A program made the translations under genes and the position numbers. Under the pieces are notes generated by a model. It worked only from the letters and a program-made list of their open reading frames with translations. It had not been told where the DNA came from and ran no database searches. A DNA stretch of 64,000 nt from Aureimonas altamirensis (GTDB lineage: Bacteria; Pseudomonadota; Alphaproteobacteria; Rhizobiales; Rhizobiaceae), in contig NZ_JAMQCO010000006.1 in the NCBI RefSeq assembly GCF_023702225.1, forward strand, positions 62,001 to 126,000, read 5' to 3'. Below are positions 1-64,000 of the stretch, piece by piece; positions within the stretch are counted from its first letter, which is position 1; every line of letters starts with the position of its first letter.

Positions 1-1538
1 CTTTTCAGCGTCTCGTACCGCTCCTGTGCGGCGGTCAGGTCGCTTTTCTCCGATTCCTCGACGAGCGGGCAGACCCAGTAGACGCGGTCGCCGCCATCCA
101 TCGCCTTGCCGATGCGTTGCACGATTTCGCCGATCCGCTCGGTGGAGACGGCCACGGTGGCTATCGGCAGCCGGCCGGCCGGCTTGCCGGACAGCCGGGA
201 AACGTCCATGTCGCCGAACGCCGCCAGTACGAGCGTGCGCGGGATCGGCGTCGCGGTCATGACGAGAAGGTCGGGCGCAACGCCTTTCCTGGTCAGTTGC
301 AGGCGCTGATGGACGCCGAAGCGATGCTGCTCGTCCACCACGACGAGGCCGAGATTGCCGTAGGCGACATCCGCCTGGAACAGCGCATGCGTTCCGACCA
401 CGATGTCGACCGAGCCGTCGGCCATGGCCTGCAGCTTGCGTTCGCGTGCCTTGCCGCTGTCACGCCCGGTCAGCAGCGCGATGGACATGCCGGCCTTGGC
501 GCATATCGCCTCCAATCCGGCAAAATGCTGACGGGCAAGGATCTCCGTCGGCGCCAGCAAAGCGGATTGCGCGCCGGATTCACGTGCGGCGGCCATCGCC
601 ATAAGCGCGACGACCGTCTTGCCGGCGCCGACATCGCCCTGCAGCAGCCGAAGCATTCGATCGGGCGCGGCCATGTCGGTGTAGATTTCCTGCAGCGCCG
701 CGTCCTGCGCTTCCGTCAGCGTGAAGGGAAGCGCATCGACGACGCGCGCACGCAACGCGCCGTCGCCGCCAAGGCTTTGGCCGCGCAGCTTGCGCATGCG
801 CTGACGCGACAGGGCAAGCGCCATCTGGCTGGCGAGGAACTCGTCATAGGCTAGGCGTTGGAAGGCCGGGCTCTTCGGTTCCGCATGGTCCGGGGTTTCG
901 GGGTTGTGGATCTGCAGCAGCGCTTCCGCGAAGGCAGGAAAGCGCTGGCGCGCCAGTGCCTGCGGCTCTATCCATTCCGCCAGCGGCGGAACGCTCGTCA
1001 GCGCCGCCTCCACCGCCTTGCGCAGGGTGCGCGGCGACAGGCCCGCCGTCATCGGGTAGACAGGTTCCACCAAGGCGAGATGTTCCGCCTCGTCCAGCGG
1101 CGCGACGAAATCCGGATGGACCATGGACGGGCGGCCGTTGAACCGCTCGACCTTGCCGGAGACGAGAACGTCGGCCTCCAGCGGCAGAAGTTTTTCGATC
1201 CACGGCCGGTTCGGCCGGAAATAGGTGAGGGTGATTTCTCCGGTCTCGTCGGTCGCCAGGATTCGGGCGGGCTGGTTGCCGGCCTTGCCGCCGGGAAAGA
1301 AGTGCCGTGTCACGCGCAGCGCCAGGCTGACGATCTCGCCCTCCGGCGCATCGGCCACCGCGACGCGCCTTCGCCTGTCGATCACACCGGAGGGCAAATG
1401 GAACAGGAGGTCGCGGACCCGTGCGTCCCCGCCACCGGAGGGCGCGACAAGGCCAGCCATTGAGGCAGCCACCTTGGGCCCGACGCCGGGCAGGCTCGTG
1501 ATCGGCGCAAAGAGAGGATCGAGGGCGGAAGGGCGCAT
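1..1538 (-). CDS. recG: ATP-dependent DNA helicase RecG (3' end outside window)
   Basis: RecG is a branch-migrating helicase that rescues stalled replication forks and processes recombination intermediates. About 512 residues are visible; the family is near 700, so the C-terminal helicase end lies beyond the left edge. The protein begins MRPSALDPLFAPITSLPGVG. It shows the N-terminal wedge/OB region (about 60-150), then the helicase core with Walker A GDVGAGKTV near residue 300, motif II DEQHRFG near 398, and motif III TATPIPRT. The start is the ATG whose complement lies at 1536-1538. It is divergent from sdhE-mfd, a common alphaproteobacterial arrangement. Identity is firm; only the truncation limits it. 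Confidence 0.95.
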   Translation of the reverse strand, partial: MRPSALDPLFAPITSLPGVGPKVAASMAGLVAPSGGGDARVRDLLFHLPSGVIDRRRRVAVADAPEGEIVSLALRVTRHFFPGGKAGNQPARILATDETGEITLTYFRPNRPWIEKLLPLEADVLVSGKVERFNGRPSMVHPDFVAPLDEAEHLALVEPVYPMTAGLSPRTLRKAVEAALTSVPPLAEWIEPQALARQRFPAFAEALLQIHNPETPDHAEPKSPAFQRLAYDEFLASQMALALSRQRMRKLRGQSLGGDGALRARVVDALPFTLTEAQDAALQEIYTDMAAPDRMLRLLQGDVGAGKTVVALMAMAAARESGAQSALLAPTEILARQHFAGLEAICAKAGMSIALLTGRDSGKARERKLQAMADGSVDIVVGTHALFQADVAYGNLGLVVVDEQHRFGVHQRLQLTRKGVAPDLLVMTATPIPRTLVLAAFGDMDVSRLSGKPAGRLPIATVAVSTERIGEIVQRIGKAMDGGDRVYWVCPLVEESEKSDLTAAQERYETLK

Positions 1539-1648
1539 GCCATTCCAATACCCCGGCAGGCCGCAGATGCAAGCGCCGGGCTTTCCGTTTGCGTCCGCGA
1601 TGCCCTATATGTGCGCGCTCGTGCTGCAAGGAGCCGCAAGGAAAGACG

Positions 1649-1945
1649 ATGACAGGTATCGGCCGTACATCCAGCGATCTCGACCCGCGCAGGCGCAAGG
1701 TGCTGTTCCGCTCCTGGCATCGCGGCACGCGCGAGATGGACCTGGTGCTGGGCCGCTTCGCCGATGCCGAGATAGACCGGCTGAGCGAGGATGAACTGAC
1801 CGTCTACGAGGCGCTCATCGAAGCGCCCGACCGGGAAATATTCTCGTGGATCACGGGTACGGAGCCGACGCCGGCCGAATACGATACGCCGATCTTCCGG
1901 CGCATCCGCGATTTCTATGCGCTGCCGGAAGGCGATGCGCGATGA
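1649..1945 (+). CDS. sdhE: FAD assembly factor SdhE (succinate dehydrogenase flavinylation)
   Basis: A 98-residue protein of the SdhE/Sdh5 (DUF339) family, which promotes covalent attachment of FAD to the flavoprotein subunit of succinate dehydrogenase in the cytoplasm. The signature is visible: FRSWHRGTREMDLVLG, containing the RGxxE motif needed for flavinylation. The ATG at 1649 is preferred over an in-frame upstream ATG at 1589 because AAGGAAAGACG precedes it at ribosome-binding distance and the shorter product matches the family length. Its stop overlaps the mfd start (ATGA at 1942-1945), so the two are translationally coupled. Confidence 0.93.
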   Translation: MTGIGRTSSDLDPRRRKVLFRSWHRGTREMDLVLGRFADAEIDRLSEDELTVYEALIEAPDREIFSWITGTEPTPAEYDTPIFRRIRDFYALPEGDAR

Positions 1946-4900
1946 GCCAGCCGGCGGATTTGAAGAAAGGGCTGTCCAGGGACGGCGCGCTCGCCATCGG
2001 CAATGTGCTGGACGGCTATGTGCCCTTCATCCTGGCCGAGATCGCCCGCCACCGGGGCGGCGATCGGCCGATCGTCTTCGTCATGCGCGACGGCGGCTCC
2101 ATGGGAGAGGTCGAGGATGCCTTGCGCTTCGTCGCCCCCGAGCTTCCCGTGTTGACGCTTCCCGCCTGGGATTGCCTGCCTTACGACCGCGTCGGCCCGT
2201 CTTCCGGCACGGCGGCCACCCGCCTTGCCGCCATGACGGCCATCGGCGAATTGCGGACCCAGCCGCACCGCGCCGTGATCCTGACGACGGCGAACGCCCT
2301 TCTGCAACGCATGCCGCCGCTTGCTGCGCTGATGGACGAGACGATCCGCGCCAAGGCCAGCGGCCGCGTGCCGATGAACAAGATCGTCGACGCGCTGCAA
2401 CTGGGCGGGTTCGAGCGCGTCACCACCGTGCGGGAAGCCGGCGAATTCGCGGTGCGCGGCGGCATACTGGACCTGTATGCCCCCGGCGAGGACGAACCGG
2501 TGCGCCTGGATTTCTTCGGCGATACGTTGGAGACGATCCGCAGCTTCGATCCGGCCACGCAGCGCAGTACCGGCACCCGCAAGACATTCGAGCTTGCGCC
2601 GGTATCGGAGGTTTCGCTGCGCGAGGAGTCGATCTCGCGGTTCCGCAGCAATTACGTGCGCCGTTTCGGGGCGCCCTCGCGCGAGGATGGGCTCTATGCG
2701 TCCATCTCGGAAGGCAAGCGCTTCGCCGGCATGGAGCACTGGCTGCCGCTCTTCCATGAGCGGCTCGAGACCATGTTCGATTATGTGGACGGCTTTCCGA
2801 TCGTACTCGACCATCTGCTGGTAGAGGCCGCAGGCGAGCGCCGGAAGCTGATCGACGACTATTACGAGGCGCGGCGCCGATCCATCGCGGCCGAGAGCGC
2901 CGGAGGCGTGCCGTACAATCCCATCGTCCCGGACGAACTGTACCTTCCGATGGACGAGCTGAACGACCGGATCGCGGCATCCGGCCCCGTGCGCCTGTCG
3001 GCCTATGCGCTGACCGATGCCGGCGGCGCCGATACGTTGAACCTCGACGTGACGCGCGGCCGCAATTTTGCCGGCGAGCGTCAGGCCGGCGACGTCAATG
3101 TGTTTTCCGCGGCGGTGGATCATATTTCGCGGCTGCGGGCCGACGGCAGACAGGTGATCCTGGCCGCCTGGACCGAGGGATCGCGGGACAGGCTCACCCA
3201 GATCGTGGAAGAGCACGGGCTCGGCAACATCAAGCCCGTGGACAATCTGAAGCAGGCGCTGGAAATCGGCCGCAATACGGTGGCCACCGCCGTCCTCGGG
3301 GTGGAAGCGGGGTTCGAGACGCAGCGCATCGCTGTCGTCGGCGAGCAGGACATACTGGGCGACAGGCTCATTCGTCGGGCGCGGCGGCGCAAGCGCGGAT
3401 CGGATTTCATCAGCGAGGTGTCGGGCTTGGCCGAGGGCGACATCGTCGTCCATGTGGATCACGGCATCGGGCGCTTCGTCGGCCTGCGCACGATCGAGGC
3501 GGCGGGCGCCCCGCACGATTGCGTGGAGCTGCGCTACGCCGGAGACGACCGGCTGTTCCTGCCGGTCGAAAATATCGAACTTCTGTCGCGCTATGGCGGC
3601 GAGGGCTCCGAGGCCAACCTCGACAAGCTCGGCGGCGGCGCATGGCAGGCGCGCAAGGCCAGGCTCAAGCGTCGGCTCCTGGACATGGCGGGCGAACTCA
3701 TTCGCATCGCCGCGGTGCGCCAGACGCGCGGCGCGCCCAAGCTGCTGCCGCCGGAAGGGCTGTGGGACGAGTTCCAGGCGCGCTTTCCCTACGAGGAGAC
3801 GGACGACCAGCTTGGCGCCATCGAGGCGGTGGCCGACGATCTCGGCGCCGGCCGGCCGATGGATCGCCTCGTCTGCGGCGATGTCGGCTTCGGCAAGACG
3901 GAGGTGGCGTTGCGGGCGGCCTTCATCGCCGCGATGAACGGCCTGCAGGTTGCCGTGGTGGTTCCGACGACGCTGCTGTCCCGCCAGCACTACAAGACGT
4001 TCGCCGAGCGGTTTCGCGGTTTGCCGTTGACCGTGGCGCAAGCTTCGCGGCTCGTGGCCGGCAAGGAGCTGTCCGCCACGAAGAAGGGTATCGAAGAGGG
4101 CACTGTCGACATCGTGGTCGGCACCCATGCTCTGCTGGGCAAGTCCGTCGACTTCAAGAATCTCGGTCTGCTGATCATCGACGAGGAGCAGCATTTCGGC
4201 GTCAAGCATAAGGAACGGCTGAAGGAACTGAAGTCCGACATCCATGTGCTGACGCTGTCGGCGACGCCGATTCCGCGCACGCTGCAACTGGCGCTGACCG
4301 GGGTGCGTGAATTGTCGCTCATCACGACGCCGCCGGTGGACCGGATGGCCGTACGTACCTTCGTTTCGCCCTTCGATCCGCTCGTCGTGCGCGAAACCCT
4401 GCTGCGCGAGCGCTATCGCGGCGGCCAAAGCTTCTATGTCGCACCCCGCCTCGCGGACCTGGCCGGCATCAAGGAGTTCCTGGACGAGCAGGTTCCCGAG
4501 CTGAAGGTGGCCGTGGCGCATGGGCAGATGCCGGCGGGAGAGCTCGACGACATCATGAACGCCTTCTACGAAGGCCAGTACGACGTGCTGCTGTCCACCA
4601 CCATCGTGGAGTCCGGGCTGGATATCCCGACGGCCAACACCATGATCGTGCATCGTGCCGACATGTTCGGCCTCGCGCAGCTGTACCAGCTGCGGGGACG
4701 CGTCGGCCGCTCGAAGCAGCGCGCCTACGCGTTGCTGACCATTCCGGCCAACAAGACGCCGACGGCGGGGGCCGACCGTCGATTAAAGGTCCTGCAGTCC
4801 CTGGACACGCTTGGAGCCGGCTTCCAGCTTGCCAGCCACGACCTGGACCAGCGCGGCGCCGGCAATATCCTCGGCGAGGAGCAGAGCGGCCATGTGAAGG

Positions 4901-5457
4901 AAGTCGGATTCGAACTTTACCAGCAGATGCTGGAGGAGGCGGTCGCCGAAATGAAGGGCGAGGAGCCGGAGACCAATGGCATCTGGTCGCCGCAGATCAC
5001 GCTCGGTACCGCGGTGATGATTCCCGAAAGCTACGTGCCCGACCTGCAATTGCGCATGACCTTGTATCGGCGGCTGGCAGACCTGACCGACGCCAAGGAA
5101 ATCGATGCCTTCGGCGCCGAGTTGATCGATCGGTTTGGCCCGCTTCCCGCGGAAGTGGACCACCTTCTCAAGGTGGTCTTCATCAAGGCCCTGTGCCGCA
5201 AGGCCAATGTCGAGAAGCTGGATGCCGGGCCAAAGGGCGTCGTCGTACAGTTCCGCGACAAGAACTTCGCCAATCCGGCGGCGCTGGTGCGCTTTATCGG
5301 AGAGCAGGGCGTGTCCGCCAAGATCCGGCCCGATCAGTCCATCGTCTTCATGCGGGATTGGCCGAAGCCGGAACAGCGTCTCAACGGCGCCGCCGTCATC
5401 GCCACGCAACTGGCGCGCATGGTGGACAAGGCTGCCGAAACGGCGAAGGCCGGATGA
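1942..5457 (+). CDS. mfd: Transcription-repair coupling factor Mfd
   Basis: Mfd displaces RNA polymerase stalled at template lesions and recruits UvrA. The 1171-aa product has the family length. Visible in order: a UvrB-like N-terminal module (with TLPAWDCLPYDRVGPS near 72), the CarD-like RNA polymerase interaction domain (EGDIVVHVDHGIGRFVGL near 497), Walker A GDVGFGKTE near 646, the Walker B box DEEQHFG near 746, TATPIPRTLQ, and a C-terminal TRCF domain. The ATG at 1942 overlaps the sdhE stop by 4 bp. An in-frame upstream ATG at 1846 lies within sdhE and was not used. uvrA, its partner, is also in this window. Confidence 0.96.
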   Translation: MSQPADLKKGLSRDGALAIGNVLDGYVPFILAEIARHRGGDRPIVFVMRDGGSMGEVEDALRFVAPELPVLTLPAWDCLPYDRVGPSSGTAATRLAAMTAIGELRTQPHRAVILTTANALLQRMPPLAALMDETIRAKASGRVPMNKIVDALQLGGFERVTTVREAGEFAVRGGILDLYAPGEDEPVRLDFFGDTLETIRSFDPATQRSTGTRKTFELAPVSEVSLREESISRFRSNYVRRFGAPSREDGLYASISEGKRFAGMEHWLPLFHERLETMFDYVDGFPIVLDHLLVEAAGERRKLIDDYYEARRRSIAAESAGGVPYNPIVPDELYLPMDELNDRIAASGPVRLSAYALTDAGGADTLNLDVTRGRNFAGERQAGDVNVFSAAVDHISRLRADGRQVILAAWTEGSRDRLTQIVEEHGLGNIKPVDNLKQALEIGRNTVATAVLGVEAGFETQRIAVVGEQDILGDRLIRRARRRKRGSDFISEVSGLAEGDIVVHVDHGIGRFVGLRTIEAAGAPHDCVELRYAGDDRLFLPVENIELLSRYGGEGSEANLDKLGGGAWQARKARLKRRLLDMAGELIRIAAVRQTRGAPKLLPPEGLWDEFQARFPYEETDDQLGAIEAVADDLGAGRPMDRLVCGDVGFGKTEVALRAAFIAAMNGLQVAVVVPTTLLSRQHYKTFAERFRGLPLTVAQASRLVAGKELSATKKGIEEGTVDIVVGTHALLGKSVDFKNLGLLIIDEEQHFGVKHKERLKELKSDIHVLTLSATPIPRTLQLALTGVRELSLITTPPVDRMAVRTFVSPFDPLVVRETLLRERYRGGQSFYVAPRLADLAGIKEFLDEQVPELKVAVAHGQMPAGELDDIMNAFYEGQYDVLLSTTIVESGLDIPTANTMIVHRADMFGLAQLYQLRGRVGRSKQRAYALLTIPANKTPTAGADRRLKVLQSLDTLGAGFQLASHDLDQRGAGNILGEEQSGHVKEVGFELYQQMLEEAVAEMKGEEPETNGIWSPQITLGTAVMIPESYVPDLQLRMTLYRRLADLTDAKEIDAFGAELIDRFGPLPAEVDHLLKVVFIKALCRKANVEKLDAGPKGVVVQFRDKNFANPAALVRFIGEQGVSAKIRPDQSIVFMRDWPKPEQRLNGAAVIATQLARMVDKAAETAKAG

Positions 5458-5466
5458 AACTAAAAA

Positions 5467-5493
5467 CGGCAGGAGCCCGATGGGCTCCTGCCG
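5467..5493. terminator. Bidirectional intrinsic terminator between mfd and the helicase gene
   Basis: A perfect 12-bp stem, CGGCAGGAGCCC with loop GAT and GGGCTCCTGCCG, lies just after the mfd stop and 28 bp beyond the 3' end of the convergent helicase gene. Read on the minus strand the stem is followed by TTTTT, a classical intrinsic terminator for the helicase. On the plus strand the T-run is weak. Confidence 0.85.
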
Positions 5494-5521
5494 TCTGTGC
5501 GTCGCGACGAATCTGTCGAGT

Positions 5522-7024
5522 TCAGCTACCCGTGCGGATTAGCATGAAGGCGGGGATTTCCTCGCCGAAGCCGACCGGCGTCGGCTCGTTTCCATGGTCG
5601 CTGCCGCCGCGGCTGCGGCCGCCACGGGAAGGCTCCTGCGCGCGGCGCGCCGTGCCTGCAGGCTCCGGAGCCCGACGTGCGCTTTCGGTGGGCTTGTCCG
5701 CCCGTTCGGCCTTCACAGGCTTCGCCGCGGCTTCATCGCCGGCCTCGAGCGGTGCGTCCGGCGTCTCGGCAGGCGCGTCGGCCGTCTTGGCGCGCTTCGT
5801 GCCCCTGCCGCGGCCGCGCTCCGACGAATCGTCGCTCTTGCGTGCGCCGCGCTTGCCCCGCTTTTCGCCGCTGTCGGCACTTTCCGTCACGGTGGACATG
5901 TCGCCGTCGAGCCAGTCGATGTCCTTGACGATCATCTTCTCGATCGCGTCCAGGTACTTCCTGTCTTCACGCGTGACGAGGGTGAATGCTTTGCCGGATC
6001 GCCCGGCACGGCCCGTGCGGCCGATGCGGTGGACATAGTCCTCGGCGTGGGTGGGCACGTCGAAATTGAAGACGTGGCTGACCATCGGAATGTCCAGGCC
6101 GCGCGCCGCGACGTCGGAAGCGACCAGCAGCGTCAGCTTGTTGTCGCGGAAGGCCTGCAGCGTCATCGTACGGGCGCGCTGATCCATGTCGCCATGCAGG
6201 GCGCCCACCGAGAATCCATGCTTGTCCAGCGAGCGGAACAGCGTCGAGACATCGCGCTTGCGGTTGCAGAAGATGATCGCATTGGTGAGGCTTTCGCCCT
6301 CGTTGCGGATCAATTCGCGCAGCTTGTCGCGCTTGTCGTAGTCCTTGGAGGCGGTGGCGACGAGCTTCTGCTCCACCGTCTGGGCGGTGGAGGCCGGCTT
6401 GGCCACCTCGACGCGCACGGGGTTCTGCAGGAACTGATCGGCAAGGCGGGTGATTTCCGGCGGCATCGTCGCCGAGAAGAAAAGCGTCTGCCGGGTGAAC
6501 GGGATCATCTTGCAGATCCGCTCGATATCCGGGATGAAACCCATGTCGAGCATACGGTCGGCCTCGTCGATGACGAGGATTTCCACGCCCGTCATCAAGA
6601 GCTTGCCACGCTCGAAATGATCGAGCAGCCGGCCCGGCGTGGCGATCAATACGTCGACGCCGCGCTCCAGCTTGCGGTTCTGGTCTTCGAAGGAAACGCC
6701 GCCAATCAACAGCGCCACGTTCAACCGACTGTTGACACCGTATTTGTCGAAGGATTCCTCGACCTGGGCCGCCAGTTCGCGCGTGGGCTCGATGATCAGA
6801 GTGCGCGGCATGCGCGCCCGCGCGCGCCCCTTCTCGAGCATTGTCAGCATCGGCAGCACGAAGGATGCCGTCTTGCCCGTTCCCGTCTGGGCGATACCCA
6901 GCACGTCGCGGCGTTGCAGGGCATGCGGAATGGCCTGCGCCTGAATGGGCGTCGGCTCCGAATATCCGGCTTTCTCGACGGCCTCGAGAACCTTGGCGCT
7001 AAGTCCCAGCTCTGAAAATGGCAT
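5522..7024 (-). CDS. DEAD-box ATP-dependent RNA helicase (RhlE-like)
   Basis: A 500-aa DEAD-box helicase that unwinds or remodels RNA, for example in ribosome assembly or mRNA decay. Motifs in order: Q motif (SEPTPIQAQ), AQTGTGKTA (Walker A), PTRELAAQV, TPGRLLDH, DEAD, SAT, then ASDVAARGLDIP and HRIGRTGRAGR in the second RecA domain. After residue 380 comes a low-complexity tail rich in Lys, Arg, Glu and Gly, typical of the RhlE branch and likely RNA-binding. The start MPFSELGLS at 7024 is preferred over an in-frame ATG at 7090 because it matches the usual RhlE beginning; the ribosome binding site is weak for both. Confidence 0.9.
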   Translation of the reverse strand: MPFSELGLSAKVLEAVEKAGYSEPTPIQAQAIPHALQRRDVLGIAQTGTGKTASFVLPMLTMLEKGRARARMPRTLIIEPTRELAAQVEESFDKYGVNSRLNVALLIGGVSFEDQNRKLERGVDVLIATPGRLLDHFERGKLLMTGVEILVIDEADRMLDMGFIPDIERICKMIPFTRQTLFFSATMPPEITRLADQFLQNPVRVEVAKPASTAQTVEQKLVATASKDYDKRDKLRELIRNEGESLTNAIIFCNRKRDVSTLFRSLDKHGFSVGALHGDMDQRARTMTLQAFRDNKLTLLVASDVAARGLDIPMVSHVFNFDVPTHAEDYVHRIGRTGRAGRSGKAFTLVTREDRKYLDAIEKMIVKDIDWLDGDMSTVTESADSGEKRGKRGARKSDDSSERGRGRGTKRAKTADAPAETPDAPLEAGDEAAAKPVKAERADKPTESARRAPEPAGTARRAQEPSRGGRSRGGSDHGNEPTPVGFGEEIPAFMLIRTGS

Positions 7025-7151
7025 GAAGGGGGCTAATCTCTTGATCTCAATGGTCGAAGACAAGGTTGAGGAAGGCTTGTGCCTTGGCACCGGCCATAGA
7101 ACTGCAGGCCCCGAATGTCAAGTTGTCGCAATATTACGGTAAGCAGATGGG

Positions 7152-7180
7152 AAAACCGGCGCGATCGGCCGGCTTTTTCT
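7152..7180 (-). terminator. Intrinsic terminator downstream of the parE operon
   Basis: GC-rich stem CCGGC...GCCGG flanked by AAAA on one side and TTTTT on the other, lying 28 bp after the stop of the small secreted protein. Read on the minus strand it ends in TTTT and fits termination of parE and its downstream gene. The A/T flanks mean it could work in both directions. Confidence 0.7.
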
Positions 7181-7208
7181 TGTGCGCGATCTATCGCCTG
7201 GGGCGGCT

Positions 7209-7721
7209 TCAATTGGACGCCGGGCCGAACACATAGGGTTCGCCCGGCGTGACGAACAGCTCGTATGTTTCCGCGATCTCTCCGTCCAGCGGCACGATGT
7301 CGAGGAAGAGAGACAGCGTGGACGGCGCATCTTCGGAGGGTTCGTCCGCACGGTAATTGACGATGGCGCCGTTCAGCCTGGAGACTTCCACGATCTCGGT
7401 GGTCGTGAGAACCGACAATTGCCCTTCATCTTCGCGCACCTGCTGTACGAAGAAGCGGTTGCCATCCGGGTCGCCGGCCGCCTGCAGCAGAACCGTGCGC
7501 CAGACTCCGTTGCTTTCGCCATCGGCCCAGGGGCCCAGCACCTGGACATCGGTGATGTAGGGCGAAAGCTGATCGAGTTCCGGGGCGGTTGCCGCCGGCG
7601 CCGGCGCCTCTGCGGCCGGCGCAGGCTGCGGCTGCGCAGCATCGGGCGCGGCCTCCTGCGCCAGGGCCGGCATGGCCAGCAGGCAGGCGAGGGCAAGTGC
7701 GGGCAAGAAGCGTGAATTCAT
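7209..7721 (-). CDS. Small secreted protein of unknown function, downstream of parE
   Basis: A 170-aa protein with a clear Sec signal peptide (MNSRFLPALALACLLAMPALAQ; AxA-type cleavage near residue 20-22). An Ala/Pro/Glu-rich linker to about residue 50 is followed by a compact domain of about 120 residues (from LSPYITDVQVLGPW to VFGPASN). No lipobox cysteine or catalytic motif is seen, so a periplasmic or envelope location is inferred. The start is 3 bp after the parE stop on the same strand, and a terminator follows, so it is co-transcribed with parE. I do not recognise the family; the link to parE is probably positional only. Confidence 0.75.
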   Translation of the reverse strand: MNSRFLPALALACLLAMPALAQEAAPDAAQPQPAPAAEAPAPAATAPELDQLSPYITDVQVLGPWADGESNGVWRTVLLQAAGDPDGNRFFVQQVREDEGQLSVLTTTEIVEVSRLNGAIVNYRADEPSEDAPSTLSLFLDIVPLDGEIAETYELFVTPGEPYVFGPASN

Positions 7722-7723
7722 GA

Positions 7724-9757
7724 TCAGACGTCCAGATCTTCGGCAAATGCTGCCCGTTCCTGAATGAAGCGGAAACGGGCCTCGGGCTTGTTTCCCATCA
7801 AGGCTTCCACCGCGCCGGCGGTTCCGGATTCGGGGAGGTCGTCCATTACCACCCGCAGCAGCGTGCGCTTGCGCGGGTCCATGGTGGTGTCCTTCAACTG
7901 GCCCGGCAGCATCTCTCCCAGGCCCTTGAATCGGCTGACCTCTACCTTGCCCTTGCCCTTGAACTCGCGTTGCATCAGCCGCTCGCGGTCGGCGTCGTCC
8001 CGGGCATAGACGGTCTTGCCGCCCTGGCTGAGCTTGTAAAGGGGCGGTACGGCCAGGAACAGGTGTCCGCCACGGATCAATTCGGGCATCTCCTGGAAGA
8101 AGAAGGTGATGAGAAGCGAGGCGATATGCGCGCCGTCCACGTCGGCGTCGGTCATGATGATGACGCGCTCGTAGCGCAGGTCGCCCTCCCGGTACTTGCC
8201 GCGCGTACCGCAGCCGAGCGCGAGGATCAGGTCGGCAAGCTGCTGGTTGGCGCCCATCTTTTCGCGGCCGGCGCTGGCGACGTTCAGGATCTTGCCGCGC
8301 AGCGGCAGGATGGCCTGCCGCATCCGGTCGCGAGCCTGCTTGGCCGAACCGCCGGCCGAGTCGCCCTCCACGATGAACAATTCGGCCCCCGCAGCGCCGT
8401 TTTGGGAGCAGTCGGCCAGCTTGCCCGGTAGCCTCAGCTTGCGCGTCGCGGTCTTGCGGCTGACTTCCTTTTCGGCGCGCCGCCGAAGCCGCTCGTCGGC
8501 GCGCTCGACCACCCAGTCGATCAGGCGCGCCGCATCCTGCGGCGAACTGGCGAGCCAGATGTCGAAGCTGTCGCGAAGGGCGTTCTCGACGATGCGGTGG
8601 GCCTCGCCGGTGGCCAGGCGGTCCTTCGTCTGGCCCACGAATTCCGGTTCGCGGATGAAGACCGACAGCATGGCCGACGCCGTCACCATGATGTCCTCGG
8701 CGGTGATGACGCTGGCCCGTTTGTTGCCGGATACCTCCGCGAAGGCCTTGATGCCACGCAGGAGTACGCTGCGCAGACCGGCCTCGTGCGTGCCGCCCTC
8801 CGGCGTCGGGATGGTGTTGCAGTACGAGCGGACGGCCCCATCCGCCGCGGTCCAGCAGACGGCCCATTCGACCGCGCCATGGCCGGACGCCTTCTGCGTG
8901 CGGCCGGAAAAGACCTGCGTCGTCACCCGGTGCTCGGAGCCGATGCTCGTCTCGAGGTAATCCTTCAGGCCGCCGGGAAAATGGAAGGTGGCCTTGGGCG
9001 GCACCTCCGCTTCGCCGAGAAGGGCCGGGTCGCAGGACCATCGGATCTCGACCCCGCCGAACAGATAGGCCTTGGAGCGCGCCATGGCGAACAGCCGTGC
9101 CGGATCGAACGTCGCCCCGTCGCCGAAGATCTGGCTGTCCGGGCGAAAGCGCACACGCGTACCGCGACGGTTCTGAACTTCGCCGACTTCCTGGAGCTGG
9201 CTCGTCGCGACACCGCGCGCATAGCTTTGCCGATACAGTCGGCGGTTGCGCGCGATCTCCACTTCCAGGACGTCGGACAGGGCGTTGACCACCGAAACGC
9301 CGACGCCGTGCAGGCCGCCGGAGGTTTCATAAACCTTGGAGTCGAATTTGCCGCCGGCATGCAGCGTGGTCATGATGACCTCGAGAGCCGACTTGTCCTT
9401 GTATTTGGGATGCGGGTCCACCGGAATGCCGCGCCCGTTATCGGTGACGGACAGGAAACCCTGCGCGTCGAGCGCGACTTCGATGAAGGTGGCGTGGCCG
9501 GCCACCGCCTCGTCCATCGAATTGTCGATCACTTCGGCGAACAGATGGTGGAGGGCCTTGGAGTCGGTGCCGCCGATGTACATCCCGGGGCGCCTGCGGA
9601 CAGGCTCCAGCCCCTCCAGCACCTCGATGTCGGCGGCGGTATAGTCGCCCTCGGACGGAGCTTGCTGGGCCCGCTGTGGCGCGCGGGGTTGCGCGGCGGG
9701 GGCATCGGCCACCGGTACGACGCGCGCGGCGGAGCCGGAAAACAGATCGTCGCTCAT
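7724..9757 (-). CDS. parE: DNA topoisomerase IV subunit B (ParE)
   Basis: ATPase subunit of topoisomerase IV, which with ParC decatenates daughter chromosomes. The 677-aa length fits ParE rather than the larger GyrB. GHKL ATPase motifs are present: AEVIDNSMDEA with the catalytic Glu, DNGRGIPVD, and GGLHGVGVSVVNALS. The TOPRIM domain shows EGDSAGGSAKQARDR and DADVDGAHIASL. The N-terminus carries a variable Ala/Pro/Gln-rich extension before ADIEVLEGLEPVRRRPGMYIGG. ParC is not in this window. It is transcribed together with the small secreted protein after it. Confidence 0.95.
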   Translation of the reverse strand: MSDDLFSGSAARVVPVADAPAAQPRAPQRAQQAPSEGDYTAADIEVLEGLEPVRRRPGMYIGGTDSKALHHLFAEVIDNSMDEAVAGHATFIEVALDAQGFLSVTDNGRGIPVDPHPKYKDKSALEVIMTTLHAGGKFDSKVYETSGGLHGVGVSVVNALSDVLEVEIARNRRLYRQSYARGVATSQLQEVGEVQNRRGTRVRFRPDSQIFGDGATFDPARLFAMARSKAYLFGGVEIRWSCDPALLGEAEVPPKATFHFPGGLKDYLETSIGSEHRVTTQVFSGRTQKASGHGAVEWAVCWTAADGAVRSYCNTIPTPEGGTHEAGLRSVLLRGIKAFAEVSGNKRASVITAEDIMVTASAMLSVFIREPEFVGQTKDRLATGEAHRIVENALRDSFDIWLASSPQDAARLIDWVVERADERLRRRAEKEVSRKTATRKLRLPGKLADCSQNGAAGAELFIVEGDSAGGSAKQARDRMRQAILPLRGKILNVASAGREKMGANQQLADLILALGCGTRGKYREGDLRYERVIIMTDADVDGAHIASLLITFFFQEMPELIRGGHLFLAVPPLYKLSQGGKTVYARDDADRERLMQREFKGKGKVEVSRFKGLGEMLPGQLKDTTMDPRKRTLLRVVMDDLPESGTAGAVEALMGNKPEARFRFIQERAAFAEDLDV

Positions 9758-9992
9758 ATCCGTGCCCCACCTTCGCGCCGCAATGCCGAACCTTTCGTGC
9801 CCGCCTCCATCCGTATGCCTCTGGGTATACTTTCACGAAATGTTCTACAAGCGCAACGCCGCGTTTTCAGCCAGCAAAAGCTTGGAAACATGCGCTTTTC
9901 CACGGTTTTCCTTACAGGACCGGCAGTCTCGACAAGCGGGGCGCCAACCGCCACTCTGAACCCCGAAAGCCCGCTGATTCCCCGGAGAAGCC

Positions 9993-10889
9993 GTGCCACG
10001 CCGCTTTTTCTCGTTCCTGCCGGTGGCTCTCTTGGCGGCCGTGGCCATCCCGGCGGGCAGCCTGCCGGCCGCAGGGCAGGTCATCGCACCCTACAAGGAT
10101 GGGCTCTTCGCCTACCGGGAGGGCACGGCCGGCCTTGCGGGCGGACGCGTCCTGGACGTTCCCTATTCGGCGGATATCGACATCGGCAGGCGCGACCAGA
10201 TCCCCGAACGGCAGGTGCGGCGCGACTATGTGGACCTGTCGCCGACACGCCGGCAGACCGACGAGACCTGGCATACGCAGGCGGGAGCGGTCGAGGTGGC
10301 GCTGGCGGGGGTAAGGCACGATCCCGCCTTTGTCGTGCTCTTCATCCATGGCAAGGGCGGCGACCGCCGGCTCGGCATGAACGACTGGACGTTCGGCGGC
10401 AATTTCAACCGGCTCAAGAATATCGCGCAGCGTTCCGGCGGGCTCTACATGACCATGAGCGCGGGGCTGTTTGCCGAAGCCGACCAGAAGCGGGCGTCCG
10501 GCCTCGTCGCCGAGATCGCATCGCGCTACCCGTCCGCCCGCATTGTCGTGGCCTGCGGATCGATGGGCGGGCGGCTGTGCTGGTCGATCGCGGAAGGACG
10601 CCAGGCGAGCCTCGTATCCGGTCTCGTCCTCCTCGGCGGGCAGAGTTCCACCGGCGACGTCAGGGCGGCGATGAAGGCGCGAGGCGGACGCCCGCTGCCA
10701 ACGCTGATCGCCCATGGCTCGGCCGACAAGGTCTATGATTTCGCCCTGCAGCGCCATGTCGCCGACGAGGTCGCCGCCGCGTTCCCCGGCTATCCGATCC
10801 GCTTCGTCGGATTCGAAACGGGCAGCCACGGCACGCCGATCCGCATGATCGACTGGCGCGATACGCTGAACTGGATTCTCGGACGATAA
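9993..10889 (+). CDS. Secreted alpha/beta-hydrolase-like protein
   Basis: A 298-aa protein with a Sec signal peptide (MPRRFFSFLPVALLAAVAIPAGSLPAAGQ) and an alpha/beta-hydrolase pattern: HGKGG oxyanion-hole-like strand near residue 115, a nucleophile elbow in ACGSMGG near 187, LIAHGSADKVYDF (acid region) near 238, and a C-terminal His in ETGSHGTPIR. The elbow is CGSMG rather than strict GxSxG. It is probably a periplasmic esterase or lipase-like enzyme of unknown substrate. It stands alone on the plus strand, divergent from parE. Function beyond the fold is not assignable. Confidence 0.75.
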   Translation: MPRRFFSFLPVALLAAVAIPAGSLPAAGQVIAPYKDGLFAYREGTAGLAGGRVLDVPYSADIDIGRRDQIPERQVRRDYVDLSPTRRQTDETWHTQAGAVEVALAGVRHDPAFVVLFIHGKGGDRRLGMNDWTFGGNFNRLKNIAQRSGGLYMTMSAGLFAEADQKRASGLVAEIASRYPSARIVVACGSMGGRLCWSIAEGRQASLVSGLVLLGGQSSTGDVRAAMKARGGRPLPTLIAHGSADKVYDFALQRHVADEVAAAFPGYPIRFVGFETGSHGTPIRMIDWRDTLNWILGR

Positions 10890-10897
10890 AGGCACAG

Positions 10898-10925
10898 TTG
10901 CCTTAGCAAACAGTCGGCCTATAGT
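10898..10925 (+). promoter_or_regulatory. Candidate sigma-70-type promoter ahead of the 31-aa ORF
   Basis: TTGCCT (10898-10903) and TATAGT (10920-10925) separated by 16 bp, located right after the secreted hydrolase gene and about 120 bp before the 31-aa ORF. The fit to -35/-10 consensus is good for an alphaproteobacterium. A transcript from here to the terminator at 11178 would be about 250 nt. Confidence 0.45.
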
Positions 10926-11045
10926 GGAGGGTAGCGAAGGAGGCTGCTCGTTCGTGTAGCCACCGCCAGACACAAGCGCGAACACGCGCCCCGCTTCGCC
11001 TTTCAGCGAGCCGGCACCCAAGACCGGCCAGACGGGAGGTGTGTG

Positions 11046-11141
11046 ATGTCTTCGATCATCGATTTCTTTGCCGATGCCAGCCTGCAGTTCTACGCCGGTC
11101 TCGGCGTCGCCGTGCTTCTGAGCGTCTTCGGCGGAGAATGA
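11046..11141 (+). CDS. 31-aa small membrane protein
   Basis: MSSIIDFFADASLQFYAGLG is followed by VAVLLSVFGGE: a tiny protein with one hydrophobic segment (about residues 15-28), probably membrane inserted. Support comes from a strong ribosome binding site (GGGAGGT at 11034-11040, 5 bp before ATG), an upstream promoter-like sequence and an intrinsic terminator starting 2 bp after the stop. It forms its own short transcription unit between the hydrolase and the convergent glnA. I do not recognise a family. It could also be the coding part of a dual-function small RNA. Confidence 0.55.
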   Translation: MSSIIDFFADASLQFYAGLGVAVLLSVFGGE

Positions 11142-11142
11142 G

Positions 11143-11178
11143 AAAGCCCCGGCTGCGCGGGCGCGACCGGGGCTTTTC
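11143..11178. terminator. Intrinsic terminator between the 31-aa ORF and glnA
   Basis: Stem AAGCCCCGG / CCGGGGCTT with a 14-nt GC-rich loop, followed on the plus strand by TTTT. It ends the small-ORF transcript and sits 22 bp from the convergent glnA 3' end, so it may serve both. Confidence 0.8.
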
Positions 11179-11199
11179 CGTCTTTTGGCGGCCTGACGA

Positions 11200-12609
11200 T
11201 CAGACCGAGTAGTACATGTCGAACTCGACCGGGTGCGGCGTCATCTCGAAGCGCAGCACTTCGGCCATCTTGAGCTCGATGAAGGCGTCGATCTGGTCGT
11301 CGTCGAACACGCCGCCGGCCTTCAGGAAGTCGCGGTCGCTGTCGAGGGCTTCGAGCGCTTCACGCAGCGAACGGCAGACCGTCGGAATTTCCTTCAGCTC
11401 TTCCGGCGGCAGATCGTACAGATCCTTGTCCATGGCCGAGCCCGGATGGATCTTGTTCTTGATGCCGTCGAGGCCGGCCATCAGCATGGCCGAGAAGGCC
11501 AGGTACGGGTTCGCCGTCGGATCGGGGAAGCGGACTTCCACGCGCTTGGCCTTCGGCGACTGGCCGAACGGGATACGGCAGGACGCCGAGCGGTTGCGTG
11601 CCGAGTAGGCCAGCAGAACCGGCGCCTCGTAGCCCGGCACCAGACGCTTGAACGAGTTGGTGGACGGGTTGGTGAAGGCGTTCAGCGCCTTGGCATGCTT
11701 GATGATGCCGCCGATGTAGAACAGGGCCGTTTCGGACAGGCCCGCATACTCGTTGCCCGCGAAGGTCGGCTTGCCGCCCTTCCAGATCGACTGGTGGACG
11801 TGCATGCCCGAGCCGTTGTCGCCGAAGATCGGCTTCGGCATGAAGGTGGCCGTCTTGCCGTAGGCGTTGGCGACCTGATGGATCACATACTTGTAGATCT
11901 GCATCTTGTCGGCGTTGCGGACGAGCGTGTCGAACTTGATGCCGAGCTCGTGCTGGGCCGCCGCCACCTCGTGGTGATGCTTCTCGACCGAAACGCCCAT
12001 TTCGGCCATCACGGTGAGCATCTCGGAGCGCATGTCCTGGCAGGAGTCGACCGGGGGCACGGGGAAGTAGCCGCCCTTGACGCGCGGCCGGTGGCCCAGG
12101 TTGCCCGTCTCGTACTCGGTGTCGTCGTTGGAGGGCAGCTCGGTCGAGTCCAGCTTGAAGCCCGTATTGTACGGATCGGCCTTGTAGCGGACGTCGTCGA
12201 AGATGAAGAACTCGGCTTCCGGGCCGAAGAAGGCCGTATCGCCGATGCCGGACTGCTGCAGGTAGGCCTCGGCCTTCTTGGCCGTGCTGCGCGGATCGCG
12301 GTTGTAGGACTCGCCCGAGATCGGGTCGAGGATGTCGCAGTAGATCGACATGGTCGACTGCGCGAAGAAGGGGTCCATGTGGGCCGTCTCGGGATCCGGC
12401 ATCAGGACCATGTCGGACTCGTTGATGGCCTTCCAGCCGCCGATCGAAGAGCCGTCGAACATCGTCCCCTCGGAGAAGAGGTCTTCGTCCACGATGGCGA
12501 TGTCGAGCGTGACGTGCTGCAGCTTGCCCTTCGGGTCGGTGAAGCGCAGGTCGACGAATTTGACGTCGTTATCCTTGATCTGCTTCAAAACATCATTGGC
12601 CGAAGTCAT
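11200..12609 (-). CDS. glnA: Glutamine synthetase type I (GlnA)
   Basis: Condenses glutamate and ammonia to glutamine at the expense of ATP; the central ammonia-assimilation enzyme, active as a cytoplasmic dodecamer. The 469-aa length is that of the GSI-beta class. Motifs include [10 protein letters not shown], the ATP site [16 protein letters not shown] and [20 protein letters not shown] contains the adenylylation tyrosine (about Tyr398). The start [15 protein letters not shown] at 12609 follows AGGAAGGA; an in-frame extension further upstream overlaps glnB and was rejected. It lies 49 bp after glnB, forming the usual glnB-glnA operon, whose partner senses nitrogen status. Confidence 0.97.
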
Positions 12610-12658
12610 TTTAGTCCTTCCTGTTTGGAATGTTCGAATGTTGGACGGGCTCGGGAGC

Positions 12659-13024
<366 letters not shown>

Positions 13025-14626
13025 TCAAGGTTGTCTATCCTGTCGGCTTCCTGAACGCTACAGTACGGAAGGCCGGTTCTGCCCGTAGTTTCACCAATTC
13101 GTTGCAAAAAGAATAGGCAAGGTGCGCAAAAAATGAACCGGGGTGACGCCGATGTTGGCGATTGTAGTTTGCTGACGCCGAAAGAAATGGCGCAAGCAGA
13201 TGAAATGGCTGCCAAATTAGGCGGCGGAAGCTACTCATTGATGCAGCATGCGGCGACCGCCATCGCCGACATGGCCGAGTCGATGGCACCCGACGGGCCT
13301 CTCGCCATACTGGCCGGTCCGGGCAACAATGGCGGCGACGCCGTATTGGCGGCCCACTATCTGCGCGCCCGTGGACGGACCGTGCGGCTGTTCACGCTCG
13401 GCGAGGCGCAAGGCGACGATGCCGGCAAGGCGCGGTCGGAATGGGCGTCGGAGACCGAATCGCCGGAAGCTTTCGTTGCGACCGAATTCAAACTCGTTGT
13501 CGACGGACTTTTCGGAGCGGGGCTCCAGCGCCCATTGACCGGCGCTGCCGCCGAACTGGTCCGTCGTCTCGGCGAGGCGAAGGCGCGGGTCCTGTCCATC
13601 GACCTTCCCAGCGGCGTGTCGGGCGAGACCGGGCAGGTCCTCCGGGTTGCTCCCCGGGCCGAAGCGACGGTGACCTTCTTTCGGCGCAAGCCCGGCCATC
13701 TGCTGCAGCCCGGCGCCGCGTTCTGCGGCCGGGTGACGGTCGCCGATATCGGCATTCCCGCAAGCGTGCTGCAAGAGATCGAACCGCAAACCTTTGCGAA
13801 CCAGCCGGAGCTTTGGCGTCATCGCCTGCTCGAGCCGACCGAGGCGGACCACAAATATGCGCGTGGGCATGCCATCGTCTTTTCAGGCGGGCCCAGCCAT
13901 ACCGGCGCGGCGCGCCTTGCCGCGATAGCCGCCTTGCGCGGCGGGGCAGGGCTGGTGACGGTGTTCGCGCCCGGCGCGGCGATGGCCGTCAACGCCGCGC
14001 ACCTGACGGCCATCATGCTGCGTCGATGCGACGATGCCGGCCAACTTGCGGATCATCTGTCGGATGCCCGCCTGAATGCCTTCGTGCTGGGACCGGGTTT
14101 CGGCCGCGCGGACAAAGCGCGGGCCTATGCGGCCGCGATCCTGGAGGCCGGCCGCGCGCTGGTGCTGGATGCCGATGGCCTGACGGCCTACCGCGACCAC
14201 GCGGCGGACCTGTTCCTGCTGGGCGCTACCAACGACGCCCGTCTCGTGCTGACGCCGCATATGGGCGAGTTCGCACGGCTGTTTCCCGACCTGGCATCGG
14301 AAGCCGAACGCGGAAAGCCGCATATGGCCCGGTTGGCCGCCGCGCGCTCGGGCGCGGTGGTGGTGCTGAAAGGCAGCGATACCGTGATCGCGGCGCCGGA
14401 CGGGCGCGCGGCGATCAACGCGACGGGAACACCGGCCCTGGCCACCGCCGGCACGGGCGACGTGCTGGCCGGGCTCGTCGGCGCGCAACTTGCCAACAAG
14501 GTTCCGCCGTTCGAGGCGGCCTGCATAGCGGTGTGGCTGCATGGCGTCGCCGCGCGCCTGCATGGGCCGGGCCTGATCGCCGAAGACCTGCCGGGGCTCA
14601 TGCCCCGCGCGATCGCCCGGATGCAT

Positions 14627-17542
<2,916 letters not shown>

Positions 17543-17611
17543 CCATATCGGGCATGGGAGGGCGGGTTGAAAGACGTATCGGGCAAAAAGACTTGACGCC
17601 CCATTGTCTAT

Positions 17612-17626
17612 GTTCTTTCTTTGTTC
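17612..17626. promoter_or_regulatory. LexA (SOS) box in the uvrA-ssb divergent region
   Basis: GTTCTTTCTTTGTTC is an exact match to the alphaproteobacterial LexA operator, the direct repeat GTTC-N7-GTTC. It lies 70 bp upstream of the uvrA start and about 305 bp upstream of ssb; a TTGACG -35-like hexamer sits at 17593-17598. Damage-inducible control of uvrA, and probably of ssb, is inferred. Confidence 0.85.
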
Positions 17627-17705
17627 GCGTCAATCGCGCTTCAAACGGGTGTGGATCGCGGCTGAATTCATGGCGCCGGCCGCTTGGAACGGACGGTGCG
17701 ATGGT

Positions 17706-17887
17706 CTAGAGCGTTTCCTGCTCATATGGAATCACCCTGCCGGAGGCGCTTCGGGTTTCCCGAGGGCGAATGTCCGCGGCGTCAGCCGGACTTGCCGTAC
17801 CGCCGGTACGCCCTGCGCCGCCTTCCTGGCGGGCCATCCGGCCCTCGGAGAAACAGAGTGTTTCCATATGAGCAGGAAACGCTCTAG
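17706..17887. repeat. 182-bp palindromic (MITE/RIME-like) intergenic element with perfect 26-bp terminal inverted repeats
   Basis: The left end (17706-17731, starting CTAGAGCGTTTCCTGCTCAT) is repeated exactly inverted at 17862-17887. Inside, GTTTC and CGAGGGC blocks near 17753-17767 pair with GCCCTCGG and GAAAC near 17841-17855, and CGTACC/GGTACG (17796-17810) lies near the centre, so the whole element is an imperfect long palindrome. It contains no ORF of note. It sits between the LexA box and ssb, ending 43 bp before the ssb ATG, so ssb mRNA started upstream would carry a long hairpin. The 17543-17930 interval holds only the LexA region and this element. Confidence 0.85.
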
Positions 17888-17930
17888 CTTCCACCCGTTC
17901 GAATTCATTTTCACAGACTGAGGTATCCCG

Positions 17931-18479
17931 ATGGCAGGCAGCGTCAACAAGGTCATTCTGGTCGGCAATCTGGGCGCCGACCCGGAGGTGCGCCGCCTGA
18001 ATTCCGGCGATGCCGTCGTCAACCTGCGCATCGCCACCTCCGAAACGTGGCGCGACCGCCAGTCCGGCGAGCGGCGCGAGCGCACCGAATGGCATAATGT
18101 GGTGATCTTCAACGAAAACCTCGTCAAGGTCGCAGAGCAGTACCTGAAGAAAGGCGCCAAGGTCTATCTGGAAGGCCAGTTGCAGACCCGCTCCTGGGAA
18201 GACCAGCAGGGCCAGAAGCGCTACACGACCGAGGTTGTGCTGCAGCGTTTCCGCGGCGAGCTGCAGATGCTCGACGGGCGCGGCGAGGGTGGCGGCTCCT
18301 ATGAAGGCGGCGGCGGCGGAGGCGGCGGCTACGAACGTAGCGCCGGCGGGGCAAGCCGTGGCGGCTACGAAGACCGCGGCGGCGGCAGCGGCGGCGGTCG
18401 CGGTGGTTATGACGAGCGCGGTGGTGGCGGCGGTGGCGGTGGCCGCGGCGGCGAGATGGACGACGAGATTCCCTTCTGA
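17931..18479 (+). CDS. ssb: Single-stranded DNA-binding protein (SSB)
   Basis: Homotetrameric ssDNA-binding protein for replication, recombination and repair. The 182-aa product has an N-terminal OB fold ([20 protein letters not shown] to about residue 112), a very Gly-rich linker with runs of up to eight glycines (115-173), and the acidic C-terminal tip DDEIPF that recruits partner proteins. The start ATG at 17931 follows GAGG at 17920-17923. It is the divergent partner of uvrA. A hairpin terminator follows. Confidence 0.97.
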
Positions 18480-18507
18480 TCCCCTGCAGGCTGGCGGGTA
18501 TGCGCAC

Positions 18508-18537
18508 GCCCGGCCCTTGCGGCCGGGCTTTGCTTTT
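18508..18537 (+). terminator. Intrinsic terminator after ssb
   Basis: Perfect 8-bp stem GCCCGGCC / GGCCGGGC with loop CTTGC followed by TTTGCTTTT, 29 bp after the ssb stop and just before the 3' end of the convergent marC-family gene. Confidence 0.85.
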
Positions 18538-18554
18538 GCAGGTGGTGGTTGCGG

Positions 18555-19181
18555 TCAGAGTGCGAAGAGCTGGCGCACGCCATCTGCTACGAACTGCACG
18601 GCCAGCGCCGCCAGCAGAACGCCCAGAAGGCGCGTCACGACCGCACGGCCGGTAACGCCCATCAGCTTGTCTACCCGGTCGGCCACGGCCAGGAACAGGA
18701 ACGTCGCGACGCAGACCAGCGCGATCACCAGAACCAGCAGGCTTTGTCCGACGAAGCCCGGAAGATTGCCGGACAACAGGATGACGGCCGAGATCGCTCC
18801 CGGTCCCGCCAGAAGCGGGATGCCGAGCGGAAAAGCCGCGACGTTGGCCGCTTCCTCCGGGTGGGGCACGGCCTCTCCGGCGCTTTTCTCCTTGCGATGC
18901 TGCCGTTTCTCGAACACCAGCTCGAAAGCGATGGTGAACAGGAAGAGGCCGCCTGCGACGCGAAAGGCGCCCAGCGAGACGCCGATCGCTTCGATGATGA
19001 CAAGGCCGAACAGGGCGAATACGGCCAGGATCACGAAGGCGATCAGGCTCGCCTGGAAGGCGATGTGGCGACGCTCCAGCCGCGTGCGGCCCGGCGTCAG
19101 CGTCAGGAAGAGCGGGATGAGCCCAAGCGGATCGATGATGACGATGAGGGTGATGAACCCTGTCAGCAGCATGTCCGCCAT
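18555..19181 (-). CDS. MarC family inner-membrane protein
   Basis: A 208-aa polytopic membrane protein of the MarC/UPF0056 family, function unknown despite the historical multiple-antibiotic-resistance name. About six hydrophobic segments are visible, with the family hallmark LIVIIDPLGLIPLFLTLTPGRT near residue 11 and FPLGIPLLAGPGAISAVILL near 115. The start MADMLLTGF at 19181 matches family length; the frame is open further upstream (ATG near 19281) but that part is not hydrophobic and overlaps the likely promoter region of gyrA. It is divergent from gyrA. Confidence 0.88.
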   Translation of the reverse strand: MADMLLTGFITLIVIIDPLGLIPLFLTLTPGRTRLERRHIAFQASLIAFVILAVFALFGLVIIEAIGVSLGAFRVAGGLFLFTIAFELVFEKRQHRKEKSAGEAVPHPEEAANVAAFPLGIPLLAGPGAISAVILLSGNLPGFVGQSLLVLVIALVCVATFLFLAVADRVDKLMGVTGRAVVTRLLGVLLAALAVQFVADGVRQLFAL

Positions 19182-19412
19182 CGAAAAGCACCCCTGGTCG
19201 AGAATCGCGCCGACAGCGCCGGTGCGATCCTGCACGCTCGGCAGAGCGCGCGCGACAGCCATTGGACGGATTTTTTTCGTCATTGGCCGGCAGTGGTAAT
19301 AAGTTGTTGAAAAAACGTCGGAAATCCCCGCCAGTGCGCGGCCCCGGATTTGCCAATTCGATGCGCCGCAGGCTATAAGCGCGCAAGGTCGAAGTGTAGG
19401 CAAGGAAGCGTC

Positions 19413-22181
19413 TTGGCAGACGATCGTAAGGACAGCCCGCCGGCGGAACGCCCAAGCGGCATCGAGCCCGTATCCATCATTGAGGAGATGCAACGCTCCT
19501 ACCTCGATTACGCGATGAGCGTCATCGTCAGTCGCGCCTTGCCGGATGTGCGGGATGGGCTGAAACCCGTGCACCGCCGGGTGCTTTATGCCATGTCCGA
19601 GATGGGGCTCGTGCACAACCGACCCTACCGCAAGTCGGCGGGCGTCGTCGGCGAGGTGATGGGCAAGTACCATCCGCACGGCGACTCCTCCATCTACGAC
19701 GCGCTGGTCCGCATGGCGCAGGATTTCTCCCTGCGGGCGCCGCTGATCGACGGACAGGGCAATTTCGGCTCCATCGACGGCGATCCACCCGCCGCGATGC
19801 GATACACCGAGTGCCGGCTGGAGAAGCTGTCGGAGGCCCTGCTCGAGGATATCGACAAGGAGACGGTCAACTTCCAGGAGAATTACGACGGGCGCGAGCT
19901 CGAGCCGACGGTTCTCCCGGCGCGTATCCCCAACCTTCTGGTCAACGGCTCGGGCGGCATCGCGGTGGGCATGGCGACCAACGTGCCCCCGCACAACCTG
20001 GGCGAGGTTGTGGACGGCTGTATCGCCATGATCGACAATCCGGCCATAACCCTGCCGGAGCTGATGGAGATCATTCCCGGGCCCGACTTCCCGACCGGCG
20101 CCATCGTGCTCGGCCGCGCCGGCATCCAGTCGGCCTATGCCACCGGGCGCGGTTCCATCCTGATGCGCGGCAAGGTGCATGTGGAGAGCATGCGCGGCGA
20201 GCGCGAAGCCATCGTCATCACCGAGGTGCCCTACCAGGTCAACAAGGCGTCGATGATCGAGAAGATGGCCGACCTAGTCCGCGACAAGCGGATCGAGGGC
20301 ATCTCCGACATACGCGACGAAAGCGACCGCGAAGGCTATCGCGTCGTCATCGAGCTGAAGCGCGATGCCTCGTCCGACGTTGTGCTGAACCAGCTCTATC
20401 GCTTCACTCCGCTCCAGACCTCGTTCGGGGCCAACATCGTGGCGCTGAACGGCGGCAAGCCTGAACAGATGACGCTGGTCGACATGCTGTCGGCCTTCAT
20501 CGCCTTCCGTGAAGAGGTGGTGAACCGACGCACCAAGTTTCTGCTGCGCAAGGCACGCGAACGCGCCCATGTGCTGGTCGGGCTGGCCATCGCCGTCGCC
20601 AATATCGACGAGATCATCAAGCTGATCCGCGAGGCGCCGGACCCTGCCACCGCGCGCGAGCAGCTGATGGGCCGCGACTGGGACGCGCGGGACGTCGAGC
20701 CGCTGATCCGCCTGATCGACGACCCGGTCTACAAGATCACCGAAGCCGGGACGTACCGCCTGTCCGAGGCGCAGGCCCGCGCGATCCTCGATCTGCGCCT
20801 GCAGCGCCTGACGGCGCTCGGGCGTGACGAGATCGGCGACGAGTTGAACAAGCTGGGCGAAGAAATCCGCGACTATCTCGACATTCTCTCCTCGCGCGTG
20901 CGCGTGCGGGAGATCGTCAAGACCGAGCTTGCCGCGGCGCGCGACGAGTTTGCGACGCCCCGGCGCACGGAACTCACCGAAGGCGCCGCCGACCTCGACG
21001 ACGAGGATCTGATCCCCCGGGAAGAGATGGTCGTGACGGTGAGCCATGGCGGCTATATCAAGCGCGTGCCGCTGACGACCTATCGCGCCCAGCGCCGCGG
21101 CGGCAAGGGGCGTTCGGGCATGGCGCTGAAGGGCGACGAGGATTCCGTCACCCGCCTGTTCGTCGCCAACACGCATACACCCGTCCTGTTCTTCTCGTCG
21201 CGCGGCATCGTCTACAAGGAAAAGGTGTGGCGCCTGCCGCTGGCGACGCCGCAATCGCGCGGCAAGGCGCTGGTGAACATGCTGCCGCTGGAAAAGGGCG
21301 AGCGTATCACCTCGATCCTGCCGCTTCCGAACGACGAGGAAGCCGCCGAGGCGCTGAACGTCATGTTCGCCACGACGCGCGGCACGGTGCGCCGCAACAA
21401 GCTGTCCGACTTCGTTCAGGTCAACCGCAACGGCAAGATCGCCATGAAGCTGGACGAAGCCGGCGACGAGATCCTGGCCGTGGCCACCTGCTCGGAAGAT
21501 GACGACGTGCTGCTGACGGCGGCATCGGGGCAGTGCATCCGTTTCCCCACTACCGACGTGCGCGTCTTCGCGGGGCGCAACTCCGTCGGCGTGCGCGGCA
21601 TGTCGCTGGCCGAAGGAGACTGCCTGATCTCCATGGCGATCATGCGCCATGTCGATGCGACGCCGGCCGAACGCGCCACCTATCTGCGCATGCGCCGCGC
21701 CGTCGAGGGAGAGCCGAATGGCGATGTCCCGGCCGACGAAGAGGCCACGGAGGAGGTGGCGCTGACGCAGGAGCGGTATGCCTTCCTGAGCGCGGCGGAA
21801 GAGTTCGTGCTGACGATCAGCGAGTTCGGCTTCGGAAAGCGCTCCTCCTCTTACGACTTCCGCACCATCGGGCGCGGGGGCAAGGGCATCAGGGCGACGG
21901 ACGTATCGCGCATAGGCGACATCGGCGCGCTGGTTGCCGGCTTCCCTGTCGAGGAAAACGACCAGCTTCTGCTGATCTCGGATCGTGGCCAGATGATCCG
22001 CGTGCCCGTCAACGGGATACGCATCGCCAGCCGCGCCACGAAGGGCGTGACGATCTTCAATACCGCCGACGGCGAGCGTGTCGTCTCGGTGGAGCGGATA
22101 CCCGACCAGGGCGGGGAAGTGCCGGAGGTGGACGAAGGAGGCGCCGGCGAGGAGCCGGGCGAGCCGACCGTCGAAAGCTGA
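19413..22181 (+). CDS. gyrA: DNA gyrase subunit A
   Basis: Breakage-reunion subunit of gyrase, introducing negative supercoils with GyrB. The 922-aa product starts at TTG 19413 ([15 protein letters not shown]...), preceded by AAGGAAG; an in-frame ATG at 19350 lacks a ribosome binding site and adds non-conserved residues. Seen: the catalytic tyrosine in AMRYTECRL (Tyr131), the quinolone-determining region [17 protein letters not shown] with Ser92 and Asp96 (E. coli 83 and 87), and C-terminal beta-pinwheel repeats including the GyrA box QRRGGKG. An acidic insert near residue 770 is common in alphaproteobacterial GyrA. A terminator follows. Confidence 0.96.
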
Positions 22182-22195
22182 GCTGTCTGAACAGG

Positions 22196-22228
22196 AAAAG
22201 GGGCCGTCCACAGGATCGGCCCCTTTTT
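22196..22228 (+). terminator. Intrinsic terminator after gyrA
   Basis: AAAAGGGGCCG / CGGCCCCTTTTT hairpin with a 10-nt loop, 15 bp after the gyrA stop: a textbook intrinsic terminator, also near the 3' end of the convergent 42-aa ORF. Confidence 0.9.
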
Positions 22229-22267
22229 CGATGCTGCAGGCAGTCCGGCCTGGTCAGGCTGCCCGTA

Positions 22268-22396
22268 TCAGTACATGACGCGGTTCTTGCGGACGGAGGC
22301 CTTTACGCGCGCCTTGTCCGCTTCATTGTGGATGGTGATGGCGGTGGCCGTAAGAAGAGTGACGACCATGGCCATGGACAATGCGAAGATGAGCAT
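22268..22396 (-). CDS. 42-aa small membrane protein
   Basis: Begins MLIFALSMAMVVTLLTATAI and ends with a basic tail (KARVKASVRKNRVMY): one transmembrane helix at residues 2-22 followed by a positively charged cytoplasmic segment. The ATG at 22396 is preceded on the minus strand by GGAGG with 7 nt spacing, a strong ribosome binding site. It lies between the gyrA terminator and coaD, on the opposite strand to both. No family is recognised. The start signal, membrane topology and clean composition support a real gene. Confidence 0.55.
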   Translation of the reverse strand: MLIFALSMAMVVTLLTATAITIHNEADKARVKASVRKNRVMY

Positions 22397-22588
22397 TCCT
22401 AAGCCTCCGAATTTGCGAGGAAAACGTGGTTAACTCCCCGTTGGTTCCACCGCCTTGCGCCGCCTTCCGCGAAACCGCACGCATGTTCCTGTCTGATTGC
22501 AGTTTGGGGCGATTTGCTCGCGAAGGGGTTTCGCGGATATGTCCAATTTTATCGAAACCGCCTTGCCTGCGATGAGGGTTACGAAGCT

Positions 22589-23077
22589 ATGAACGCACCG
22601 CGCCGCGCGCTGTACTCCGGGTCGTTCGACCCGATCACCGACGGCCATCTGGATATCATCCGCCGTGGTCTGCGCCTGTTCGACGAAGTCGTTGTCGCCA
22701 TCGGCGTGCATCCGGGCAAGAAGCCGCTCTTCACCTTCGACGAGCGCGTCGGGATGATCCGTGATGCCCTGGGCGGCGAGGCCGCGGGGCTCAGTGTGAT
22801 CGCCTTCGAGGGGCTTGCCGTCGACGCCGCGCGCGCAAACGGGGCGGCCGTCCTGCTGCGCGGCCTGCGCAGCGGCAGCGACCTCGACTACGAGATGGAG
22901 ATGGCCGGAATGAACGGCGCGATGGCCGCCGACATCGACACCGTGTTCCTGCCGGCTTCACCGCCGGTCAGGCCCATAACCGCCACATTGGTACGCCAGA
23001 TCGCAGGGCTGGGCGGCGACGTGTCGGCCTTCGTGCCGGCCAATGTCGCGGCTGCCCTGAAAGCGAAATTTTCCTGA
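22589..23077 (+). CDS. coaD: Phosphopantetheine adenylyltransferase (CoaD)
   Basis: Penultimate enzyme of coenzyme A synthesis: transfers AMP from ATP to 4'-phosphopantetheine. The 162-aa product begins [20 protein letters not shown]; the nucleotidyltransferase TDGH motif and a later [19 protein letters not shown] block are diagnostic. The ATG at 22589 was chosen over an in-frame ATG at 22514 because the family starts just before YSGSFDP. It opens a same-strand run coaD-ppi-ppi-queA-tgt, conserved in Rhizobiales. Confidence 0.95.
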
Positions 23078-23095
23078 AGTTCCGGAGTCTGCCTC

Positions 23096-23650
23096 ATGAA
23101 GCTGCTTGCCCGCCTTGGCCTTATCGCCGGCATCCTCGTATCCGCCTTCACCTTTTCCGCCTCGGCGCAGCAACCGGACCCGGACAACCAGCTGACGGTG
23201 ACGACCGACAAGGGATCGTTCGTCATCCAGCTCCGCCCCGATCTTGCGCCCCATCATGTGGAGCAGATCAAGAAGCTCGCCGCCGAAGGGTTCTATGACG
23301 GCGTGGTGTTCCATCGTGTGATCGACGGCTTCATGGCCCAGACGGGCGACCCGACGGGCACCGGCACGGGCGGCTCGCAGCTTCCGGACCTGCAGGCGGA
23401 ATTCTCGAACGAGACCTTCGATCGCGGCACGGTGGGCATGGCGCGGGCACAGGACCCCAACTCGGCCAACTCGCAGTTCTTCATCATGCTTGCGGATGGC
23501 GATTTCCTGGACGGCCAGTACACGGTCGTCGGGGATGTCGTCTCGGGCATGGAGGTTGTCGACCAGATCAAGAAGGGTGACGAGGCACAGAACGGCACCG
23601 TCGAAGATCCCGACAAGATGCTCTCGGTGACCGTCGGCGGCGCTTCCTGA
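23096..23650 (+). CDS. Periplasmic peptidyl-prolyl cis-trans isomerase (cyclophilin type)
   Basis: A 184-aa cyclophilin with a Sec signal peptide (MKLLARLGLIAGILVSAFTFSASAQQ), hence exported to the periplasm. Catalytic-domain hallmarks: GFYDGVVFHRVIDGFMAQTGDPTG, with the active-site Arg in FHRV, and NSANSQFFIMLADGDFLDGQYTVVG. It starts 18 bp after coaD and precedes a cytoplasmic paralogue with which it shares most of its core, so the pair looks like a tandem duplication with one copy targeted to the envelope. Confidence 0.93.
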   Translation: MKLLARLGLIAGILVSAFTFSASAQQPDPDNQLTVTTDKGSFVIQLRPDLAPHHVEQIKKLAAEGFYDGVVFHRVIDGFMAQTGDPTGTGTGGSQLPDLQAEFSNETFDRGTVGMARAQDPNSANSQFFIMLADGDFLDGQYTVVGDVVSGMEVVDQIKKGDEAQNGTVEDPDKMLSVTVGGAS

Positions 23651-23731
23651 GCCATGCCATCTCTCCCGGCGGTTGTGCTTGCCGGCGCGATGGGGCATTC
23701 ACTGCGCACACTCTGAACGAAAGGAAGGCCG

Positions 23732-24202
23732 ATGACCTTCGAAAAGCCCGAAGACACGCTCGTACTGGAAACCAGCAAGGGGCAGGTCGTCATCGAATTG
23801 CGGCCCGATCTGGCGCCCAACCACGTCGCACGCATCAAGGAACTGGCCCGCGAAGGCTTCTATGACGGTGTCGTGTTCCATCGCGTGATCGATGGCTTCA
23901 TGGCCCAGACGGGCGATCCGACGGGGACGGGTACGGGCGGCTCCGACAAGCCGGACCTGAAGGCCGAATTCTCGTCCGAACCGCATGAGCGCGGCACCGT
24001 ATCGGCAGCCCGCACGGCCAATCCGAATTCGGCGAATTCGCAGTTCTTCATCTGCTTCGACCGCGCGCCCTGGCTCGACAAGCAGTATTCCGTATGGGGC
24101 AAGGTCGTCGAGGGCATGGACGTCGTCGACAAGATCAAGCGGGGCGAGCCGGTTCGCGATCCCGATTCGATCAAGACCATGCGCGTCGCCGCCGACCTCT
24201 AG
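23732..24202 (+). CDS. ppiB: Cytoplasmic peptidyl-prolyl cis-trans isomerase (cyclophilin type)
   Basis: A 156-aa cyclophilin without a signal peptide, catalysing proline isomerisation during folding in the cytoplasm. The core GFYDGVVFHRVIDGFMAQTG is identical to its upstream paralogue, followed by NSANSQFFICFDRAPWLDKQYSVWG. The start MTFEKPEDTLVLETSKG at 23732 follows AAGGAAGG. It lies 81 bp after the periplasmic copy and 18 bp before queA. Confidence 0.93.
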   Translation: MTFEKPEDTLVLETSKGQVVIELRPDLAPNHVARIKELAREGFYDGVVFHRVIDGFMAQTGDPTGTGTGGSDKPDLKAEFSSEPHERGTVSAARTANPNSANSQFFICFDRAPWLDKQYSVWGKVVEGMDVVDKIKRGEPVRDPDSIKTMRVAADL

Positions 24203-24220
24203 GTTCGAAGGCAGACGGAC

Positions 24221-25270
24221 ATGCGGGTCGATCTGTTCGATTTCGACCTCCCGGAAGAGCGGATCGCGCTGCGGCCCGCTCTTCCGCGCGAATCGGCCAA
24301 GCTTTTGCACGTTCCGGCCTCCGGGCCGTTCCACGACAGGCGTGTCGGCGACCTGCCGGGTCTGCTGCGGCCCGGCGACTGCCTCGTCTTCAACGATACG
24401 CGCGTGATTCCCGCACGGCTGACGGGCGTCAGGCGGCGCGGCGACAACGCCGCCCGGGTGGAGGTGACGCTTCATATGCGCCTGGGCGCCGATGAATGGC
24501 GCGCCTTCCTGAAGCCCGCCAAGCGTATCGATGCCGGCGAGACGCTGGAGTTCGGCGACGGCGCGCTGGCCGCGACGATTGCCGACAAGCGCGATGGCGG
24601 AGAAGCGACCTTGCGCTTCGACAGAGGGGGCGCCTCCCTCGACGCCGCCATCGCCGGCGTCGGAATCCTGCCGCTGCCGCCGTATATTGCGGCCCGCCGC
24701 GCCGTGGACGCGCAGGACAGTGCCGACTATCAGACCATCTATGCGCGGGAGGAAGGAGCCGTGGCGGCCCCGACCGCCGGGCTGCATTTCACGCCGGAGT
24801 TGATGGCGAGCCTGCAGGGCAAGGGGGTCGAAACGGCCTTCGTGACGCTGCATGTCGGGGCCGGGACCTTCCTGCCCGTCAAGGCGGACGATACCACGCA
24901 GCATCGCATGCATGCCGAGATCGGCGAGATCGACGCCGCGACGGCGGACAGGTTGAACGCTGTCCGGATCGAGGGTCGGCGGATCGTGGCCATCGGCACG
25001 ACGTCTCTACGCCTGCTGGAATCGGCGGCCCGGGAAGACGGGACGTTGATGCCCTTCCGCAAGGCCACGGACATCTTCATCACGCCGGGCTATCGCTTCC
25101 GGGCCGTGGATGCCCTATGGACGAATTTCCATTTGCCGCGCTCCACCCTGTTCATGCTGGTTTCCGCGTTCAGCGGTCTTGATCGGATGCGGGCGGCCTA
25201 CGAACACGCGATCGCCGGAGGCTACCGCTTCTACTCCTACGGCGACGCCTGCCTTCTGGAACGTGCATGA
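24221..25270 (+). CDS. queA: S-adenosylmethionine:tRNA ribosyltransferase-isomerase (QueA)
   Basis: Transfers and isomerises the ribosyl moiety of SAM onto preQ1-modified tRNA to form epoxyqueuosine. The 349-aa product has family landmarks: [14 protein letters not shown] at the start, [12 protein letters not shown], the central [28 protein letters not shown], and [28 protein letters not shown]. It overlaps tgt by 4 bp (ATGA), so the two queuosine genes are translationally coupled. Confidence 0.95.
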
Positions 25271-26403
25271 GCCAAGAATTCGCATTCACTCTCATGAAAA
25301 CCGACGGCAAGGCGCGGCGCGGCGAAATCTCCATGCCGCGCGGCACGGTGCGCACGCCCGCTTTCATGCCGGTGGGCACGGCCGGCACCGTCAAGGCCAT
25401 GTACCTTTCGCAGGTGCGCGACCTGGGTTCGGACATCATCCTCGGCAATGTCTATCACCTGATGCTGCGGCCCGGCGCGGAGCGGGTAGGCCGGCTGGGG
25501 GGGCTTCACGAGTTCGCCCGCTGGCCGTGGCCGATCCTGACCGACAGCGGCGGCTTCCAGGTCATGTCGCTGGCCTCCTTGCGCAAGCTGACCGAGAAGG
25601 GCGTGACCTTCCGTTCCCATGTCGACGGCTCGGTCCATGAGTTGACGCCGGAACGCTCGATCGAGATCCAGGGGCTGCTCGACAGCGATATCCAGATGCA
25701 ACTGGATGAATGCGTCCGCCTGCCGGCAGACCGGCGCGAGATCGAGCGCGCCATGGAAATGTCCCTGCGTTGGGCCGAGCGGTGCGCGGTCGCCTTCGGC
25801 AACCAGCCGGGCAAGGCGATGTTCGGCATCGTGCAGGGCGGTGACCAGCCGGACCTGCGGATCCGCTCGGCAACCGAATTGGCGGCGATGAACCTGAAGG
25901 GCTACGCGGTCGGCGGACTTGCGGTCGGCGAGCCGCAGGAGGTCATGCTGGAAACACTGGACGAGACGCTGCCCTCGCTGCCGACGGACAAGCCACGCTA
26001 CCTGATGGGTGTCGGAACGCCCGACGATATCGTCAAGAGCGTCGCTCGGGGCATCGACATGTTCGACTGCGTCATGCCCACGCGCGCCGGCCGGCATGGT
26101 CTGGCCTTCACGCGGCACGGGCGCATCAATCTGCGCAATGCCGTCCATGCGGAGGATGCCGCCCCGCTGGACGAGATGTCGGATTGCCCTGCGGCGCGGG
26201 ACTACTCGCGGGCATACCTGCATCATCTGGTGCGCACCAACGAGGCGCTCGGCGGCATGCTGCTGACCTGGAACAACCTTGCCTATTACCAGTCGCTCAT
26301 GGCCGGCATCCGCGCGGCCATCGAGGAAGGGCGCTTTGCGGCCTTTGCCGCCGAGGTGACGGAGGGCTGGGCGCGTGGCGAAGCCAGGCGCAAAATCGCC
26401 TGA
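25267..26403 (+). CDS. tgt: Queuine/preQ1 tRNA-guanine transglycosylase (Tgt), zinc ligands largely missing
   Basis: Exchanges G34 of GUN-anticodon tRNAs for preQ1, the first tRNA step of queuosine synthesis. The 378-aa length, [10 protein letters not shown] (catalytic Asp) and [13 protein letters not shown] (nucleophile Asp) are intact. The C-terminal zinc site is not: where the family has CxCxxC followed by a His 26 residues later, this protein has [17 protein letters not shown] (Ser305, Cys307, Ala310) and [11 protein letters not shown] (Asn336). Three of four ligands are replaced. The fold otherwise looks whole, so it is probably functional in a metal-independent form. Coupled to queA by a 4-bp overlap. 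Confidence 0.93.
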
Positions 26404-26503
26404 CACTGCGTTCGACCGGATCGAACGCTTGGGTGTTGGAAACTGGTGCCCGGATAGGCCATATAGGTCCGATGGCGCTAATGCGGTCTAAGAGGCATCC
26501 CGC

Positions 26504-27652
26504 GTGAATATCGACAAGGCCCCCGTGACGGGACGTGACGTCGGCAAGCTGGTGTTCGGTTCGCCGGGCACGCTTCGCGCCGAGCGTGGCGCGGCCGAGT
26601 TGCGGGCCGGCCGCCCGGTCGTTCTGCGGCACGAGGGATCGCGGATCGCGATCCTGGCGCTGGATGCGGCCAGCCCATCCATCTACGAGGCATTCCTGGC
26701 CGCGACGGACGGAAATGCGTGCCTGTACCTGACACCGCCGCGGGCGGCGGTGCTTGGCCTCGACGCCCCGGCGGGCGCGCTCATTCCCGCTCGCGCAAGA
26801 GATCACGACAGCATCTGCAGGCTCGGCTACATGCGTGGCGCGGATGCGCCGGCGGAATGGCGCCCGGCGACGCCCCTGATGCACGAGGCCGCGGCGCTGG
26901 CACGGCTGGCGTTGCTGTTGCCGGCCGTTCTCGTCGCGCCGATCGGCGAGGGGCCATCCCTGTTCGACGCCTGCGCCGAGGTGGAGCCGGGAGACATCCA
27001 GGAGGGGTTCTCCACCGCCGCGCTCGATTTCCGCGAGGTCGCCCGGACGCCCGTGCCGCTGAAGGATATCGGCGATGTCATCTTTACCGTTTTTCGTGGC
27101 GGGTTCGCCCAGCGCGACCAGCTTGCGCTGATCGTCGGGGAGCCTGACTTGTCGGGCAGCGTCCCGGTGCGGGTTCATTCCTCCTGCATCACGGGCGATC
27201 TCTTCGGTTCCCTGAAATGCGATTGCGGCGACCAGCTTCGCGGGGGGCTCGCAAAACTGAAGGCGCTCGGCGGCGGCGTTCTCCTGTATCTCGATCAGGA
27301 GGGTCGAGGCACCGGAATCGCCTCGAAGATGCGGGCCTATGGCTTTCAGCATCAGGGCCTGGATACGGTGGACGCAGACGCGGAACTCGGCTTCGGCGGC
27401 GACGAGCGGCGCTACGAGGCGGCTGTTTCCATTCTTCGGCAACTCGGCATCGGCTCCGTCCGACTGCTCACCAACAATCCGGCCAAGATCGCCTATCTGC
27501 GCGCCAGCGGCATTGCTGTGGACGAGCGCCTGTCGGTGGAGGGCGAGGTGACTGCGCAGAACGAGGGCTACCTGCGCACCAAGGTGAACCGCTCGGGCCA
27601 TCTGATGGATGTCGATGCGCTGCCGCGCAAGGACGGCGACGCGGCAGCCTGA
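26504..27652 (+). CDS. ribA: GTP cyclohydrolase II with a degenerate RibB-like N-terminal domain
   Basis: Opens GTP for riboflavin synthesis. The C-terminal half (about 185-382) is a canonical RibA: zinc cysteines in SSCITGDLFGSLKCDCGDQ, LDQEGRGTGIASK, and LLTNNPAKI. The N-terminal 180 residues align in position with a DHBP-synthase (RibB) domain but lack its acidic catalytic signature (DxExREnEGD); instead the segment reads GRPVVLRHEGSRIAILALD. So only the cyclohydrolase activity is predicted. GTG start at 26504 with AGAGG about 9 bp upstream; no FMN riboswitch is apparent. The downstream gene is convergent and only 6 bp away. Confidence 0.9.
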   Translation: MNIDKAPVTGRDVGKLVFGSPGTLRAERGAAELRAGRPVVLRHEGSRIAILALDAASPSIYEAFLAATDGNACLYLTPPRAAVLGLDAPAGALIPARARDHDSICRLGYMRGADAPAEWRPATPLMHEAAALARLALLLPAVLVAPIGEGPSLFDACAEVEPGDIQEGFSTAALDFREVARTPVPLKDIGDVIFTVFRGGFAQRDQLALIVGEPDLSGSVPVRVHSSCITGDLFGSLKCDCGDQLRGGLAKLKALGGGVLLYLDQEGRGTGIASKMRAYGFQHQGLDTVDADAELGFGGDERRYEAAVSILRQLGIGSVRLLTNNPAKIAYLRASGIAVDERLSVEGEVTAQNEGYLRTKVNRSGHLMDVDALPRKDGDAAA

Positions 27653-27658
27653 CCGCAT

Positions 27659-28633
27659 TCAATGCGGGGCGGAGCCGCCCCATTGACCCTGTATGAAGCG
27701 CAAGCCGTCCTTGATGGTCTGGCTCCAGAGCGGCCAGACGTGGTCGCCGTCGGTTATCCGGAACTCGATGGGGCGGTCGTCGGCCTTCATGGTCTCGTAC
27801 AGCGCGATCGCACCGCGCCAGAGCTTGTGGCTGTCGTCGTCGCCGACCGTCGCGTACATCGCCGGCAAGGTATCGCCGGCCTCCAGACGCTGTTCCAGGA
27901 GTGTGAACACGTTCAGGCTGTTGTAGCGCCGGCCGTCGAAGGGCGAGCCGTAGGCCTTGCCGAAGTAAGGCGGGGCAGGCGGCAGGTCCACTCCCTCGGT
28001 GACGTCCGTCGGGTCGGCATGGTGGAAGTAGGTGCTGTCGATGATGAGGGACATCGCCTCCGGTGCGAGGTCAAGCTGATCCTGCGGGATATTCTGCCAG
28101 AGGCCGGGCGACAGCGCGACGGAGGCGACATAGAGCTGCGGATGGGCAAGTGCCAGCCGCAGTGCGCCGAAACCGCCCATCGACAGGCCGGCGATGGCCC
28201 GCCCGCCGCGATCCTTGCGTACGTCGTAACGTGCTTCGACCGCCTGCAGGAGATCGCGCGTGATGGCCGTTTCGTAATCGCCGGGGCCGCCGACTTCCGC
28301 CGAGTCCACATACCAGCTATCGCCGACGCCCGGCATCACCACCACGACGGGGTCGATCTCACCAGACCCGATCATCCCGTCGAGTGTGGCCTGGATGTCG
28401 CCGAGGTCGCGCCAGCTCGTTTCGTCGCCGCCATGACCGTGCAGAAGGTACAGTACCGGCCAGCCGCCGCTCGGCGGGGCGCCGTCCGGCCGATAGACGA
28501 TTGCGGGAAGGGTGGCCGACAGGGCAGGGCTGTCGAACTGTTCGGCCGACAACCGGCCTGCGGCCATCGCGCCGTCCGGGCAGCCGGACGCGATGGTGGC
28601 AAAAAGGGCCATTGTTCCGAGCACGCGCTTCAT
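27659..28633 (-). CDS. Secreted esterase (esterase D / PF00756-type)
   Basis: A 324-aa alpha/beta hydrolase with signal peptide (MKRVLGTMALFATIASGCPDGAMAAG). Family features: LPVLYLLHGHGG-like region (WPVLYLLHGHGGDETSW), the nucleophile elbow AIAGLSMGGFGALRLALAHP near residue 163, and a C-terminal DGDHVWPLW with the catalytic His. This pattern is that of the putative esterase family including S-formylglutathione hydrolases, antigen 85 and enterochelin esterases; export argues against S-formylglutathione hydrolase. The start at 28633 is chosen for the signal peptide. Substrate unknown. A Cys at residue 18 (SGC) is near but not in a convincing lipobox. Confidence 0.85.
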   Translation of the reverse strand: MKRVLGTMALFATIASGCPDGAMAAGRLSAEQFDSPALSATLPAIVYRPDGAPPSGGWPVLYLLHGHGGDETSWRDLGDIQATLDGMIGSGEIDPVVVVMPGVGDSWYVDSAEVGGPGDYETAITRDLLQAVEARYDVRKDRGGRAIAGLSMGGFGALRLALAHPQLYVASVALSPGLWQNIPQDQLDLAPEAMSLIIDSTYFHHADPTDVTEGVDLPPAPPYFGKAYGSPFDGRRYNSLNVFTLLEQRLEAGDTLPAMYATVGDDDSHKLWRGAIALYETMKADDRPIEFRITDGDHVWPLWSQTIKDGLRFIQGQWGGSAPH

Positions 28634-28694
28634 GTCCTGCCCCTTTCCTTCGGTAAGGGCTCTATATGGCGCGGCTCGGGGGCTTGGGCAGTTC

Positions 28695-28889
28695 TCAGGC
28701 CTGGCGAATGCTGGCGGCCATGTCGTCGCCATAAGCCGAGACCGCATAGAAGGCCGCCTTGACGACGTCCTTGCGGCTGGCGCTGGGATGCGCGGCCTGC
28801 ACTTGCCGGATGATCTTCTTGCGGGACTTGCCGGGCCTTGCCACCCGCACAAGCGTCGCCGCGATATCGAAAAGCGCGTCCTGTGCCAC
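28695..28889 (-). CDS. Small basic protein of unknown function (64 aa)
   Basis: Reads MAQDALFDIAATLVRVARPG then KSRKKIIRQVQAAHPSASRK and DVVKAAFYAVSAYGDDMAAS: two or three predicted amphipathic helices and a cluster of lysine and arginine, without signal peptide or membrane segment. The start is GTG at 28889 with a weak ribosome binding site. It lies upstream of the esterase gene on the same strand, 61 bp apart. It looks like a folded small protein with ordinary amino-acid use, unlike overlapping frames, but no family is recognised. Confidence 0.55.
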   Translation of the reverse strand: MAQDALFDIAATLVRVARPGKSRKKIIRQVQAAHPSASRKDVVKAAFYAVSAYGDDMAASIRQA

Positions 28890-28962
28890 GCAGTCAACCT
28901 TGGGTTGTTTCGTCGGCCTCCCTTAGAAGCGTTCCATTACAGGCGTATGACAGCGAGTCGGC

Positions 28963-29772
28963 CTAGCGCGTGCCTTCGAACGTCAAGTCGTAGAGCCCAT
29001 TGACGGCATCTCGCAGGCGCGGCACCACTTCGCTCAGCGCCCGTTCGACCGTCCAGTGCGTTCCGGACAGAGAGCAGTGGACGGCGTAGGCCGTCCCGTC
29101 CCGGGTCGTGTGCGGCACGGCAACGCCGATCTCGTTCAGCATAAGCTGATCTGCGGTCACGCAGCACTGCGTGCGGGCAGCCTCGTCCACGCGGTCCTGG
29201 ATTGCCGCCCGATCGACAATGGTTTCCCGCGTGAAGGACTCGAGCCGCCAGCGATCTACGGCCTCCTTGCGCAGCGCCGGGGGAAGCGTCGCCACCATTG
29301 CACAGCCACTGGCCGTGTTGAGTGCAGGCACGCGCCGACCGGGAACCGTGGCCCCGAAACTCGTTCGCGCACTCGGCAGGCGGACCAGATAGACGATGTC
29401 CTCACCGTCCAGTCGCGCGAAGTTGATCGTCTCTCGCAATGATTGGTGCAAATCGATCAGGCGCGGCATCGCCTCCCGAACGACGCCATCGGACCAGAGA
29501 TAGGCGTTGGCGAATTCGAGAAAGCGCACGCCAGGCTTGAACCGTCGGGTTTCGGCGTCCTTGTCCAGATACCCCATGGCATGGAACGTCGCGGTAAAGC
29601 GCTGGACGGCGCTCCGATCGAGGCCGGTTGCGCGGGACAGCTCTCCAAGCCCCATTTCGGGCCGCCCTTCTCCAAAAGCCGACAGCACGCGCATCGCCTT
29701 TTCCAGAGACGACACCATCAGGCCCGACGCGCCCGCGTCGGATTTGAGCATCTTGTCGATTCTGCTGCTCAT
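28963..29772 (-). CDS. IclR-family transcriptional regulator
   Basis: A 269-aa regulator with an N-terminal winged helix-turn-helix (SSLEKAMRVLSAFGEGRPEM, then LGELSRATGLDRSAVQRFTATFHAMGYL, residues about 20-75) and a C-terminal IclR effector domain (ALNTASGCAMVATLP near 150). It is divergent from the peptide-importer/amidohydrolase operon, with a 19-bp palindrome typical of IclR-family sites between them, so it probably controls that operon in response to a substrate. The start at 29772 lacks a clear ribosome binding site; MVSSLEKAM further in is an alternative. Confidence 0.9.
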   Translation of the reverse strand: MSSRIDKMLKSDAGASGLMVSSLEKAMRVLSAFGEGRPEMGLGELSRATGLDRSAVQRFTATFHAMGYLDKDAETRRFKPGVRFLEFANAYLWSDGVVREAMPRLIDLHQSLRETINFARLDGEDIVYLVRLPSARTSFGATVPGRRVPALNTASGCAMVATLPPALRKEAVDRWRLESFTRETIVDRAAIQDRVDEAARTQCCVTADQLMLNEIGVAVPHTTRDGTAYAVHCSLSGTHWTVERALSEVVPRLRDAVNGLYDLTFEGTR

Positions 29773-29842
29773 AATTTGCGCTCAACTTCAGGTTGACGAA
29801 CTTTTCGGCATTAGCGAAGATGCTATCGCCATGTGAAACAAC

Positions 29843-29861
29843 TGTATCGCATTGCGATACA
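29843..29861. promoter_or_regulatory. Operator-like palindrome between the IclR gene and the importer operon
   Basis: TGTATCGCATTGCGATACA is a perfect 19-bp odd palindrome (9-bp arms around one T). It lies 71 bp from the IclR start and 48 bp from the importer gene start, in the 136-bp divergent region. IclR-family proteins commonly bind such short inverted repeats, so it is the likely operator. Confidence 0.7.
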
Positions 29862-29908
29862 CCCCTAATTCACAGTCCGGACGGTCCGCCGTCAAGCAGG
29901 AGGTTTGA

Positions 29909-31501
29909 ATGGGCATCGCCAATCATCGAATTAAGACGGTCTTGCGCCTGGCGCTGGGCGCGAGCATCGCGACGATGGCCCTGCCGGCTGCCGCCAAGGC
30001 TCAGGAAGTGCGGGCGGTCATGCATTCGGCGATCCGGGTGCTCGATCCGATCATCACCACGGCGCACATCACGCGCAATCATGGCTATATGATCTACGAC
30101 ACCTTGCTCGGCATGGACGCGTCGTATCAGCCGCGCCCGCAGATGGCCGACTGGACCGTATCCGACGATGGGCTCGTCTACCGCTTCACGCTCCGTGACG
30201 GCCTGACCTTCCATGACGGTACGCCCGTCACGGCCGCCGATTGTGTCGCGTCGCTGCGCCGTTGGGCGGAGCGGGACGCCGGCGGCCAGATGATGATGGA
30301 GCATGCGGCGAGCCTCGAGGCCGAGGGCGACGATACGATCGTGCTGACGCTCGAGCGTCCGTTCACCTATGTCGCCGAGCTTCTGGCGAAGCCGTCTTCG
30401 GTGCCGGCCTTCATCATGCCCGAGCGGATTGCCGAGACCCCGTCCACGGAAGCGATCAGCGAGCATATCGGCTCCGGCCCGTTCCGCTTCGTGGCCGACG
30501 CTTTCCAACCCGGTGTTCAGGCCGTGTACGAAAAGTTCGCCGAGTACCGCCCGCGCGACGAGCCGCCGAGCTGGACCGCCGGCGGCAAGACGGTGAATGT
30601 CGATCGGGTGGTCTGGGTCGCCATGCCGGATGCCCAGACGGCGATCAGCGCGCTGATGGGCGGCGAGATCGACTTCATGGAGGCTGTCCCGACCGATCTC
30701 CTGCCGATCCTGGAAGCCAATCCGGACCTGACCGTCGGTGTCGTCAACGAACTCGGCTCGCAGACCATGGGCCGGATGAACTTCCTGTACCCGCCCTTCG
30801 ACAAGCCTGAAATCCGCCGTGCGGCGCAGAAGGCGTTGAGCCAGGAGGCGACGCTCGCCGCGCTGATTGGCAATCCCGAATATTACTCTGTCTGCGGCTC
30901 CTTCTACGGTTGCGCGTCCCCTTTGGCGTCGGAGCCGGATCCCGCATTCGTCGCCTCCGGAAACGCAGAGGAGGCCAAGGCCATGCTGGAGGCAGCGGGC
31001 TATGACGGAACGCCTGTCGTGATCCTGCAGCCGACCGATGTCGTCACGACATCCGCCCAACCTGTCGTTGCGGCCCAGTCGCTGCGCGCCGCCGGCTTCA
31101 ACGTCGATATGCAGCCCATGGACTGGCAGACCGTCGTGACGCGGCGGGCCAGCCAGGAGCCGCCCGCCAGCGGCGGCTGGAACATGTTCTTCACCAACTG
31201 GGTGGTTCCGGAAGTCTGGAATCCGGTCGTCAACCCGATGCTGGGCGGCGGGGGGCGGGAGACGGGCTGGTTCGGGTGGCCCGGAGATCCGAAGCTCGAC
31301 GACATGCGCCGCGCCTTCGCCGCCGCGGGCTCCGATGACGAGCGCAAGGAAATCGCCACGCAGTTGCAGGATTATGCGCTGGAGAACGTCACCTACGTTC
31401 CGCTTGGCGAGTATCGCAGTCCGAGCGCCTGGACGGCCTCCGTCAACGAGGTGCTCCGCTCGCCCATTCCCGTCTTCTGGGGCATGACCAAGAGCGAGTA
31501 G
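29909..31501 (+). CDS. Peptide/nickel-type ABC transporter substrate-binding protein (SBP family 5)
   Basis: A 530-aa periplasmic binding protein of the DppA/OppA/NikA family with an N-terminal signal peptide ending AAAKAQEV. Family landmarks: YDTLLGMDASYQPRPQMADW, then YRFTLRDGLTFHDGTPVTA near residue 91, and a C-terminal lobe with VPLGEYRSPSAW. Strong ribosome binding site AGGAGG at 29898-29903. First gene of a seven-gene operon followed by two permeases, a fused ATPase and three hydrolases. The ligand is unknown; a peptide or amide is inferred from the downstream enzymes. Confidence 0.92.
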   Translation: MGIANHRIKTVLRLALGASIATMALPAAAKAQEVRAVMHSAIRVLDPIITTAHITRNHGYMIYDTLLGMDASYQPRPQMADWTVSDDGLVYRFTLRDGLTFHDGTPVTAADCVASLRRWAERDAGGQMMMEHAASLEAEGDDTIVLTLERPFTYVAELLAKPSSVPAFIMPERIAETPSTEAISEHIGSGPFRFVADAFQPGVQAVYEKFAEYRPRDEPPSWTAGGKTVNVDRVVWVAMPDAQTAISALMGGEIDFMEAVPTDLLPILEANPDLTVGVVNELGSQTMGRMNFLYPPFDKPEIRRAAQKALSQEATLAALIGNPEYYSVCGSFYGCASPLASEPDPAFVASGNAEEAKAMLEAAGYDGTPVVILQPTDVVTTSAQPVVAAQSLRAAGFNVDMQPMDWQTVVTRRASQEPPASGGWNMFFTNWVVPEVWNPVVNPMLGGGGRETGWFGWPGDPKLDDMRRAFAAAGSDDERKEIATQLQDYALENVTYVPLGEYRSPSAWTASVNEVLRSPIPVFWGMTKSE

Positions 31502-31548
31502 CGGCACGCTTCCGCCTGCCTGCAACCCCTCGCACAAGGAGCATCCGC

Positions 31549-32490
31549 ATGATGGCCTATGTCTCCCGCCGGCTTATGGCAGCCATCCCGGTCCTTCTGG
31601 TCGTGGCCGTCTTCGTCTTCGCGCTCCTGCGCTTTTCCGGCGGCGACCCGGCGGCCATCATCGCGGGCGACATGGCCACTCCCGAACAACTGGCCGCGAT
31701 CCGTGCCCAGCTCGGCCTCGACCAGCCTTTGCCGGTCCAGTTCGCAGCCTGGACCGGTCAACTCCTGTCCGGCGATTTCGGGACATCGCTCATTTCCCGC
31801 ACGCCGGTCACGACCTTGATCGGCCAGCGGCTGGAGCCGACGCTGTCGCTCGCACTCGTCGCGATCGCCATCACGGTCCTGATCGCCGTGCCGCTCGGTG
31901 TCCTTGCTGCATGGCGGCATGGCGGCATCGTCGACAATTTCGTGTCGGCTGCCACCGTGCTCGGCTTCTCGGTGCCGGTCTTCGTCGTCGGCTACGTGCT
32001 CATCCAGATTTTCGCAAACGAGTTGCGCTGGCTCCCGGTGCAGGGGTTCAAGCCGATATCCCAAGGCCTTATGCCGTTTCTTTCGACTATTATCCTGCCT
32101 GCGCTGACCCTTTCTTCCATCTATATCGCACTCATCGCGCGGATGACGCGCGCCTCCATGCTCGACGTTCTGGGGGAAGACTATGTCCGCACCGCGCGTG
32201 CCAAGGGCCTGTCCGAACGCCTCGTCCTGTTCCGGCATGCGCTGCGCAACGCCGCGGTTCCCATACTGACCGTCATCGGCACCGGCTTCGCGCTCATGAT
32301 CTCCGGCGTCGTCGTGACCGAAAGTGTCTTCAACCTGCCCGGCCTCGGTCGCCTGACGGTGGATGCGATCCTGGCGCGGGACTACCCGGTCATCCAGGCG
32401 CTCATCCTCCTGACGAGCCTCGTCTATGTCGCGATCAATCTCCTGATCGACCTGTCCTATGCCGTCCTGGACCCGAGGATCCGTTACTGA
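31549..32490 (+). CDS. Peptide-type ABC transporter permease (DppB-like)
   Basis: A 313-aa inner-membrane permease with about six transmembrane helices. Diagnostic features are the N-terminal YVSRRLMAAIPVLLVVAVFV segment, the GLDQPLPVQFAAW periplasmic region, and the cytoplasmic EAA-like loop DYVRTARAKGLSERLVLFRH near residue 208. AAGGAG precedes tandem ATG codons at 31549 and 31552. Its stop overlaps the next permease start by one base (TGATG), indicating coupling. Confidence 0.93.
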   Translation: MMAYVSRRLMAAIPVLLVVAVFVFALLRFSGGDPAAIIAGDMATPEQLAAIRAQLGLDQPLPVQFAAWTGQLLSGDFGTSLISRTPVTTLIGQRLEPTLSLALVAIAITVLIAVPLGVLAAWRHGGIVDNFVSAATVLGFSVPVFVVGYVLIQIFANELRWLPVQGFKPISQGLMPFLSTIILPALTLSSIYIALIARMTRASMLDVLGEDYVRTARAKGLSERLVLFRHALRNAAVPILTVIGTGFALMISGVVVTESVFNLPGLGRLTVDAILARDYPVIQALILLTSLVYVAINLLIDLSYAVLDPRIRY

Positions 32491-33371
32491 TGAGCCTCGC
32501 CGTGAAGACACGCTCGACAACCAGGGCCTCTCGACCTGGCCTTTCGCTCCGCAGGGCGGGCCGCGCCGCTGCGCCCGTCCTGGCCGGGATCGTGCTGGCG
32601 ACCGTGGTGCTGGCGGCCCTTCTGGCCCCATGGATCGCTCCGCACGATCCGATCGCCATGTCGCCCATGGACCGGCTCAAGCCGGCAGGCGGCGGCTTCA
32701 TCCTCGGAACGGATGCTTATGGGCGGGATCTCTTCTCGCGCATTCTCTACGGTGCACGAACCTCGCTCGTGGTCGGCGCCGGGGTTGCCGTCGCAGCGCT
32801 GCTCATCGGCTTGCCGCTCGGCATCCTGGCGGGCTTCTTCCGGGTGGTCGATGCCGTATTGATGCGTCTCATGGACGGGCTGATGGCGATACCGGGCATC
32901 CTTCTGGCCATTGCAATCGTGGCACTCGGCGGCTCGTCCATCGCAACGGTCCTTATCGCCATCACCATTCCCGAAATCCCGCGGGTGGTGCGGCTGGTCC
33001 GCTCCGTGGTTCTGACCACGCGTGAGGAGCCTTATGTCGAAGCAGCCATCGCTCTCGGCACCAGCCTGCCGCGCATCATGTGGCGGCACCTGATGCCGAG
33101 CACCTTCGCGCCGCTCATCATCCAGGGAACGTACATCGCCGCATCGGCCATCCTGACAGAGGCGATCCTGTCCTTCCTGGGCGCCGGAATCGGGACGGAA
33201 ACCCCATCCTGGGGCAATGTGATGGCCGAGGGTCGGTTGTACTTCCAGCTCAAGCCATCCCTGATCCTGTGGCCGGGCCTTGTCCTGTCCCTGTGTATCC
33301 TGTCGATCAACATCCTGGGCGACACGGTTCGGGACCAGCTCGATCCACGCCAGAAACTGCGGGAAGCCTGA
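32490..33371 (+). CDS. Peptide-type ABC transporter permease (DppC-like)
   Basis: A 293-aa permease partner of the DppB-like protein. It has the extended N-terminal cytoplasmic tail typical of DppC, the LGTDAYGRDLFSRILYGARTSL motif near residue 71, five to six membrane spans, and the EAA loop YVEAAIALGTSLPRIMWRH near 178. ATG at 32490 overlaps the upstream stop. It is followed after 3 bp by the fused ATPase gene. Confidence 0.93.
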   Translation: MSLAVKTRSTTRASRPGLSLRRAGRAAAPVLAGIVLATVVLAALLAPWIAPHDPIAMSPMDRLKPAGGGFILGTDAYGRDLFSRILYGARTSLVVGAGVAVAALLIGLPLGILAGFFRVVDAVLMRLMDGLMAIPGILLAIAIVALGGSSIATVLIAITIPEIPRVVRLVRSVVLTTREEPYVEAAIALGTSLPRIMWRHLMPSTFAPLIIQGTYIAASAILTEAILSFLGAGIGTETPSWGNVMAEGRLYFQLKPSLILWPGLVLSLCILSINILGDTVRDQLDPRQKLREA

Positions 33372-33374
33372 TCC

Positions 33375-35039
33375 ATGACCCGTTCGAGCGATCCCGTCCT
33401 GTCGATCCGCGATCTCGATGTGCGCACCCGCGCGGACGTGCCCCGCGCCATCCTGCGCGGCGTCGACCTGGACATAGCGCCCGGTGAAACCTTATGCGTC
33501 GTCGGCGAAAGCGGCTCGGGCAAGTCCGTGACGTCACTTGCCGTCATGGGGCTTCTGCCGCGCCGCGGCCTGGCCCTGCATGGTGGCTCGATCCGGCTGC
33601 TCGGGGAAGAGATCGCCCATGCCGGTGCCGCGCGGCTGCGCAACCTCCGGGCAACGCGGATGGCGATGATCTTCCAGGAGCCGATGACGGCGCTGAACCC
33701 CGTGATCGCCGTCGGCCCGCAAATCGAGGAGGTCTTGACCGCGCACGCCAGGCTCGGCGCGGCAGCGCGTCGGGCGCGCGTCCTGGAAATGATGGAGAAG
33801 GTCCACCTTCCGGATGTCGAGCGCATCTACGGCGCCTTCCCGCATCAGCTCTCCGGCGGGCAACGCCAGCGGATCATGATCGCCATGGCGCTGGTCATGG
33901 AGCCGCAACTGCTCATTGCCGACGAGCCGACCACTGCCCTGGACGTGACGACGCAGCGCCAGATCCTGTCGCTCATAGACGCGCTGCGGCGGGAGCACGG
34001 GACGGCCGTCCTGTTCATCACGCATGACATGGGCGTGGTGGCCGACATCGCCGATCGCGTGGTGGTCATGCGGGCCGGCGCTCCCGTCGAGACCGGTCCG
34101 GTCATGCAGATCCTCGGGAAGCCGCAGGCCGACTATACGCGGGAGCTCCTGCGCGCGGTTCCAGCCCTTGCGCCCCGGCCCGCACGCCCGGAGCGCGATC
34201 CGCAGGTCGTCCTGGAGACGATCGAGCTGACCAAGCGCTACGCGGAAAAACGCATGTTCCGGCCGTCGCGCGTTACGGTGGCAGCGGCGGAGGTCAGTTT
34301 CCGCCTGAAGCGTGGCCGCACGCTCGGCATCGTCGGCGAAAGCGGTTCCGGAAAGTCCACCGTCGCCCGTTGCGTGATGCGCCTCGTCGATCCCACTTCG
34401 GGCAGCGTGCGCGTCAATGGCCATGACATATCCGAACTCGGTCGGGTGGCGCTGCGTCCGCACCGCCGCCGTATCCAGATGGTCTTCCAGGACCCGAACC
34501 GCTCGCTCAATCCGCGTATTCCCGTCGTCGCCAGCATCATAGAGGGGCCGTTGAACTTCGGTGTGCCCAAGGCTGCCGCGGTGAAGCGGGCGCATGAACT
34601 GCTGGAGCTCGTCGGACTTCCGGCCGATGCGGGGGAACGGCATCCGCATGAATTTTCCGGCGGACAGCGCCAGCGCATCGCCATAGCCCGGGCGTTGGCC
34701 ATGGACCCGGAAATCATCGTTGCCGACGAGGCCGTATCGGCGCTCGACGTCTCCGTTCAGGCGCAGGTTCTGAAGCTTCTGGCCGACATTCAGGAACGGC
34801 TGGGCGTCGCCATCCTGTTCATCACGCACGACCTTCGGGTGGCTGCGCAGATCTGCGACGACATCCTCGTCATGCGCAAGGGCCGTATCGTGGAGGAGGG
34901 CGCCGCCGGATCGGTCCTGGCCCGGCCCACGCAGGCCTATACACGTGCATTGTTCGAGGCGGCGCCCGGACGCCACTGGGATTTCCCCAATTTTCGCCCG
35001 CTTTCGACCGCGCCTGCACCAGGAGCCGCTCTCGCATGA
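33375..35039 (+). CDS. Fused dual-domain peptide ABC transporter ATPase (DppD-DppF type)
   Basis: A 554-aa protein with two complete ABC ATPase domains that energise the importer. Domain 1 (about 8-260): Walker A GESGSGKSV, signature LSGGQRQRIMIAMAL, Walker B LLIADEPTTALD. Domain 2 (about 280-530): GESGSGKSTVARC, FSGGQRQRIAIARAL, IIVADEAVSALD. Fusion of the usually separate DppD and DppF subunits into one chain (YejF-like) is common. The C-terminal oligopeptide-transporter tail of domain 1 is short. Overlaps the M81 peptidase start by 4 bp. Confidence 0.93.
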   Translation: MTRSSDPVLSIRDLDVRTRADVPRAILRGVDLDIAPGETLCVVGESGSGKSVTSLAVMGLLPRRGLALHGGSIRLLGEEIAHAGAARLRNLRATRMAMIFQEPMTALNPVIAVGPQIEEVLTAHARLGAAARRARVLEMMEKVHLPDVERIYGAFPHQLSGGQRQRIMIAMALVMEPQLLIADEPTTALDVTTQRQILSLIDALRREHGTAVLFITHDMGVVADIADRVVVMRAGAPVETGPVMQILGKPQADYTRELLRAVPALAPRPARPERDPQVVLETIELTKRYAEKRMFRPSRVTVAAAEVSFRLKRGRTLGIVGESGSGKSTVARCVMRLVDPTSGSVRVNGHDISELGRVALRPHRRRIQMVFQDPNRSLNPRIPVVASIIEGPLNFGVPKAAAVKRAHELLELVGLPADAGERHPHEFSGGQRQRIAIARALAMDPEIIVADEAVSALDVSVQAQVLKLLADIQERLGVAILFITHDLRVAAQICDDILVMRKGRIVEEGAAGSVLARPTQAYTRALFEAAPGRHWDFPNFRPLSTAPAPGAALA

Positions 35040-36532
35040 CCGCACCCCGCATCGCCATCGCCGGCTTTTTGCACGAAACCAATACGTTTGCGCCGACCAA
35101 GGCCGACCTGGATGCGTTCCGAAAGGGCGGCGGCTGGCCCGGTCTTTCGCTGGGCGACGCTATCCCCGACGCCGTCAGGGGCACCAATGTCGGCGCCTGC
35201 GGCTTCATCGAAGCAGCGCACGAACGCGGATGGGAGACGGTGCCGCTGATCTGGTGTGCGGCGAGTCCGTCGGCACAGGTCACCCGCGAAGCCTTCGAAT
35301 GGACCGCGCAGGCTCTTCTGGAACGCCTGCAACAGGCCTTGCCCGTGGACGCGGTCTATCTGGACCTGCACGGGGCGATGGTCGCCGAACATCTGGACGA
35401 TGGCGAAGGCGAGATCCTGGCCCGCGTCCGGGCGCTCGTCGGCCCGCAGGTTCCCATCGTCGCGAGCCTTGACCTGCATGGTAACGTGACCGAGCGGATG
35501 GTGGCCGAAAGCGACGTGCTGGTCGCCTTCCGAACCTATCCGCATGTCGACATGGCCGATACCGGGCGCCGCGCCGCCGCGCTCGTCGCCGACCTTCTGG
35601 CCGGCCCGCGGTTTGCCAAGGCGTTTCGACAGCTTCCCTTCCTCATCCCGATAGCCTGGCAGGGCACGGGGTTCGAGCCGTGCCGGACGCTGTACAAGGA
35701 TCTGGCGGCACTGGAGGGCGACAGAGTGGCTTCTGTGTCTTTCCTGCCGGGTTTCCCGGCGGCGGATTTTCCCGACTGCGGCCCGAGCGTCGTCGCCTAC
35801 GCGCAGAGCGCGGCAGAGGCTGCCCACGCCGCCGACACGATGGCAGAGGCCGTGATGGCGGCCGAGCCGATGTTCGCAGGCCGTGCCTTCGAGCCGCAAG
35901 ACGCGGTGGCCGAAGCCGTCCGGTTGAGCGCAGCTGAGGCAGGCCCGGTGGTGATCGCCGACACGCAGGACAATCCGGGTGCGGGTGGAAATTCCGATAC
36001 GACCGGAATGCTGCGCGCGCTCGTCGCCGCGGACGCCCAGGATGCGGCGATCGGGCTGATCGTGGATCCGGAAGCCGCGTCCGCCGCCCATTCGGCCGGC
36101 GTCGGCGCGACACTCGACCTGACGCTTGGCGGGCGTTCGGGCATTGCCGGCGATGCGCCATTCGGCGGCCGCTTCGAGGTGGAAGCGCTTTCGGATGGGC
36201 GACTCACCGCGCCCGGGCCGTTCTATGGGGGCGCACGGCTGCGGCTGGGCCCGTCCGCCTGCCTCAGGATTGGCGGGGTCCGCGTCATCGTGGCGTCCTC
36301 CAAGACGCAATTGGCCGATCGGGAGATGTTCCGCTTCCTCGGCGTCGAACCCGAGACGCAGCGCGTGCTCGTGGTCAAGTCGTCGGTCCATTTCCGGGCC
36401 GACTTCGAGCCGATCGCCGCCGCCATCCTGGTGGCTACGGCTCCTGGGCCGATGCCACTCGATCCCGCAAGCCTGCCCTTCCGTCACCTGCGGAACGGGC
36501 TTCGCCTGTCGCCCCGCGCAATCGCCGCCTGA
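35036..36532 (+). CDS. M81 family metallopeptidase (microcystinase C / MlrC-like)
   Basis: A 498-aa protein with the two MlrC-family domains: the N-terminal DUF1485 half beginning RIAIAGFLHETNTFAPT, with YLDLHGAMVAEHLDDGEGE and SLDLHGNVTERM (likely metal-binding Asp/His), and the C-terminal half with DNPGAGGNSDTTGMLRAL near residue 318. MlrC hydrolyses linearised microcystin, but most members act on unknown peptides or amides. Coupled to the transporter ATPase by ATGA overlap; it fits a pathway for imported peptides. The N-terminal segment is cytoplasmic. Confidence 0.9.
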   Translation: MTAPRIAIAGFLHETNTFAPTKADLDAFRKGGGWPGLSLGDAIPDAVRGTNVGACGFIEAAHERGWETVPLIWCAASPSAQVTREAFEWTAQALLERLQQALPVDAVYLDLHGAMVAEHLDDGEGEILARVRALVGPQVPIVASLDLHGNVTERMVAESDVLVAFRTYPHVDMADTGRRAAALVADLLAGPRFAKAFRQLPFLIPIAWQGTGFEPCRTLYKDLAALEGDRVASVSFLPGFPAADFPDCGPSVVAYAQSAAEAAHAADTMAEAVMAAEPMFAGRAFEPQDAVAEAVRLSAAEAGPVVIADTQDNPGAGGNSDTTGMLRALVAADAQDAAIGLIVDPEAASAAHSAGVGATLDLTLGGRSGIAGDAPFGGRFEVEALSDGRLTAPGPFYGGARLRLGPSACLRIGGVRVIVASSKTQLADREMFRFLGVEPETQRVLVVKSSVHFRADFEPIAAAILVATAPGPMPLDPASLPFRHLRNGLRLSPRAIAA

Positions 36533-36557
36533 GCATACCCAAGACAGAGGAAACGAC

Positions 36558-37718
36558 ATGACCGTACTGCCCCGAATCCAGGAATTTGCCGCCGATCTGG
36601 AACGCATCCGCCACGATCTGCATGCGCATCCGGAAATCGGTTTCGAAGAGCACCGCACGTCGGACATCGTCGCAGCCGAACTCGAACGCATGGGTGCGCA
36701 GGTGCATCGCGGCATCGGACGGACGGGCGTCGTCGGGCTGATCGCCGGCAAGCATTCCGGCACGGGAAGCATCGGCCTGCGGGCAGACATGGACGCCCTG
36801 CCGATGGACGAGGAGACGAACCTCACCTACCGCTCCACCACACCTGGCCGCTTCCATGGCTGCGGCCATGATGGACACACGACGATGCTGCTGGGCGCCG
36901 CCCGCTATCTGGCCGAGACGCGGGACTTTGCCGGAACGGCGGTGTGCATCTTCCAGCCCGCCGAAGAGGGTCTCGGCGGCGCGCGGGCCATGCTTGCCGA
37001 CAAGCTGTTCGAGCGCTTCCCCTGCGACGAAATCTACGGCCTGCACAATGCCCCGCAGCTTGCACTCGGAGAAGTCGCGATCTTTCCCGGCAGGGCGATG
37101 GCCGGCGCCAGCTTCTTCGACATCCATATCCGCGCGCGGGGCGCGCATGGCGCACAGCCGCACAATGCGCGCGATGCGGTGTTGATCGCCACCATGCTGG
37201 CCCAGAACCTTCAGTCGATCGTCAGCCGCAACGTGACGCCAATGGAGCCCGCCGTCCTATCGATCACGCGGATCGAGTCCGGATCGGCCTACAACGTTAT
37301 TCCGGCCGAAGCCCGGATGAGCGGGACGATGCGGTTCTTCGACCGGTCGATCGGTGAACTGATGGCGCAGCGCATGCGCCAGATCGCCGCCGGCATGGCG
37401 CAAGGGTTCGAGGTAGAGATCGACGTCGACGTGCGGGATATCTTCACGGTCCTGGAAAACGCCCCCGCTCCGACGGCATATCTGACCGAGGTCGCCGAAG
37501 AGATCGTCGGTGCCGACGGCGTTCTGAGGGAGCCCAAACCCGTCACCGGTTCCGAGGATTTCGCAGATATGCTGCTGGCGGTGCCGGGTGCCTATTGCTG
37601 GGTCGGCCATGGCGGGGACGTGCCGGTTCACAATCCCGGCTTCGTCCTGGACGACGCGATCCTGCCGATCGGCTCCTCGCTGCTCGCGCGGATCGTCGAA
37701 AAGCGGCTCGCCGCATGA
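36558..37718 (+). CDS. M20 family amidohydrolase (hippurate hydrolase-like)
   Basis: A 386-aa metal-dependent amidohydrolase that removes an acyl or aminoacyl group from amino-acid conjugates. Metal-site motifs are intact: HAHPEIGFEEHRT, GLRADMDALPMDEET, GCGHDGHTTMLLGAA (Cys and His ligands), FQPAEEGLGGA (catalytic Glu pair), and a later GSEDFADML. Start ATG at 36558 follows GAGGAAACGAC; an in-frame extension upstream lies in the M81 gene. The stop overlaps the amidase start (ATGA). Confidence 0.93.
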   Translation: MTVLPRIQEFAADLERIRHDLHAHPEIGFEEHRTSDIVAAELERMGAQVHRGIGRTGVVGLIAGKHSGTGSIGLRADMDALPMDEETNLTYRSTTPGRFHGCGHDGHTTMLLGAARYLAETRDFAGTAVCIFQPAEEGLGGARAMLADKLFERFPCDEIYGLHNAPQLALGEVAIFPGRAMAGASFFDIHIRARGAHGAQPHNARDAVLIATMLAQNLQSIVSRNVTPMEPAVLSITRIESGSAYNVIPAEARMSGTMRFFDRSIGELMAQRMRQIAAGMAQGFEVEIDVDVRDIFTVLENAPAPTAYLTEVAEEIVGADGVLREPKPVTGSEDFADMLLAVPGAYCWVGHGGDVPVHNPGFVLDDAILPIGSSLLARIVEKRLAA

Positions 37719-39223
37719 CCGAGGCTGCCCCGCCTGACGATGACGCCGCCCCGGCGTCGCCATTCGATGCGGATGGCGCCTTGCTGCAACCGTCCGGCAT
37801 CGAGCCGCCCTGTCCCATCACCGCGCTCGGGGCGCGGGCGCTGGCGGCTGCGATCCGCGATCGGCACCTGTCTGCCCGCGCGGTCGCCACGGCGTACCTG
37901 GACCGGATCGAACGGATCAACCCTGCGTTCAATGCCCTCGTAGCCTTGCGCGCGCGCACCGATATACTGAAAGATGCCGACGCGGCCGATGCGGCATTGT
38001 CGCGCGGCACGCCGACCGGACCGCTCCACGGCGTCCCGATCGCCATCAAGGATCTGGTGCCGACAAAAGGACTGGCCACGACGTTCGGTTCGGCGCTCTA
38101 TGCCGATCACGTGCCGGATGAGGATGCGCTGAGCGCCGCCCGGATCCGCGCCGCCGGAGCGCTGATCATCGGCAAGACCAATACGCCCGAATTCGGCGTT
38201 GGGTCGCACACCTTCAATACGGTCTACGGGACCACCCTCAACGCCTACGACCCAAGCCTTTCGGCGGGTGGATCGAGCGGCGGGGCCGCCGTCGCGCTTG
38301 CGGCCAGGCTGCTGCCGGTCGCGGACGGAAGCGACATGGGCGGCTCGCTGCGCAACCCGGCCGCGTGGAACAACGTGTACGGCTTGCGTCCGACGATCGG
38401 ACGCGTGCCGTCGCCCACGCAGGACGATCTGTTCTCCGCACCGCTTGCCACCGATGGTCCGATGGCGCGCAGCGCCGACGACCTTGCCCTGCTGCTCGAC
38501 GTGATGGGCGGACCCGATCCCCGGGCGGCCCTGTGCCTGCCGAAACCGGATGCGCCCTTTTCGGACATCGCGCCACTGGACCGGCCCCTGCGCCTGACAT
38601 GGATGGGCGATCTGAATGGCCATCTTGCTTTCGAGCCCGGGCTGCTTGCCGCGACGCAGCAGGCGGCCAGGCTTCTGGCCGGGCCGGGACATAGCCTGCA
38701 GGACGGGGTGCCCGAATTCGATTTCGAGGCGCTGTGGCAGGCTTTCGTCGTCCTGCGCCAGCATTTGATCGCCTCCCGCTACGCCGAACTCATGAACCAT
38801 CCCAAGGCCGCGCAAATGAAGCCGGAGATGCGCTGGGAGATCGAGAATGGCCTTGCGCTCGATATCGGCCGTCTACGCGATGCTGTGCGCACGCGCTCTG
38901 CCTGGTATCGCACGCTGATGGAGCTCTTCAAGGAAACGGATATCCTGCTTCTGCCCTCCACCGCGGTATGGGCTTTCCCGGCCGGGGCGAGGTGGCCGGA
39001 GAAGATCGGCACGCGCGCCATGGACACTTACCACCGCTGGATGGAGGTCGTCGCCGGCCCGACGCTGGCCGGCCTGCCCGTGCTCGCCATGCCGGCAGGA
39101 TTCCGGAACGGGCGTGCGCTCGGCATCCAGGCCATCGGCCGTCCGGGCAGCGAAGCCCAGCTTCTGTCGCTGGCCGTCAGTGTCGAGACGGCGGCGACGA
39201 CACCCGCAACATCGCCGGTGTGA
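37715..39223 (+). CDS. Amidase (amidase-signature family)
   Basis: A 502-aa amidase-signature hydrolase. The Ser-cisSer-Lys triad is recognisable: Lys in GVPIAIKDLVPTKG near residue 112, cis-Ser in SAGGSSGGAAVALAA near 187, and the nucleophile Ser in DGSDMGGSLRNPAAWN near 210. The GatA motif reads GGSLRNPA, and gatB/gatC are absent here, so this is a catabolic amidase rather than the tRNA amidotransferase. Last gene of the importer operon, coupled by 4-bp overlap; it would release ammonia or amines from the imported compound. Confidence 0.92.
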   Translation: MTEAAPPDDDAAPASPFDADGALLQPSGIEPPCPITALGARALAAAIRDRHLSARAVATAYLDRIERINPAFNALVALRARTDILKDADAADAALSRGTPTGPLHGVPIAIKDLVPTKGLATTFGSALYADHVPDEDALSAARIRAAGALIIGKTNTPEFGVGSHTFNTVYGTTLNAYDPSLSAGGSSGGAAVALAARLLPVADGSDMGGSLRNPAAWNNVYGLRPTIGRVPSPTQDDLFSAPLATDGPMARSADDLALLLDVMGGPDPRAALCLPKPDAPFSDIAPLDRPLRLTWMGDLNGHLAFEPGLLAATQQAARLLAGPGHSLQDGVPEFDFEALWQAFVVLRQHLIASRYAELMNHPKAAQMKPEMRWEIENGLALDIGRLRDAVRTRSAWYRTLMELFKETDILLLPSTAVWAFPAGARWPEKIGTRAMDTYHRWMEVVAGPTLAGLPVLAMPAGFRNGRALGIQAIGRPGSEAQLLSLAVSVETAATTPATSPV

Positions 39224-39313
39224 GGAGCCCGCCGAGTTGGCGGCGGAACGGGAAGTGGCCCACGTCTTAGGTACGGTCTGTTACCTATGTCTCCGGGCTG
39301 TAAATTTTGGAGA

Positions 39314-39390
39314 TGGTCGGAGCGAGAGGATTCGAACCTCCGACCCCCTGAACCCCATTCAGGTGCGCTACCAGGCTGCGCTACGCTCCG
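39314..39390 (-). tRNA. tRNA-Pro (anticodon GGG)
   Basis: Minus-strand gene, 77 nt including an encoded CCA end. It folds as a cloverleaf: acceptor CGGAGCG/CGCTCCG, D-arm with AGCCTGGTAGCGC, anticodon stem CCTGA/TCAGG enclosing loop ATGGGGT, and T-arm GGAGGTTCGAATCCT. The anticodon is GGG, reading CCC and CCU proline codons. Confidence 0.95.
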
Positions 39391-39827
39391 ACGGGCGAAG
39401 CTCTATGAAATCTCGGGCGACAGCGCAACCGATTTCTGGTCCTGAAATGCAAACGCCCGGCACGCCCTCGCGGATTGTATCCGTCGGTAATGCGAAAGGA
39501 TGAGGCGGTCTGTACAGGTTGTCGCATACCGCCGTCGAATGTCACGTCGCCGCCAGATTGCAAGAGAGCTTGCGCCGGTTAAAGAATGATTATCGCAAAC
39601 TGAAAGTTACGGAACGGAAAGTGTATATCCGGCGGACATTACGTAGTTTTACGGTGATTGGAAGAAGGTATACATCGAAGCGGACGGATTATAATCGATC
39701 TTAAAAGTGTCATCATCCCGTCGATTGTAAAATATGCGCGACAGGAGGTTTCCGTGCTTGTGTTTCCGCCACAATGATAGCTACTATCGATAGTAGAGGG
39801 TGTCGGGGGCAAGCGAGGGAGAGGACC
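39391..39827. other. 437-bp low-GC intergenic region
   Basis: No convincing gene. From about 39570 to 39780 the composition is clearly AT-richer than its surroundings, with runs such as ATTATAATCGATCTTAAAAG. It holds the upstream region of tRNA-Pro and, at its right end, a perfect palindrome. A 61-codon TTG-start frame (39519-39704) crosses it but is not supported. Confidence 0.6.
39781..39796. promoter_or_regulatory. Perfect 16-bp palindrome upstream of the 69-aa ORF
   Basis: CTACTATCGATAGTAG is self-complementary over all 16 bases and lies 32 bp upstream of the ATG of the small ORF at 39828, close to where an operator would overlap its promoter. The binding protein is unknown. Confidence 0.5.
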
Positions 39828-40037
39828 ATGACTGGTAGTGACCGTCCTGGGTTTTCCGGCGCCATGCCGGTAGAGTTCATCTCCGAAAGAGGGTCAGTCA
39901 CGGAGAGCGCGTCCGGCCTGATTCTGCGGCTGCAGGATAGCAATCGCGCCTTGGAAAACCTTTTGCGCGCGCTGGAGCGCGATGAATCCACGAGCCGCTC
40001 CGCGTGCTGCGGGCCCGACGCCTACCCATTCGTCTGA
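39828..40037 (+). CDS. 69-aa protein of unknown function
   Basis: Starts MTGSDRPGFSGAMPVEFISE; the middle (LILRLQDSNRALENLLRALE) is a predicted amphipathic helix or coiled coil, and the tail has a Cys pair (SACCGPD). GAGGGAGAGG precedes the ATG at ribosome-binding distance, a palindrome lies upstream, and an intrinsic terminator follows 17 bp after the stop. These flanking signals support a real monocistronic gene. The family is not recognised. Confidence 0.5.
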   Translation: MTGSDRPGFSGAMPVEFISERGSVTESASGLILRLQDSNRALENLLRALERDESTSRSACCGPDAYPFV

Positions 40038-40053
40038 TTGTAGCGGACATGAG

Positions 40054-40077
40054 AAAGGCCGGCGAATGCCGGCCTTT
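40054..40077. terminator. Intrinsic terminator between the 69-aa ORF and wrbA
   Basis: AAAGGCCGGC-GAAT-GCCGGCCTTT, a perfect 10-bp stem with A/T-rich ends on both sides, placed between two convergent genes; suitable for termination in both directions. Confidence 0.85.
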
Positions 40078-40098
40078 GCTTGTTCCGGTCGTGCCCAA

Positions 40099-40698
40099 TT
40101 ATCCGGCGAGCTTGCCGGCGATCTCGGCGATGTGACGCCCCTGGAAGCGCGCTCCCTCCAGCTCGATCTCGCTGGGCTGCCGGGAACCGTCGCCTCCGGC
40201 GATGGTAGTGGCGCCGTAGGGCGAGCCACCCACGATCTGGTCCAGAGCCATCTGCCCGGCGAAGGCGTATGGCAGTCCGACGACGACGAGGCCGTGGTGC
40301 AGGAAGGTCTTGTGCATCGACAGGAGTGTCGCCTCATTGCCGCCGTGCTGTGTGGCCGAGGAGGTGAAGGCACCGGCGACCTTGCCGAACAACTTGCCCG
40401 CCGCCCAGAGGCCGCCCGTCCTGTCCCAGAAGGATTGCATCTGCGAGCTCGGATTGCCGAAGCGGGTCGGCGCGCCGACGATGATGGCGTCGTATGCGGG
40501 AAGGTCTTCCGGCTTTGCCTCCGGATAAGCCGAATCCGTCTTGAAGCCGGCGGCGGCGACGACTTCGGCCGGCGCGGTTTCCGGAACCCGCTTGATGTCC
40601 ACCTCGGCGCCGGCGCTGGCGGCGCCTTCCGCCACGGCGCGCGCCATGGCTTCGATATGGCCGTAGCTGGAATAATAGAGTACCAGAACCTTGGTCAT
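40099..40698 (-). CDS. wrbA: NAD(P)H:quinone oxidoreductase WrbA
   Basis: A 199-aa flavodoxin-like FMN protein that reduces quinones by two electrons, guarding against redox cycling. Signature: [19 protein letters not shown] (FMN phosphate loop), [22 protein letters not shown], and the WrbA-specific STQHGGNE-like segment, here [16 protein letters not shown]. The start at 40698 gives the family length; the open frame further upstream overlaps the divergent CinA-like gene. Confidence 0.95.
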
Positions 40699-40840
40699 GC
40701 ATCTTCCCTTCAGATGGCCCGAAGGCCGTTGCTCTTGACCTTGTAGATACGCGATTGCACAGAAATACGTGAGGCGGGATGCGGAAACGCACTGTCCACA
40801 GCGGTTGACCGCCGGTCCGGCGGGAAAGGAAACTCCGGCA

Positions 40841-41581
40841 ATGGCCCAGACTGCCTCCATGCTCGCGATCGGGGACGAACTCCTGTCCGGCCGGACCAAG
40901 GACAAGAACATCGCTCACCTTGCCGATGTCATGACGCTGGCCGGCATCGACCTAAAGGAGGTCCGCATCGTCGGCGACGAGCCGGAAGACATCGTGGCGG
41001 CCGTAAACGCACTGCGCGGGCGCTACGATTATGTGTTCACCTCGGGCGGCATCGGCCCCACGCATGACGACATGACGGCGGACGCGATCGCCGCGGCCTT
41101 CGAGGCGCCGATCGGCTACCATCCGCAAGCCTATGCGCTGATGGCGAAGCATTACGAGGCGCGCGGGATGGAGTTCACCGACGCGCGCAAGCGCATGGCG
41201 CGTACGCCGGAGGGCGCCAGCCTGATCGACAATCCCGTATCGGTGGCGCCGGGGTTTCATATCGGCAATGTCTATGTACTGGCCGGCGTGCCCGCCGTTT
41301 TCCAGGCCATGCTGGAAAAGATCGTGGCCGGCCTGCCCCAGGGTCCGCTCGTGCTTTCAGCAGCAGTGGAATGCCCTTTCGGCGAGGGCGATATCGGTGG
41401 TCCGCTGGGGGAAATCCAGAACCGGCATCCCGATGTGGTCATCGGCTCCTATCCCAGGTTCGACGGCGCGCGCTACAGCACCGAGCTCGTGGTTCGGTCC
41501 CGCGATGCCGATGCTCTTGCGCGCGCCCGGCGCGAGGTGGAGGCGATGCTGGCCGACCTGCAGGCCCGCCGTTCCACGTGA
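40841..41581 (+). CDS. CinA-like molybdopterin-binding domain protein
   Basis: A 246-aa protein of the MoCF-biosynthesis (MoaB/MogA fold) domain family as found in the N-terminal half of CinA. It shows [33 protein letters not shown] and [14 protein letters not shown]. No C-terminal nicotinamide-deamidase domain follows, so it is the stand-alone form common in alphaproteobacteria. A nucleotide pyrophosphatase or molybdopterin-binding role is possible but not proven. ATG at 40841 follows AAAGGAAAC. It is divergent from wrbA and precedes gpt by 75 bp. Confidence 0.88.
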
Positions 41582-41656
41582 CGCCGCGCCCATGCTTGCG
41601 GTAGCCGCGCAGTCGGGCTATCGCATCGCCCTTGGAAAGATCGGAGCCATGCAGAT

Positions 41657-42151
41657 ATGACGAGCGAAAAGTCCTTTCCCGTTTCCTGGGATCAGTTCCA
41701 CCGCGACGCGCGCGCGCTCGCATGGCGGCTGGCCGGGGTGCGCGACGACTGGAGGGCGATCGTCTGCATCACGCGCGGCGGGTTGGTGCCGGCCGCCATC
41801 ATCGCGCGGGAACTCGGTACGCGGTTGATCGAAACCGTATGCGTGGCCTCTTATCACGACTACGAGACCCAGGGCGAGTTGAAGGTACTCAAGGGCATAT
41901 CGGCCGATGTTTCGGGCGATGAGGGCGACGGCGTGCTGATCGTCGACGACCTGACGGATACCGGAAAGACGGCCGCGCTGGTGCGCTCGATGCTGCCCAA
42001 GGCGCATTTTGCCACGGTCTACGCAAAGCCGAAGGGCCGGCCGCTGGTGGATACCTTCATTACCGAAGTATCGCAGGATACCTGGATCTTCTTTCCGTGG
42101 GATCTGGGCCTGACCTTCCAGGCCCCGATAGCCAAGGGCGTGGCCGGCTGA
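41657..42151 (+). CDS. gpt: Xanthine-guanine phosphoribosyltransferase (Gpt)
   Basis: Salvages xanthine and guanine to XMP and GMP using PRPP. The 164-aa length and sequence fit Gpt: [20 protein letters not shown] near residue 37, the PRPP-binding loop [13 protein letters not shown] near 95, and the C-terminal [11 protein letters not shown]. Start ATG at 41657 with GGAG about 11 bp upstream. Likely co-transcribed with the CinA-like gene. Confidence 0.95.
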
Positions 42152-42188
42152 CCCCGGAGCATGGGGCCGAAAAGTGGATGAGCCGCCC

Positions 42189-42207
42189 GCCGTGCCCAGG
42201 GCACGGC
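42189..42207. terminator. Possible hairpin terminator between gpt and the monooxygenase gene
   Basis: GCCGTGCCC-A-GGGCACGGC, a GC-rich inverted repeat between two convergent genes. There is no T-run on either side, so an intrinsic terminator is uncertain. Confidence 0.35.
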
Positions 42208-42233
42208 AGGCGGCGATGGCCTGCTTCACCGCG

Positions 42234-44036
42234 TCAGGAGACGTGGTGGGGAGGGTGCAGGCCGTATACCGGCGTTTCGATGCCAATCTGACGCGCCTTC
42301 AGCTGCAGCGCCAGATATTGGGAGTAGTGGCGGGACTGGTGGAGATTTCCCCCGTGAAACCATAGCGCTTCCTGCGCGGTGGGCTTCCACATGTTGCGCT
42401 GCTCGCCCTCCCACGGGCCGGGGTCCTTCGGGGTGGCGGAGCCGAGGCCCCAGCACTTGCCGACCGCATCGGCGACTTCCTGCGAGATCAGGTCCGCAGC
42501 CCAGCCATTCATCGATCCGTAGCCGGTGGCATAGACGACGAGGTCCGCCGGCAGTTCGGTGCCGTCCTTCAGCACCACCGCATCCTCCGTCAGGTGGCTG
42601 ACGTCGGACCCCGACTTCAGCTTGATGGACCCGTCTATGACGAGATCGCAGGCGCCGACATCGATGTAGTATCCGGAGCCGCGCCGCAGGTATTTCATGA
42701 ACAGGCCGGAGTCGTCCGCCCCGAAATCCAGCTTGAAGCCGGCCTTTTCCAAAGCGGCATAGAAATCGGCGTCCTGCTGCCGGATCTTGTCGTAGATGGG
42801 TATCTGGAACTCGTGCATGATCCGGTAGGGGATCGAGGCGAAGATCAGGTCGGCCTTGCGCGTGGTGACGCCGTCGGCCAGCGCGCGCTCGGAATAGAGA
42901 TCGCCCAGACCGTGCTCCATCAACGAATCCGAGCGGACGATATGCGTGGACGACCGCTGGACCATGGTGACGTCGGCACCGGCCTCCCACAGCGCGGCGC
43001 AGATATCATGGGCCGAATTGTTCGAGCCGACGACGACCACGCGCTTGCCTTTGTAGGTGTCCGGCCCCGGATGCTGCGAAGAGTGCTGCTGCTCGCCCCG
43101 GAACAGCTCCTGTCCGTCGAAACTCGGGATATTCGGCTTGCCGGACATGCCCGTGGCCAGAACCAGCTGCTTGGGGCGAAGGGTCATCTCCTGCCCGTCG
43201 CGTTCCACTACGACCGTCCACGTGCCGTCCGTCTGGTCGTACCGGGCGCTTTTTGCCGTGGTAGAGCCCCAGTAATTGAGCTCCATGACCTTCGCGTACA
43301 TTTCCAGCCAGTCGCCGATCTTGTCCTTGGGCGCGAAGACCGGCCAATTGTCGGGGAAGGGGATATACGGCAGATGATCGTACCAGACGGGATCGTGCAG
43401 GCAGAGCGACTTGTATCGCTTGCGCCAGCTGTCGCCCGGCCGCTCGTTGCGTTCCACGATCAGTGTGGGCACGCCCAGCTGTCGCAGCCTGGCGCCCAGG
43501 GCGATGCCGCCCTGTCCTCCGCCGATGATGAGCACATCCGGCTGCGTCTGGCGGCCGAGCGCCTCTTTCTCTTCCGTCCGCCGTTCCGACCAGCTCTTGC
43601 GGTTCCGGTCGTGCCCGTGCTCCGCGCCCATGGGACGACGAAGCCCTTTCGGCTCTTCATGTCCCTTCAGTTCCGTCAGCGTGGTGAGCAAGGTCCAGAT
43701 CAGCCCGTTGCGGATACGGACATGCCCAAGGCCGCGGCCCACCTTCGTCTCGAACTCGAACCAGCCTTCCGTTACTCCGCCGTTTTCCGCCGCCACCCAT
43801 TCCGTGTCCTGCACGAAGCCGCTCGGCCGGATGGCAGGTAGCTGGGCCTTCAGCATGTCGCGGATCTGCTCGTGCCCTTCCGCCGTATCGATGTTCCAGG
43901 TGAAAGCCACGAGGTCCCGCCAGTAGCAGTCGACCTGGAACAGGTTGACGGCGGTGTCGATATCGCCTTTCTCCAAAGCGCTGCCGAGCTTGGCAAGAAC
44001 GCCGTCCACCCGTGTTGCAGGGCTGTCGTTCAGCAT
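42234..44036 (-). CDS. Flavin-dependent monooxygenase with N-terminal NTF2-like domain
   Basis: A 600-aa two-domain protein. Residues about 1-155 form a SnoaL/NTF2-like domain (LGSALEKGDIDTAVNLFQVD). The remainder is a flavin-containing monooxygenase: FAD loop VLIIGGGQGGIALGARL near 168, NADPH loop RVVVVGSNNSAHDICAALW near 330, and a VVYATGYGSMNGW motif near 510. Such enzymes hydroxylate or oxygenate ketones, amines or sulfides with NADPH and O2; the substrate is unknown. Start ATG at 44036 with GGAGG 10 nt upstream. It has its own sigma-54 promoter and lies directly downstream of the AcoR-like activator. Confidence 0.88.
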   Translation of the reverse strand: MLNDSPATRVDGVLAKLGSALEKGDIDTAVNLFQVDCYWRDLVAFTWNIDTAEGHEQIRDMLKAQLPAIRPSGFVQDTEWVAAENGGVTEGWFEFETKVGRGLGHVRIRNGLIWTLLTTLTELKGHEEPKGLRRPMGAEHGHDRNRKSWSERRTEEKEALGRQTQPDVLIIGGGQGGIALGARLRQLGVPTLIVERNERPGDSWRKRYKSLCLHDPVWYDHLPYIPFPDNWPVFAPKDKIGDWLEMYAKVMELNYWGSTTAKSARYDQTDGTWTVVVERDGQEMTLRPKQLVLATGMSGKPNIPSFDGQELFRGEQQHSSQHPGPDTYKGKRVVVVGSNNSAHDICAALWEAGADVTMVQRSSTHIVRSDSLMEHGLGDLYSERALADGVTTRKADLIFASIPYRIMHEFQIPIYDKIRQQDADFYAALEKAGFKLDFGADDSGLFMKYLRRGSGYYIDVGACDLVIDGSIKLKSGSDVSHLTEDAVVLKDGTELPADLVVYATGYGSMNGWAADLISQEVADAVGKCWGLGSATPKDPGPWEGEQRNMWKPTAQEALWFHGGNLHQSRHYSQYLALQLKARQIGIETPVYGLHPPHHVS

Positions 44037-44116
44037 TGTCAATTCCTCCACGTCGGTGCGGTCGTTGCCGCATGATGGCCGGCCATCCTGGCCGATCCCG
44101 ATTGCCGTTCGGATGT

Positions 44117-44132
44117 TGCAAGCCGCATGCCA
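44117..44132 (-). promoter_or_regulatory. Sigma-54 (-24/-12) promoter of the monooxygenase gene
   Basis: On the minus strand, TGGCATGCGGCTTGCA matches the sigma-54 consensus (TGGCAYR-N4-TTGCW) at every defined position, with GG and GC exactly 10 bp apart. It lies 81 bp upstream of the monooxygenase ATG and 92 bp downstream of the end of a sigma-54 activator gene. Confidence 0.88.
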
Positions 44133-44204
44133 GAGAGGAAATTGCCCGCATTCGCGGCCTTTCGCGTCGGCGTCGCCACAAGACCGTTGCAGGACGCCAC
44201 ACCT

Positions 44205-44214
44205 GTTGCGCAAC
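44205..44214. promoter_or_regulatory. Possible activator-binding site upstream of the sigma-54 promoter
   Basis: GTTGCGCAAC is a perfect 10-bp palindrome about 75 bp upstream of the -24 element, and a related GTTGCAGGAC half-site starts at 44186. This spacing suits an upstream activating sequence for the adjacent AcoR-type regulator. Binding is inferred. Confidence 0.45.
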
Positions 44215-44224
44215 GGCGGACGCG

Positions 44225-46033
44225 TCAGTTCGGCCGCGTAACCCCGAGGCGGCGCATTTGGCGATGCAGGGTGGTGCGGTCTACGCCAAGGCGCCGCGAC
44301 GCTGCGGAAATATTCCAGCCGGCCTCCTTGAGCGTTGCGCACAGGCGCTGAGCCTCGCCCGGGGGCGCGGCAGAAGGCGCGGCGCCGCCTTGGACGAGGG
44401 CGGGCGGAAGATCCTCGATGCCGATCTGGCCGGCGCTCGCCACGGCGCCGGCATAGGCCAGAACATTGGCCAACTCCCGGATATTGCCGGGCCAGTCGTG
44501 CCGGCGTAACGCCTCTCGTGCCGCATCGGCCAGGCGTGGCGCCGCCGGGCCTAGAAGCCGCGCGACCAGCCAGTCGAAATCGCTCCGCTCGCGCAGCGGC
44601 GGAAGATCCAGCGCGGCCGCATTGAGCCTGTACAGAAGATCCTGCCTGAAGCGACCGGCGGAGGCGAGTTCGGCAAGGTTCCGATTGGTTGCCGAAAGGA
44701 TGCGGATATCCACGCCGCGTGCCTCCGACGTGCCGACCGGCTGTACGACCTTTTCGGAAAGAACGCGCAGAAGACGCGTCTGGAGAGCCAAGGGCATGTC
44801 GCCGATCTCGTCCAGGAACAGCGTCCCGCCATCGGCCTCTTCAACCAGGCCCCGGCGCGCCTTGCCGGCTCCGCTGAAGGCGCCGGCCGCATGCCCGAAC
44901 AACTCGGATTCGATCAAGCCTTCCGGGATGGCCGCGCAATTGATGGCGATGAAACGGCCCCCGCGGCCCGATGCGGCATGGATGGCGGCGGCAAGGACCT
45001 CCTTGCCTGTTCCCGTCTCTCCCTGGAGGAGGATGGGCAGCGTCGATGGCGCCAGCCGCAGGGCGAGGGCGCGTACCCTCTCGATCCTGATGTCGTCTCC
45101 GCCTATCCCGTCCAGTGCCGATGCCGCCGGCCTGACGGGTTCGACGGGCGGGCGGGCCGTCTTCCAGCGCGTCGGCGGCTCTATCGCATGGGCAAAGACG
45201 ACGCTGCCGTCGCGGCATCGCAACAGCCTTTCATGGGCCGGCCGGTCCCGCGTCAGATCCGGCAGCCCGTCCACCCCGATGTGGAAGAAGCGATCCAGCC
45301 TTTCCCCGATAAGGCCCGGCGATACGCCGGATGCCTGGCCGATGCTGGCGCCGAGCAGCCGGGCACCGCGATGCGTCATGCCGCAAATGCGGCCCGCGGC
45401 GTCCACGGCCACGGCTGCATCCGGATCGACGTCCAGGAATTCCGGCGATTGGGAAAGGCGCAAAACCCAGTTGCGCCGCTGCGAGGCCATCAGATTTGCC
45501 ATCTCGATACGCCGCGCGGTGGCGGTGACGAGGTGTAGCGCCAGGTTCTGGCTGACCTTGGGCGTGGGCGACGACAGCAACGAAATGTCCAGCACCGCGG
45601 CAAGCCCGCCCAGCGCATCGTAGATCGGCGCGGCCGTGCAGGAGAGCGGCGTATGGGTAAGGTCGAAATGGTCGTCCTGATGGATGGTCAGGGCCTCGCC
45701 GGTGGCGAGGCAGGCGCCGATGGCGCAGGTGCCGGCGCGCTCTTCCAGCCATTCGGAGCCGAGATACAGGCCGGCACGCCGCAGGCGATGGTCGAAATGC
45801 GGATCGCCCATGAATTCCACCGTCACGCCCTGCATGTCGGACAAAAGCAGGACGTAGTTCTGGCCGGCGACCTGCGCGTACAGGCGCTCAAGCCCGGACC
45901 GCGCGATATGGACGAGCTCTTCCGATTGTTGCCGATGCTCCTTCAGGCGCGTTTGCGGCACGATGACGGCTTCGCAGGCCGTTGCGGGGTCCAGCCCGTG
46001 ACGTGTCAGGCAGCGCTGCCAGGATTCCACCAC
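44225..46033 (-). CDS. Sigma-54-dependent transcriptional activator (AcoR-like)
   Basis: At least 602 aa: an N-terminal GAF-type sensor (about 60-180), an AAA+ domain with Walker A GETGTGKE near 335, the sigma-54 contact loop GAFSGA near 382 (usual GAFTGA), LFLDEIGDMPLALQTRLLRVL, and a C-terminal Fis-type HTH (ISAASRRLGVDRTTLHRQMRRLG). This is the AcoR class that activates alcohol, acetoin or ketone catabolism. The first standard start in frame is GTG at 46033, yet the frame continues upstream with AREIELASRGHATGRDGLV, which resembles the family N-terminus, so the true start may be upstream. Directly precedes the monooxygenase. Confidence 0.9.
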   Translation of the reverse strand: MVESWQRCLTRHGLDPATACEAVIVPQTRLKEHRQQSEELVHIARSGLERLYAQVAGQNYVLLLSDMQGVTVEFMGDPHFDHRLRRAGLYLGSEWLEERAGTCAIGACLATGEALTIHQDDHFDLTHTPLSCTAAPIYDALGGLAAVLDISLLSSPTPKVSQNLALHLVTATARRIEMANLMASQRRNWVLRLSQSPEFLDVDPDAAVAVDAAGRICGMTHRGARLLGASIGQASGVSPGLIGERLDRFFHIGVDGLPDLTRDRPAHERLLRCRDGSVVFAHAIEPPTRWKTARPPVEPVRPAASALDGIGGDDIRIERVRALALRLAPSTLPILLQGETGTGKEVLAAAIHAASGRGGRFIAINCAAIPEGLIESELFGHAAGAFSGAGKARRGLVEEADGGTLFLDEIGDMPLALQTRLLRVLSEKVVQPVGTSEARGVDIRILSATNRNLAELASAGRFRQDLLYRLNAAALDLPPLRERSDFDWLVARLLGPAAPRLADAAREALRRHDWPGNIRELANVLAYAGAVASAGQIGIEDLPPALVQGGAAPSAAPPGEAQRLCATLKEAGWNISAASRRLGVDRTTLHRQMRRLGVTRPN

Positions 46034-46207
46034 GAGGCCGTCGCGCCCCGTTGCATGGCCGCGACTGGCAAGCTCGATCTCGCGCGCGTGCTTCGATCCG
46101 GAGACGATGGCTGATCCGCGCCGCCTCCCAACGGCGCGCTCCCTCGACTGTTTCTCCCACTCAAGAGCTTAGAGAAGGCGGATGGCCTCGTCCATCCCGC
46201 CGGAGCG

Positions 46208-46894
46208 TCAACTCCAGGACACGTCCACGCGGGTGGAATCCTCGATGCCGCGCACTTCCGCCATGCTTTCTGCGGCAAGACGCAGCGCCAGGCGCTCGCG
46301 CTGGCTCGAGAGATTGCCGCTGTAATGAACGATCCCGTCCACCACACGGACGTTCTCGTCACGCAGATAGAACCAGGGCTGGCGCCTGAGATCCTCCATC
46401 AGGCGTCGGCGGATCTCCTCGTCGGAAATCGCCTCCGGTTCGCGGCGCCCGGCCTTCTGGATCGCCTTCAGGATGTCGGAGCGCGTGACGATTCCGACGG
46501 GGCGCAGCCTTTCAAGCACCACGATGGAGCGGATCTTGCGGGCGACCATCTCGGCCACGATGTCGGCCATGTCTGCGTCCAGCGGCAGGGTTCGGACCTT
46601 CGACGACATCATGTCGCCGGCGACGTTGGCATGGCTGCGGATATAATGCTCCAGCATCTCGCGCGGGTTCTTGCGATCCCAGGACCACCAGTTGGACGGC
46701 AACAGCGTATCGATGCTGCGGCGGACGATCAGGTCCGTCGTCGTCACGATACCGATGAGGTTGCCGGCGTCATCGACCACCGGAAGCGAGTTGAACCCTT
46801 TGTCCAGCAGGAGCGCCGCCACCTCGGCGACGGGCATTTCGGGCTTTATGGTCGTGATGGGCGAAACCATCAGTTCGGAAGCCTTCATCGGCAT
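46208..46894 (-). CDS. CBS-domain pair plus BON-domain protein
   Basis: A 228-aa protein with two CBS motifs (LLDKGFNSLPVVDDAGNLIGIVTTTDL, about 25-55, and MVARKIRSIVVLERLRPVGIVTRSDIL, about 112-145), which bind adenosyl ligands, and a C-terminal BON domain (ENVRVVDGIVHYSGNLSSQRERLALR, about 178-225) often linked to membranes or envelopes. It probably senses energy status; the target is unknown. ATG at 46894 has a perfect AGGAGG 8 bp upstream. It is a separate unit between the activator and the fhu operon on the same strand. Confidence 0.88.
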   Translation of the reverse strand: MPMKASELMVSPITTIKPEMPVAEVAALLLDKGFNSLPVVDDAGNLIGIVTTTDLIVRRSIDTLLPSNWWSWDRKNPREMLEHYIRSHANVAGDMMSSKVRTLPLDADMADIVAEMVARKIRSIVVLERLRPVGIVTRSDILKAIQKAGRREPEAISDEEIRRRLMEDLRRQPWFYLRDENVRVVDGIVHYSGNLSSQRERLALRLAAESMAEVRGIEDSTRVDVSWS

Positions 46895-46960
46895 GGATAT
46901 ATCCTCCTGCGTGCGTCGATTCCCGTCTGGATTGTAGCGCAGACATATGAACCGTCCGCT

Positions 46961-48916
46961 TCACCTTCGGCTTATCAGGGCCACGAGATACACTCCGCCG
47001 ATCAACGATGCGAAGAGGCCGACCGGCATCTGGTAGGGAAAGCCCACCATGCGCGCCAGCCAATCGGCCCCCGCCAGCATGATCGCGCCGATCATCACCG
47101 CGGCGGCTACCTCCTGCAACGGCCTCGAAAACCCCATGCGCCGCGCGATATGAGGCCCGATCAACCCGGCAAAGGACAGCGGGCCGACATGCAGGGTCGC
47201 AGCGGCGGAGGCGACGGCGGCCAGCACCAGCATGCACCCTGTCGCCCGCGCGGCCGGCACGCCGAGAGCCGTCGCGCCCGCCCGGCCCAGCGGCAGGATC
47301 GCCAGCCAGCGGGCGATGAATGGCAGCGGCAGCAGCAGCAGAAGTGCGCTCGCTATGGCGGCGATACCCTGCGTCGGCGTCGACGACTGGATCGCCCCGC
47401 TGAGCCATTCCAGCATCTGCATCGCCTCGGGCCCGCCATCGGAGATGACGGCGGTCACCGCCGCTCCGGTACAACTGCCGAGGGCGATGCCGGCAAGCAG
47501 GAGCCGCTCCGGCCCGCCGGCATTGCGGGCCGCGAAATACAGGATCGCCAGCAGCGCCAGTGCGGAGCCGGCCAGAGTTGCCGTAAAGCGCAGCGATGGC
47601 GTCGGCATGTCGACCGTCAGAAGGACGACCGCGAGGCCCAGCCCCGCGCCGGAGCTGATGCCCAGCACCTCCGGGCTTGCCATCGGATTGCCGGTGATGC
47701 GCTGGAGGAGGTAGCCGGCCAGCGCCAGCAGCCCGCCGCTGCCTGCGGCGACCGCCAGGCGCGGTGCGCGGAATGGCAGGAGTTCGGGGAGCGTGACGCC
47801 GGTCGCAAAGGCCCAGCCGGTGCCTGTCCGCCCGACGCACAGGGATACAGCGACGACCGCCAGAAGCACCAGGGCCAGTGCGGCCAACCGGGTTTCGGGG
47901 CGTCGGCTGCGCCTCCGCTCCATGCCGGTGTCGGCCGGCTGCAGCCCCAGACGCAGCCGGGGCAGGGCCCATAGCAGGATGGGCCCGCCGATGAGCGCCG
48001 TGAAAGCGCCCGTGGGCAACAGGTCGCGTCCGCCCGTCGTCATGGCGAGAACCAGTCCGTCGGCGATGGACAGAAGCAGCGCGCCGGCAAGCGGAGCAAG
48101 AAGAAGCTGCTGGCGCAATGTCCGCGCGCCGCAGGCTCTTGCCAGCGCAGGGGCGGCAAGGCCGATGAAGCCGACGATGCCCACGAGCGCGGTCACGGAG
48201 CTTGCCAGGAAGACCGCCAGCGCCAGCGCGGCCAGGCGGATGGCGCCGACGCCGAGCCCGAGGCTGCGGGCGCTTTCCTCGGCAAGGCCCAGCACGGTCA
48301 ACGGCCGCAGCATCAGGGCCGCAAGCACCGCGCCGGCCGCGACACGGATGCCCAGCGTAATCGACGGAAGCCAGCTTTCCTGGGACAGAGTCCCGCCGCC
48401 CCAGATGAAAAGCGACATGACATAGTCGCCATTGGCCAGCGTCAACGCCGCGCTCAGGGAAGCCGCCACCAGTGACAGGAGAAGACCGCTCAGCACCGTT
48501 CCCACAGGCTCCAGCTTGCGCCGCCAGTTGAGCGCCACGATCAGCCCCAGCATCACGCTTCCGCCCATGAAGGCCACCGGCTCGCGCCCGCTGGCCAGCG
48601 CGGCCGGCAGGTAAAGCGTCGCCAGCGTCAACGCCAGTTGCGCGCCCGCGGCGACACCCAGCGTGGACGGATCGGCGATGGGGTTGCGCAGGACGCGTTG
48701 CAGCAGGAGGCCGGACAGACCGAGGGCCGCCCCCGCCAGAAGCGCGATCGCGCCGCGCGGCAGCACGGTGGCGTGGAACAGGACCGCGTCGAAACCGCCG
48801 GCCCGTGCGGCGCGCCATGCCGGCACGGCTTCCAGCAGAAACAGGCAAAGGGCTAGGGCGGCGGCGACGAGCCAGGGGATCGGCGTCAGGCGCGTGTCGT
48901 CAGGGGCGTGCGTCAT
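46961..48916 (-). CDS. fhuB: Fused Fe3+-hydroxamate ABC transporter permease (FhuB-like)
   Basis: A 651-aa inner-membrane protein made of two tandem FecCD-type permease halves (about 10-325 and 345-651), about 20 transmembrane segments, as in FhuB. Each half has the family loop: LLQRVLRNPIADPSTLGVAAGAQL and LLQRITGNPMASPEVLGISSGAGLG, plus FIGLAAPALARACGAR and FAGLIGPHIARRMG, which contact the ATPase. The start MTHAPDDTRL at 48916 overlaps the fhuD-like gene by 4 bp. Last gene of the receptor-binding protein-permease operon; no FhuC ATPase gene is adjacent. Confidence 0.92.
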   Translation of the reverse strand: MTHAPDDTRLTPIPWLVAAALALCLFLLEAVPAWRAARAGGFDAVLFHATVLPRGAIALLAGAALGLSGLLLQRVLRNPIADPSTLGVAAGAQLALTLATLYLPAALASGREPVAFMGGSVMLGLIVALNWRRKLEPVGTVLSGLLLSLVAASLSAALTLANGDYVMSLFIWGGGTLSQESWLPSITLGIRVAAGAVLAALMLRPLTVLGLAEESARSLGLGVGAIRLAALALAVFLASSVTALVGIVGFIGLAAPALARACGARTLRQQLLLAPLAGALLLSIADGLVLAMTTGGRDLLPTGAFTALIGGPILLWALPRLRLGLQPADTGMERRRSRRPETRLAALALVLLAVVAVSLCVGRTGTGWAFATGVTLPELLPFRAPRLAVAAGSGGLLALAGYLLQRITGNPMASPEVLGISSGAGLGLAVVLLTVDMPTPSLRFTATLAGSALALLAILYFAARNAGGPERLLLAGIALGSCTGAAVTAVISDGGPEAMQMLEWLSGAIQSSTPTQGIAAIASALLLLLPLPFIARWLAILPLGRAGATALGVPAARATGCMLVLAAVASAAATLHVGPLSFAGLIGPHIARRMGFSRPLQEVAAAVMIGAIMLAGADWLARMVGFPYQMPVGLFASLIGGVYLVALISRR

Positions 48917-49794
48917 CCGTCGGTGGACCCGGACAGCGCCGCCTCGAAGAACCGGGCGAACCGCCGCGCTGTCGGCAGGCCGCCGAAGGCATTCATCGGC
49001 GGCAGGATATGCGCGCGCCCTGCCGCAACGGCCGGAATGGCCTTCCACAGGGCGCTGTGCGGCAGGGCGGCGGCCGCATCCGGCGGCACGGGGCCGACGA
49101 CGACGACGATGGCGTCCGGCCGCTCGGCCATCGCCTCGATGCCGATGGGGGCGGAGGCGGCATAGCGGGTATCGCCTGTGAAGGCGTTTTCGAAACCGAG
49201 ATCCGCCATGACGCTGCCGAACAGGGAATCCGGTCCGAACACCCGCACATGGCGGGCATCGCCGAGATTGACGAGATAGACCGGCCTTCGGGCGTGGACC
49301 GCAAGATTCTGCCGGCCGGTTGCGATCAGCGCCTTGGTGCCCGCGATGTAGACGGCCGCCTCTTCGGTGCGCTCGAGGTCTTCGCCCATTCCCCGCGTCG
49401 CGGCTTCCATAAGGTCTATGGGCCGTCGTCCGCCACCGAAGACGGGAAAGGACCGCACGGGGGCGATCCGCGCGATCTGCGGCTCCGCCCAGGCGTTGAA
49501 GGGCGAAATGTAGATCAGGTCGGGATGGACGCTGAAGAGAAGCTCGAGGTTGAACGAGCCGCGCAATCCGAGGTCGATCACGCTTTGCGGTACCGCCGGC
49601 TCCACCGCAAGGCGACGGAAGAGGACCAGCTCGACGGCGGCCACCGGCGTCACGCCGAGGGCCAGGATCGTTTCCAGCAACGCCCAGTCCAGCACGGCGA
49701 TGCGTTGCGGCACGCTTGCCGCCGCACCACGCGGCATCAGCGACAGGGTTGCCAGGCCGGCCATGAAGCCGCGCCGGTCAAGCGCGGCGGTCAT
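48913..49794 (-). CDS. fhuD: Fe3+-hydroxamate periplasmic binding protein (FhuD-like)
   Basis: A 293-aa class III periplasmic binding protein. A short twin-arginine-like signal (MTAALDRRGFMAGLATLSLM; the RRGFM motif suggests Tat export, as known for some FhuD proteins) is followed by RIAVLDWALLETILALGVTPVA and LLFSVHPDLIYISPF, typical of siderophore-binding proteins. It lies 8 bp after the receptor gene and overlaps the permease start by 4 bp. Confidence 0.9.
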   Translation of the reverse strand: MTAALDRRGFMAGLATLSLMPRGAAASVPQRIAVLDWALLETILALGVTPVAAVELVLFRRLAVEPAVPQSVIDLGLRGSFNLELLFSVHPDLIYISPFNAWAEPQIARIAPVRSFPVFGGGRRPIDLMEAATRGMGEDLERTEEAAVYIAGTKALIATGRQNLAVHARRPVYLVNLGDARHVRVFGPDSLFGSVMADLGFENAFTGDTRYAASAPIGIEAMAERPDAIVVVVGPVPPDAAAALPHSALWKAIPAVAAGRAHILPPMNAFGGLPTARRFARFFEAALSGSTDG

Positions 49795-49802
49795 GCCCTA
49801 CC

Positions 49803-51947
49803 TCACCACTTGTAGGCCACCGACGCGATGACGCTGCGGCCCTCGCCGTAGAAGCAGCCGAAATTGCAGCTTGCGACATACTCTTCATCGGCCACGTTGT
49901 TGACGTTCAGAGCGGCCTTGAAATCATCCTTTTCGTAGCGGATCGCAAGGTCGACGAGCGTTGCGGACGGCAGGTCTATGGAATTGGCATTGTTGCCGAA
50001 GCGCGAGCCGATATAGCGGACGCCGCCGCCCAGCGAAACACCTTCGAGCACCGTTCCGGGCTGGAACGCGTAATCGAGCCAGAGGGCAGCGGCATGTTCC
50101 GGCACGTTGGCCGGGCGGTTGCCGGTCGTGGTGGCGGTTATGATGCCGGCCACCACGGTGTCGTCCCCTTGCGTGATCTCCACGTCGGAGTAGGTGTAGT
50201 TGCCGACGAGGCTCAGCCCGTCGGTCAGGCTTGCCGTAGCCTCCAGTTCGAAGCCGCGCGAGCGGATCTCGCCCGTCTGGGTGATCTCGCGCACCAGCGA
50301 TCCGCCGTCCGGCACGGCCTGGTTGGCGACGACGTTGGTCTGCTCGATCTGGTACAGCGATGCGGTGACGAACGAGTTCCAGCCTGCCGGCTGGTACTTG
50401 ATGCCGCCCTCGACCTGCTTGCCTTCCGAAGGCTTGAACAGTGCGCCGTCGGAGGTTTCCCCGGTGATCGGGTTGAAGGATGTCGCGTAGCTGACGAAGG
50501 GCGCCAGGCCGTTGTCGAACAGATAGACCGCGCCCGCACGCCCGGTCAGGGCGTCGTCATCGACGCTGCCGCCGGCATTGGACAGGTCCGACCAGTCCTG
50601 GCGCAGGCCCGCGGTGACGACCAGCCGGTCGAAACGGATCTGGTCCTGCGCGTAGATGCCGGTCTGCTTCAGGTCGACATTGGTGATGTTGGCGCCATCC
50701 GGGTCGACGATGACGGGCGTACCGTAGACCGGGTCGAAGGCGTTGATGGGCAGTGCCGTGCCCGAGAAGTTCGACGAGCGGTCGAGATTGTTCTGCCGGT
50801 AGTCCAGCCCGATCAGCGCGGTATGCTGGAGAACGCCGGTCTCGAACTGCGTTTCGACCTGATTGTCAATACCGAAGCTGTTTGTCAGCTCGTCCTGGAC
50901 GGAGGGGCCGCGCGCCACGGTGAAGTTGTCGGCGCCGAGGCCGGCGAAGTAAAGGTTCTGGTAGTTGAAGTCGAGCCGCGTGTACTGTGCGTTCTGGCGA
51001 AACTCGACCGCCTCGTTGAAACGATGGCTGAACTCGTAGCCGATCGTGCCGAACCAGCTTTCGGAATCGTTGAAGTCGGGCTCGCCCAGATACAGGCTCG
51101 GCGGAAGGCGGCCATAGGGGTTGCCGTCCAGCGTGCCGGCCTGGGGCAGGCCGACGGGCGAATCCGCCTTGTCGTACTGCAGGCTGCCCATCAGCGTGAA
51201 GCTGGTGTCGGCGTCGGGACGGAAGCTGATCGACGGCGCCAGGTAGACGCGGTCGTCGTCGACGTAGTTCTGCTGCGTTTCCGAAAGGCGGCCGAGGCCG
51301 ACCATGCGGTAGCTGACATCCTCGTTGTAGACGCCGCCGACATCGAACTTGGCGACGTAGCGGTTGTTGTTGCCGATCTCGGCGCCGACATTGCGGAATT
51401 GCGTGAAGGTCGGCCGCTTCTGCACGAGGTTGATGATCCCGCCGGGGGCGCCCTGGCCGTACAGGACGGAGGCCGGCCCCTTCAACACCTCGATGCGTTC
51501 GAAGCCATAGGGCTCGAAGGCGAGCGCGCCGAAATCGCGGATGAAGCGGAAGCCGTTGATGTAGAGGCTGTCGGTCGATTCGAAGCCTCGGATGATGGGC
51601 GAGAAGAAGCGCGGGTCGGCCCCGAAGGGCTGCGTCACGACGCCGGACGTATAGTTGAGCGCCTCGCCGATATTCTGGACGCCGCGATCTTCCATCTGCT
51701 GGGTGGTGACGACCGAAATGGACTGAGGCACCTCGATCAGGGGCGCCGAAATCTTGGAGCCGGTCTGCGTCTGCGTCGCGACATAGCCGTCGACCGGGCC
51801 CGTCGCCGTGCCGAACGTGCCGCCGGTTCCACCGCCGCCGGCACCCTCGACGACCACCGTGTCGAGCGTGACGGACGATTGTGCGTGGGCGCAAAGGGGT
51901 ATCGCGACCGAGGCCGCCAGAATGGACAATCGATGGCCGAGGCGCAT
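49803..51947 (-). CDS. TonB-dependent ferric-siderophore receptor (FhuA/FhuE-like)
   Basis: A 714-aa outer-membrane receptor with signal peptide (MRLGHRLSILAASVAIPLCAHAQ), a TonB box region (TLDTVVVEG, about 28-36), a plug domain (SAPLIEVPQSISVVTTQQMEDRGVQNIGEALNYT; ERIEVLKGPASVLYGQGAPGG), and a 22-strand type barrel ending in aromatic KW. The plug pattern is that of the ferrichrome/hydroxamate group, consistent with the FhuD and FhuB neighbours. Start ATG at 51947 after CGGAGT. Regulation by iron is expected but no clear Fur or RirA site was found. Confidence 0.92.
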   Translation of the reverse strand: MRLGHRLSILAASVAIPLCAHAQSSVTLDTVVVEGAGGGGTGGTFGTATGPVDGYVATQTQTGSKISAPLIEVPQSISVVTTQQMEDRGVQNIGEALNYTSGVVTQPFGADPRFFSPIIRGFESTDSLYINGFRFIRDFGALAFEPYGFERIEVLKGPASVLYGQGAPGGIINLVQKRPTFTQFRNVGAEIGNNNRYVAKFDVGGVYNEDVSYRMVGLGRLSETQQNYVDDDRVYLAPSISFRPDADTSFTLMGSLQYDKADSPVGLPQAGTLDGNPYGRLPPSLYLGEPDFNDSESWFGTIGYEFSHRFNEAVEFRQNAQYTRLDFNYQNLYFAGLGADNFTVARGPSVQDELTNSFGIDNQVETQFETGVLQHTALIGLDYRQNNLDRSSNFSGTALPINAFDPVYGTPVIVDPDGANITNVDLKQTGIYAQDQIRFDRLVVTAGLRQDWSDLSNAGGSVDDDALTGRAGAVYLFDNGLAPFVSYATSFNPITGETSDGALFKPSEGKQVEGGIKYQPAGWNSFVTASLYQIEQTNVVANQAVPDGGSLVREITQTGEIRSRGFELEATASLTDGLSLVGNYTYSDVEITQGDDTVVAGIITATTTGNRPANVPEHAAALWLDYAFQPGTVLEGVSLGGGVRYIGSRFGNNANSIDLPSATLVDLAIRYEKDDFKAALNVNNVADEEYVASCNFGCFYGEGRSVIASVAYKW

Positions 51948-52063
51948 GGGATACTCCGCGCAGGAAACTGGACAACTCCGCTCCTGATTACGCGTGTATA
52001 AGCTGACTTTGAATATCCTATTTTAGTCGCACTATCGGAAGTCCTCCGCCTGTGCGGGTTTTG

Positions 52064-52648
52064 TCACAATCGAGGCCGTTCCATGTTCCAGAGCTTGGCG
52101 TTGCTGGATGACACGGCGACAGCGCCCAGCTTCAACGCCGCCTGTGCATCGGCTTGCGTGCATATGAAACCGGAGGCCACCGCAGGCGGCATGCGCTTTC
52201 GATCGTCTGCAGGGATGTGCGCCAGCATGGGCGCCGGCATCAGCTGCACCAGGTTGGGGCTGCTTTGCGAAATGGCCTTGACGCTGCGCGGCCAGGTAGA
52301 CCGATCCGTGACGAATACCTTTTGCATGGTCAGAAGGCCGCATTGCGCGGCCTTCTGGATCGTCGGAACCCTGGTGGACAGAAGAACGGAAATCCCCGCT
52401 TCGGACAAGAATTCGATTGCCCCCTTGTCCTGGGACAGACCCTCGCAACTATCGATATTCAACACGATCAGCTTGTTACGCCGAGTCAGCGTCCGTACCA
52501 GTTCGGCCACATGGCGCAGCGATATATTGGCCACGATCCCGATCTCGGCACGACTGGCCAGGAACGTGTCCACCTGCTCGGTGCCATAAAGCGTCGCCAT
52601 GACCGGATGGCGCATCAGTCTCTCGCCGATGGTTCTGTCCAGGGCCAA
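52064..52648 (-). CDS. GlpP-family (glycerol-3-phosphate-responsive) antiterminator
   Basis: A 194-aa protein of the GlpP/G3P_antiterm family (PF04309), TIM-barrel-like RNA-binding antiterminators; E. coli YgcP is also a member. Landmarks: FLASRAEIGIVANISLRHV, LNIDSCEGLSQDKGAIEFL, LLSTRVPTIQKAAQCGLLTMQKVFVTD, and PNLVQLMPAPM. The start is TTG at 52648, with GAGAGG 5 nt upstream; the ribosome binding site overlaps the stop of the FAD oxidase gene. Last gene of a five-gene operon, so it may autoregulate. The effector may be a phosphorylated polyol. Confidence 0.88.
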   Translation of the reverse strand: MALDRTIGERLMRHPVMATLYGTEQVDTFLASRAEIGIVANISLRHVAELVRTLTRRNKLIVLNIDSCEGLSQDKGAIEFLSEAGISVLLSTRVPTIQKAAQCGLLTMQKVFVTDRSTWPRSVKAISQSSPNLVQLMPAPMLAHIPADDRKRMPPAVASGFICTQADAQAALKLGAVAVSSSNAKLWNMERPRL

Positions 52649-52650
52649 GA

Positions 52651-54204
52651 TTACCTCTCCGCGTCGCGGGGCATTTCCGCTGACAGGCCGAGCTTGCCCG
52701 GGTTCAGGAGATTGTCCGGGTCGAGCGCCGCCTTCACCGCCTCCAGAATCGGAAACGCGCTGCCGAGACTGTCGCGCATGTAGGGCGCGCGCAAGAGCCC
52801 TACGCCGTGGTGATGGCTCAGGGCTGCATTATGCCGGACGAGGACGGCGTTGGCGGCATCCCATGCGGCGCGATACCAGGCGCCGCGGCGCTCGACATCC
52901 ACGTCTCCGCGAAGCGAGAAGTACAGGCAAGCCCCATCGACATAGGCGTGCGACTGGTGCGCCGAGCCGGCCAGCGTGCCCGGAACCGCGTTGATAGCCG
53001 CGACGACCTCATCGTAGATTGCCGGAAGGTCTCTCCAGCAGCCCGTCATCTCCAGCGTATCGGCGACGAAACCGGGACTGCGCTTGAACCCCTCGGCGCT
53101 CTTGCCGGTCAGGTAGCGCGTGTCCAGCCAGCGCTCGAAGATGGCGTCGCCGTCCAGCTTGCGGCCAAGGCCGGCGCAGACCCGTTCGCTGATGGCCATC
53201 ACCGCATCGACCATTTCCGGTGCGCCTTCGTCGGCGATCAGCAGCACGTTGAGCGCCGGTTCTTCGAACTGCACGCCGCTTTCCAGGGCATCGTACAGGC
53301 GCAGCGCGGCCGGGTTCGCGCCGCCCTGCATGATCTGGCGACAAGCCTCCAGACCGGTTGCGAAACTATCGAATCCGTATGCGATGGCGCGGGTGTAGTC
53401 AGGGAGGCGATGCAGTTTCAAGCGGACGCGCACCACGATGCCCAAGGTGCCCTCGGATCCGATGAAGAGCTGCTGAAGGTCGGGGCCTATGGCCGCGCGC
53501 GCATAGCCGCCCAGTGTCACCAGCTCTCCGTCAGCCAGCACGACATCCATCCCGTAGACCATGTCTTCGATCTTGCCGTATCGCGTGGACAATTGTCCTG
53601 CGCCCCGGCATGCCACCCAGCCACCGACGGTGCTGATGCCGAAGGAGGAGGGCCAATGGCCCATGGTCATGCCGTAGGACTTCTGGATCGTATCCTCGAA
53701 GACGTCGCCGAACATCCCGGCTTCCACTTCGACGATCTGGCTGTCCGCATCGAACCCGACCAGACGGTTCATGTCACATACGTCCAGCACGATGCCGCCG
53801 CGTAGCGGCAGGGCTGCGCCCGTCACATTGCTGCGGCCGGCCGAGACGGTCAGCGGCAGGCGGTGGCGATGGGCAATGGCCATGACGGCCTGCACTTGCT
53901 CCACCGTCGATATTCGCACGAAGACACCGTCCACCGCCGCGGGCGTGCCGTCCGTTTCCGCGATCATGGTGCCGGCCCACCAGTCGCGTGTATTGACGAC
54001 CAGATCGTCCCGCGTGGTCAAGACCTCGTCCGCCGCGTCACGCAACTCCGCAACGACGTCCGGCGAAACTTCTACGGCATTGCGGGCAAGGCCGGCTGAA
54101 GCGCCGATCGTCTCTATAGCCTTCGCGTAATGCGGTTGGGTCGGCGCTCCGACGACGTAGTTGCCGCGATTGTATCCGCGGCGCACCGCTTCCTTGCTCA
54201 TCAT
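52651..54204 (-). CDS. FAD-linked oxidase of the alkyl-DHAP synthase / YgcU type
   Basis: A 517-aa VAO-family flavoprotein. FAD-binding features: VDGVFVRISTVEQVQAVMAIA, VSAGRSNVTGAALPLRGGIVLD, GHWPSSFGISTVGGWVACRGAGQLSTRYGK and GSEGTLGIVVRVRLKL. The C-terminal LSHHHGVGLLR (about residue 463) is the histidine motif of alkyldihydroxyacetonephosphate synthase. It may act on a phosphorylated triose or polyol rather than make ether lipid. It starts 1 bp after the GlpD-like gene (tandem ATGs), within the MFS-kinase-GlpD-oxidase-antiterminator operon. E. coli YgcU has the same architecture. Confidence 0.87.
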   Translation of the reverse strand: MMSKEAVRRGYNRGNYVVGAPTQPHYAKAIETIGASAGLARNAVEVSPDVVAELRDAADEVLTTRDDLVVNTRDWWAGTMIAETDGTPAAVDGVFVRISTVEQVQAVMAIAHRHRLPLTVSAGRSNVTGAALPLRGGIVLDVCDMNRLVGFDADSQIVEVEAGMFGDVFEDTIQKSYGMTMGHWPSSFGISTVGGWVACRGAGQLSTRYGKIEDMVYGMDVVLADGELVTLGGYARAAIGPDLQQLFIGSEGTLGIVVRVRLKLHRLPDYTRAIAYGFDSFATGLEACRQIMQGGANPAALRLYDALESGVQFEEPALNVLLIADEGAPEMVDAVMAISERVCAGLGRKLDGDAIFERWLDTRYLTGKSAEGFKRSPGFVADTLEMTGCWRDLPAIYDEVVAAINAVPGTLAGSAHQSHAYVDGACLYFSLRGDVDVERRGAWYRAAWDAANAVLVRHNAALSHHHGVGLLRAPYMRDSLGSAFPILEAVKAALDPDNLLNPGKLGLSAEMPRDAER

Positions 54205-54205
54205 A

Positions 54206-55882
54206 TCAATATTCTCCCGTAAGGATCGATTTTTCTTTGTGTATCGCCGCCTCGTACCCGGCGATCTGACTGGCGATCTCGTTGGACGAGAGCTTCAGTT
54301 CCCGCCCGATGATCTGCCCAACACGCGCCGCCGCCCGGCCAGAGGCATCGCGGGCCATCAGACGGGCCCGCATACGTCGCGACAGGACATCGTCCACCGT
54401 CGCCGCCATCTCATGCCGCACGGCGTACAGGACTTCCGCTTCGGTGAAGGGAAGCCCTTCGACGATGGGCGTGGAGAGGTCCGCGTCCTCGGCCATAAGG
54501 TCGCTGACGAAGCGGGCTTCGGTGCCATAACGCTCTCCTAGATGGGCCTCCATCCCGCCAGAGGCGACAATGGCTTGCGCATCGTAGCCGGCTGCGCCCA
54601 GCAGCCAGGCCTTTCGGGACGTGCACTTGCGCCGCTCGCCCAATACCTTGCCCACGGCATCCACCGTCTGCTCCGCCATGTGACGCGCGGTCGTCAGCTT
54701 TCCGCCGACGATGGAAACCACGCCGTCTTTTCCGAGATGCACCGTATGGTCGCGTTTGACATCCATCGTGCTGCCGCTTGGCGAGGCCGAAACGAGCGGG
54801 CGGCAACCGGCGATGCTGCCGACGACGTCCTCCACATCGATGTCGATCTTCAGTGCCGAACGGGCGCCCTCAAGCAGAAAATCGAGCTCGGCGCGCGTGC
54901 AGTGAACATCATCGAGACTGCCTTGATAATCCTCGTCCGTCGTGCCGAGATAAGAAACGTTTCCCCACCTCGTGATGGTGGCTCGTCGGCTGCGCCCCGG
55001 GACGGGAATCGTCACGGTGCAGTCGTTGCGGACTTTCAGCCAGGGAATTGCGACGTGCACGCCCTTGGCCGGCCTGACATGGAGCGGCCTCTCGTCGTCG
55101 CTCGCTCCCATCCAGTCCCGCATCCAGACGCCGGTCGCCATGACCACGGCCTTTGCGCGGACACGTATTTCGCGGCCGGACGCGGTCTCGACGAGCGCGC
55201 CATCCGCCATTCCTCCATTGCGCGTCAGCGCCATGACGCGCGCATGGTTGAGAATAGCTGCGCCGTGGTGGGCGGCGGACCGCGCTAGCGCCAGTGTCAG
55301 CCGGGCATCGTCGACGCGGGCATCGAAATACATGAAACCGCCGCGCAACTGCTCGTCGCGAAAAGTCGGACAGTGAGACAGCACCTCTGCTGCGCTGAGC
55401 CGCTGATGAAGGATGCCCTCGCGCCACCCACCGGCCAGATCGTAACTCCAGAGCAGGCCCTCGAACGCCTTGGCCATTCGGGCATCGAAGATGCCGTCGC
55501 GCTCCAGGATCGGGAACAGGAACGGCAACCGTTGCACCAGATGCGCGGCGTTGCGGCGCAGCCTCTGCCGTTCCAGAAGGGAATGCCGGACAAGTCCGAG
55601 ATTGCCCTGCTCGATGTACCGCAACCCACCATGGACCATCTTGGACGACTTGGATGAAGTGCCGGACGCGAAGTCGTCTTTCTCGATCAATGCGACGCGA
55701 TAGCCGCGCAGCGCCGCATCGAAGGCGCAGTAGCATCCCGTAACGCCTCCGCCGACGATCAGGAGGTCGAAGGCCTCGTCGGCCAGCCTGTCTTCCTGCT
55801 CGGCGCGTACGATCCGCAAGGGCTCGGTGCGGGCAAGACCCTCGCGGTCACGGCGGGCGCGACGGCCGGGAAGTCGAAACAT
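54206..55882 (-). CDS. glpD: FAD-dependent glycerol-3-phosphate dehydrogenase-like protein (GlpD family)
   Basis: A 558-aa flavoprotein of the GlpD/DAO family, expected to oxidise sn-glycerol-3-phosphate (or a related polyol phosphate) and pass electrons to quinone. Shown by the FAD loop DLLIVGGGVTGCYCAFDAA near residue 40, GTSSKSSKMVHGGLRYIEQG, ATGVWMRDWMG, and a C-terminal helical domain with AATVDDVLSRRMRARL. ATG at 55882 is preferred because AGG lies 8 nt before it; ATG at 55894 is an alternative. It starts 19 bp after the kinase gene. Exact substrate uncertain given the divergent kinase. Confidence 0.88.
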   Translation of the reverse strand: MFRLPGRRARRDREGLARTEPLRIVRAEQEDRLADEAFDLLIVGGGVTGCYCAFDAALRGYRVALIEKDDFASGTSSKSSKMVHGGLRYIEQGNLGLVRHSLLERQRLRRNAAHLVQRLPFLFPILERDGIFDARMAKAFEGLLWSYDLAGGWREGILHQRLSAAEVLSHCPTFRDEQLRGGFMYFDARVDDARLTLALARSAAHHGAAILNHARVMALTRNGGMADGALVETASGREIRVRAKAVVMATGVWMRDWMGASDDERPLHVRPAKGVHVAIPWLKVRNDCTVTIPVPGRSRRATITRWGNVSYLGTTDEDYQGSLDDVHCTRAELDFLLEGARSALKIDIDVEDVVGSIAGCRPLVSASPSGSTMDVKRDHTVHLGKDGVVSIVGGKLTTARHMAEQTVDAVGKVLGERRKCTSRKAWLLGAAGYDAQAIVASGGMEAHLGERYGTEARFVSDLMAEDADLSTPIVEGLPFTEAEVLYAVRHEMAATVDDVLSRRMRARLMARDASGRAAARVGQIIGRELKLSSNEIASQIAGYEAAIHKEKSILTGEY

Positions 55883-55901
55883 GGAATACCTCATCGGTCC
55901 G

Positions 55902-57455
55902 TCATCCGCCGCTGCGAGCCGGGGGCAGATGGTTTTCATAGGCGCCGGCACGGGTGCGGCCGATTTCGTCAGAGATGGCCGCTTGCCAACCGGCCCTGCG
56001 CGCGAGACGCTCGTCATCCGACAGGGAGGGCTCGAAGGTCTCGCCGCGTGGAAGCGTGGAACGGGCCTCCGAAAGATCGCTCCACATGAGGCCGCGCGCG
56101 CCGGCCATGAACGCCGTGCCACGCAGGCTTGCGCGCTCGGCGTCGGGCATTCGGCGCACGGGGACGCCGCCAAGATCGGCCTGCATGCGCAGCAACGGAT
56201 CCGAAGATGACAGTCCGCCACCCGCAACCAGCTCGTGCATGCGTTTGCCGGCAACCAGTTCGTCCGCCTCCACGCAGGAGACGACAGAGTGGGCGATACC
56301 TTCCAGAACCGCATAGGCCAGTTCCTCGCGCGTGTGGGTCATCGAAAGCCCGGTCAGGGAGGCGCGGGCTGCCGGCTCCATGACTGGCTGCCGAAGTCCC
56401 GTCAGCGTCGGAACGAAGCGGATGCCACGCGCCCCGTCGGCCATCGCCGCCAAGGCGCTGATCTGGCGCGCATCGTCGAACCAGCGCATGTCGTTGCACA
56501 GCCAGTTGAGAGCGGATCCAGTGGTGGCCGCATAGGTTTCCACCGCAAGGTTGGAACGCCCGCCCTTGCGCCACGCGGTCATCGTGAACGTGGCCTCGAA
56601 AGCGCCGGGCCGCGCCGGGCGCTCCTGGCCGATGACAAGATCAACGAAGCTGCCGGTTCCGTGGACGCACATGGCCTGGCCACTGTCATGGCAGCCGAGG
56701 CCGACAAGACCCGCCAGTTGGTCGCCCATCGAGGCCATGATGGGTACGCGCATGCCAAGGATGTCGCGGCGGGTATGACCGAAGTCGTCGGCGTCTTCCC
56801 TGAGGACCGGAAGCAACTCTTCCGGAAACTCCTGCGCGCGAAGCCACTCGTCGATATAGCTATGCGTGCGGAGATCATATGCGCCGCAGGAGGTGGCGTT
56901 GGTCGGCGTCGTCACCACCTGCCGCACTTCGGAAAGATGCCACAGAAGCCAGCTGTCGACCGTTCCGAAGGCGAGGCGGTTTTTCTTCAATGCATCCGAA
57001 ACGCAAGGCGTGTTGCGCATGTGACGCGCGGCCCACAGATAGATAGCGCGCGCACCGATGGGCCGTCCGGCGCGCTCGATCAACGCCCGATCCCAGTGCG
57101 GCGAGAGGGCCTTCAACTCTTCGGAGAAGCGGGTGTCCTGCCATACCATGGCCGGGACGAGAGACCGTCCGGTTTCCGTGTCCCAGAGGACCCCCGTCGC
57201 CCGTTGCGTCGTCAGCGCCAGGGCGGCGATCTCCAGGCCTTCGGCGGGAGCCGAGGCGATGACCTTCCGGCACATCGTCAAAGTCGTTTCCAGAAGCGCA
57301 TCGGCGTCCTGTTCGACGACGCCGTGGCGCGGCGTCGTCACCTTGAGCGGGGCATAGGCGGGGGCGGTGACACCGCCATCCGCCCGCACCAGGGCAGCCC
57401 GTGTTCCGGACGTGCCTTCGTCTATCGCCAGTATGGCTTGCTGCAGCATCGTCAT
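55902..57455 (-). CDS. FGGY-family polyol kinase (glycerol kinase-like, divergent substrate pocket)
   Basis: A 517-aa kinase with N-terminal AIDEGTSGTRAALV (phosphate loop), ALTTQRATGVLWDTETGR, MVWQDTRF, SMGDQLAGLVGLG (catalytic Asp) and a C-terminal VAGGGLSSSDPLLRMQADLGG adenosine motif. It resembles GlpK in length, but the glycerol-contacting NQRET is TQRAT here (Glu replaced by Ala86) and the PYFSGTK tyrosine region is RPIGARAIY. A polyol other than glycerol is therefore likely. Start ATG at 57455 with GAGGGG upstream, 9 bp after the MFS gene. E. coli YgcE is a comparable FGGY kinase. No glpF is adjacent. Confidence 0.85.
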   Translation of the reverse strand: MTMLQQAILAIDEGTSGTRAALVRADGGVTAPAYAPLKVTTPRHGVVEQDADALLETTLTMCRKVIASAPAEGLEIAALALTTQRATGVLWDTETGRSLVPAMVWQDTRFSEELKALSPHWDRALIERAGRPIGARAIYLWAARHMRNTPCVSDALKKNRLAFGTVDSWLLWHLSEVRQVVTTPTNATSCGAYDLRTHSYIDEWLRAQEFPEELLPVLREDADDFGHTRRDILGMRVPIMASMGDQLAGLVGLGCHDSGQAMCVHGTGSFVDLVIGQERPARPGAFEATFTMTAWRKGGRSNLAVETYAATTGSALNWLCNDMRWFDDARQISALAAMADGARGIRFVPTLTGLRQPVMEPAARASLTGLSMTHTREELAYAVLEGIAHSVVSCVEADELVAGKRMHELVAGGGLSSSDPLLRMQADLGGVPVRRMPDAERASLRGTAFMAGARGLMWSDLSEARSTLPRGETFEPSLSDDERLARRAGWQAAISDEIGRTRAGAYENHLPPARSGG

Positions 57456-57464
57456 CTGGTCCCC

Positions 57465-58877
57465 TCAGTCGCCGGCAAACTGTGGCGCATCCGGCTCGTT
57501 GTCCGGATTAACGGAGGAGCGGGTCGGATCCCACCGGATGACGCTGCAGACGATGCAGGCCGCCAGCGGAACTGCCGACAGGATCAGGAACGTCGTCCCC
57601 AGCCCATACGCCTCCCTGAAGAGCGGGAAGACGAGTAGGCCGATGGCCGCGCCGGTTGCACCCATAGCGCCGATGATCCCGTTCGCGCCGGCACGCAATT
57701 CGCTTCGGAATGACAGGGAAGACAGGCTCTTTCCGTTGGCGCCGGGGCCGCCGGAGTGAAACAGGATGAAGAGCGAGGGAACGATCACCGCCAGCCAGAC
57801 CGGCATCGTGTCGTGGAACAGTCCCATGATCACCAGCATGCAGAAGACGGCGCCGAAGCCGATGGCCGAAGCCCTGCGTAAGCCGAAAAAGCGTCCGATC
57901 GCAGGCGACATGAAGCCGCCGACGACTCCGAAGACGTTGAATACGAGCGTGCCCAGCATGGCGTTGATGAAGTCGGTGCCGAACAGCGATGCGCTGATGA
58001 GCGGCAGATACCAGCCCACGGCAAAATACTGGATCGACTGGCCGATCTGCACCGTCGCGGCCAGGATGGTGCGCGGCAGGTATACGCCCCGGAAGATCAA
58101 CGCGATGTTGCGGAAACCGCGCTTTGCCTGGTTTATGACCGGCAGGCGCTCGGCCGGCGGAGCCGCGACGAAGCCGAGGCCGTAGATGCGGCTCATGGCC
58201 TTGGCAGCGTCGTCCAGCCTTTCCTTTCGCGCGAGCCAGACGGGGCTTTCGACCATGAAGACGAACTGCAGCAGCATGATCGTCAAGGCGAAGACGCCTG
58301 TCGCCGCGACGGAATAGCGCCAGATCGTATCGCCGACGTCCCAACTGTAGAACATCATCGCCAGCAGGATATTGGTGCACACCGCAAGGTACCAGATGCC
58401 TTGCCAGGTGTTCAGGCGGCTGCGCAGTCGGGCCGGGGTAAATTCGGCCAGCACGGCCATGGCGATGGCGAAATCGATGCCGTATGCCGCGCCGACGAAG
58501 AACCGGCCGAAGATGATCATCTCGTAGCTTTGTGCCGTTGCGACGAGCACGGCGCCGATCAGGGCCAGGAGCTTGGCGAAGACGAGCGGGCGCATGCGCC
58601 CCCAACGGTCGGCCATCCAGCCGCCGATCGGGTTGAAGACGATCGCGACCCAGGATGCGAAAGACGTCATCAGTGCCACTTCGCGGGCGTCCAGCCCCAT
58701 ATCCCGCGTCATCGGACCAAGGCCCGCGCTCAGCGCCGAGTTGGCGAAGGCGTCGAGAAACAGGCCGCCGAGCGCCAGCCACCAGATAAGGCCGGCGCGC
58801 CCGCGGATACCGTCGCTCTTGTCGATGAACGAAATAATGTCTTCGATGCCCCGCAGGGCATACTTGCTCCCGTGCAT
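57465..58877 (-). CDS. MFS transporter (metabolite:H+ symporter type, YgcS-like)
   Basis: A 470-aa major-facilitator protein with about twelve membrane segments, a cytoplasmic N-terminus (MHGSKYALRGIEDIISFIDK) and the family motifs GGWMADRWGRMRPLVFAK (loop 2-3, near residue 85) and FFVGAAYGIDFAIAMAVLAEFTPARLRSR. It is expected to import the operon's substrate together with protons. ATG at 58877 is preceded by GGAGGAGTAGTGAC. First gene of the five-gene operon; its 158-bp leader contains a strong hairpin. E. coli YgcS is a similar MFS protein. Confidence 0.87.
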   Translation of the reverse strand: MHGSKYALRGIEDIISFIDKSDGIRGRAGLIWWLALGGLFLDAFANSALSAGLGPMTRDMGLDAREVALMTSFASWVAIVFNPIGGWMADRWGRMRPLVFAKLLALIGAVLVATAQSYEMIIFGRFFVGAAYGIDFAIAMAVLAEFTPARLRSRLNTWQGIWYLAVCTNILLAMMFYSWDVGDTIWRYSVAATGVFALTIMLLQFVFMVESPVWLARKERLDDAAKAMSRIYGLGFVAAPPAERLPVINQAKRGFRNIALIFRGVYLPRTILAATVQIGQSIQYFAVGWYLPLISASLFGTDFINAMLGTLVFNVFGVVGGFMSPAIGRFFGLRRASAIGFGAVFCMLVIMGLFHDTMPVWLAVIVPSLFILFHSGGPGANGKSLSSLSFRSELRAGANGIIGAMGATGAAIGLLVFPLFREAYGLGTTFLILSAVPLAACIVCSVIRWDPTRSSVNPDNEPDAPQFAGD

Positions 58878-58942
58878 GTCACTACTCCTCCCAGAGTAAC
58901 AGACACATCCACATAAGGGTCGGGGCAAGTTTCGGACGAGCG

Positions 58943-58965
58943 AAGACCATCATGCAGATGGTCTT
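58943..58965. promoter_or_regulatory. Perfect hairpin/palindrome in the leader of the MFS-kinase-glpD operon
   Basis: AAGACCATC-ATGCA-GATGGTCTT: 9-bp perfect arms around a 5-nt loop, 66-88 bp upstream of the MFS start. No T-run follows it in the operon direction, so it is not a simple terminator. It could be an operator or an RNA structure bound by the operon's own GlpP-type antiterminator. Confidence 0.6.
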
Positions 58966-59035
58966 ATATCTTCGTCTGCAATTCGATCTTTATCCGCCTG
59001 CCGAAATCCTGTCAATCACCGCGGAGGCGGGTGCA

Positions 59036-59821
59036 TCAACGTTCAGCCGCGGCAAGGATGGCTTCCTGCCGGATTTCCTCGGTAAGACGGGCGCGCAGGG
59101 AGGAGAATTCCGGGCTGGATTTCACCGTGTAGTGACGCGGATGGGGCAGGTCCACGGAGATGATCGACTTGATCCGGCCCGGGCGCGCCGACATGGTGAC
59201 GACGCGCGAGCCGACGAAGATCGCTTCCTCGATGTCGTGGGTCACGAACAGGACCATCTTGTGCTCGCGCTCCCAGATGCCGAGAAGCAATTCCTGCATC
59301 AGGCCGCGCGTCTGGTTGTCGAGCGCGCCGAAGGGCTCGTCCAGAAGCAGGATCTTGGGGTCGTTGGCGAGGGCCCGGGCGATGGCGGTGCGCTGCTGCA
59401 TGCCGCCCGAAAGCTGCTTGGGCCAGTGGTTCTCGAAGCCCTTCAGCCCGACATCGGCAATATACTGGGCGACGATCTCACGGCGCTCGGCCTCGGGAAC
59501 GCGCTTTTCGCGCAGGCCGAAGCCGATGTTTTGCTCGACCGTGAGCCACGGAAAAAGCGTATAGGACTGGAAAACCATGCCGCGGTCCGGGCCCGGCCCA
59601 CGGATTTCCACGCCATCCAGCGTCACGCGGCCGCTCGTCGGCCGATCCAGCCCGGCAACGATGCGCAACAGTGTCGACTTGCCGCAACCGGAGGGGCCGA
59701 GGATGGTGACGAAGTCGTTGGCCGGTACCGTCAGGCTGGTCGGTTGCAACGCCGTGACGGGCGCACCGCCCCGCACGCCGGGAAAGATGCGGCCGACGCC
59801 GTCGATGACGAGTTCGCTCAT
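59036..59821 (-). CDS. ABC transporter ATPase (nitrate/sulfonate/taurine type)
   Basis: A 261-aa ATP-binding subunit of the SsuB/TauB/NrtD group. Walker [12 protein letters not shown] near residue 41, Q-loop [15 protein letters not shown], signature [15 protein letters not shown], Walker [17 protein letters not shown], and the H-loop VTHDIEEA are all intact. ATG at 59821 overlaps the permease stop by 4 bp. Third gene of a binding protein-permease-ATPase operon. Confidence 0.92.
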
Positions 59822-60594
59822 GCGAACCTCCAGGCGAAGACCCAACGGTTGAAGGATTTGAACAGGAAGTCTGAGATGAGCCCGATGATTCCGATGACGA
59901 TGATGCCGAAGATGATCTGCCCCGTCGCCATGAGTGCCTGGCTGTTGATGATCATGTACCCGATGCCGGAGGATGCGCCGATCAGTTCCGCAACGATGAC
60001 GTAGGTCCACGCCCAGCCAAGCACCAGCCGAAGGATCTCGGCGATGTCGGGCGCGTTGGCCGGCATCAGAACCCGTGCGACTACGCCCCTGTCACGGGCG
60101 CCCAGCGTGTATGCCGCCTCGACGAGATCCTGCCGTGTCGAGGCGACCGACCCCGCGACCATCAGCACGATCTGGAAGAAGGCGCCGATGAAGATGACCA
60201 GCAATTTCTGCGTCTCGCCGATACCCGCCCACAGGATCAGCAGCGGCACGAAGGCCGAGGCCGGCAGATAGCGCGCGAAGGAGACGAAAGGCTCCAGCAG
60301 CGCCTCGATGGGCTTGTAGGCGCCCATGGCGATGCCGATCGGCACGCCCAGCGCAGCCGCGACGGCGAAGCCGCCGACGACGCGCCACACCGTCATGCCG
60401 ATATCGTATAGAAAGCCGCGTTGCATGAGGCTCCACCCGTCCGCCAGCATGGTGAGCGGATCGGCAAGGAAGGTGCGCGACACGAAGCCGCCCAGCGTGG
60501 CCACCGCCCAGAGGGCGACGAAGGCCACGAAGAAGGATATGCCGAGGACGACGCGCGTTGTGGCGCCGACCGGCTGAAACGGACGAAGCATCAT
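59818..60594 (-). CDS. ABC transporter permease (SsuC/TauC type)
   Basis: A 258-aa inner-membrane permease with about six helices. The N-terminal span ([20 protein letters not shown]), a [20 protein letters not shown] segment, and the cytoplasmic EAA loop [20 protein letters not shown] near residue 165 are typical of this group. Tandem ATGs at 60594 and 60591. Overlaps the ATPase gene by 4 bp and follows the binding protein by 24 bp. Confidence 0.92.
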
Positions 60595-60618
60595 GATCCT
60601 GACGGCGCTGAACCTGGC

Positions 60619-61563
60619 CTACTTTATGTACTGATCGTCGTAAAGCGTTGTGACATCCGGCTTTTCGCGGATGACGCCGATCTCCAGAAGCAGGTCTGCC
60701 GCGGCCTCGGAGAAGGTCTTGAACTCACCCTCGAAAAAGGTCGCATTGGCGGCCTTGTCCTGCCAGCGAAGATGCTGTGCCGAGCTGGCGAACTGCTCGG
60801 CCGTCTGGTTCACGTCGGCCCCCATGATCTCATAGGCCTTGTCGGGGTCCGCCGCGATCAGTTCCAGCGCCTCGAAGTAGCTGTCGGCAAGGGCCTTGCC
60901 GGCTTCGGGATTTTCTTCGAGGAAGGCCGGCGTACAGCCCACCGTGTCCATGACGGCCGGGTAATCGAGCGTCGTTGCGAGGATCTTGCCGGAATCGGGC
61001 GCGTCGCGCACCGTCGACAGATAGGGCTCGTAGGTCATGGCGGCGTCGTTCTGTCCGGCAACGAAGGCCTGGGCGGCGGGGCCGGGCTCGAGATTCACGA
61101 TCCGTACGTCGCGCATCGTCATGCCGTTTTCCTTCAGCATCCAGGCCAGCAGGAAGTAAGGAGACGTGCCGGGTGCGGATGCGGCCACCGTCTTTCCTTC
61201 AAGGGCCTTGAAGTCGGCGATGTCTCCGCGGACCGCGATGCCATCGGCGCCATAGGACTTGTCCAACTGGAAGATCTGCGTTGCGGGAACGCCGTTGGCG
61301 CTCCACGCGACCCAGGTTTCCACCGTCGTCGCGGCGCACTGGATATCACCCGAAGCCATTGCGAGATGGCGGCTGGCTTGCGGGATCTTGGACAGGGTTA
61401 CGTTTAGCCCATGCTTCTCGAAGATGCCGGCCTCTTTCGCCAGCGTGAGGGGTGCGAAACCCGTCCAGCCGGAGAAGCCCAGATTGACGTTCGTCTGCGC
61501 CATGGCTGGCGCAGCCGCCAGGGATGCGAACAGGCCTGCCAGAATTCCGTATCGCGCAACCAT
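60619..61563 (-). CDS. ABC transporter substrate-binding protein (SsuA/NrtA/NMT1 type)
   Basis: A 314-aa periplasmic protein with signal peptide (MVARYGILAGLFASLAAAPAMAQ) and an NMT1/SsuA-like fold: LGFSGWTGFAPLTLAKEAGIFEKHG, GDIQCAATTVETWVAWSANG, and GVRGDIADFKALEGKTVA-like AVRGDIADFKALEGKTVA. Ligands of this class include sulfonates, nitrate, taurine and pyrimidine precursors; none can be chosen here. Start at 61563 with GAGGGACCC upstream; an in-frame extension lacks a signal sequence. First gene of the operon, divergent from the GabD-like gene. Confidence 0.9.
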   Translation of the reverse strand: MVARYGILAGLFASLAAAPAMAQTNVNLGFSGWTGFAPLTLAKEAGIFEKHGLNVTLSKIPQASRHLAMASGDIQCAATTVETWVAWSANGVPATQIFQLDKSYGADGIAVRGDIADFKALEGKTVAASAPGTSPYFLLAWMLKENGMTMRDVRIVNLEPGPAAQAFVAGQNDAAMTYEPYLSTVRDAPDSGKILATTLDYPAVMDTVGCTPAFLEENPEAGKALADSYFEALELIAADPDKAYEIMGADVNQTAEQFASSAQHLRWQDKAANATFFEGEFKTFSEAAADLLLEIGVIREKPDVTTLYDDQYIK

Positions 61564-61639
61564 GGGTCCCTCGTTGGTGGATTGCATATGTCTACACATA
61601 ACCAATGTCGCGGCTCCGGATTCAAATCAAGGCCACGGC

Positions 61640-61653
61640 GATCAAATTTGATC
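61640..61653. promoter_or_regulatory. Perfect 14-bp palindrome in the divergent ABC operon / gabD region
   Basis: GATCAAATTTGATC lies 77 bp from the binding-protein start and 106 bp from the dehydrogenase start. A weaker inverted repeat, TATGT-CTAC-ACATA, is at 61587-61600. Both are plausible operators for coordinated control; the regulator is not in the window. Confidence 0.5.
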
Positions 61654-61758
61654 ATTGGATAGGCGTGGACAAAAGATATGCACTTCACATTCGCTCGACC
61701 GCTTTTGCGATCCACGCTTTCAACCCCGCTGCCATCGCACTAGTGTTCGTCGTATCGA

Positions 61759-63258
61759 ATGACAATTGCGCAGGTTGAACAGATGTTGACGTCCAGCAAT
61801 TCCGGCACGGCTACGCTACGGCTCTCCGACCCTAACCTCCTGAAGCAGCAGTGCCTCGTCGATGGCGCATGGCGTGATGCTGCCGGCGGCGAAACGATCG
61901 CGGTGACGAATCCGGCCGATGGATCTTCGGTTGCCCATGTTCCCGTCCTGTCGGCCAGCGAGATCGAGGACGCGATCAAGGCAAGCGCCAGGGCGCAGAA
62001 GGGCTGGGCGGCGCTTGCCGCAAAGGAGCGCGCCGCGATCCTGCGCAAATGGTTCGACCTCATGATCGCGAATGCGGACGACCTTGCCGCCATCATGACG
62101 GCCGAACAGGGCAAGCCGCTGGCCGAGGCGAAGGGCGAGATCACTTATGCGGCGTCGTTCGTGGAATGGTTCGCCGAGGAGGCCAAGCGCGTCTACGGCG
62201 AGACGATACCGGCGCCGGCATCCGACAGGCGCATCACGGTCATACGCCAACCGGTCGGCGTGACGGCCGCGATCACGCCGTGGAACTTCCCGGCGGCCAT
62301 GATCACCCGCAAGGCGGCTCCCGCGCTGGCGGCCGGGTGCAGCATGATCGTGCGCCCGGCGGACCTGACGCCGCTGACGGCGCTGGCGCTGGGCGAACTC
62401 GCGGTGCGGGCCGGCATCCCGGCCGGCGTGCTCCAGATCGTGACGGGCAAGGCGCGGGAGATCGGGGCGGTGCTGACCGCCAGCGAAACCGTGCGCAAGC
62501 TGTCCTTCACGGGGTCCACCGAGGTGGGGCGTCTTCTGATGGAGCAGTGTGCGCCGACCATCAAGCGCATGTCGCTGGAGCTCGGCGGCAACGCGCCTTT
62601 CATCGTCTTCGACGATGCGGACCTGGATGCCGCGGTGGACGGCGCCATGCTGTCCAAGTACCGCAATGCCGGGCAGACCTGCGTTTGCGCCAATCGGATC
62701 TACGTGCAGAAGGGCATCTACGATGCCTTCGCCGAGAAACTGGCCGCGAAGGTGGCCGCGCTCAAGGTCGGCAACGGCACCGAGCCGGGCGTCGCCATCG
62801 GGCCGCTGATCGAGGAAAAGGCCCTCCGAAAGGTGGAGGAGCATATCGAGGATGCGGTTTCGAAAGGGGCCACGCTTCTGTCGGGCGGCAAGCGGCTCGG
62901 CGGCCTGTTCATGGAGCCGGGCATCCTGACGGGCGTCACGCAGGACATGCGCGTATCGCATGAGGAGACGTTCGGTCCGCTGGCGCCGCTGTTCCCCTTC
63001 GATACGGAGGAACAGGTGATCGGCATGGCGAACGACACGATCTTCGGACTGGCGGCCTATTTCTACACGCGTGACTTCTCGCGGTCGGTGCGCGTGGCCG
63101 AGGCCCTGGAATACGGGATCGTCGGACACAATACCGGCATCATCTCCAACGAGGTCGCGCCGTTCGGCGGCGTCAAGCAGTCCGGCCTCGGCCGCGAGGG
63201 TTCGCACCACGGCATCGAGGAATATCTCGAGATGAAGTATGTCTGCAGTGCCGTCTGA
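61759..63258 (+). CDS. gabD: Succinate-semialdehyde dehydrogenase-like aldehyde dehydrogenase (GabD family)
   Basis: A 499-aa ALDH oxidising an aldehyde to the acid with NAD(P)+. The catalytic Glu (LELGGNAPFIVF, near residue 275), nucleophile Cys (NAGQTCVCANRIYVQ, near 309) and EVAPFGGVKQSGLGREGSHHG C-terminus match GabD. One deviation: the cofactor motif KPAE is RPAD here (MIVRPADLTPL near 200). Start ATG at 61759 or 61783; neither has a strong ribosome binding site. The next gene, an iron-type alcohol dehydrogenase, overlaps it by 20 bp, so a hydroxy-acid to semialdehyde to dicarboxylate route is possible. Confidence 0.88.
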   Translation: MTIAQVEQMLTSSNSGTATLRLSDPNLLKQQCLVDGAWRDAAGGETIAVTNPADGSSVAHVPVLSASEIEDAIKASARAQKGWAALAAKERAAILRKWFDLMIANADDLAAIMTAEQGKPLAEAKGEITYAASFVEWFAEEAKRVYGETIPAPASDRRITVIRQPVGVTAAITPWNFPAAMITRKAAPALAAGCSMIVRPADLTPLTALALGELAVRAGIPAGVLQIVTGKAREIGAVLTASETVRKLSFTGSTEVGRLLMEQCAPTIKRMSLELGGNAPFIVFDDADLDAAVDGAMLSKYRNAGQTCVCANRIYVQKGIYDAFAEKLAAKVAALKVGNGTEPGVAIGPLIEEKALRKVEEHIEDAVSKGATLLSGGKRLGGLFMEPGILTGVTQDMRVSHEETFGPLAPLFPFDTEEQVIGMANDTIFGLAAYFYTRDFSRSVRVAEALEYGIVGHNTGIISNEVAPFGGVKQSGLGREGSHHGIEEYLEMKYVCSAV

Positions 63259-64000
63259 CGCCGTCCGGACGGAGGAGGGCGTCTCGCCATTCTCCTTCCG
63301 CACCGTGCCTGCGATGCTGGCCGAATGGGGCGGCGCACGCCGCCTCGGCGGCATGCTGGCGGACTGGCGGCCCGAGAGGAACCTGCTTCTGGTCACCGAT
63401 GCCGGGCTGCACCGTGCCGGCGTGCTGGAGCCGGCCAGGCGCTCTTTGGCCGCCTCCGGTTTCCGCGTCACCGTCTTCGATGCCGTCGTCGCCGACCCGC
63501 CGGAAACCGTATTGCTGGCATGCGTCGACGCTGCGCGGGCGGCGGGCTGCGACATCGTGGTTGGTCTGGGCGGTGGCTCGTCCATGGATGTCGCCAAGCT
63601 GGCCGCCGTGAAGATCGGCTCATCCCAACCGCTTTCCGACATGTACGGCATCGACAGGGTCGTCGGCGCGAGGGTACCGCTGGTGCAGGTGCCGACGACG
63701 GCGGGCACCGGTTCGGAAGCCACAAACATCACCATTCTCACGACCGGCGAGACGACCAAGATGGGCGTCGTTTCCGCCCAGCTCTACGCGGATCTCGTGC
63801 TTCTGGATGCGGAACTGACGGTCGGGCTGCCACCACTGCATACGGCAGCCACCGGTATCGATGCCATGGTGCATGCGATCGAGGCCTATACGTCCCGCCA
63901 CAGGAAAAACCCGTTGTCCGATGCGCTTGCACGCGAGGCCCTGCGGCTTCTGTCCGCCAACCTCGTCGATGCCTGCCGCGACGGGCAAAACCGGCCGGCG
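63239..64000 (+). CDS. Iron-containing alcohol dehydrogenase (3' end outside window)
   Basis: 254 residues visible of a family of about 380. The N-terminal Rossmann-like part shows VVGLGGGSSMDVAKLAA near residue 98 and PLVQVPTTAGTGSEATNITIL near 145, followed by ADLVLLDAELTVGLPPLHTAATGIDAMVHAIEAYTSR carrying the first metal ligands (Asp and His). The later His ligands lie beyond the edge. It overlaps the upstream dehydrogenase by 20 bp (ATG at 63239), implying coupling. A 4-hydroxybutyrate-type oxidation before the GabD step is one possibility. Confidence 0.9.
   Translation, partial: MSAVPSDAVRTEEGVSPFSFRTVPAMLAEWGGARRLGGMLADWRPERNLLLVTDAGLHRAGVLEPARRSLAASGFRVTVFDAVVADPPETVLLACVDAARAAGCDIVVGLGGGSSMDVAKLAAVKIGSSQPLSDMYGIDRVVGARVPLVQVPTTAGTGSEATNITILTTGETTKMGVVSAQLYADLVLLDAELTVGLPPLHTAATGIDAMVHAIEAYTSRHRKNPLSDALAREALRLLSANLVDACRDGQNRPA

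Follow-up and report, generated by a model that had tools for sequence, protein, structure and literature searches.

A horizontally spread five-gene cassette with its own leader RNA as a possible route for the breakdown of C1-substituted glycerols

EryA and EryB turn erythritol into a product of the 1-phospho-2-ketose type, and LsrG, a member of the ABM family, acts on a phosphorylated dicarbonyl. Glycerol kinases are recognized by a signature made of R83, E84, Y135, D245 and F270, as listed in PMC3245297, and AGPS chemistry involves no net oxidation according to PMC3509576. In Bacillus subtilis, the leaders of glpD, glpFK and glpT carry a GlpP site and an intrinsic terminator in their 5' UTR, as described in PMC9604022. 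Here, comparing sequences brought out a cassette of five genes with a wide and patchy spread, a conserved leader RNA, characteristic residue patterns and frequent accessory genes. We propose, as a tentative reading to which we give slightly less than an even chance, that it is a horizontally moving cassette that breaks down a C1-substituted glycerol under the control of a dedicated RNA switch.

The window, which is the whole stretch of 64,000 nucleotides of Aureimonas altamirensis DNA that was analysed, contains these genes on the minus strand from 58877 to 52064, exactly where the preliminary description had placed an operon. They encode an MFS importer of 470 amino acids (57465..58877; PF07690/PF00083) with the Shine-Dalgarno sequence GGGAGGAG in front of it (58885..58892, minus strand), a GlpK-like FGGY kinase that scores below the GlpK cut-off (55902..57455; Pfam and profile scores), a GlpD-like FAD dehydrogenase with an intact glycerol-3-phosphate site (54206..55894; Pfam and site residues), an AGPS-like flavoenzyme of the VAO fold with R302, Y428 and H464-H466 (52651..54204; Pfam, alignments and predicted fold) and, from a TTG start, a GlpP-family (PF04309) regulator (52064..52648) that is the sole Pfam match of its kind in the genome. 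Each of the family assignments made earlier was borne out by Pfam, and the PF04309 domain is full-length (152.5 bits, with a cut-off of 27). The genes are as tightly packed as described, with measured gaps of 9, 7, 1 and 2 bp; the gap of 19 bp in the reported range of 1-19 bp disappeared, because a later ATG had been taken for the GlpD-like gene.

Co-conservation of the five genes in other genomes, which had been named beforehand as a refuting check, holds: all five were found in the same order and on the same strand in 58 of the 64 loci with an AGPS-like gene at least 60% identical, a co-occurrence that is beyond chance. These 64 loci correspond to the 70 from one pattern-based genome scan, minus 10 MAG loci (44-46%), plus four plasmid records (4 of the 5 at 60-80%); they include near-duplicates (two records each for B. 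arboris and C. campinensis), and frameshift-split genes occur in part of the 58 complete cassettes (e.g., L025, L028 and L071). Among the exceptions, three loci lie at contig ends (L048, L049 and L070), one is a remnant made of the AGPS-like 3' end and the antiterminator (L095), and two have neither the MFS nor the antiterminator gene (L035 and L036). The hosts belong to the Alpha-, Beta- and Gammaproteobacteria and to the Actinomycetota, with one Bacillota, yet only 3/21 genomes of the host genus carry the cassette, the leader being found in those same three. This combination of a shared order across phyla and a scattered presence within one genus points to a transferable cassette that appears to move horizontally between unrelated bacteria. 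In the same vein, the copy of Sporosarcina (Bacillota) pairs with an Arthrobacter copy at 100/99, and the Bradyrhizobium and Methylobacterium copies are placed among Burkholderiaceae. A search of E. coli genomes for close copies of the cassette found in Citrobacter gave none. Outside the cassette, the AGPS-like gene adjoins a kinase gene and the gene of a dehydrogenase that may form a ketone in 10/11 annotated plasmid loci.

The other refuting check named beforehand, a best match to bona fide glycerol-catabolism proteins, was addressed by profile scores, which stay below the glycerol cut-offs: in the window, the kinase reaches 323.9 bits with the GlpK model TIGR01311 (curated cut-off of 590) and the GlpD-like protein 290.5 bits with NF008899 (cut-off of 360). 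The cassette kinases of six genomes score 302-345 bits with TIGR01311, and a separate true GlpK (681-763 bits) was present in 6/6 cassette genomes checked. Of the glycerol kinase signature, the cassette kinase has kept R83, D245 and F270 and lost E84 and Y135. A motif count based on an ungapped P...W spacing gave A, S or C at the E84 position in 59/59 readable cassette kinases (L028 being unreadable there) and A, V, T, I, C or G at the Y135 position in 60/60, while all 60 kept D245 and F270; the true GlpKs retain E84 and Y135 in 6/6. A loop of the cassette kinases also contains an Arg that is invariant in 60/60 and that one alignment puts at Y135, and F270 is kept in only one of 11 kinases of other clusters. 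A plain glycerol operon is ruled out by the sub-cut-off scores, the separate GlpK and the loss of E84 and Y135. A divergent version of it, in which GlpK and GlpD paralogues would stand next to an unrelated flavoprotein, appears very unlikely for the same three reasons and also because the AGPS-like protein ranks with the most highly conserved proteins of the cassette, even if the closest solved relatives of the kinase and of the GlpD-like protein are glycerol kinases and glycerol-3-phosphate dehydrogenases/oxidases and if PF04309 senses glycerol-3-phosphate in Bacillus (PMC9604022).

In the dehydrogenase, residues R54, Y55, H233, R317, R332 and K354, which form the substrate site of GlpD, are all kept in 61/61 cassette GlpD-like proteins, in line with the phosphorylated glycerol-type intermediate that had been suggested.

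By sequence, the closest solved relatives of the FAD protein are AGPS enzymes, with profile scores of 319/287 bits for AGPS compared to 204 for D-lactate dehydrogenase. Y578 and R419 of mammalian AGPS, mutated in 4bca and 4bc7, align to Y428 and R302, the AGPS HHH motif aligns to H464-466, and all these residues are invariant in 22 diverse sequences. The catalytic set that was tested, namely the Tyr (Y578/Y508), the Arg (R419/R352) and the HHH motif, is thus entirely present. The third catalytic residue of Dictyostelium AGPS, R447, aligns to a non-Arg residue in a loop where the alignment is uncertain. A segment of 27-28 residues found in both AGPS enzymes is missing from the FAD protein in the alignment; this segment is perhaps the AGPS lipid gate, and its absence would suit a small C1 substituent (X). 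The D-lactate dehydrogenase 8jdc reads EHG in its C-terminal domain where the FAD protein reads HHHG, and the EHG motif of D-2-hydroxyacid dehydrogenases of the PF02913 type is absent from the FAD protein in the alignment. Among the 50 best Foldseek matches, the predicted fold agrees with D-lactate dehydrogenases and with AGPS to a similar degree (TM by target of 0.80-0.84 and 0.63-0.75, respectively; TM by query of 0.70-0.75 and 0.64-0.80). As acyl-to-alkyl exchange is part of what defines an AGPS, the protein is called AGPS-like here rather than an AGPS. That it would make an ether in a biosynthetic pathway, as its AGPS catalytic residues might suggest, is highly improbable, considering that the operon encodes an importer, carries a leader of its own and occurs patchily, and that it lacks the lipid-AGPS-specific segment in its flavoenzyme; ether-lipid synthesis was rejected on operon context.

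Our candidate scheme for the breakdown of a C1-substituted glycerol is the following. The MFS protein would import a small glycerol whose C1 bears a substituent X (as in an ether or similar compound), the kinase would phosphorylate the free end of this X-glycerol, and the GlpD-like enzyme would oxidise C2 to give an X-dihydroxyacetone phosphate, the kind of compound used by AGPS. The AGPS-like flavoenzyme would then run AGPS chemistry as a cleavage, taking the C1 proton, forming an FAD-N5 adduct, expelling X and adding water to yield DHAP. Oxidation of the released alcohol might fall to the alcohol dehydrogenase (ADH), of iron or zinc type, often encoded beside the cassette, followed in some hosts, including that of the window, by an aldehyde dehydrogenase.

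Comparing the flanks of 19 genera and then counting over 55 cassettes, we found an ADH gene beside 32/55 (iron-type in 20, zinc-type in 12, never both) and an ABM gene after 32/55, with neither of them within 3 kb downstream in 16/55. Two unrelated ADH types filling the same place after the cassette is what one would expect if an alcohol is released. Upstream of the cassette in the window, a divergent SSADH-like aldehyde dehydrogenase gene (61759..63258, plus strand; 715 bits with TIGR01780, compared to 646) is a probable accessory gene that we assign to the pathway from its neighbour. An iron-containing ADH gene (63290..64000, plus strand), probably also accessory, is cut by the window end. 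This ADH is 63% identical to the one beside enteric and Paraburkholderia cassettes (tblastn), and the same holds for A. altamirensis locus L026 (66%). Iron-type relatives also accompany more remote AGPS-like genes, namely those of Paracoccus (L096, 52%, with an aldehyde dehydrogenase) and Shinella (L100, 59%).

The preliminary description had the substrate oxidised twice, which has become doubtful since the closest solved relatives of the FAD protein, the AGPS enzymes, act without net oxidation (PMC3509576), although a true second oxidation is possible. In such a pathway for a different polyol, the kinase and the GlpD-like enzyme would make a 1-phospho-2-ketose, the FAD protein would oxidise the next hydroxyl as a genuine dehydrogenase and the ABM protein would rearrange the phospho-dicarbonyl in an LsrG-like manner. 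The intact GlpD-like site, the changed kinase pocket, the superfamily and fold that the FAD protein shares with D-lactate dehydrogenases and the ETF-like genes beside E. coli ygcU are all compatible with this, and so is the frequent ABM gene, as its product matches the LsrG model, if weakly (23.6 bits compared to 135), and as a dicarbonyl is compatible with the FAD protein carrying out a true second oxidation. The conserved ABM and ADH genes thus make a cleavage by the AGPS-like enzyme slightly less likely and a double oxidation slightly more so. Still, the latter remains rather unlikely in our view: the HHHG and Tyr of AGPS are kept, the dehydrogenase EHG motif is absent, and ABM is missing from 23/55 cassettes, including that of the window.

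Ahead of the cassette, a putative sigma-70-type promoter (58987..59015, minus strand) consists of TTGACA at 59015-59010, a spacer of 15-17 bp and a GATAAA/TAAAGA-like -10 around 58994-58987. Using a script allowing spacers of 15-19, promoter scores reached at least 9/12 in 46/53 distinct upstream stretches (mean of 9.6 compared to 6.7 in simple shuffles); a stricter promoter-consensus tool gave no match in the window, where the promoter taken alone is a weak call. It is followed by a conserved leader RNA element (58924..58981, minus strand) matched at 55.3 bits by model R1, built from 20 leaders including that of the window. No other stretch of the host genome matches R1 at E<=1. Its hairpin 1 (58943..58965, minus strand) is made of AAGACCATC, a TGCAT loop and GATGGTCTT, keeps its pairs across loci and folds alone; a weaker outer helix, P1, pairs 58976-58973 with 58938-58935 (minus strand) around it. 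Segment C (58906..58916, minus strand), located 13 nt before the ribosome site, can form 11 bp (3 of them G-U) with hairpin 1, whose 5' arm and loop it complements, with p=0.010 in the window leader. This long-range pairing had p<0.05 in 40/51 distinct leaders, compared to p 0.60-0.74 in the three enteric leaders tested and values not reaching p<0.05 in 8 others; a helix hiding the Shine-Dalgarno sequence was not significant (3/51 leaders).

Each of the 58 complete cassettes, and that of the window, has the element in front of it, and every cassette genome searched gave a single strong match. Two models were built because MAFFT misregistered the leaders of actinobacteria against those of proteobacteria; alignment A9 covers 43 sources picked for having matched before. 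The window leader and three further loci had no match above the gathering score in Rfam 15, and the leader is a new structured RNA element. An intrinsic-terminator U-tract follows hairpin 1 in 13/16 leaders of Actinomycetota/Bacillota and in 2/3 distinct enteric leaders, compared to 0/32 non-enteric proteobacterial leaders, the type of the host. The control at the RNA level that had been predicted is therefore backed by a conserved leader, whereas strict antitermination suits only the leaders with a U-tract and not those of the host's type.

We consider it unlikely that, instead of being what the PF04309 protein targets, the leader works as a metabolite riboswitch or as a DNA operator. The palindromic hairpin 1, which gives weak minus-strand matches too, and the riboswitch-like long-range pairing would fit such roles, as would the lack of a confident leader match at E. 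coli ygcP and at an Enterococcus PF04309 gene (L106). Against this, the leader accompanies all 58 cassettes carrying a PF04309 gene and 0/16 AGPS-like loci without a detected one, the one searched genome without a PF04309 gene also has no leader (divergence being possible in both cases), the element stands after a promoter-like site and part of the leaders have strand-specific U-tracts. With the leader as target of the PF04309 protein, the regulator loaded with a phosphorylated intermediate would bind hairpin 1, a contact that we assume. In Actinomycetota and some enterics, this binding would keep transcription from ending at the intrinsic terminator; where the U-tract is missing, as in the leaders of Alpha- and Betaproteobacteria, opening of hairpin 1 may free its 5' arm to pair with segment C, thereby changing access to the ribosome site.

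It is possible, but on balance we would not bet on it, that the whole constitutes an undescribed 'retro-AGPS' route, from C1 cleavage to DHAP and an alcohol handed to interchangeable ADHs, together with a new leader-RNA family coupling transcriptional and translational control through one PF04309 protein. If the chemistry is right, a flavin mechanism that builds ether lipids also takes apart glycerol derivatives, and bacterial 'FAD-binding oxidoreductases' of the AGPS-like type, including YgcU-like proteins, would gain a testable role. Independently of the chemistry, the compact leader RNA absent from Rfam 15 comes with a dedicated candidate regulator and could serve as a portable switch, and its variants with and without a U-tract let one ask how a regulator family could shift from transcriptional to translational control. 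Among the paper titles listed for YgcU/YgcE (20 of 64), none deals with what these proteins do, and the titles listed for bacterial glycerol-ether cleavage and for glycosylglycerol catabolism gave no useful lead.

Compared to known systems, the likeness to the E. coli ygc genes that was first noted amounts to a single region encoding four of the families, and it is distant: YgcU is 30% identical, YgcP 24% and YgcS 25% (over 344 aa of the MFS protein), and YgcE gives local matches only (21-25%). The E. coli region encodes an SDR (YgcW) in place of GlpD, also contains ETF-like genes, uses both strands and gave no match to the leader model; close kinship was rejected on pairwise identities and gene content. 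The EryA/EryB pathway also combines an FGGY kinase with a GlpD-like dehydrogenase, and it is not known to have an AGPS-like or PF04309 partner. Autoinducer-2 processing by LsrK/LsrG likewise joins an FGGY kinase to an ABM enzyme acting on a phosphorylated dicarbonyl, from which the cassette differs by the low LsrG score of its ABM protein and, in the window, by having none. With the GlpK/GlpD glycerol pathway, the cassette shares family, fold, the catalytic Asp and the glycerol-3-phosphate site, and it differs by the missing E84 and Y135 and by both proteins falling below equivalog cut-offs. Eukaryotic AGPS (ADPS) has the same catalytic Tyr, one catalytic Arg, HHH motif and VAO fold, whereas the cassette protein is only 20-25% identical in Foldseek alignments, has no equivalent of R447 or of the 27-28-residue segment and sits in a catabolic-looking context. 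Finally, B. subtilis GlpP is also a PF04309 regulator of glycerol-type operons (PMC9604022); set against the Bacillus leaders by description, the cassette belongs to another operon, has one dedicated leader per genome searched, shows no U-tract in the host clade and pairs over a long range near the ribosome site.

Gene calls and a family search placed five genes at 58877-52064 on the minus strand, in the order MFS transporter, FGGY kinase, GlpD-like FAD dehydrogenase, FAD protein resembling alkyl-DHAP synthase (AGPS) and PF04309 (GlpP-family) regulator. The intergenic gaps are 9, 7, 1 and 2 bp, bearing out the tightly packed, unidirectional operon of the preliminary description. The nearest named relative of the window is Aureimonas altamirensis (AGPS-like protein 96% identical). 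A sulfonate/nitrate-type ABC importer (ATPase, permease, NMT1-like binding protein; 59036-61605, minus strand) adjoins the cassette upstream, an arrangement that is present in A. altamirensis (L026) and absent from the other cassette loci mapped. Directly 3' of the cassette, a TonB-dependent siderophore receptor gene is followed by genes resembling a siderophore-importer binding protein and a fused permease (46961-51947, minus strand).

Using the AGPS-like protein as query, a single pattern-based scan across species genomes yielded 70 loci, and five plasmid records matched at 60-80%, four of which were fetched. All five genes were found in the same order and strand in 58 of the 64 loci with an AGPS-like protein at least 60% identical (the 58 include a few near-duplicates, and some have frameshift-split genes), so that the five genes are indeed co-conserved in other genomes, as the preliminary description expected. 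Among the six incomplete loci, L048, L049 and L070 are truncated by contig ends, L035 and L036 retain only the kinase, GlpD-like and AGPS-like genes, and L095 (Pluralibacter gergoviae, 10001-10841) is a decayed cassette, a remnant with only the AGPS-like 3' end and the PF04309 gene. In the MAG loci at 44-46% identity, the GlpD-like gene stands next to the AGPS-like gene in 10/10, with a kinase following in eight and the other two stopping at contig edges. We consider the cassette itself nearly certain. Its hosts are Alpha-, Beta- and Gammaproteobacteria, Actinomycetota and Sporosarcina (Bacillota); in the host genus, only 3 of the 21 genomes carry it. In the protein tree, Sporosarcina pairs with an Arthrobacter (support 100/99) and Bradyrhizobium/Methylobacterium fall among Burkholderiaceae; since Pseudomonadota and Actinomycetota otherwise stay largely apart, most transfer of this mobile cassette appears to have taken place within phyla. 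The cassettes of one Arthrobacter (megaplasmid, StoSoilB13; L025) and of a second one (chromosome, NtRootA1; L067) are 98.5% identical over 6951 bases. No paper on the cassette or its leader was found among the matches listed from the open-licence literature, which is weak evidence of absence.

Upstream of the MFS gene lies a 58-nt element consisting of a hairpin inside a weaker outer helix, the hairpin reading AGAC[C/U]AUC... in Proteobacteria and mostly AGAC[C/U]UCC... in Actinomycetota. Two covariance models, R1 (from 20 proteobacterial leaders, among them that of the window) and R2 (from 15 actinobacterial and Bacillota leaders), were searched against 80 sources and matched the window and each of the 58 complete cassettes (R1, 42 loci and the window; R2, 16), 35 of these 59 leaders having built the models. 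The other 21 sources, 16 of them loci in which no PF04309 gene was detected, gave no match (E up to 10 for R1, 5 for R2). Eight further loci gave nothing convincing, the best being an Enterococcus locus (L106) in which R2 scored very weakly at two places (E 0.33 and 0.82), one immediately ahead of the first gene and the other ahead of the kinase gene. Whole genomes contained one strong match in 11/12 (R1) and 12/12 (R2) cases, plus three weak ones (E 0.29-0.88); the sole genome without a strong match, that of L035, likewise lacks PF04309. R1 also matched the minus strand weakly (E 0.12 and worse), because the hairpin is palindromic. Among 289 Alphaproteobacteria, the host was the only match, and within its genus exactly the 3 cassette genomes matched, two of which (G005 and G013) had been left out of R1, though close to the window. 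With the leaders searched, the window's and those of three loci, no Rfam 15 family reached its gathering score. Across 33 distinct R1 leaders, 92.6% of cells pair, compared with 34-52% when slid, and 19 double changes were counted against 8.0 in shuffles; the numbers of pairs with double changes (187/500 shuffles) and of pair types (454/500) were not unusual. A promoter-like site lies just upstream of the leader in 46 of 53 distinct stretches, and a stricter scan found none in the window. There is hardly any doubt about the leader element itself.

A stretch just ahead of the ribosome site (segment C) is complementary to segment B, the 5' arm and loop of the first hairpin; this long-range pairing reaches p<0.05 in 40/51 distinct leaders and fails in the three enteric ones tested. 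With enterics left out, pairing of C is stronger with segment B of the same leader (21.8) than with B segments taken from other leaders (15.6), although part of this gap is a difference between phyla, and own pairing reaches at least the 90th percentile in 35/48 leaders. Only 3/51 leaders showed a significant helix that would hide the Shine-Dalgarno sequence. A U-tract follows the first hairpin in 13/16 actinobacterial/Bacillota, 2/3 enteric and 0/32 other proteobacterial leaders. In Bacillus, GlpP together with glycerol-3-phosphate acts at a terminator in the 5' UTR (PMC9604022), so that the PF04309 protein would be the natural binder of this leader, with which it co-occurs. The E. coli ygc locus (YgcS, YgcE, YgcU, YgcP), to which the operon had been likened, also has a PF04309 gene, yet no R1 or R2 match.

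Plain glycerol catabolism can be rejected: the window kinase scores 324 bits against a GlpK cut-off of 590 and the GlpD-like protein 290 against 360, and each of six genomes examined encodes a separate GlpK (681-763 bits; cassette kinases there, 302-345). PMC3245297 gives a five-residue GlpK signature, R83, E84, Y135, D245 and F270. D245 and F270 are kept in 60/60 cassette kinases and R83, in a QR motif, in 59/59 readable ones, while E84 is replaced by A, S or C in 59/59 and the Y135 position, given an ungapped loop alignment, is A, V, T, I, C or G in 60/60. Since E84 and Y135 bind glycerol hydroxyls, the altered pocket would suit a substituted or larger substrate. The same loop, RPxGxRSxYLWA or close (window about 57063-57030, minus strand), carries an Arg, invariant in 60/60 kinases, that might hint at a charged substituent. 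In other AGPS-like clusters, E84 is likewise missing from 11/11 kinases, and F270 is kept in only 1/11. Six residues that we take to represent the GlpD substrate site are kept in 61/61 GlpD-like proteins, which would suit a substrate containing a glycerol-3-phosphate moiety.

The best solved relatives of the AGPS-like protein by sequence are AGPS enzymes. With its predicted structure (pLDDT 80.5), Foldseek also ranks AGPS first by E-value; by TM-score, D-lactate dehydrogenases fit about as well. Y428 and R302 align with residues mutated in PDB 4bca (Y578F) and 4bc7 (R419H), and H464-H466 with AGPS HHH, where D-lactate dehydrogenase has EHG; none of these residues varies among 22 sequences, YgcU included, whose identity goes down to 28%. 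No Arg aligns with Dictyostelium R447, important in AGPS according to PMC3509576. The protein also lacks a stretch of 27-28 residues, possibly the lipid "gate", that both AGPS enzymes have.

A kinase and a candidate ketone-forming dehydrogenase lie next to or near the AGPS-like gene in 10 of 11 annotated plasmid loci outside the cassette, which were chosen from hit lists rather than at random. FGGY kinases accompany GlpD (L096, L098, L099), glycerol dehydrogenase (L097, L107, L106) or an iron-type dehydrogenase and an SDR (L100); in L106 (Enterococcus gilvus plasmid, 4665-9458), glycerol dehydrogenase, PF04309 regulator, FGGY kinase and AGPS-like genes form one run. Streptomyces L104 (5405-10207) and Tsukamurella L109 (5671-10309) combine GlpD-like, TetR, AGPS-like and lipid/diacylglycerol-kinase genes, by gene content a putative lipid version of the same logic. 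Methylobacterium nodulans L103 (8989-12604) has AGPS-like, PdxA and four-carbon acid sugar kinase genes, with CoA-transferase, MaoC and AMP-binding genes further along. L105 has a kinase and no annotated ketone-forming dehydrogenase. L035 and L036, without MFS and PF04309 genes, encode an IlvD/EDD-type dehydratase and an ABC importer for sugars 5' of the kinase gene (in L035, 3418-8319, dehydratase 821 bits vs 539, and an aldehyde dehydrogenase recorded for this locus only); these extras are possibly a clue to the released group.

Flanks were compared in 19 representative loci. Right behind the regulator gene, many of the cassettes encode an ABM-domain protein (PF03992) and an iron- or zinc-family alcohol dehydrogenase. 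Within 3 kb, in 55 cassettes with at least 2 kb of downstream sequence, ABM occurs in 32, the iron type in 20, the zinc type in 12, both types together in 0, and none of the three in 16; every scored alcohol dehydrogenase falls under NCBIfam cut-offs. Downstream of the window's cassette, neither ABM nor alcohol dehydrogenase is found. An iron-type enzyme 63% identical to the cassette-linked ones starts at 63290 (plus strand), directly after an SSADH-like gene divergently oriented to the ABC operon upstream, as in A. altamirensis; iron-type enzymes also lie near distant AGPS-like genes (L096, 52%; L100, 59%).

We propose that X-O-glycerol, X being a substituent on C1, would be imported, phosphorylated and oxidised at C2 to X-O-DHAP, from which flavin assistance would release X-OH and DHAP, an alcohol dehydrogenase then oxidising X-OH. 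That two unrelated alcohol dehydrogenases fill one slot speaks for a released alcohol. The ABM protein, if LsrG-like (its one match is weak, 23.6 bits vs 135), would speak rather for a phospho-dicarbonyl, and hence for a second oxidation. Cleavage to X-OH and DHAP is put forward tentatively, at somewhat less than an even chance. In AGPS itself, as described in PMC3509576, the C1 substituent of a DHAP ester is swapped through a proposed FAD adduct, with no net oxidation.
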